Of a stretch of 23,864 nucleotides of DNA, positions 1 through 23,864 are shown piece by piece. The notes below the pieces were generated by a model that was not told the origin of the DNA, ran no database searches, and worked only from the letters and a program-made list of their open reading frames with translations. A program made the translations under genes and the position numbers. The DNA is taken from positions 1 through 23,864 of the IMG/VR virus record IMGVR_UViG_3300027396_000090. The stretch is one strand, 5' to 3'. The DNA is from a virus. Every line of letters begins with the position of its first letter. The first letter of the stretch is position 1.

Positions 1-1479
1 CGGATCGCCGGCAACGCCGTCACCGTTGGTGATCGACACGCCTGCCGTACCTGCGGCAATCGAGCGAGCCGCCACGGCGCCAGCGCTCGTGCGAACGAAG
101 ATGCCGTTGACCGACAGGTTGTGCAGCGCGAGGGCCTGGCCAGCCAGACTCACGGCGTCAGCGGCGACAGAGATGCCGGTGCCGGCGCCGATGTCGAGCT
201 GGTTGCCGGTCTTGGTCATACCGGCGCCAGCGATCACTTGGCCTGCGCCGTTGAACTGCTGGAAGGTGACGGCCGTGGTGCCCAGGGTGCCGCCGGTTTC
301 GACGGTACACACGAAGCCCATGTCGGCGTTGGTAGTGCCCTCTTCCACGAAGAGGTAGGCGCCAGGCAGCTCGTCCCAGGCGTTCGCATCGGCTGCGCGA
401 ACCCAGGTGCCGACCTGCACCACGTAAATGCCGTTCTCGGCGGCGATGTTCTGATCCTTGACCAGCACACGGTTGCCGACAGACAGCGCCACGCCGTCAA
501 CGGTCATCGTGCCGAGCATCGAGGCGATGTGAGCGGTTGTTGCGGCGCGAACGGACTGCTTGGGGTCCAGACCCTGCACCGTCATGTCCACGTAGTTCTT
601 CGTGGCGGCGTCTTGCGGGCTGACCGGATCAGCGAGGTTCGTCAGGCGCTGCGAGTTGAATGCGACAGCGGTCGTCGGCGCACCCATCTGGTCCAGACGG
701 TTCGTGCGGACTTGGGTGTCGAAGTCGCTGATCTTCGAGGCCAGAATCGTCGGAATGTCGGCTGCGAGCAGCGGGCCACCCGAGACGACGCGACCCTTGG
801 AGTCGGTCGTGACCTTGGTGTAGGTGCCGGCAGTGCCGATCGAGGCCAGGGTCAGCGTGTTGGTGACGTTGGTTGCGCCGTCGAACGTGACACTCCAGGT
901 GGCGTCGCCCGTGACCGCGATCGTGCGGCCAGTTTGCAGGGCCGATGCAGTTGAGGCGTTACCGACCAGAGCGGCGGTGATGCTGTTGGCGGCAAAGTTG
1001 CCTGACGCATCGCGTGCGACGACCTTGTTGGCCGTTGCAGCTGCGGTTGCATCGACTGCCCAGGTAACAGCGGCGCCACCATTGAACGCCGTACCGATCA
1101 GGTACGAGCCGGCCGACAGTGTATTCGGCGTGTTGGCCGTAATCGTGATGTTGCCGGAACCGTCGAACGAGATGCCGTTGATGGTGCGTGCCGTCTGCAG
1201 CTTGGTGGCCGTGCCGGCATTGCCACTCACGGAGCCTTGAATCAGGCTTGTGAAGGTCTTGCTGCCGTTGATCGTCTGGTCGCCAACTAGGCCCATGAAG
1301 GCGCCCGCGCCTGCGATTGGGACCACGGCAGTTGCGGTGCCTTCAGCCCCACCCGTGCCGAAGCCGTAGTAGAGCGTGTTGTCCTGTTCGTTGAACGCCA
1401 GTTCCGCGTTCAGCAGTGTGGCCGGTGCGCCGGCTGCACCACCCGCTGCGCGGCGCTTAATACGTACTGTGTTTGCCAT
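1..1479 (-). CDS. Tail fibre protein, 3' end outside window (partial)
   Basis: An uninterrupted minus-strand frame runs from an ATG at 1479 to the left edge (493 codons, no stop). AGGAG lies six bases before the ATG. The protein begins MANTVRIKRRAAGG and reads as a tail fibre: a short N-terminal attachment segment with LNAELAFNEQDNTLYYG, then low-complexity Gly/Ala/Thr/Asn-rich beta repeats (DQTINGSKTFTS, KLQTARTINGISFDGSGNIT). A segment with GNRVLVKDQ, ENGIYVV and WVRAADAN follows, a pattern common in siphophage fibres. It should form an elongated trimer that contacts the host surface. Part of it resembles the other fibre (10379-12298), notably the LQTAR-INGV-FDG segment. It is the last gene of the minus-strand run seen here and follows the HNH-like gene by 14 bases. 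The C-terminal receptor-binding part is not visible. The fibre call is by composition and motifs; the receptor is unknown. Confidence 0.85.
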   Translation of the reverse strand, partial: MANTVRIKRRAAGGAAGAPATLLNAELAFNEQDNTLYYGFGTGGAEGTATAVVPIAGAGAFMGLVGDQTINGSKTFTSLIQGSVSGNAGTATKLQTARTINGISFDGSGNITITANTPNTLSAGSYLIGTAFNGGAAVTWAVDATAAATANKVVARDASGNFAANSITAALVGNASTASALQTGRTIAVTGDATWSVTFDGATNVTNTLTLASIGTAGTYTKVTTDSKGRVVSGGPLLAADIPTILASKISDFDTQVRTNRLDQMGAPTTAVAFNSQRLTNLADPVSPQDAATKNYVDMTVQGLDPKQSVRAATTAHIASMLGTMTVDGVALSVGNRVLVKDQNIAAENGIYVVQVGTWVRAADANAWDELPGAYLFVEEGTTNADMGFVCTVETGGTLGTTAVTFQQFNGAGQVIAGAGMTKTGNQLDIGAGTGISVAADAVSLAGQALALHNLSVNGIFVRTSAGAVAARSIAAGTAGVSITNGDGVAGDP

Positions 1480-1493
1480 TTCTTACTCCTGAC

Positions 1494-1925
1494 TCAAGTC
1501 CAAGATTTTCCGCGCAAGATGGAACTAACCATCGACTGCGAAACGCCGAACATCGCAGCGAGCGACGCTTGGCTAATGCCTTTTTCTCCTCGAATTTGCT
1601 TGAGTTCTTGGACTTTTTCTTCCGAGAGTTTCACGCAGCTCCTGTTTCTGGACTGAACCACAGCGGTAGCCCAGCGGCAATTTCCAGGTTGGTAGTTGCC
1701 ACTTCCGTCAATTCGATCAATGGACTCGCCAGCTTTTGGCAGGCCCATGTCTTCCACAAATGTTTCAAAGCTGTCCCAAGTGGCACACACACTCACGGAC
1801 GCATAGTTCGCCTCGCCCTTATCAACCCTTGGAGAGCGGGTGCGGCGACGCATATCTACCCAGGCCTCATAGGCTTTGGCCATTTCGGGGCCGTGGGTCT
1901 CTAGTAGGCGGCTCTTCTTGTTCAT
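1494..1925 (-). CDS. HNH-type homing endonuclease-like protein with C-terminal HTH
   Basis: A 143-residue protein of a kind often found as a free-standing insertion in phage genomes. The N-terminal half carries AYEAWVDMRRRT, then VCATWDSFETFVEDMG, then SIDRIDGSGNYQPGNCRWAT with QSRNR. This series is typical of small HNH-like nucleases. The C-terminal 45 residues (EEKVQELKQIRGEKGISQASLAAMFGVSQSMVSSILRGKSW) look like a helix-turn-helix DNA-binding module. I chose the ATG at 1925, which overlaps the TGA of the upstream gene as TGATG; a TTG one codon earlier is less likely. The gene sits between a collagen-like gene and a tail fibre that normally could be adjacent, which fits insertion by homing. 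A canonical catalytic His pair is not obvious, so activity is uncertain. Confidence 0.75.
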   Translation of the reverse strand: MNKKSRLLETHGPEMAKAYEAWVDMRRRTRSPRVDKGEANYASVSVCATWDSFETFVEDMGLPKAGESIDRIDGSGNYQPGNCRWATAVVQSRNRSCVKLSEEKVQELKQIRGEKGISQASLAAMFGVSQSMVSSILRGKSWT

Positions 1926-2191
1926 CAAAAATTTCCGCCGTCCGTCAGGCTCGGTGCTCGAATGTTGATGATCTTGTTGCCACCGACTGCCAGGACATCG
2001 CCTGGCTGCAAATCAGTGAACAGCACCTCGATACCGCCAACGGTATTCGGGCCAGGATCACCACGGTCGCCCTTATCTCCCTTTGGACCAGGAGGCCCCA
2101 TCACGCCTTCGGAGACGATCTCCGCAGGCTGCTCCTCAACGACTACGACAGTCGTCTCTTCCGGCGTCTGGATGATTTCTACATCAGCCAT
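1925..2191 (-). CDS. Small collagen-like virion protein
   Basis: An 88-residue acidic protein. Residues about 31-49 form six consecutive Gly-X-Y triplets (GPPGPKGDKGDRGDPGPN), a short collagen-like triple-helix segment. It is flanked by an acidic Thr/Val/Glu-rich head and a C-terminal beta-like part ending in SLTDGGNF, an ending I associate with small phage collagen-like proteins next to tail-fibre genes. It probably trimerises and serves as a spike, fibre adaptor or attachment piece. The start is well supported: ATG at 2191 overlaps the TAA of the upstream gene (TAATG), giving translational coupling, and its own stop overlaps the next ATG (TGATG). The role in the virion is inferred from composition and context only. 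Confidence 0.7.
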   Translation of the reverse strand: MADVEIIQTPEETTVVVVEEQPAEIVSEGVMGPPGPKGDKGDRGDPGPNTVGGIEVLFTDLQPGDVLAVGGNKIINIRAPSLTDGGNF

Positions 2192-2532
2192 TACCGAGTG
2201 ACCTCTGGCGAGACGCTGACCTTGCCTTCAATCAGGCGAGTCACGCGGCCGCTCGTGTCTGTGAGCTCCAGGTCGTAGACGCCGGCCTTCATTGCCGAGG
2301 TCTCTTCCGGAGTCAGTTGAATTTGAATGATGCCGCCCGTAGCCAGCGTGATGCGGTTGTTGGCGGTGGACAGCTCGAGGATGACTTCTGCGCTGGTGAC
2401 AGTCGGGCGAACCTGCATCCGAGCGGTATAGCCCGTCAGGGAAACGGGGCGCTTGTTCTTGTCGCGCCAGGTCAGGCGCTTTGTGAACGTGGTGCCCTGT
2501 TCGATTGTCAGATTCAGCTTGGCAGCAGGCAT
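2191..2532 (-). CDS. Small beta-rich phage structural protein (baseplate/fibre N-domain type)
   Basis: A 113-residue protein starting MPAAKLNLTIEQGTTFTKRL and continuing with TWRDKNKRPVSLTGYTARMQVR, ITLATGGIIQIQLTPEET and YDLELTDTSGRVTRLIEGKVSVSPEVTR. This pattern of beta strands (F-x-x-x-L-x-W, DLTGYTA-like, YDLEL, GxVxVSPEVT) matches a common small protein in phage tail and lysis regions. It resembles the N-terminal domain of BppU-type baseplate proteins. GAGGA lies four bases before the ATG. A promoter-like sequence precedes it, so it may begin a transcription unit with the collagen-like protein, the HNH-like gene and the left fibre. The function is inferred from family resemblance and was not checked by a search. 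Confidence 0.65.
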   Translation of the reverse strand: MPAAKLNLTIEQGTTFTKRLTWRDKNKRPVSLTGYTARMQVRPTVTSAEVILELSTANNRITLATGGIIQIQLTPEETSAMKAGVYDLELTDTSGRVTRLIEGKVSVSPEVTR

Positions 2533-2553
2533 GTTGTCCTCGGAGTTCGGCCG

Positions 2554-2583
2554 ATTCTATGGGTGAAACGGCCTTGATGTCAA
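2554..2583 (-). promoter_or_regulatory. Sigma70-like promoter upstream of the 2191-2532 gene
   Basis: On the minus strand a perfect TTGACA (2583-2578) is followed after 18 bases by TAGAAT (2559-2554), a 5/6 match to the -10 consensus. Transcription would start near 2547, about 15 bases before the ATG at 2532, with GAGGA in the leader. It lies in the only sizeable non-coding gap in this part of the window (2533-2595), just downstream of Rz. It is a sequence match only. Confidence 0.55.
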
Positions 2584-2595
2584 GTCAGCCGTGAC
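2584..2595. repeat. GTCA-N4-TGAC palindrome, copy 1
   Basis: GTCACGGCTGAC on the minus strand, directly after the TAA of Rz and touching the TTGACA of the promoter-like site. It is one of four copies of GTCAC-N3-TGAC found at gene junctions in this window (also at 3800, 12329 and 21483). Its position at the -35 element suggests an operator or activator site. Confidence 0.5.
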
Positions 2596-3084
2596 TTATT
2601 GTACTGCCTTTTGGACACTGCCGATGTAGTCGTGAAGTCCATTCACTTGCTCTCGGAGCTGGTCAGCTTCTTTTGCCACGCCTCGATATTCATCCGCGCA
2701 CGCTCCAAGTAACTCTCTTGCGGTGCGGGCTTCGCCAGCGTAGGCGGCAGCGGTGGAATCTTCGGGGGCTGGACGGGCATTGAGTCGGGCGATTTGGTCG
2801 CGCAACCCACCATTGACAGCGTCCACGCGAGCAACCCGATCAGATAGAACTTTCCGTTTACTTTCTTCATTTCGAACGATCCTTGCGATTTGATCCTGCA
2901 TGTTCTGCTCGACCTTGCGAGCCAGCTGTTCGGCCTGCAGGGTTGATTCGGCCACCTGCTGCTTGTACTGGGCGAAGTCACGCTCGACGCCAGCCTTGCC
3001 GACGTAGAGCCAGCCACTTAGCGCCAGCAAGGCGCCGACAACTACCAGCGCAACCCAGTCCTTGATCGACAACACGGGCATCAT
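2596..3084 (-). CDS. Rz: Rz-like inner-membrane spanin (i-spanin)
   Basis: A 162-residue protein. Residues about 8-28 (DWVALVVVGALLALSGWLYV) form one N-terminal membrane anchor. A long charged helical periplasmic part follows, rich in Gln, Arg, Glu and Ala, and predicted coiled coil (QYKQQVAESTLQAEQLARKV and onward). This is the plan of an i-spanin, which joins an outer-membrane lipoprotein to fuse the two membranes in the last step of lysis. The call is strengthened by a lipoprotein gene nested inside it in another frame (2643-2870), the classic Rz/Rz1 arrangement. The ATG at 3084 overlaps the stop of the lysozyme's -1 frame segment as ATGA, so translation is probably coupled to the lysozyme. 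A second ATG follows immediately. Confidence 0.9.
   Translation of the reverse strand: MMPVLSIKDWVALVVVGALLALSGWLYVGKAGVERDFAQYKQQVAESTLQAEQLARKVEQNMQDQIARIVRNEESKRKVLSDRVARVDAVNGGLRDQIARLNARPAPEDSTAAAYAGEARTARELLGACADEYRGVAKEADQLREQVNGLHDYIGSVQKAVQ
2643..2870 (-). CDS. Rz1: Rz1-like outer-membrane lipoprotein spanin, nested in Rz
   Basis: A 75-residue protein encoded wholly inside Rz in a different frame. The start is the ATG at 2870 (MKKVNGKFYL), with AAGGAT upstream. The same frame is open further upstream, but that extension lacks a signal and is rejected. Residues 1-22 form a lipoprotein signal with lipobox LSMVGC, and cleavage would leave Cys22 at the N-terminus. The mature part is proline-rich (VQPPKIPPLPPTLAKPAPQ), as is typical for Rz1, and ends in a short charged helix. 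It should sit in the inner leaflet of the outer membrane and bind the Rz periplasmic domain. Signal, lipobox, proline richness and nested position agree, so confidence is high. Confidence 0.9.
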   Translation of the reverse strand: MKKVNGKFYLIGLLAWTLSMVGCATKSPDSMPVQPPKIPPLPPTLAKPAPQESYLERARMNIEAWQKKLTSSESK

Positions 3085-3217
3085 TCGGCTTCTCCTGTGC
3101 AGATTCGGTACTCAGCCTGGCGCCGGTTGGTCAAGCCCTTGACCGTCACACCTTTGACCTTGTCCCACTTCAGGAGCTCCTTGCAGGCGCCTTCGTAGTC
3201 GAGTGCGTTCAGCTCTT
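3081..3217 (-). pseudogene. C-terminal lysozyme segment in the -1 frame
   Basis: This is the rest of the lysozyme, in the -1 frame relative to 3209-3577. It reads ELNALDYEGACKELLKWDKV, then GLTNRRQAEYRICTGEAE, the usual C-terminal pattern of phage lysozymes (LNA-DY-GAC-E-L-W, GL-xRR-xxE). Joining the two frames at the AAG codon (3217-3215) gives about 165 residues, the normal family length. The stop (3081-3083) overlaps the Rz start as ATGA, so this frame still fits the operon. It is either translated by frameshifting, or the break is a one-base loss or sequencing error. Confidence 0.75.
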
Positions 3218-3577
3218 GGCCAGAGTCGATTTGCAGAACGCCGTTTCGCCCACGTTGTAGGTGAAGCTGACGTACGCCTGGAACTCGTAGGGATGCATCG
3301 GGACGGGCGCACAACGCTTGACGGCCTGTTCGAACTTCGTCGCATCGCGCAGAAGGTCAACCAAGGCTCGAGTGGGCGTGGTCTTCTCGCCCATCTTCAC
3401 CGCGCTGCCGTCGGGCTTGCGAGTCGTACCGTAACCGTAGGTCGGCACATCACCCGGTACGGGAATGATGGCGTCGTCGGTGTAGCCCTCGTGAAGCGCG
3501 ATGCCCACAAGCGTCGAAGCCGCAAGCACGAGGCTGGCGGCTGCAACACGGGTTCGGTTTGGATTTCGATCAATCAT
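3209..3577 (-). CDS. SAR endolysin (lysozyme), N-terminal part; frame broken
   Basis: A 122-residue frame. Residues about 11-28 (VAAASLVLAASTLVGIAL) are weakly hydrophobic and Ala/Ser/Gly-rich, as in signal-anchor-release endolysins. The lysozyme active region follows, HEGYTDDAIIPVPGD then VPTYGYGTT, with Glu30 the likely catalytic acid and Asp43 and Thr46 candidates for the rest of the triad. The frame goes through KFEQAVKRCAPVP and YVSFTYNVGETAFCKSTLAK and then hits TGA. The conserved C-terminal third continues in the -1 frame (3217-3081). A single missing A (AAGAGCTG where AAGAAGCTG would keep frame) explains the break. The start overlaps the holin stop by eight bases. The enzyme would cleave peptidoglycan in the periplasm. 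As written, the truncated product probably does not fold. Confidence 0.85.
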   Translation of the reverse strand: MIDRNPNRTRVAAASLVLAASTLVGIALHEGYTDDAIIPVPGDVPTYGYGTTRKPDGSAVKMGEKTTPTRALVDLLRDATKFEQAVKRCAPVPMHPYEFQAYVSFTYNVGETAFCKSTLAKS

Positions 3578-3797
3578 TCTTGTCGTCCTGTTGAGCGAGA
3601 AGCCGAGTGACGAACGCCAGGCCGACCACCGTCGAGATGACGGTTGAGGCCAACCACCGAGGCCAGGGAACGATGTCCATGACGATCGGCAGAATGGCCT
3701 CGAGACCCGACAGCAGGCCGGCCAGCAACATCAGCCGGATGCTCCAGGCTCGGCGCAGCACTCGCTTCCAATCTGGAAGAAGGTGCGGTTTACGCAT
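3570..3797 (-). CDS. Putative holin
   Basis: A 75-residue protein with two hydrophobic segments: about residues 19-41 (SIRLMLLAGLLSGLEAILPI) and about 47-68 (PRWLASTVISTVVGLAFVTR). It has a basic N-terminus and a short charged tail (LAQQDDKND). Small size, two membrane helices and a position directly before the lysozyme, with an 8-base overlap, fit a class II type holin or pinholin. SAR endolysins are often paired with pinholins, which depolarise the membrane and release the enzyme. The ATG at 3797 is preceded by the repeated GTCACGGATGAC motif, and no strong Shine-Dalgarno sequence is visible. The call rests on topology and context. Confidence 0.75.
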   Translation of the reverse strand: MRKPHLLPDWKRVLRRAWSIRLMLLAGLLSGLEAILPIVMDIVPWPRWLASTVISTVVGLAFVTRLLAQQDDKND

Positions 3798-3814
3798 GTG
3801 TCATCCGTGACTTA
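3798..3814. repeat. 17-bp junction repeat with GTCA-N4-TGAC palindrome, copy 2
   Basis: The 17 bases GTGTCATCCGTGACTTA are identical to those at 21481-21497. In both places the repeat fills the space from a TAA stop to the next ATG on the minus strand. The core palindrome is 3800-3811. Here it separates the 100-residue unknown gene from the holin. Confidence 0.7.
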
Positions 3815-4114
3815 GGCCATTGGGCGACCGAGCATCGACAGCGCCTTCTGGGTCATCGGACTGTCCATGTCGGTGACGACGGACCAGTCCTGCGGAATGC
3901 TCAGGTCTTCCGGCACCATCGCGCACACGAGGTCTTCGCCGATCACCTTGTAGAAGAAGTGATTGACGTTGACGATCGTCGAGCCGTCTGCGTCCGTCTG
4001 GTGAAACGGAACATCCTTCAGCCGCTCGTGGAAGTCGTGCTTTGCCCAGTAGGGCATGTTGGAGCCCAGCTCGGGGGCTTCCTGGTTTTGGGTCTGTGTT
4101 TCAGGGGTGTCCAT
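3812..4114 (-). CDS. Unknown 100-residue acidic protein next to radical SAM gene
   Basis: I do not recognise this protein. It has 100 residues. The head is acidic and Gln/Pro/Thr-rich (MDTPETQTQNQEAPEL). A more structured part follows, with MPYWAKHDFHERLKDVPFHQ, IVNVNHFFYKVIGEDLVCAM and IPQDWSVVTDMDSP, and the tail is KALSMLGRPMA. It has one cysteine and no membrane segment. A clear AAGGAG lies five bases before the ATG. It begins nine bases after the stop of the radical SAM gene, so the two are probably co-transcribed and translated together. That makes it a candidate partner or substrate of the enzyme, but it has no evident leader/core organisation. It could equally be an ordinary late phage protein of the lysis region. 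Confidence 0.7.
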   Translation of the reverse strand: MDTPETQTQNQEAPELGSNMPYWAKHDFHERLKDVPFHQTDADGSTIVNVNHFFYKVIGEDLVCAMVPEDLSIPQDWSVVTDMDSPMTQKALSMLGRPMA

Positions 4115-4123
4115 GTTGACTCC

Positions 4124-5470
4124 TTATTGGGCCGCGATCGGGATGATGCGGCGTTTACCTTGGGGTTGTGCTCGGTTCCAGATGTCCTTGCGATCCTCGC
4201 GCTGCGGGCCTTCGATGTGGATCGGCACGCAGCCTGTCAGAAACTCGATGCCGGCCGCGAACACCGGAAGCGCATCCGAGAAGGCGTTGTCGCACGAGGT
4301 TTCCCACAGGTCGCCCTCGAGGAACATGCACGAGCCCTTGCAGATTTGCAGCACAGGGCAGTTCGGACACTCTTCGCGCTTGGACCAGTGGGTTGCGGTT
4401 TTCAGCTTGACGTTGGCCAGGTCCGAGACGTGACCGATCTTGTGCGACTGGCCGTTGGGGGCAAAGGAAGCCGCGCTCACGTTCTGGCACGTCACTACGT
4501 TGCCGCGCAGATCGACCGCGATATTGTCAGGCCGATCCATGCCGCACTTCTGACCGAGAGTGGCCGAGCGTCGGCCGACACGGATCGAGTTCACGAAGCT
4601 GGCCACGCGATCACGCACGGCGCTGAAGTTCGCGGCCTGGCCGGTTCGAATCTCGTGGAACGACAGGTTGCGGAACGCAGCCATCTCGTCCGGCTGCAGC
4701 GAGTTGGCAAGACCGCCCTCGTCGTAAGCGTCAACGAAGGCGCCCTCCCCAATCGGCACGAACGGATCGCCGGTGAGCTCCACGAAGAACTTCTGAATCT
4801 CGGCTCGAGATGGGTTGTTGCGGTTGAGCATGGCGTTGAAGCTCATGCGACCCTTGGGGCCGAGACGCGCCCAGAGATCGAGAATCGCGGACTTCTTCTC
4901 AGGGTCTTCCAGCGGATCGGGGCCGCGCACCCATTGACCGGGGCCGTCATGGGACAGGCCGACTTGAAAGCCCATGTCGTCAAGCCATTGGTTGATTTCG
5001 GGCGTCAGCAGCGACCCGTTGGTGATGACCTGGAAGACGGCGTTCGGGTACTTGACGCGCAGGCACTCCACCAGGGGGCGCATCGTCTTGATGTAGACCA
5101 GGGGCTCGCCGCCCCAGAACTCGATCTGTTCGGGCTCTTCTTTGACCCAGGCGTCGAGTCCAGTCACGAATGACTCAACCTCTCCGGGGTTTGTTTCATC
5201 GGCACGCGGCACGAAGCGCTGCGAGCAGTATTCGCACTCGTAGTTACAAGAGAGGCCAAGCGAAATTTTCAGCTTCTTTGGCGACACTTTGTTGCCAGGA
5301 TTGTCGATGCTGACTTTGAAGGGCTCTTCGCCGCTCGCGACCGCCAGCAGCGTCGATACAATAGGCTTTCCAGTCTCGTCGTTCAGCAGTTCGGATGTGT
5401 CATTGTCGTAACGCAGCCGAATACTAGGGCCGCCACGGGCGTTCTTCGTCGTGATGATGAATTGAGCCAT
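4124..5470 (-). CDS. Radical SAM enzyme with SPASM domain
   Basis: A 448-residue enzyme. The radical SAM motif CNYECEYC (Cys75, Cys79, Cys82) would bind the [4Fe-4S] cluster that cleaves S-adenosylmethionine to a 5'-deoxyadenosyl radical. IEFWGGEPLVY matches the GGEP motif, and VITNGSLLTPE with QVGLSHDGPG matches later core strands. The C-terminus is a full SPASM domain: a CX13GX4C element (about Cys309-Cys328), then CPNCPVLQICKGSC (about 368-381) and another Cys near 393, enough for two auxiliary clusters. SPASM enzymes mostly modify peptides or proteins (sulfatase maturation, PQQ, sactipeptides). I chose the ATG at 5470 with GGAG five bases upstream; an upstream TTG would add 14 residues and lacks such a site. 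The substrate is unknown. Neighbours are a 100-residue protein downstream and a divergent GNAT-like gene. Confidence 0.93.
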   Translation of the reverse strand: MAQFIITTKNARGGPSIRLRYDNDTSELLNDETGKPIVSTLLAVASGEEPFKVSIDNPGNKVSPKKLKISLGLSCNYECEYCSQRFVPRADETNPGEVESFVTGLDAWVKEEPEQIEFWGGEPLVYIKTMRPLVECLRVKYPNAVFQVITNGSLLTPEINQWLDDMGFQVGLSHDGPGQWVRGPDPLEDPEKKSAILDLWARLGPKGRMSFNAMLNRNNPSRAEIQKFFVELTGDPFVPIGEGAFVDAYDEGGLANSLQPDEMAAFRNLSFHEIRTGQAANFSAVRDRVASFVNSIRVGRRSATLGQKCGMDRPDNIAVDLRGNVVTCQNVSAASFAPNGQSHKIGHVSDLANVKLKTATHWSKREECPNCPVLQICKGSCMFLEGDLWETSCDNAFSDALPVFAAGIEFLTGCVPIHIEGPQREDRKDIWNRAQPQGKRRIIPIAAQ

Positions 5471-5526
5471 ACGTTCTCCGTGCCTTGTACAATAACTCAG
5501 CGATTGTATCACTGAGCCTTTCGATC
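5471..5526. promoter_or_regulatory. Divergent promoter region between radical SAM and GNAT-like genes
   Basis: This 56-base gap holds TACAAT on the plus strand (5488-5493) and TACAAT on the minus strand (5508-5503), together an inverted repeat with a 9-base spacer. The minus copy is a 5/6 match to a -10 box, 33 bases before the radical SAM ATG; a weak TTCATG lies 17 bases upstream of it. The plus copy lies 34 bases before the ATG at 5527. No good -35 boxes are visible, so an activator may be needed. It could also be an operator palindrome. Confidence 0.4.
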
Positions 5527-6090
5527 ATGAAGTTTACTACTCGTCCACTTAGCATCGCAGATTCGCGGGAAGTTCAAGCCTGCTATGACAGCCAACCCAA
5601 GCTGATGCTGATTGAGAAGAGTCCTGACGAAGCTCCCTATGCTGGAGTTTTTGAGCAACTTCTTCTTACAGGCTGCGTCGCGTTCGGCGCGTATGCGAAC
5701 GACGAGCTTCGAGCCTTTGTAGTGTTCTGGCCTTGGCCAAGTCTTCCTGCTTCCACGCTCGTGCTCATGGTCAACCGTCCGGATGGAATGATCTATAACC
5801 CCGAGCGATCGGGTCTGCAGGCAGCTCTTGATGCGGGTATAGCCAGCATGGAAGCCGAGGGACGGTCTAGCATCTACTTCGCACGCGCCGCAGGTGGTCG
5901 ATGGAAGAACAGCACCATCAAGCGTCGCCTCGGTCGGCTGAGCGAGTACCACTTTCTTGCCGTCGAGCGAGTTGAAGGCGGCAAGTTGGCTCGTTTTCCA
6001 GCCTTCAACCAGCTGATTCTTGGCGGTCGCCCGCTTCGCGGTGACGCAATCATCGGTCACGCCCTTGCTCCTCAAGTCGGTGACTTTTGA
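5527..6090 (+). CDS. GNAT-like acyltransferase-type protein (tentative)
   Basis: A 187-residue protein on the strand opposite the late genes. The order resembles a GNAT fold: N-terminal KFTTRPLSIADSREVQACYD (strand and helix), central GAYANDELRAFVVFWPWP and STLVLMVNRP (antiparallel strands), a helix with AALDAGIASMEAEG followed by SSIYFARA, and a C-terminal strand with FLAVERVEGGKL. GNAT proteins transfer acyl groups from acyl-CoA to amines, but no clear acetyl-CoA P-loop (Q/RxxGxG/A) is visible, so the activity is doubtful. I preferred the ATG at 5527; an in-frame TTG at 5485 would add 14 residues. There is no Shine-Dalgarno sequence at the ATG. Its 3' end overlaps the convergent desaturase gene by 19 bases, and it is divergent from the radical SAM gene. 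Confidence 0.65.
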   Translation: MKFTTRPLSIADSREVQACYDSQPKLMLIEKSPDEAPYAGVFEQLLLTGCVAFGAYANDELRAFVVFWPWPSLPASTLVLMVNRPDGMIYNPERSGLQAALDAGIASMEAEGRSSIYFARAAGGRWKNSTIKRRLGRLSEYHFLAVERVEGGKLARFPAFNQLILGGRPLRGDAIIGHALAPQVGDF

Positions 6091-6821
6091 GCGTCACCTT
6101 GCCTGGCTAGAATTTTCACGAAGAGCGCACCCGTATCCAGCTCGTACCAGCGGTTGCGAAAGATGGACTTTCGGGGATTGACGTGATGCTCGTCGTGAAT
6201 CCACTCGCCGCCCATTGGGAACAGGTATTCCAGATACCATCGGTTTTTGGCGATCAGTCCCTGGTGACTGAATACTCGATGCAAGCCATTGAAGAAGTGA
6301 AGCGTGAAGATGGGCACCAAGCCAATCCAGAGCAGTGCGTCCACAGAAACCAGCGCCAACAGCAGATTCCAGACGATCACAACACCCATCGCGTTGTTGT
6401 GCAGAAACGAGTGTCCTCTGCCGTGAAACCACCGACCCGTCAGGGCAAACTTGAGCGGAGGCATTCGATAGTTGGCCGTAAGCAACCCAGCCCAACCCTT
6501 GAGGTGCGTGTCCTTGTCGGTATCAGCGAAAGCGTGATGTGCAGCATGGAGTGCCGACCAGCCAGCAGGTGTCGAGTAACCATAGGCCACGGGGATGAAC
6601 GACAAGAGCCACATGACTGTGGGGTTTGCTTGATAGCCTTGATGGCAAAAGTACCGATGCGTGATTGCAGAGAAAAGCGAGATCACGAGAACATGCACCA
6701 TTACCGCAACTGTCAACCAGCCAGCACTGGCATTCTGCATTGCAAAAACGGCACCGACCGCTCCGATGTAGTACAGCGCGGTCGTCTTCCTGTTGTTCAT
6801 TTTCAAAGTCAATCCTGTCAC
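6072..6821 (-). CDS. Membrane fatty-acid desaturase (acyl-CoA/acyl-lipid type)
   Basis: A 249-residue di-iron membrane enzyme. The three histidine boxes of the family are present: HRYFCH (His55, His60), HAAHH (His92, His95, His96) and HDEHH (His209, His212, His213), with further His in FNGLHRVFSHQG. Hydrophobic segments around residues 14-28, 33-52, 68-83 and 145-175 should place it in the inner membrane. It would introduce a double bond into a fatty acyl chain with O2 and electrons from a host donor; it has no fused ferredoxin or cytochrome b5. GTG at 6821 is supported by AAGGAG five bases upstream; an ATG seven codons later lacks a comparable site. It overlaps the convergent GNAT-like gene at its 3' end. 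It might instead hydroxylate an acyl chain, since family members differ. Confidence 0.92.
   Translation of the reverse strand: MTGLTLKMNNRKTTALYYIGAVGAVFAMQNASAGWLTVAVMVHVLVISLFSAITHRYFCHQGYQANPTVMWLLSFIPVAYGYSTPAGWSALHAAHHAFADTDKDTHLKGWAGLLTANYRMPPLKFALTGRWFHGRGHSFLHNNAMGVVIVWNLLLALVSVDALLWIGLVPIFTLHFFNGLHRVFSHQGLIAKNRWYLEYLFPMGGEWIHDEHHVNPRKSIFRNRWYELDTGALFVKILARQGDAQKSPT
6079..6098. repeat. Inverted repeat at convergent gene ends
   Basis: GGTGAC (6079-6084) and GTCACC (6093-6098) are separated by 8 bases and span the stop of the plus-strand GNAT-like gene and the last codons of the desaturase. A hairpin could form in transcripts of both genes, but no U-run follows, so intrinsic termination is doubtful. 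Confidence 0.35.
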
Positions 6822-6864
6822 GCTCTCTCCTTCATGAAAATATCAAAGCCATTATACTGACCGC
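6822..6864. promoter_or_regulatory. Overlapping divergent -10 boxes, desaturase and oxygenase A
   Basis: In only 43 bases, the minus strand carries a perfect TATAAT (6856-6851) for the desaturase, with TTGTTC 17 bases upstream (6879-6874, inside the neighbouring gene). The plus strand carries TATACT (6853-6858) over the same bases. On the plus strand the predicted start of transcription would fall at or next to the ATG at 6865, giving a leaderless message; no Shine-Dalgarno sequence is present there. The -35 elements are weak. Confidence 0.5.
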
Positions 6865-7578
6865 ATGACACCTGAACAATCACTGGGGCCTGCGTCGGAC
6901 CTCGTTTTCACCAGACTTGATCTTCCGCAACTTCCACGCATTGCCATAGAAGACTTGGTTGCATGGATGACCAATGGCGGACGTGACGTTATTCGGGAGC
7001 ACGCTTTGCATCAAAAGAATATGCCAGGCGTCCAATATCCATGGCGCGCCGTTACGGTCTGCGAAAACAATCACTGGGAGGAATCCTTCGAGCATTGCTT
7101 TCCTGAGCTTCGAGCCTACGTAGACCTGTTTCCCACGACGCGCTGGCGCAAGATTGCCCTTCTCGCGCAACTGCCTGGGGAGGACGTGTTTCTGCACACC
7201 GATCCGGACTTCGGAGTTGGCTGGCGCATTTACTTGAATCACGGCGGCCCGAGGCTCTACTTTCAGAAGTTCAAGGAACGGCGAGCGGAGCGCCCTTCAA
7301 CTTGGCTAAGCGGAGGCCCCTCCGCGATCGAATCTCTTTGTCAGGCCGAGCGGCACTACGTCGAAGAAGCTGGGACGTTTCCCTGGGCGTTGACCTCAAT
7401 TCGAGCCGCTCACGGAGTCGAGCCGCATCACTCTGATGTTGGCGCTCGAATCACGATGCTTTTGTTTCCCGATCGAGGATTCGTCGACCGTGAGGCTCAC
7501 GTCGAGCTGCTCCTTCGAAGTGCGAGGACTTACGCCGACTCCGCGATCTGGTGGTCTGAATCGAACCAGATGGCGTGA
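6865..7578 (+). CDS. 2OG/Fe(II) oxygenase, Asp/Asn beta-hydroxylase-like (A)
   Basis: A 237-residue protein of the double-stranded beta-helix oxygenase class. The iron ligands appear as HTD (His111, Asp113) and the His in RAAHGV (His183), with Arg195 (GARITM) the likely 2-oxoglutarate anchor. These motifs, with VFLHTD and GWRIYLNHGGPRLYFQ, resemble aspartyl/asparaginyl beta-hydroxylases, which act on protein or peptide side chains. It is a clear paralogue of the gene at 7530-8279, sharing DLVF/DLIF, LDLP, YPW, HTD-D, RAAHGV and the AIW-x-x-S end. The two are tail to tail and overlap by 49 bases. It is transcribed against the late genes and has no Shine-Dalgarno sequence. The substrate is unknown; hydroxylation of free amino acids is also possible. 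Confidence 0.82.
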   Translation: MTPEQSLGPASDLVFTRLDLPQLPRIAIEDLVAWMTNGGRDVIREHALHQKNMPGVQYPWRAVTVCENNHWEESFEHCFPELRAYVDLFPTTRWRKIALLAQLPGEDVFLHTDPDFGVGWRIYLNHGGPRLYFQKFKERRAERPSTWLSGGPSAIESLCQAERHYVEEAGTFPWALTSIRAAHGVEPHHSDVGARITMLLFPDRGFVDREAHVELLLRSARTYADSAIWWSESNQMA

Positions 7579-8279
7579 CTGCCGTAGCGTTCGACGCTGC
7601 GCTCGACGAGAGCTTCGTAGCGGTCCATGTCCACATCGCCCTGAACCAGCACCGCAATTCGATCGCCGAGCTTGCAAGTGTTCGCATCAACGCCGTGCGC
7701 GGCTCTTGCCGAGTTCAGGACAAATGACCGGCAGCCGTTCGGAAACGTGGCGTACACCTTCTCTTCGGTCTTGAAGTACCGAGGCAGATCGGGCTGCCTG
7801 GGCTGGCCATGCTCGTCTCGCTGGTACGTGTTGAAGTGGTCATACCGCTCGCGTCCCTTGTGAAAGTGGAGGCCTTCAGAGTTCTTGTTGGCCAGGTAGA
7901 ACCGCAAGCCCACGAGCCCATCGGAGTCCGTGTGAGTGAAGACCGATTGATAGCCGTCTTGAGCCAGGAAGATGATGTTGCGAACCGTCTTGAGCGGGTA
8001 TGACAAGGCGTACTCGTACACGTCCGGATAAGCCTCCTGCAGCGGATTGAAGTCGTCTCGAATGACTCGCATCAGCCACGGGTACGGACGCCCGACCACC
8101 TTTTCGTAGTGCTGTTTGGGGTAGGTGCCGGTTTGAAGCGGGTCGTTCTGCATCCACTTCACGAACGAATCGGCGTCAATGACGGGCGGAGGCGGAAGGT
8201 CTAGTGGGCAAAAGATGAGGTCGTCGAACCGAGCGAACCGTGATGCGGGTACGGCAGTGACATGGCCAGCAGGAATCAT
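7530..8279 (-). CDS. 2OG/Fe(II) oxygenase, Asp/Asn beta-hydroxylase-like (B)
   Basis: A 249-residue paralogue of oxygenase A. The iron site is HTD (His116, Asp118) and His195 in ARAAHGV, with Arg207 (GDRIAV) for 2-oxoglutarate. Conserved blocks include DDLIFCPLDLPPPP, RPYPWLMRVI and GLRFYLANKNSEGLHFHKG. The C-terminus, HAIWFDSDHQIAESA, matches the C-terminus of A (SAIWWSESNQMA). The ATG at 8279 overlaps the TGA of the third oxygenase gene as TGATG, so it belongs to the minus-strand unit coming from the tail-fibre genes and is probably translationally coupled. GGAG lies about 10 bases upstream. It would oxidise its target in the cytoplasm using O2, iron and host 2-oxoglutarate. The substrate is unknown; nearby virion proteins are plausible. 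Confidence 0.82.
   Translation of the reverse strand: MIPAGHVTAVPASRFARFDDLIFCPLDLPPPPVIDADSFVKWMQNDPLQTGTYPKQHYEKVVGRPYPWLMRVIRDDFNPLQEAYPDVYEYALSYPLKTVRNIIFLAQDGYQSVFTHTDSDGLVGLRFYLANKNSEGLHFHKGRERYDHFNTYQRDEHGQPRQPDLPRYFKTEEKVYATFPNGCRSFVLNSARAAHGVDANTCKLGDRIAVLVQGDVDMDRYEALVERSVERYGSHAIWFDSDHQIAESA
7546..7571. repeat. Coding palindrome in the overlap of the two oxygenase genes
   Basis: ATCTGGT (7546-7552) and ACCAGAT (7565-7571) are perfect inverted copies around a 12-base loop inside the 49-base overlap. Each arm reads Ile-Trp near the C-terminus of one paralogue and, in reverse, part of the Asn/His-Gln-Met/Ile of the other. It probably arises because two copies of the same 3' end face each other. 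It could also act as a two-way hairpin, but no U-run follows. Confidence 0.7.
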
Positions 8280-9145
8280 CAGAGCACATCTCCATCAATC
8301 AGCATCTGAAGCGGATGCTTCTTGCCGAAGAATTCATTGGGCGCCCAAGTGTCGGTCTTGGCGTCGTAGTCGAACCAGGGTGATACGCCGTAGATCAGCG
8401 CAGCTCTGTCATGCGCGGGCATACCGATCGCGCAGGCTCGATGCGGGATGTTGGTGTCCCACGAGTATCCAAAGCCGACCTCGAACCGATGCTCGGCGAT
8501 GTCAGCGTCCCAAGGATTCATCGGCATTCGATCCTCTTTCATGATCTGAATGCGATGCGCCTGAGAGTCAGTTACGTGGATATTCACGCGAAGGTTTTCG
8601 AACACCGGCTCGTCTTTGTGCCAGCCCCAGAAGAAGCTGGAGGGTTGCGGCTGACCGGCGCGAATAAAGGACAGGCGCGACCGGACAAGGCTGCGCTTAA
8701 ACAGCTTCGTGACAAAGCCAAGCTCTTGGGTTGCGACAGGAGATGGATGACGAAACCCATAGGTATCGTAGTAGGAGTTCTGCATCGACCCCACTCTGGC
8801 GATGCTTTCCTTGCTCGCGTAGAACAGCTGCTCTGTGGACAGCTTTTCGCAACCCAAGGTCGAATGATGTGGGTCGCCCTCGCTGTCCGGATTGAACGTC
8901 AAAGACAGGTTTTCGTAGGAGCGATCGAAGCCCTCTGATGAGACGAAGCTGCCGAACTGATAGCGCCCATCAAGTTTGGTCACGACGAGCTCCAGCTCTC
9001 GCGTATCCAAACTCAACGGCACTCGAACAATCTCTCCGGCTTTGACGGGCGACGAAATGTCTCGAGTCGCCTCCTCGAATCGGGTCAATCGCTTCAGCGC
9101 GTCGAATCTGGTTTCGTCCTGTCGGGCAAGCTGGTCAATCGTCAT
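8279..9145 (-). CDS. Third putative 2OG/Fe(II) oxygenase, Asp/Asn hydroxylase-like
   Basis: A 288-residue protein. The C-terminal half looks like a cupin-type oxygenase: WGWHKDEPVFENLRVNIHVT supplies His176 and Asp178, NIPHRACAIG supplies His235, and HDRAALIYG supplies Arg247 for 2-oxoglutarate. The spacing and the R-x-N-I-H strand recall the Asp/Asn hydroxylase group, but it is clearly more distant from the A/B pair than they are from each other. Residues 1-160 (GFDRSYENLSLTFNPDSEGD, QNSYYDTYGFRHPS) may recognise the substrate; I do not recognise them. ATG at 9145 overlaps the stop of the upstream gene as ATGA, and its own stop overlaps the next oxygenase start, so all are in one coupled unit with the tail-fibre genes. 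The substrate is unknown. Confidence 0.72.
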   Translation of the reverse strand: MTIDQLARQDETRFDALKRLTRFEEATRDISSPVKAGEIVRVPLSLDTRELELVVTKLDGRYQFGSFVSSEGFDRSYENLSLTFNPDSEGDPHHSTLGCEKLSTEQLFYASKESIARVGSMQNSYYDTYGFRHPSPVATQELGFVTKLFKRSLVRSRLSFIRAGQPQPSSFFWGWHKDEPVFENLRVNIHVTDSQAHRIQIMKEDRMPMNPWDADIAEHRFEVGFGYSWDTNIPHRACAIGMPAHDRAALIYGVSPWFDYDAKTDTWAPNEFFGKKHPLQMLIDGDVL

Positions 9146-10032
9146 GCCACCGTCAAAGTCACATCCGCAAGTCCGGAGACGTTCTGCGTTCCAACCTTGA
9201 CTCGCATGGTTTCTCCAGCCTCGAGCCCGAGCGGGAATGCCTTGAAACTTGCCACGCCGTTCGTGACTTGGATTCGGCGCTTGTTGACGTAGCCAGCCAG
9301 CGGTTCAACGACCAGTTGCCCGTCATATCCGAAGAGCTTTCCAGTCTGATCGACAAGGCTGACTTCAACCGTTGCTCCGGCCTGAGTTACGGACGCGGGC
9401 GCTTTCAGCGAGATGGAGGGCAGCGTCGAGTAGACCGAAAACCCCGTAGAGGTGTTGGCCCATGTTCCGACGGTTCGGTCCACGAATTTCACAGAGGGAT
9501 GCTCGCTATGGATGAGCGACCACTGTGAAAGAGGCGCTTTCGTCTGTGCGGCGCACAGCGTAAGAAACGCCAGTTTTCCGCGAAGCTGTCCGATTCGACG
9601 GACTGCGGCCTTCGTGCCCTGCCCTTCGACGAAGTGATTGTACGGAGGGTGCGCTTTCCCATCGAAGGCGACAGGAAAAACGATGGCGATGAAGTCGTAG
9701 AGCTCCGCGCTCCCGAACAGGCCGTTGTCGGTCGGCTCTTGGAAGTTGAACCCTTGTCGCTCAACCTCTCGCAGCACCTTACCCTTGAAGATGGGCGTCT
9801 CCGGAAATGCCTCACCCTTGACGAATTGGCCGCCGTCACCCAAGGGCGCGTAGCCAATCCAAGAGGTCATGACCGCAGGCTGAACTTCTTCGGCTGGCGC
9901 TGACGGAGGATTGCCATTGACAACTTCGAAGTGTCTCAGGACCAAACCTCCGTCAACCTGCTCGAGCAGCGCCACTCGCTGAGGGTTGTCGCTGAACTCC
10001 ACTTCAGGACGTTTAATCAGGTATTTTTTCAT
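9142..10032 (-). CDS. Unknown protein with C-terminal Ig-like domain, fibre operon
   Basis: A 296-residue protein. I do not recognise the first 200 residues (MKKYLIKRPEVEFSDNPQRV; SAELYDFIAIVFPVAFDGKA; RGKLAFLTLCAAQTKAPLSQ). The last 90 or so residues look like an Ig-like/invasin-type beta-sandwich: SISLKAPASVTQAGATVEVS, QLVVEPLAGYVNKRRIQVTN, GVASFKAFPLGLEAGETMRV, with a VTLTV end. Such domains are common on phage virion surfaces. It follows the Cys-tailed small protein by eight bases with AAGGA overlapping that gene's stop, and overlaps the third oxygenase gene. It is probably a virion or fibre-accessory protein; the N-terminal part could be an assembly factor or an enzyme. It has no signal peptide or membrane segment. 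Confidence 0.75.
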   Translation of the reverse strand: MKKYLIKRPEVEFSDNPQRVALLEQVDGGLVLRHFEVVNGNPPSAPAEEVQPAVMTSWIGYAPLGDGGQFVKGEAFPETPIFKGKVLREVERQGFNFQEPTDNGLFGSAELYDFIAIVFPVAFDGKAHPPYNHFVEGQGTKAAVRRIGQLRGKLAFLTLCAAQTKAPLSQWSLIHSEHPSVKFVDRTVGTWANTSTGFSVYSTLPSISLKAPASVTQAGATVEVSLVDQTGKLFGYDGQLVVEPLAGYVNKRRIQVTNGVASFKAFPLGLEAGETMRVKVGTQNVSGLADVTLTVA

Positions 10033-10040
10033 CGTAATCC

Positions 10041-10382
10041 TTACTTGCAGGCGCAGTTGCAGTTGTATGCGATGCCCTTGTAGTACCTGTTCAAAGTCAC
10101 AACAGAGCCACCATCCGTAAGGCTTGCATCAACTACCACACAGTTGGCAGAAAGGTTTCCCGACGCGACGCAGTTGCCTTGGTTCGTTGTGGTGTTGCTG
10201 ATGCCCGAGAAGAAGTAGTCATGCAGCCAGCCGTAGTTCGCGGCCCAAATCTGACCTGAGTTGTTGGCGTACATGTCCCAGTTGCCATCGGACTTCAGGA
10301 AGCCCATGACGCCGTTGTTGTGGACAGATCGCGTGTTGCCGTTTGCGATCTCGACGGTTGTACTTTTGAGTGCGGAGCTCAT
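10041..10382 (-). CDS. Small distal tail protein with Cys-rich C-terminus
   Basis: A 113-residue protein. The middle part, GFLKSDGNWDMYANNSGQIW followed by AANYGWLHDYFF, is a motif known from fibre and tip proteins of siphophages. The second half is Thr/Asn-rich with Cys71 and Cys81. The end is GIAYNCNCACK, with Cys108, Cys110 and Cys112 alternating. The alternating cysteines suggest disulfides, metal binding or a chemically modified tail; nothing in the sequence decides. The ATG at 10382 overlaps the TGA of the tail fibre (ATGA), so it is coupled to the fibre and likely assembles with it. It lies in the same unit as two oxygenase genes. It has no signal peptide. It may be a detached C-terminal domain of the fibre. 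Confidence 0.78.
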   Translation of the reverse strand: MSSALKSTTVEIANGNTRSVHNNGVMGFLKSDGNWDMYANNSGQIWAANYGWLHDYFFSGISNTTTNQGNCVASGNLSANCVVVDASLTDGGSVVTLNRYYKGIAYNCNCACK

Positions 10383-12298
10383 TTCATCCCCTTCAGTTCT
10401 TCAATGTCCTTGCGAAGCTGGATCACCTCGTTGGCCAGCGCGATACAGGCTGTCAGCGCGGCATTGCCGTAGGAGACAGCGAGCTTTCCATTCTTGTCAG
10501 TCGTGACTGCTTGAGGCATGACGAGCTGCAGGCTTTGAGCCGACACACCTACCTGTGTGGCGGTGATGTCGAGACGGTCGTACACGCCGTGCTTCACTTG
10601 AGCCAGGCGACCGATGAAGTCGGTCGGCAGGTCGCGCCAGTTGGTTTTCAGGGTCTCGTCCGAAGACGCCGACACATCGGCTGCACTGCTGATGCCACCG
10701 CTCACGTAGAGGCTGTTTGCGATGGTCGTTCCGCCCGAAGCGTTCAGGTACAGGTTGTCATCGCCATCGTTGGTGACGCCAATTTCCAGGACAGTGTTCT
10801 CACCCGTCTCGGCGTAGTAGCGAATCCAGGCCAGATCGCCGCTGCCGCCGCCAGGATTGGCGCCGAACTCGATACCACCCGTCGAGCCGGCCGAGACAGT
10901 CGTCTTGCCCGTGAAGCTCTTGTTTCCGCCGATGGTCTGATCGCCGGTCGTGTAGACGCCGTTAGTCACGCTGGCAGCGTTGCCTGTACATGAGGCAGAC
11001 GAGCCGGTCACGTTGATTGACCATGTGCCAGATGCGTTGGCGCCAGTCGTTGACGGTGCGCCGACCGAGTTGTACGAGATCGTGCGAGCGGTCCCGCCGT
11101 TGAAGGTCGTGCCGCTTGCTCCGCCCGTGCCGTCAGTAGCAAAGGTCAGCGATTGCGGAGTGGCCGCAGTGATCGTGATGCCCGATGTGCCGTCGAAGTT
11201 GACGCCGTTGATGGCTCGAGCCGTCTGCAGCCGCGTGGCGCTACCTGCGTTGCCGGTCGTGTCCTGGTTCAGTGTGGCGATGTAGCCGGCCGCAATCACA
11301 TTGCCCTGCCAGCTCGAGCCCGTGCCAATCGTCTTGTTGGTCAGGGTCTGGGTGGCGTTGGTGCTCACCATGATGCGGGTGCCGGAGCTCGTGCCCAGAA
11401 CCAGCGTATCGTCATCCGTATCCCATTCGATACGACCCTCGGCGACCGGAGCCGCCGACGTGGACTGAACCAGCGTGATCGAGGTGCCGGAGATGGCACC
11501 GCCCGTGATGCTGACGTTGTCGGACGCCTGTGTCGCGATGCTGGCGATGCCGAGATTGCTTCGTGCGGTCGCTGCGGTTGTCGCGCCCGTGCCGCCGTTG
11601 GCCACAGGAATGGCCACACCACCCCAGTTACTACCGGCCCCGAATGTCTTGTTCGTGAGCGTCTGCGTGCCGTCGGTATCGACGAAGGTCTTCGTGGACG
11701 TTCCAGTGCCTACGCGCAGCAGATCGTTGTCCGTGTCCCACTCGATTGCGCCCTCGGCGGTCGGTGCGGCCGTGGTTGATTGCAGCAGTTGAATGGTTGT
11801 GCCGGAGATTGTGCCTCCGGTGAGGTTGACCGAGTTTGCGTTCTGGGCCGCTACCGTACCGATGGCGGCGGTCGAGACAGCTGTCACCAAGCCTTTGGCA
11901 TTGACGGTGATGATTGGGACCGCCAGCGCAGACCCGAAGCTACCCACGTTCGAGTTGACTGTGGCCAGCGTGGTCGCGAAGCTGATGTTGCCCGAGCCGG
12001 TCCAGGCCGCAGAGGTGCCCGAAATGTCCCCGGTCAGACCGATGGTACGACCCGTCTTCCAGGCTTCAGCTGTGGCGACGTTGATCTGGTACAGCGTCGA
12101 GAGCGCGTTCCAGGCAGTGCCGCTGTACTTTTCCCAGCGAGCGTTGGCCGAGCTCCAGCGAACCGTGTTGACGGGCACGTTGGACAGCGTCGTGACCGCA
12201 GGGTCGAGCATGTACGCCAAATCCTTCAGCCGAGCGTCCAGCTCGGCCGTGTAATTGACGTATGTCGAAGCGGTTGTTGGAAGGGACCAGTTTGCCAT
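10379..12298 (-). CDS. Tail fibre with C-terminal S74-type autocleaving chaperone
   Basis: A 639-residue protein. The N-terminal 65 residues (MANWSLPTTASTYVNYTAEL) probably attach to the tail. Then come Thr/Ser/Gly/Asn-rich beta repeats such as DGTQTLTNKT, IPVANGGTGATTAATARSN and GDQTIGGNKSFTGKT. About residues 546-639 form an intramolecular chaperone of the S74 type: SDETLKTNWRDL with the Ser-Asp cleavage site, then QVGVSAQSLQLVMPQAV, GKLAVSYGNAAL and the terminal helix ALANEVIQLRKDIEELKG. Such chaperones trimerise the fibre and then cut themselves off. A promoter-like sequence lies upstream (12350-12322). The Shine-Dalgarno is weak. An internal duplication is listed separately. It should mediate contact with the host surface. 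Confidence 0.9.
   Translation of the reverse strand: MANWSLPTTASTYVNYTAELDARLKDLAYMLDPAVTTLSNVPVNTVRWSSANARWEKYSGTAWNALSTLYQINVATAEAWKTGRTIGLTGDISGTSAAWTGSGNISFATTLATVNSNVGSFGSALAVPIITVNAKGLVTAVSTAAIGTVAAQNANSVNLTGGTISGTTIQLLQSTTAAPTAEGAIEWDTDNDLLRVGTGTSTKTFVDTDGTQTLTNKTFGAGSNWGGVAIPVANGGTGATTAATARSNLGIASIATQASDNVSITGGAISGTSITLVQSTSAAPVAEGRIEWDTDDDTLVLGTSSGTRIMVSTNATQTLTNKTIGTGSSWQGNVIAAGYIATLNQDTTGNAGSATRLQTARAINGVNFDGTSGITITAATPQSLTFATDGTGGASGTTFNGGTARTISYNSVGAPSTTGANASGTWSINVTGSSASCTGNAASVTNGVYTTGDQTIGGNKSFTGKTTVSAGSTGGIEFGANPGGGSGDLAWIRYYAETGENTVLEIGVTNDGDDNLYLNASGGTTIANSLYVSGGISSAADVSASSDETLKTNWRDLPTDFIGRLAQVKHGVYDRLDITATQVGVSAQSLQLVMPQAVTTDKNGKLAVSYGNAALTACIALANEVIQLRKDIEELKGMK
11309..11815 (-). 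repeat. Internal tandem duplication in the tail fibre
   Basis: Two copies of about 60 codons, roughly 11815-11625 and 11502-11309, share ISGT, LLQST/LVQST, AAPxAEGxIEWDTD, and TQTLTNKT followed by GSNW or GSSW. Between them lies VANGGTGATTAATARSN. The similarity is visible in both DNA and protein. Such duplications lengthen fibre shafts and give recombination sites. Confidence 0.65.
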
Positions 12299-12321
12299 CT
12301 AGGGAGTCTCTCGGATGCTGG

Positions 12322-12350
12322 ATGTTATGTCATTTGTGACTGACCGTCAA
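12322..12350 (-). promoter_or_regulatory. Promoter-like site upstream of the tail fibre, with palindrome in spacer
   Basis: On the minus strand TTGACG (12350-12345, 5/6) and TAACAT (12327-12322, 4/6) are separated by 17 bases. Transcription would start near 12315, shortly before the ATG at 12298. The -35 overlaps the stop of J. The GTCACAAATGAC palindrome lies inside the spacer. It is a sequence match only. Confidence 0.45.
12329..12340. repeat. GTCA-N4-TGAC palindrome, copy 3
   Basis: GTCACAAATGAC on the minus strand, between J and the tail fibre. The outer GTCAC and TGAC are kept while the middle differs from the other copies. It sits between the -35 and -10 of a promoter-like sequence, where a bound repressor would block transcription. 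Confidence 0.5.
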
Positions 12351-15300
12351 TAACCACGGGCTGCCCACGAGTAGTTGCCCGCCACTTGGTTTCCGGCGTC
12401 GTCGAACAAAAAGACGTTGAACCGGATTGGATATGAGGTGTCGGCGAAATCGCAGACCGGAGCCGGCGGGTTGGTTGTTCCGAGCGGTGAAGCCTGAATC
12501 GAGGTCACGTCCAGGAATTCGACATTGAACAGGCTTGTGCCGCCATTCTTGGTCGCGCAGCGCAGGAGGTAGTCGATCTTGTCGTCAGCGTCCGCAGCGG
12601 CGCAGGGAATGACCACGGGTCGCGCCATGTATTGCACTTCGGACCCAGAATTAGTCGGATTGTAGTAATGGTAGGAGCGCATCATCAGGCTCGTCGCACC
12701 GGCGGCGAGCTTGAATTCCGTTCCGTTGACCACTTTTGCGCCCGTCATGTCGTACACGCCCGCGATGCCGACGGACGCGCCGGCATAGCTGGACGGATGC
12801 ACGTAGCCCACGACCAGATACCAAGTGTTGAGCGCCGGCAGATCGCCGCTCCAGAAGTACGGGTTGCTGTCCGTTGCTCCAGCCAGCGTGCGGATGGTGC
12901 CGTTGGGGTTCGTTCCGAAGTAGGACGTGCCGGAGTTGGCGGTTGTTTTCATCAGAACGGCAAACAAGTGGCCCTTGGTCGGGTCGATCGTGGCGTAGCT
13001 ACCATCCCAGCCGCCGTCGGCATCAGAGCCGGCATCGCTGTCGATACAGGCCCACATCTGCTCCAGGTTTCCGCTCGGGCCGGCGCGCAGCACAATCGAG
13101 TTCTCGGCTGCCGTGCCGTTCAAGGGGTAGCCCTCGGGTGGCATGGTCATGCCAGGCACCCAGGAGTCGAAGTAGTCGTGGATCACGCTGCCCTGCGGGT
13201 GTGCACCACCCAGGGTCGCTACGCCACGACCTGCATCGCTCTTGATCTTGGAGTCGAGCTTCACGTTCAGGCGAGTCAGGCGGTACAGCGACTTGTCGTT
13301 GCCAGAGACCGTGACTCGGACTTTCACATAGCGGAAATTCGACACGTACGCCGAGGTCGAGTCCGGATAGTCGATCCAGGCGTCGCCCAGATTGGCCTTC
13401 ACGCTGATGTCGGTACGCAGAGCCGGCGTGCCGGCCACGTTCGATCCTGTCACCGTGACGCTGACCTTCGTGCCGCCAATCTTGGCGCCGTAGTCGATGG
13501 TCTCTTCGTAGTAGCCAGGGCTGAGCGCCGGCTGGATGAAGACGGGGTAGCCGGCTGCAATCTGACTGTCCGGCGAGCTCCAGCTGCGGCTTGTGAAGTG
13601 CTGCTGCTGGGTCTCTGTGGTGTTCACCGGCAGCACGTACGAGCCGTCAGTGTCACGAACGGCGTTCACGAAGGTGCCGGCCGGCGCGTTCTCCGTGCTG
13701 ACCAGATCGTTGTCGGCCTTCAGCACGTAGTCGGGCGGCTGAGAAACGGTCACAGTCACCGCACCGGCGGCGCCGACGTTGCCAGCCGAGTCGATGCCAG
13801 CCACCAAGTAGGTGTAGGTGCCGCCTGCGGTTTCGAAGATGGTCGTGAATCCACCGGCCTTCTGGCCGATGTGTTCGGCCGTCTCCCAGGTGGCGCCGCG
13901 ACGGAACTCATATGTCGTGACCGGCAGTGTGCCGGTCGAAGCCGCCCAGTAGAGCAGCACGTTGTTGTCCACGACCTGCTGGGTGACAGTGGGCGCGCTT
14001 GGCGCCGAGATGGTGAACACCTTCGATGCTTGTGCGCCCACGTTGCCGTTCACGTCGATCGCGGCGACCCACCATGTACGCGAGCCCAGCCACTTGGCCT
14101 TGGTCGAGATGGTCGTGCCCTTGACGCGACCGAAAACGGTGCCGGTGGCCCATGAGTCGCCGTAGCGAATCTCGTACTGGTCGGTGGGAAGCGTGCCTTG
14201 AACGGCCGTCCACTCGAGCCGGAACTCGTCCAGAACGAAGCCGCCGTCCACTACAGGAGCAGGCGCCGCCACTACTGTCACGACTGACTGCCCTGCCGCG
14301 CCGACGTTGCCGTTGACGTTCTTGGCGGCAACCCAGTAGCTGCGATCACCGATGAAGTCGATCGGAGCGCGGTATGTCGTCGTGAGCGTGGTGGCGACCA
14401 GCACGCCAACCTCGAACGCGGCGCCGTAGCGAATCTCGTATTCCTTGATGGGCAGAGTAGAGGATGGTGTCGTCCATGTCAGCTCTGCCTTGGCGACGAC
14501 AACGCTGCTCGTGACCGAGGGTGCTTGAGGCACGGTTGTCGTCACGGTGACACTTGCCGACGTGCCAAATTGACCGTTGGTATCGACAGCAGTGACCCAG
14601 AGCTTGCGAGCTCCGAGCCAGGTAATCGGCACGGTGATGGTGGTCGATGCGGTGCGCCCGATGATCTCGCCGGACTCCCAGTCGTTGCCGTAGCGCACGT
14701 CATAGAAGTCGATCGGAAGCGAGCCTGACTGTGCGGCGGACCACGACAGCACTGCGTCAGCCTGGACGATCTTCGAGTTCAGGTTTTGCACCGCCGCATA
14801 CTTCGAGTAGGCGACTTCGATCGAGCCCGCATTGCCGTATGCACCTGCGGAGTTGATCGCGGCCACCCAGAATGTCTTGACGCTGGTCCAGGTCACGGGA
14901 ATGGAGTACGACCGATCCGTGGTGAAGCCCAGAGGCGTGCCCGTTGTCCAGGTCGCACCTTCGCGCACTTCGTACTGAGCGATGGGGAGCGAACCAGTTG
15001 TGGGTGCGCCCCAGCTCAGCACAAGATTGCCGTTCTTGAAGCTCGAGCCAGGCGTCACAGGGCCAGGGGCCGTGATCGACGAGATGTACTGAGTGGACGG
15101 ACCCACGACACCGTTGATGTCCACAGCTCGGACATGGAAGGTCGCAGACTCTTCCCAGTTGACCGTCACCGTCGTGGTGGTTCCGTAGACTTTGGCAATC
15201 ACGGCTCCAGTGTCGAAGTCTGCGCCACGACGAACTTCGTAGAAGTCGATCGGAAGCGTGCCTTCTGCTCCGCTCCAACTCAACTTCAGCTCGCCAGTCG

Positions 15301-18300
15301 CAATCGAGCCGGTGACAATCGGAGCCACAGGCGGGGTGACGATGAGCGAAATGCTCGCCGGCGTACCCATGTTCTCATTGGCGTCGTATGCGGCAACCCA
15401 ATACTTGCGCTCGTTCTGCCAGGTTGCCGTCACAGGCAACTGCAGGCCGCTGATTCGCGCTGCGACGGTGCCGCTCTCAAAGGAAACGCCGTAACGAATC
15501 TCGTAGCCCGCGATCGGCAGCGAGCCTACAGGCGTGGACCAGGCGATCGTGAAGACACCCGCTTTGATGGACTTGGTCAACGTCACGGCCGCAGGTGCCG
15601 AGAACGCGATGGGCGCGAACCCTTCTTCGCCGCTGGTGTCGGAAATATCGACAGCTCTCACCCAAATCTTTTGCGCGCTGTTCCAGCTCACGCGAATCTT
15701 GTAGGACGTGTCGGTGGTTGTGCCCACAAATTGAGCAGATGCGAACGTTTCGCCGCGACGCACCTCGTAGTGCTTGAGCGGCAGAGCGCCCAGCGTCGGC
15801 GCGTTCCAGGACACGATCAGATCGGTGCCGGAGTACGCGGCGGACGGCGTCACTTTGCCAGGAGGCTCAATGGCGATGGTCGCCCGAGTCGCGTTGGCGC
15901 TGTAGTTGCCGTTCGAGTCGATTGCCTTGACCAGCCATTGATACTGCGCGTTAGTGGGCAGCGTGGGCACCTGATGGACCGCCGTCGTGACGGTTGCGAT
16001 CTTGGTTGCCTGTTCCCAGCTCTGACCAATGACGGCGCACTGACGCACTTCGTATCGAGACACATCCTCGTCGGGCACGGCGTTCCAGGACAGTTCGACG
16101 CCTCGCTCGTTCGCTATGGCGTTGAAGCCTGTCACGTCCGACGGTGGCGTGCGCTTGCCTTGAACGGTGAAGTTGACGTAGGTGGTGGCCGAGCGCTTGC
16201 CCAGCGGGTTGATGCCGGTGATGCTGATCTCGTATTGGCCGACAGCAGCATTCAGAATCTCGTACGACAGACCGTCCGAGACACGAATGACCGTCCAGTT
16301 GCTGCGGTTGGATGTGCCCACGCCACGGTAAGCGACTTCGTATGTGGTCGAGTCGCCTGTCCATGTGACGATCATGCGGTTCGCGAACACGCCAGGCGCG
16401 GCGCGGTAGATGGACTCCACCACGCTGACGCTGACCGGAGCCTGCACGAAGTTGGGGTCCAGAATCGACGTGTTGCGCTCCTCGAGCCGAATGCCCTGCT
16501 CGATCGCGGCAAACTTGCTCGGATTGTGTTCAAGCGCCGTGATTTCGAACTCGCTGGGGTTCTGGCCCTGGGCGATACCGATGACGCGGGCCAGGATTGG
16601 CTCCAGGTTCGGCTCGGAGACCATCCACAGCGCGTTGTCCACAGGCGTCTGAGGAAGCGGCGATACCCAGTTGACGGTCGAGTGGGTGCCCACGCCCTCA
16701 TTGAGCGTGCGATCAGCAAACGTGCCATCAGGCAGCATGATCGAGATGGTTGCGGGCGTGGACGAGATCGTCAGAGGTGCGTCGAGCACGGCCTGCGTAC
16801 GAAGACTGTTCACGCTCATCAGGCGGCCGGCGGTGCGACGACCTGCGCGGCTCTGATCTTGAATCTTGATGATGTTGCCAGGCACAACGAAGGCCGAGTC
16901 GATACCCACCTTGAAGGTGATGAAGTCGGACTCGAACTTCTCGGTGTACAGAATCCAGCGGCCGACGCGAGCAGCCTGGCCACGCGATGTGCAGCCAAAA
17001 GCCAGCGTGTCGAGCTTCTTCACGCCGTACTGACCCACGAGCTCCGGGTCTTCGACGTACTCGATCTTCTGGCGGTAGAAGTCGTTCGGGTCGTTCCATG
17101 TCACATGGACGACACTGTGACGGTCCTTGCGAGCGCTGCCGGTGTAGTTGAACTGGCCGTCGATCACGTTGGCGTAGCTGTAGAGCATCACCGGATCGGA
17201 CGGAGCGTCCTGAGTGAACTGCACCATGCCGCCGTCCCAGAAGCCCATGCCTCGGAACACGGATGCGATGTCGGAGACGAGCTTGTAGGCATCCGCAAGG
17301 TTCTGAATGACCGCATTCAGCACGAAGCGCGGCTCGACCCCGCCAAGACCGTTGGGCACGAGCTGATCGCAGTAGCGACCGATGGTGTACAGCATCGCCT
17401 TATCGACCTGGGTGTCGCTGATGAAGTTGCCCAGTCCGTAGCGGGAATTCGTCAGCACGTCGAACATGACCCAGGCGGGGTTGTTCGAGACCGCCCACTT
17501 GAACGAGCCATTCCAAACGCCCGAGTAGCTGCGAGCTACGGGGTCGTAGTTGGACGGGACGCGAATGTACAGGCCGTCGATCAGGTATGAGCGCGAAGGC
17601 ACCTGATTGAACTGCTGGGAGTCGATCCTCAACCCGAACAATGCCGAGTTGGGGTAGTTCATGTTGAGCGTGACAATCTCGGCGTACGAGTCCAAGTACG
17701 TCTCGTTCTGCAGGAGTGCGCTCGTGGCGTCGTCGGTGATTCGGGTCATGCGAATTCGCACGGACGACGCGCCAGGGGTGATTCGCAGGATGTGGGCTCG
17801 CTGGTAGCGCGAACGCGACTTGCCTGAGACGGTGATGGTCGGCGTGGCGTTGTTGCGACGAACTTCGCCGCGCTCGATCGTGAAGGCGTTGCTCGAGCGC
17901 CCGACGATCACGAATCGGACCATCGAATAATTCGACTGGACGCTGTACGTCTCGGAGTTGTTGACCATCCCGTAGCCATACTCGTCGCCGTAGCTGTAGT
18001 AACTGATGTTCAGCCGCTTTACGCCGGACAGGTTTACCCATGCCGACCCAGTCCACTCTTGAGCCTGAACGTCGATCCAACCGTAGGTTTCCCAGTTGGT
18101 TGTCGCGCCCTTGATCGTGACGTGCAATCCGACAGCACCCGGAGCGCTGGCGGTCTCGTAGCCGCTTTGCAGCGACCAGGCGTTTGCAGCATCTGACCAT
18201 TCGGTGCCGGCCGCAACGTCGATGAACTCTCCACCGTTGGTGGAGATGGCAAACTTGTATTGGACCGTGGTGCCGCTGATGTCGCCGTTGTCGCCGTTTG

Positions 18301-18643
18301 TGACGGTGAGCGCGGGCAATGTCACGATGGCTCGAATCGCGTCCGCGTTCGGATTGGATACGGTGAAGGTGTAGGGCAAGTCCTTCTTGACGTTGACGCC
18401 GACGTTGAACGGAGCCTCGACATAGTTGCCAAAAAGCGGCATGACCGACTGGTCGTTGGAGCCGTTGCGAAAGTCGGCCGTCACGCCCTGAAAGTTGCGC
18501 GTGCCGTTCGGGTTCTCCAGAGGCGTCTCGTTCAGGTACACCGACTTCAGGCCGTTGACCAGCCCACCGATCGGCCCTTCGCCGATCAGATCGAGCAGGG
18601 TCAGCGTCGCTTTGGACCGTAGGGAGTCTTTTGCCTCATTCAT
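12347..18643 (-). CDS. J: J-type tail tip / central fibre protein (host specificity)
   Basis: A 2098-residue protein, nearly twice lambda J. The N-terminal 720 or so residues match the tip-attachment part of J proteins: LRSKATLTLLDLIGEGPIGG, SVYLNETPLENPNGTRNFQG, LYIRVPSNYDP, SFKWAVSNNPAWVMFDVLTN, YGLGNFISDTQVDKAMLY and VEPRFVLNAVIQNLADAYK. Two FN3-like domains follow (about 735-928), then eight tandem FN3-like repeats (about 930-1636). The C-terminal 460 residues are beta-rich, include a lectin-like part (LNTWYLVVGYVHPSSYAG) and probably bind the receptor. In lambda, three J copies close the tail tip and contact the receptor. The ATG at 18643 overlaps the TAA of the I-type gene (TAATG). Gene position and the N-terminal motifs make the call firm; the receptor is unknown. 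Confidence 0.95.
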   Translation of the reverse strand: MNEAKDSLRSKATLTLLDLIGEGPIGGLVNGLKSVYLNETPLENPNGTRNFQGVTADFRNGSNDQSVMPLFGNYVEAPFNVGVNVKKDLPYTFTVSNPNADAIRAIVTLPALTVTNGDNGDISGTTVQYKFAISTNGGEFIDVAAGTEWSDAANAWSLQSGYETASAPGAVGLHVTIKGATTNWETYGWIDVQAQEWTGSAWVNLSGVKRLNISYYSYGDEYGYGMVNNSETYSVQSNYSMVRFVIVGRSSNAFTIERGEVRRNNATPTITVSGKSRSRYQRAHILRITPGASSVRIRMTRITDDATSALLQNETYLDSYAEIVTLNMNYPNSALFGLRIDSQQFNQVPSRSYLIDGLYIRVPSNYDPVARSYSGVWNGSFKWAVSNNPAWVMFDVLTNSRYGLGNFISDTQVDKAMLYTIGRYCDQLVPNGLGGVEPRFVLNAVIQNLADAYKLVSDIASVFRGMGFWDGGMVQFTQDAPSDPVMLYSYANVIDGQFNYTGSARKDRHSVVHVTWNDPNDFYRQKIEYVEDPELVGQYGVKKLDTLAFGCTSRGQAARVGRWILYTEKFESDFITFKVGIDSAFVVPGNIIKIQDQSRAGRRTAGRLMSVNSLRTQAVLDAPLTISSTPATISIMLPDGTFADRTLNEGVGTHSTVNWVSPLPQTPVDNALWMVSEPNLEPILARVIGIAQGQNPSEFEITALEHNPSKFAAIEQGIRLEERNTSILDPNFVQAPVSVSVVESIYRAAPGVFANRMIVTWTGDSTTYEVAYRGVGTSNRSNWTVIRVSDGLSYEILNAAVGQYEISITGINPLGKRSATTYVNFTVQGKRTPPSDVTGFNAIANERGVELSWNAVPDEDVSRYEVRQCAVIGQSWEQATKIATVTTAVHQVPTLPTNAQYQWLVKAIDSNGNYSANATRATIAIEPPGKVTPSAAYSGTDLIVSWNAPTLGALPLKHYEVRRGETFASAQFVGTTTDTSYKIRVSWNSAQKIWVRAVDISDTSGEEGFAPIAFSAPAAVTLTKSIKAGVFTIAWSTPVGSLPIAGYEIRYGVSFESGTVAARISGLQLPVTATWQNERKYWVAAYDANENMGTPASISLIVTPPVAPIVTGSIATGELKLSWSGAEGTLPIDFYEVRRGADFDTGAVIAKVYGTTTTVTVNWEESATFHVRAVDINGVVGPSTQYISSITAPGPVTPGSSFKNGNLVLSWGAPTTGSLPIAQYEVREGATWTTGTPLGFTTDRSYSIPVTWTSVKTFWVAAINSAGAYGNAGSIEVAYSKYAAVQNLNSKIVQADAVLSWSAAQSGSLPIDFYDVRYGNDWESGEIIGRTASTTITVPITWLGARKLWVTAVDTNGQFGTSASVTVTTTVPQAPSVTSSVVVAKAELTWTTPSSTLPIKEYEIRYGAAFEVGVLVATTLTTTYRAPIDFIGDRSYWVAAKNVNGNVGAAGQSVVTVVAAPAPVVDGGFVLDEFRLEWTAVQGTLPTDQYEIRYGDSWATGTVFGRVKGTTISTKAKWLGSRTWWVAAIDVNGNVGAQASKVFTISAPSAPTVTQQVVDNNVLLYWAASTGTLPVTTYEFRRGATWETAEHIGQKAGGFTTIFETAGGTYTYLVAGIDSAGNVGAAGAVTVTVSQPPDYVLKADNDLVSTENAPAGTFVNAVRDTDGSYVLPVNTTETQQQHFTSRSWSSPDSQIAAGYPVFIQPALSPGYYEETIDYGAKIGGTKVSVTVTGSNVAGTPALRTDISVKANLGDAWIDYPDSTSAYVSNFRYVKVRVTVSGNDKSLYRLTRLNVKLDSKIKSDAGRGVATLGGAHPQGSVIHDYFDSWVPGMTMPPEGYPLNGTAAENSIVLRAGPSGNLEQMWACIDSDAGSDADGGWDGSYATIDPTKGHLFAVLMKTTANSGTSYFGTNPNGTIRTLAGATDSNPYFWSGDLPALNTWYLVVGYVHPSSYAGASVGIAGVYDMTGAKVVNGTEFKLAAGATSLMMRSYHYYNPTNSGSEVQYMARPVVIPCAAADADDKIDYLLRCATKNGGTSLFNVEFLDVTSIQASPLGTTNPPAPVCDFADTSYPIRFNVFLFDDAGNQVAGNYSWAARGY
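13735..15855 (-). repeat. Eight tandem FN3-like repeats of about 88 codons in J
   Basis: Each unit has the pattern L-x-W-(8-9)-LP-(4)-YE(V/I/F)R-x-G, then a Thr-rich strand, then W(V)-A-(2)-D/N-x-N-G-x-x-G. Examples are GSLPIAGYEIRYG, GTLPIDFYEVRRG, GTLPTDQYEIRYG and GTLPVTTYEFRRG. The spacing is close to 265 bases throughout. The units have diverged, so the array is not a recent expansion. It would form a long stalk holding the receptor-binding end away from the tail. Confidence 0.85.
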
Positions 18644-19221
18644 TAGACGGGAACCTCATCGACAGAAATTGAGGCCGAGATCGTGTGCGAGCCAGTCATC
18701 ATTCGACCGTAGACGAGCGGAACCGGAGCGCCCTGCTTCTCGGTGTTGGCAGGGCCATCGAAGTAATAGGACGTTTCGTTGCCTTCGTCGTTGTTCTGAG
18801 TCTTGGGGCGAGGGCTGAGCGCCTCGATTACGCCACCCAAAATGAGCGCCGCGCCGATCTTGTACAGGTACGGCGACCAGGGGCCAGGCACGAAGTACCC
18901 AACGGCGATCATGATCGCCCCGACAATGATCTTGGCCACGCCACTTGCGCCGGCCACGGTGGGCGTGAATCGAATCTCTTTGAGATTCTTGCGGATCAGT
19001 TGGTACGACTCGTCCGACAGGTCTTCCTCGTGGTCGTCCTCATAGACGCACGTCACGCGGTAGGCGTTGTAGGTCTCGATGTTCTCGACGACCCAGCGGC
19101 GCAGCCCAGGCTTGTTCGCCTCGATCATGCGAAGCGCTTCGGCAGGACTGGAGACTTCGAACTCCCAGTCCTTTCCGAATTTCTTTCCCATGACGCCATC
19201 GAGGCGAACTTTTGTCAGCAT
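18643..19221 (-). CDS. I: Tail assembly protein I-like
   Basis: A 192-residue protein of the lambda tail-assembly I type. The N-terminal 90 residues (VRLDGVMGKKFGKDWEFEVS, PAEALRMIEANKPGLRRWVV) form a small alpha/beta domain, and then ASGVAKIIVGAIMIAVGYFV and YKIGAALILGGVIEALS form a hydrophobic, glycine-rich stretch of two helices. The C-terminal third includes YYFDGPANTEKQGAPVPLVY and GSHTISASISVDEVPV, typical of this family. It is needed for tip assembly and in lambda is not a major part of the finished virion. It starts within the last codons of the K-type gene (7-base overlap, ATGCTGA) and its stop overlaps the start of J, giving tight translational coupling K-I-J. Confidence 0.9.
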   Translation of the reverse strand: MLTKVRLDGVMGKKFGKDWEFEVSSPAEALRMIEANKPGLRRWVVENIETYNAYRVTCVYEDDHEEDLSDESYQLIRKNLKEIRFTPTVAGASGVAKIIVGAIMIAVGYFVPGPWSPYLYKIGAALILGGVIEALSPRPKTQNNDEGNETSYYFDGPANTEKQGAPVPLVYGRMMTGSHTISASISVDEVPV

Positions 19222-19958
19222 TTCGTGCGGTGTCTCAGATGTAACTTGACCCTGGAGTACCAGTAAGGCCCGAATGTCTCGCGTCTCGACAGGCGATTCA
19301 CGAGATGGTGAAGAATTATATCACCCGTGACATACACCGCAACGTGATTTGCCACATCCGAATTCATTGCAATGGCCAGCGCATCGCCATGCTTAAACGT
19401 ACCGTCAGTGACTTCGATGAAACCTTGGGACGCCCAGTGATCGCCCAGAATGTCGTAGCCCTGGTTCCACCACTGGTTGATGCGAAGCTCGGGAAACCGA
19501 TGCAGCTTGATGCGGAACTCGCGCTCGTAGAAGTCCGTCAATAGCGAGTAGCAATCGAAAGTGCCAAACACATAGGGTCGGCCAATGTAATCGGCTCGCC
19601 AGCCGTCGGGCGTCAGCAGCTGCGGACCGGCATGCTCGAAACCGCCCTCGCCTCTTCGAATGCCCGAGATCAGCCAGGGCAGCTCCGTGAGATTGCAGCC
19701 GGCGCGGTCGAGCTCCGATGGATCAGGCGTGGTGTCGGGGTGCGAATGCCAGATGGCCAGGATTTCGCCGGCGTCTTCTGCGGCGGCGTAGTCGTGGTGG
19801 TTGATGAAGAACTGCTCACCAGGCTGTTCGGCGCCGTTGCGGGCCGGCATGAAGACTGCCTTCTTGCCGACACCAATGACGAAACCGCACGCCTCTCGCG
19901 GGTAGCACGTTTGCGCGTGCTCACGCATGGCTCGAGTCAGCTCGTCACTGAGTTCCAC
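19215..19958 (-). CDS. K: Tail assembly protein K-like, JAMM plus NlpC/P60 domains
   Basis: A protein of about 247 residues with two catalytic domains. The N-terminal half is a JAMM/MPN metallopeptidase: Glu in YPREACGFVIG, then HSHPDTTPDPSELD, matching HxH-x7-S-x2-D zinc ligation. The C-terminal half is NlpC/P60: YVFGTFDCYSLLTDFY with the catalytic Cys, and HVAVYV with the catalytic His. In lambda, K acts at the tail tip and may cut peptidoglycan or process tip proteins. I prefer the GTG at 19958, which has GGGAG six bases upstream. A TTG at 19982 would add eight residues but has no visible ribosome site. The gene overlaps L by 14 bases and the I-type gene by 7. Confidence 0.9.
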   Translation of the reverse strand: MELSDELTRAMREHAQTCYPREACGFVIGVGKKAVFMPARNGAEQPGEQFFINHHDYAAAEDAGEILAIWHSHPDTTPDPSELDRAGCNLTELPWLISGIRRGEGGFEHAGPQLLTPDGWRADYIGRPYVFGTFDCYSLLTDFYEREFRIKLHRFPELRINQWWNQGYDILGDHWASQGFIEVTDGTFKHGDALAIAMNSDVANHVAVYVTGDIILHHLVNRLSRRETFGPYWYSRVKLHLRHRTKC

Positions 19959-21147
19959 GCACCGCTCCCGGAAAGCCGCCAAAGCGCACGGGTTGTGTGC
20001 CGAATCGAATCCGGCATGCCGACAGTGTCTTGGCGCATACGTCCGTCAGCGGTGTCGCGGGGTTGTTGTTAGCGTCAAAGGGTGCGCCGGCGTAGCCGCA
20101 CTCGGCGCTTCTGTAGCGCCACGGGCAGCTGTTCTGGATGATCTGACGCGAGGGCAGCTGGTGGCCCATCAGGTCGAAGGCCGAGGACAGCTCGAACTCG
20201 ATCACGTAGCGGTTTTCGCTGACCTTCTGCTCCACAAACCAGATGTCGTCGGCGATGTACTGGTTGGGGTCGGCGGTCGCGTTGCGACGAAAGCTCTGTC
20301 CGATCTCCTGGTAGTCGGTCAGCACATCGTCCTCGAGCTGAAAGCCATACCAGCGGTGGTACTGGTCGGAGATCGGGTACATGTGACAGTTGATGGTGCC
20401 GGCCGTCTGCGGCGTGAACGTCATCCAGAGCCGATACCAGCCGTCGTTCATCGGCACGACTCCAGACGCGCTGACGGCGCCTTGAGCCACGCTCTTTTGA
20501 CCTGTGAGCGGCACAATGTCCACGTACGCGGCGGTGAATGCGCCGCCGGCGCCCCATGTGCCATCCACGTAGATGCGAACAGGCAGCTTGTCGTTCTCCG
20601 GCTTGACGTGCAGCGAGTAGGTGTACTTGGCGCCGGCAAGACCAGGCACGCCGGTGTACCGAGTCGCGTTGAATTGGCTGGTGAGCGAGGCGGTCAGACT
20701 GCCGTCAGGCGCACTTTCGGTTGTTCCGATGATGGTCAGGCCGTTGTTGACCCAGGTGTTCGCAGTCGGCGCGGACGTGTGCGTCAGCAGATTGCGGCGA
20801 GCGGGGAAGTTCTCCTCGTCCAGATACTTGGCGAACGTGCGCTTGCGGGTGAGCTTGCAGCCCACGAAGTCGTTGAAGGACTTTACCGAGGCCGACAGCA
20901 GCCCGTTGACGTTCGCGATCTTGATCTTGGGGCGAGGCGCCGAGCCCTTGGTGGTCACGTCGAACCCCGTCGCCTCAATCGGCAGAGGTTCGTAGGTCTG
21001 CCCCTGCCACACGACCGGCTGAGACAGTCCGTTCGTGCCGGCGTGAAAGCGCATCACCGAGCCGCCAGGCATGTTCGTCGTATCGAGGATGAACAGCTCC
21101 AGCAGCGCGGAAGGCGCCAGCGATTGAATCTCCTGACGAATGCTCAT
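19945..21147 (-). CDS. L: Minor tail protein L-like with inserted beta domain
   Basis: A 400-residue protein, much longer than lambda L (about 232). Residues 1-115 (MSIRQEIQSLAPSALLELFI, GQTYEPLPIEATGFDVTTKG, LTRKRTFAKYLDEENFP) and about 290-400 match the L family. The C-terminal part has four cysteines (NSCPWRYRSAECGY, DVCAKTLSACRIRFG), the set known in lambda L to hold an iron-sulfur cluster. Between them lies an insert of about 170 residues (LLTHTSAPTANTWVNN, YTYSLHVKPENDKLPVRIYV, DGWYRLWMTFTPQTAGTINC, YHRWYGFQLED) that looks like a jelly-roll, carbohydrate-binding type domain. Its ATG overlaps the stop of M (ATGA). It should form the tip ring with J. The insert may be exposed and bind surface glycans. 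Confidence 0.9.
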   Translation of the reverse strand: MSIRQEIQSLAPSALLELFILDTTNMPGGSVMRFHAGTNGLSQPVVWQGQTYEPLPIEATGFDVTTKGSAPRPKIKIANVNGLLSASVKSFNDFVGCKLTRKRTFAKYLDEENFPARRNLLTHTSAPTANTWVNNGLTIIGTTESAPDGSLTASLTSQFNATRYTGVPGLAGAKYTYSLHVKPENDKLPVRIYVDGTWGAGGAFTAAYVDIVPLTGQKSVAQGAVSASGVVPMNDGWYRLWMTFTPQTAGTINCHMYPISDQYHRWYGFQLEDDVLTDYQEIGQSFRRNATADPNQYIADDIWFVEQKVSENRYVIEFELSSAFDLMGHQLPSRQIIQNSCPWRYRSAECGYAGAPFDANNNPATPLTDVCAKTLSACRIRFGTQPVRFGGFPGAVRGTQ

Positions 21148-21479
21148 GCTTCGAACACCTGCTCAAAATCCAGCGAGATGACGTTGTGACCCTGCTTTCG
21201 GGACAGCTTCCACGTCCGACACACGAAGACCTTTGTCTCGCCCAGTGGCGTCGTCCAGTAGAAGCTCTGCACGCCATTGCGAGCCCGAACGAACGCCAGC
21301 ACATCCGGAAACTGAGTCGTCGTCCGCGAGAACGTCAGGCTCCACTTCTCGGGACGGTTGTTGATGCCCTTCGGAGTGCGGAGCTCGTAGCCGTCGCCGA
21401 ACTTCGTGATTGTGATGTCAGGCTCTTCGGACAGCTGCGAGTCCCACTCGGGGCGCCATGAGAATGTCGGTCGTGTCAT
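21144..21479 (-). CDS. M: Minor tail protein M-like
   Basis: A 111-residue protein of the lambda M family: MTRPTFSWRPEWDSQLSEEP, ITKFGDGYELRTPKGINNRP, KWSLTFSRTTTQFPDVLAFV and LDFEQVFEA. Length, beta-rich pattern and the FxDGYEQR-like segment fit. M forms part of the ring linking the tail tube and tape measure to the tip. It follows the tape measure gene after a 15-base gap filled by the repeated GTCACGGATGAC motif, with no strong Shine-Dalgarno sequence. Its stop overlaps the start of L. It may be the distal tail protein equivalent for this phage. Confidence 0.92.
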   Translation of the reverse strand: MTRPTFSWRPEWDSQLSEEPDITITKFGDGYELRTPKGINNRPEKWSLTFSRTTTQFPDVLAFVRARNGVQSFYWTTPLGETKVFVCRTWKLSRKQGHNVISLDFEQVFEA

Positions 21480-21480
21480 T

Positions 21481-21497
21481 GTGTCATCCGTGACTTA
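21481..21497. repeat. 17-bp junction repeat with GTCA-N4-TGAC palindrome, copy 4
   Basis: Identical over 17 bases to 3798-3814. It fills the gap between the tape measure stop and the M start on the minus strand. The core palindrome is 21483-21494. A weak promoter-like pair (TTTACC, 16 bases, CACAAT) can be drawn across it but is not convincing. Confidence 0.7.
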
Positions 21498-23864
21498 TCG
21501 GTAAAGCACGCCACCAGGGCGCTGCTGTGAAACCAGCTCCTCCATCACGACGCCGCGCACGCGCTGGGCCATCTCGCGCCAGGTTTCGACGTTGTCGCCC
21601 TGGGCGTCGGACGAGCCGCTGCCGTCGTTGTTGATCGTGATGTTGATGATGGCGTTGCTGCCACCGCCCATGCCGGACATCGTCACAGGGATGGAACGAC
21701 CGTCAGGCAGCGGCACGTAGGCTTCAGGCATGCGACCCTCGCCGAACAGAGCGAGCTGCGGACTGTTGGCAATGCCGCCGTTCGCATACGCCTTGAGCGG
21801 AAGCGGGCCGGCACTCGTCATCACGCCACCGTCTGCAAAGCCAAACAGGCTCGCGCCTGCTGAACTGGCGATTGCGGCCATTGCGGCAGAAGTCTCGAGC
21901 GCCATCGTTGTCATGGCGATCGACGTTTCTGTCGTCATCGTTGTGAGCGCGACCGTGTGTTCCGTTGTCATCGTTGTCATGCCGACAGTCATGTCGGTTG
22001 CTACGGCAGTCATCGCGGCGGTTGTTGCGCCGGTCATAGTCGTCATGGCCGTGGTGACGGCCGCAGTCTGAGTGGCTTGACCTGCTGCGCCGGCAGCGCT
22101 GCCGCCCAGACCCAGCATCTCGGTCATCTTTCCACCGAACGAGCCGAAGGCGCTGGTAATCATGTCACCAAAGCCTTTCTTGATGACGATACCAAGCATG
22201 TCACGAGCGATGCCGGCGGCAAACTCCTTGAACTTGAACGAGCCGCCAGCGAGCATGTCCACCAGGCGATCGGTGAACGATGACGCCCAGCGTGCCGTTG
22301 CGCCATCCATCGCCTGTGTTGCCTTGGACCACTCGTCAGCCAGCATTTGCAGCTGGGTGCGCGAGTTGGTCTGGAAGTTCAGCAGCGCAGCCTGACGCAT
22401 CTCCTGAGTGGAGGTGTCGATGATGGACATCTGCTGCAGGAACTGCTCGGTGGTCATGCTGGTTGTGGCCAGCAGGTTGAACGTCTCTTCCTCGCGACGG
22501 TTCTTCAGCGCCTCGATGCGCTTGATCTCCTCGTCGTACTCGTACTTGCGGAGCTCCACGTTGCTCATCGTCGCCTTCAGGGCGTTGCGCTGAGCTTCGC
22601 GCAGGATGTTGGCCGAATCGACACCCATCTTGTTGATGTCAACCTGATTGGCGTCCACGAGCGCCTTGTCGCGCATCGCGGTGAACATCCGATAGGCTTC
22701 GGTGCCCTGCGTGACGGTGGCTTCGAGCTTCTTGACGCGCTTGATCGTCTCGTCGAGGAAGCTGTTTTCCTTGACCAGACCGCGATTGACGAACTCCTCG
22801 GCCGAGCGAGTGAGCGCATCCGATGTGTCGATGCCGACCTGCTTGATCGCGTTCAGGGCGTTGATGGAGTCATCCACGCTCTTCTTGTCGATCATCTTGG
22901 ACACGATGTCCTTGAACTGCGCCTTCTCCTTGAGCGTGGCCAGGCTGTCGATGAAGGCGTTGATGTCGGTTTTGCCCTCGGCAATGAATGCGCGGAAGCG
23001 GTTGACGAACTCCTTGCGCTCCTTCTCACCGCCCATGCGGGTGGGCACCATCTCGCCCTCGGCGTTCTGGACGCGCTCATCGAACTTGCCGGCGGCCAGG
23101 TCGCCCAGGGCCTCGAACATCACCTGTTGCTTCAGGCTGTTGAGGTCACGGGCGTCGCTCAGCGTGGCGGCGAGCTTGGCCTTGGCGGCGGCCACCTCCC
23201 CTTCCAGCTGCTCGGCCAGACGGATGATCGGGCTTTCCTTGAGCGGTTTCTTGGGGTCTTTCGCGGCAATGCCGATGCGACCCAGATTGCCGGCAGCCTT
23301 CAGTGCATCCGATGCGGCACGAATCTGGTCATTGACGAACTGACGCTGAGCCTCGAGCACCTGCTTCTGGCGCGGGTCTTTCGCGGCAGCAATCGCCTCG
23401 TCGATCTCACGCTTCTTGCCTAGGGCGAAGTCCAGCAGGTACTGCTCGCGAGCCTTGACCAGCGCATTGCGCTTGTCGATGAACTGCTTGGAGATGGCTT
23501 CGCGCTCGCTCTCGGTGATCTTGCGACCGGAGGCTTCGGCGCGGCGAGATGCGGCGTCGATAGCATCCTTCTCGGCCTTGTCGAGTTCGGCGGACTGGTT
23601 GCGAAGCTCATCCACGCGACCCTGCGTCTCGCGACGGAAGGTGCGCTGGTATTGCGACAGGTCTTTGGAAGCCGCGTCCTCATCCAGCAAACGCTTTTGC
23701 TCGCTGAACTGAGTCGTCGCCTGCTCGTAGATGCCCTTCTTTTCCTTGAGCTGAGCTTCGATGGATGCGCGGTATGCGGCAACGTCCGCACCGCCTCGAT
23801 TATCACGGAAGCCTGCGCCCAGGGCACGGCTGATCGAGCGGGGAGCGCTCGCGCCATCCTTGTC
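21495..23864 (-). CDS. Tail tape measure protein, N-terminus outside window (partial)
   Basis: The frame is open to the right edge, so only the last 789 residues are seen. Most is charged alpha-helix and likely coiled coil (FRRETQGRVDELRNQSAELD, EQYLLDFALGKKREIDEAIA, IKRVKKLEATVTQGTEAYRM). Near the end ARWASSFTDRLVDMLAGGSF and IARDMLGIVIKKGFGDMITS are typical of lambda-type tape measures. A Thr/Met-rich repeat follows, then GGIANSPQLALFGEGRMPEA and YVPLPDGRSIPVTM, the usual C-terminal block. It sets tail length and leaves the tail with the DNA. A TTG at 23690 is not the true start; the frame continues upstream without a stop. The gene is followed by the 17-bp repeat and M. Confidence 0.95.
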   Translation of the reverse strand, partial: DKDGASAPRSISRALGAGFRDNRGGADVAAYRASIEAQLKEKKGIYEQATTQFSEQKRLLDEDAASKDLSQYQRTFRRETQGRVDELRNQSAELDKAEKDAIDAASRRAEASGRKITESEREAISKQFIDKRNALVKAREQYLLDFALGKKREIDEAIAAAKDPRQKQVLEAQRQFVNDQIRAASDALKAAGNLGRIGIAAKDPKKPLKESPIIRLAEQLEGEVAAAKAKLAATLSDARDLNSLKQQVMFEALGDLAAGKFDERVQNAEGEMVPTRMGGEKERKEFVNRFRAFIAEGKTDINAFIDSLATLKEKAQFKDIVSKMIDKKSVDDSINALNAIKQVGIDTSDALTRSAEEFVNRGLVKENSFLDETIKRVKKLEATVTQGTEAYRMFTAMRDKALVDANQVDINKMGVDSANILREAQRNALKATMSNVELRKYEYDEEIKRIEALKNRREEETFNLLATTSMTTEQFLQQMSIIDTSTQEMRQAALLNFQTNSRTQLQMLADEWSKATQAMDGATARWASSFTDRLVDMLAGGSFKFKEFAAGIARDMLGIVIKKGFGDMITSAFGSFGGKMTEMLGLGGSAAGAAGQATQTAAVTTAMTTMTGATTAAMTAVATDMTVGMTTMTTEHTVALTTMTTETSIAMTTMALETSAAMAAIASSAGASLFGFADGGVMTSAGPLPLKAYANGGIANSPQLALFGEGRMPEAYVPLPDGRSIPVTMSGMGGGSNAIINITINNDGSGSSDAQGDNVETWREMAQRVRGVVMEELVSQQRPGGVLYR
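21846..22043 (-). repeat. Six tandem 33-bp repeats (11-residue units) in the tape measure
   Basis: In order of translation the units are TTMTGATTAAM, TAVATDMTVGM, TTMTTEHTVAL, TTMTTETSIAM, TTMALETSAAM and AAIASSAGASL. Each is exactly 33 bases, and ACAACGATG begins three of the six. The 11-residue period with Met, Leu or Ala at fixed places suggests a hendecad coiled coil. The codons are similar but not identical. Confidence 0.85.

Follow-up and report, generated by a model that had tools for sequence, protein, structure and literature searches.

An eleven-residue repeat in the C-terminal part of a lambda-type tape measure protein may be an exchangeable helical spacer

Tape measure proteins (TMPs) with tandem repeats of 11 and 18 residues, marked by Trp or Phe, have been published (Belcaid 2011, PMC3271669; for phage TP901-1, PMC5099701), and these studies assign the repeats to the length-setting region of the protein, with 29 repeats in TP901-1. 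In TP901-1, replacement of one 11-residue TMP repeat with alanines left infectivity unaffected, and the protein accounts for 0.145 nm per residue (PMC5099701). For the C-terminus, structural accounts of lambda (PMC10721106), T5 (PMC10038345) and JBD30 (PMC11445458) describe a three-helix bundle located in the tail tip. How TMPs divide the tasks of setting length, binding the tip and crossing the envelope is poorly known because these proteins are rarely resolved in tails.

The window analysed here, the whole 23,864-nucleotide stretch of IMG/VR virus record IMGVR_UViG_3300027396_000090, ends inside a tape measure protein gene on the minus strand (21495..23864). The window copy comprises the last 789 residues of the product (P0001, whose numbering is used below), with the reading frame open at the window end. 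Because the gene runs off that end, the N-terminus lies outside the window and was taken from contigs that are 100% identical in the matching part (copies L002-L004), which give a full TMP of ~1447 aa stop-to-stop. The protein matches PHROG 1292, tail length tape measure protein, at E 1.8e-44 (best stretch aa 666-787); no NCBIfam family matched P0001, and the matches of the related L142 and L148 proteins all fell below cut-off. The gene lies directly upstream of a run of tip genes on the same strand, encoding minor tail proteins M (21144..21479; PF05939, E 3.5e-30) and L (19945-21147), a K-like (19215-19982) and an I-like tail protein (18643-19221), and the central fibre J (12347-18643), the last four assigned by family and PHROG matches. 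A profile made from the last 330 residues of the TMP (A4) matches lambda gpH residues 616-728 at E 1e-4 among PDB sequences, the match spanning the conserved anchor described below plus the residues that precede it; against a designed helical bundle the same profile gave an insignificant E of 0.09. In this match and in the H-M-L-K-I-J gene order the locus is like lambda, with its gpH C-terminal region (PF09718; PDB 8iyk; PMC10721106). Judged by these matches, the gene encodes a lambda-type tape measure protein; the earlier note, too, had called it a tape measure protein.

Two conserved blocks frame a hypervariable linker of 86 aa (21843..22100, minus strand; aa 589-674). The first block, the anchor, consists of 85 residues of Tape_meas_lam_C-like sequence that end in LGLGG (22101..22355, minus strand; aa 504-588) and include two Trp residues invariant in 10 sequences. 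PF09718 scores 21.6 bits on the window's anchor (aa 504-563), below the cut-off of 23, and 24.1 bits, above it, on the relative L298. The second is a C-terminal block of 115 residues (21498..21842, minus strand; aa 675-789; profiles A1 and A4) with the pattern GFADGGV...GEG.M.EAYVPLPDGR...RPGG, the RPGG being followed by a short tail. Twenty-seven named phage records, for example SSU5, Cyrano and nickie, match the TMP from aa 673 onward only. Within the block lies a terminal helix (21531..21590, minus strand; aa 759-778; helix 300-319 of a low-confidence model), which, judging by its position, likely corresponds to the coiled coil of lambda gpH 818-842 (PMC10721106).

The repeat occupies a slot within the linker, of the form TAAVTTAM...AAIA and of Thr/Ala/Met composition (21867..22067, minus strand; aa 600-666). 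Eleven residues, or one hendecad, make three helical turns. Six in-frame units can be read on the minus strand, TTMTGATTAAM, TAVATDMTVGM, TTMTTEHTVAL, TTMTTETSIAM, TTMALETSAAM and AAIASSAGASL, which as first given cover 21846..22043 (aa 608-673). Over a 78-aa stretch, identity at lag 11 is 30 against 12.1 expected and hydrophobic coincidence at the same lag is 13 against 4.2, with 0 of 5000 shuffles as high in either case. The 11-residue period of the peptide is genuine, and the earlier note was right both about it and about its location between a hydrophobic helix region and the conserved C-terminal block. Its description of six exact 33-base units, by contrast, does not hold: pairs of units match at 10-23 of 33 bases and 0-8 of 11 residues, and Tandem Repeats Finder reported no 33-bp array in the window. 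The sixth unit is marginal, having 0-2 residues in common with any other. Exact DNA repeats are rejected on these counts, and so is recent tandem duplication of all units, for which the DNA is too diverged, though units 3-5 have ACAACGATG in common. Met was said to stand at fixed positions; with unit positions 1-11 counted from a Met start, it is near-fixed and not strictly so, the six units reading MMMLMM at position 1 and MVMMMI at position 4. Of the 3-4-4 hydrophobic spacing expected along one face of a hendecad coiled coil, the slot has positions 1 and 4 strongly and 8 partly, together with a second, opposite strip at position 10.

Like the repeats reported for Belcaid's phages and TP901-1, the array recurs in tandem every 11 residues of a TMP and places hydrophobic markers at set positions. 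It differs from them in that its five to six units are confined to a single slot ahead of the C-terminal block, with Met/Val as markers and Thr as filling; the Trp/Phe marker is absent from the window units, whose positions 1 and 4 hold Met, Val, Leu or Ile. Lambda gpH is also unlike the window here: the stretch before its ATGG block is short, rich in Gly and Ala, and on visual inspection lacks hendecads. A further likeness is to the JBD30 TMP trimer, a coiled coil on the tail axis in which Met1130 and Met1134 surround a putative ion (PMC11445458); the coiled coil here is predicted. In JBD30 these residues lie in the last 33, whereas here the Met hendecads precede the C-terminal block and have no known ion. 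Literature joining tape measure and hendecad consisted of work on the phiX174 H-tube (PMC7354561), in which the tape measure appears in the references alone. That tube likewise has hendecad helices in a phage DNA-delivery protein, but it is a decamer of a different protein, and the helix here is a prediction. Among the open-licence matches listed (titles and abstract starts) there was no account of Thr/Met hendecads or of a fixed, interchangeable slot in a TMP. Eleven-residue TMP repeats being already known, the new part is the Thr/Met chemistry together with the fixed, interchangeable slot.

Comparison with relatives reveals two hendecad chemistries in this slot. Among 15 TMPs placed by hand, the linker measures 59-132 aa. 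Thr/Ala/Met hendecads fill the slot in the window, L142, L152, L298 and L145, and Trp/Leu/Lys hendecads fill the same slot in the close relatives L148, L299, L305, L306 and L146; a third set, rich in Met, Phe and Leu, is present in L149, and the linkers of L150, L153, L173 and L307 are of other kinds. The Thr/Met slots align with a start motif in which QTxAxxxAM is invariant, and because they have this motif in common they are probably one homologous cassette. Ten of the 15 TMPs, selected for slots of hendecad appearance, were scanned over their whole length for hydrophobic periodicity at lag 11; the strongest stretch falls within the slot in 8, straddles its edge in L145 and lies elsewhere in L146. 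Hendecads are a minority of the wider relatives. From 150 loci gathered, in part as the best 80 of at least 575 confirmed loci in one scan, five without the C-block motif were dropped (L251, L265, L275, L279, L280), and the remaining 145, with nine phage TMPs and lambda, less one protein in which no block was found, made up a survey of 154 proteins and 91 representatives. In the 64 representatives with linkers of at least 45 aa, lag 11 is the top lag at z >3 in 4 by identity and 3 by hydrophobicity; some of the scores take in anchor sequence, since a stretch of constant length (110 aa) was used for proteins in which no anchor could be located.

The two chemistries appear to have been exchanged between common flanks. 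The window and L148 agree at 53 of 85 anchor and 72 of 114 C-block positions and at 5 of 63 in the slot, and L298 and L148, which differ in slot type, have tip proteins that are 76-89% identical and a C-block that is 76% identical. L148 and L305 agree at 44 of 64 slot positions as against 36 of 85 in the anchor; their C-blocks are also alike (93/118), so slot and C-block may here have moved together. Across 12 TMPs (66 pairs, or 55 where tip genes are missing; the pairs are non-independent, and no p-value is given), the correlation of slot identity with that of any flank or tip gene is weak, at 0.15-0.29, as against 0.56-0.91 when M, L, K, I and J are compared with one another. With these five tip proteins specifically, the slot gives 0.22-0.29 in the same 12 TMPs, and coadaptation with them was not seen, although slot correlations are lowered because slot identities lie near chance, and the correlation between anchor and J is likewise poor (0.19). 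These sequence comparisons suggest that the slot moves for the most part independently, which speaks against close adaptation to the tip proteins. With two chemically different hendecads accepted in one slot, these phages provide a natural test of whether the ruler depends on period, length or chemistry.

Several predictions bear on the form that the slot would take. Both AlphaFold runs, as monomer models, drew one long helix through it (aa 594-668 and 590-669) at very low mean pLDDT (41.8 and 40.2), which is weak evidence for a helical slot. Prediction as a disordered linker, an outcome raised in the earlier note, is therefore not clearly what emerged: a helix was returned, but with pLDDT of ~40. 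The 98-degree helical harmonic stands above shuffles in 10 of 10 slots (p 0.005 or less), with very strong power in the Trp type (12.4-23.1) and modest power in the Thr/Met type (4.8-8.3). A strand-like 164-degree harmonic exceeds the 98-degree one in the window (8.3 vs 5.0), L142 (11.4 vs 7.0) and L152 (7.0 vs 6.1), owing to the second hydrophobic strip, at position 10, opposite the Met strip; the window also gives 8.2 at 131 degrees, and the register of L152 is, by eye, broken by four residues. When L298 (Thr/Met) and L148 (Trp) are set in register by their downstream flank, hydrophobic coincidence peaks at shift 0 (10/62), the other shifts from -2 to 2 giving 0-2, and -4 and 7 giving 8. For L298 against L305 the peak is displaced by one residue (10/61 at -1, 0/62 at 0), the L305 flank having an extra residue. 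The same hendecad phase in both types is suggested by this test, which is in effect one comparison with a chance of ~1 in 11.

We give about an even chance (roughly 0.5) to the reading that this lambda-type TMP has, towards its C-terminus, an exchangeable helical spacer built of hendecads. The sequences themselves show the period, the slot between conserved blocks, its two chemistries and the conserved hydrophobic positions, whereas helicity, trimer formation and location within the tail are inferred. On the model of lambda, T5 and JBD30 there would be three TMP copies, whose slots would associate along the Met/Val strip as a straight bundle; at the TP901-1 value of 0.145 nm per aa, 66 aa would make it ~10 nm long. 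The bundle would sit just behind the tip-bound C-terminal block and space that block from the upstream helices, and at infection the slot copies would exit through the tip after the C-terminal block. What the protein would need from the slot is its period and length, not its residues; since mainly the period would matter for packing, the sequence may be free for swapping by recombination. It is tempting to extend this picture beyond ejection, with two-faced slot helices (strips 1/4/8 and 10) forming a DNA-conducting alpha-helical barrel like the partly hendecad phiX174 H-tube, its Thr/Met and Trp/Lys versions being swapped according to host envelope, but this extension is a long shot. More generally, the Met-rich helix might line a channel during DNA entry, as the earlier note proposed.

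The strongest competitor, itself unlikely, is a largely unstructured low-complexity linker, permissive enough to tolerate nearly any soluble sequence, whose repeats would have arisen incidentally through slippage or unequal recombination under weak selection. Such a linker would suit the hypervariability of the slot, where 27 of 67 codons differ by a residue change between the window and L142 as against 12 of 127 upstream and 22 of 114 in the C-block. It would suit the low AlphaFold confidence, an unstructured stretch that the JBD30 authors predict near the TMP C-terminus (PMC11445458), and the many relatives, distant ones included, in which the linker is Gly/Ser-rich, Ala-rich or nearly absent. 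Against it, the units have diverged in DNA, yet the hydrophobic character of positions 1 and 4 is kept with respect to the nearest distinct relative: in the comparison with L142 both residues are hydrophobic in 12 of 12 cases and identical in 9 of 12, with 32 of 59 identical at the other slot positions. The Trp/Leu/Lys type is, moreover, strongly amphipathic at 98 degrees, and slippage alone is not expected to yield one period in two unrelated chemistries.

Amphipathic repeats of 11 residues are characteristic of helices that bind lipid, and a transmembrane segment has a 19-residue hydropathy mean of ~1.6 or more. The slot might accordingly be thought a membrane-interacting 3-11 amphipathic helix that binds or enters the host envelope during ejection, as the Met-rich helix was earlier suggested to do. 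The L148 Trp-type slot touches an Apolipoprotein model at E 0.05, far below cut-off, and in T5 the TMP segment after the hydrophobic stretch is located at the hub-membrane interface (PMC10038345). We nevertheless consider this improbable. The Thr/Met slots are net acidic (window -4, L142 -5, L152 -8) or uncharged (L298, L145), with modest amphipathicity, and the best 19-residue Kyte-Doolittle mean is 1.26 within the slot and 1.38 for a stretch straddling its end, both short of the transmembrane level. The strongest hydrophobic candidate lies elsewhere, at residue 584 of the full TMP (L141; 1.89) and outside the window, in a segment containing AFGGW that is the top hydrophobic one in 10 of 10 TMPs examined. 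Transmembrane insertion of the slot is rejected on this evidence.

The proposal that repeat number alters tail length in steps is very improbable, even though TMP length generally sets tail length and repeat deletions in TP901-1 shorten tails (PMC5099701). The nearest distinct relative (86% identical) has the same array, gap-free over the units, and the slot segment is identical in five contigs with the window's TMP; differences in TMP length fall mainly elsewhere. Across 14 TMPs (L142 being left out as a near-duplicate), TMP length is not significantly correlated with that of the linker (rho 0.42, p 0.13) but is with that of the N-terminal part (rho 0.93). The slot also suggests a division between a length-varying N-terminal part and a C-terminal spacer. 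The lambda tail has 32 tube rings (PMC10721106), so that gpH, at 853 aa, provides ~27 aa per ring, and by these figures one hendecad amounts to less than half a ring. The short TMP L337 (447 aa) has the same kind of array. Stepwise control of tail length by the slot, as put forward in the earlier note, is on these grounds rejected. Least probable of all is a beta-structured Thr-rich repeat, a solenoid or strand bundle, which would fit a Thr content of 33-36% and the prominence of the 164-degree harmonic in the window and L142 but not the preference of L298 and L145 for 98 over 164 degrees, the helix drawn, if weakly, in both AlphaFold models, or the largely helical TMP predicted for TP901-1 (PMC5099701).

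Searches with the slot itself extended the occurrence of such hendecads slightly beyond the lineages above. With the slot alone as query, tblastn against phages found no match at E 10, a result that low-complexity filtering may mask, and an MTTM hendecad pattern with 23 stretches found the L142 lineage and low-complexity frames and nothing else. Matches listed for a general MxxM hendecad DNA pattern were mostly unrelated Met-rich frames and also included the relatives L036/L109 and Met hendecads in other phage proteins. The QTxAxxxAM motif additionally finds L337, with hendecads after the motif, and a looser pattern, which yields 32 frames of at least 150 aa including five rows of known lineages, finds L343. 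Outside the known lineages a high lag-11 score occurs only in these two (23 and 19; next 12). Both are short TMPs, of 447 and 459 aa (PHROG 2854 TMP, E 8.6e-9 and 1.5e-7), with a C-terminal block unlike the window's, and a DUF2460 gene adjoins the TMP gene of L337.

Hendecads of the TTAVTTAMTEM type, similar to those in the tape measure protein (TMP) of the window, also occur in two short TMPs of a different family, encoded on other contigs at L337 (3669-5009, minus strand) and L343 (7218-8594, minus strand). The C-terminal block that follows the hendecads in these two proteins differs from that of the window TMP, and the occurrence of similar hendecads ahead of a different block suggests either that the cassette was transferred between TMP families or that the likeness arose by convergence. 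Among the matches listed, Met-rich hendecads are found in other phage proteins as well (loci L037, L042, L082, L044, L099, L057, L139, and L132), with units such as QMRPQMEAMAN and MQKQMTPMMEN; some are immediately preceded by a GERGPEF-like motif, which we take to be typical of TMP C-termini.

The window minor tail protein L (19945-21147, minus strand) matches PHROG 18 at residues 1-116 and PF05100 at residues 287-395, and these two Phage_tail_L parts are separated by ~170 additional residues, within which residues 117-261 match PHROG 5939 (‘tail protein’). This insert looks variable among relatives, judging from alignments that span 416 aa with the L305 homolog but only 95-120 aa, as best segment, with most others.

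The contigs carrying relatives L152, L305, L173, L172, and L177 are 105.9-108.3 kb in size, close to the records of the matched phages SSU5 and nickie, which are 103 kb and 112 kb long, respectively. The window is probably a piece of such a phage.

A tail fibre-like protein (10379-12298, minus strand) carries an endosialidase-type chaperone (Peptidase_S74) domain close to its end. Downstream of the tail fibre genes lies a gene for a radical SAM protein (4124-5512, minus strand; PF04055, PHROG 1802), adjoined by five proteins of 188-296 aa (5509-10032), none of which matched Pfam at the limits used; a PHROG search returned one weak match and none for the other four. A small protein (1494-1928, minus strand) combines an HNH-endonuclease-like part with a C-terminal HTH_3 domain.
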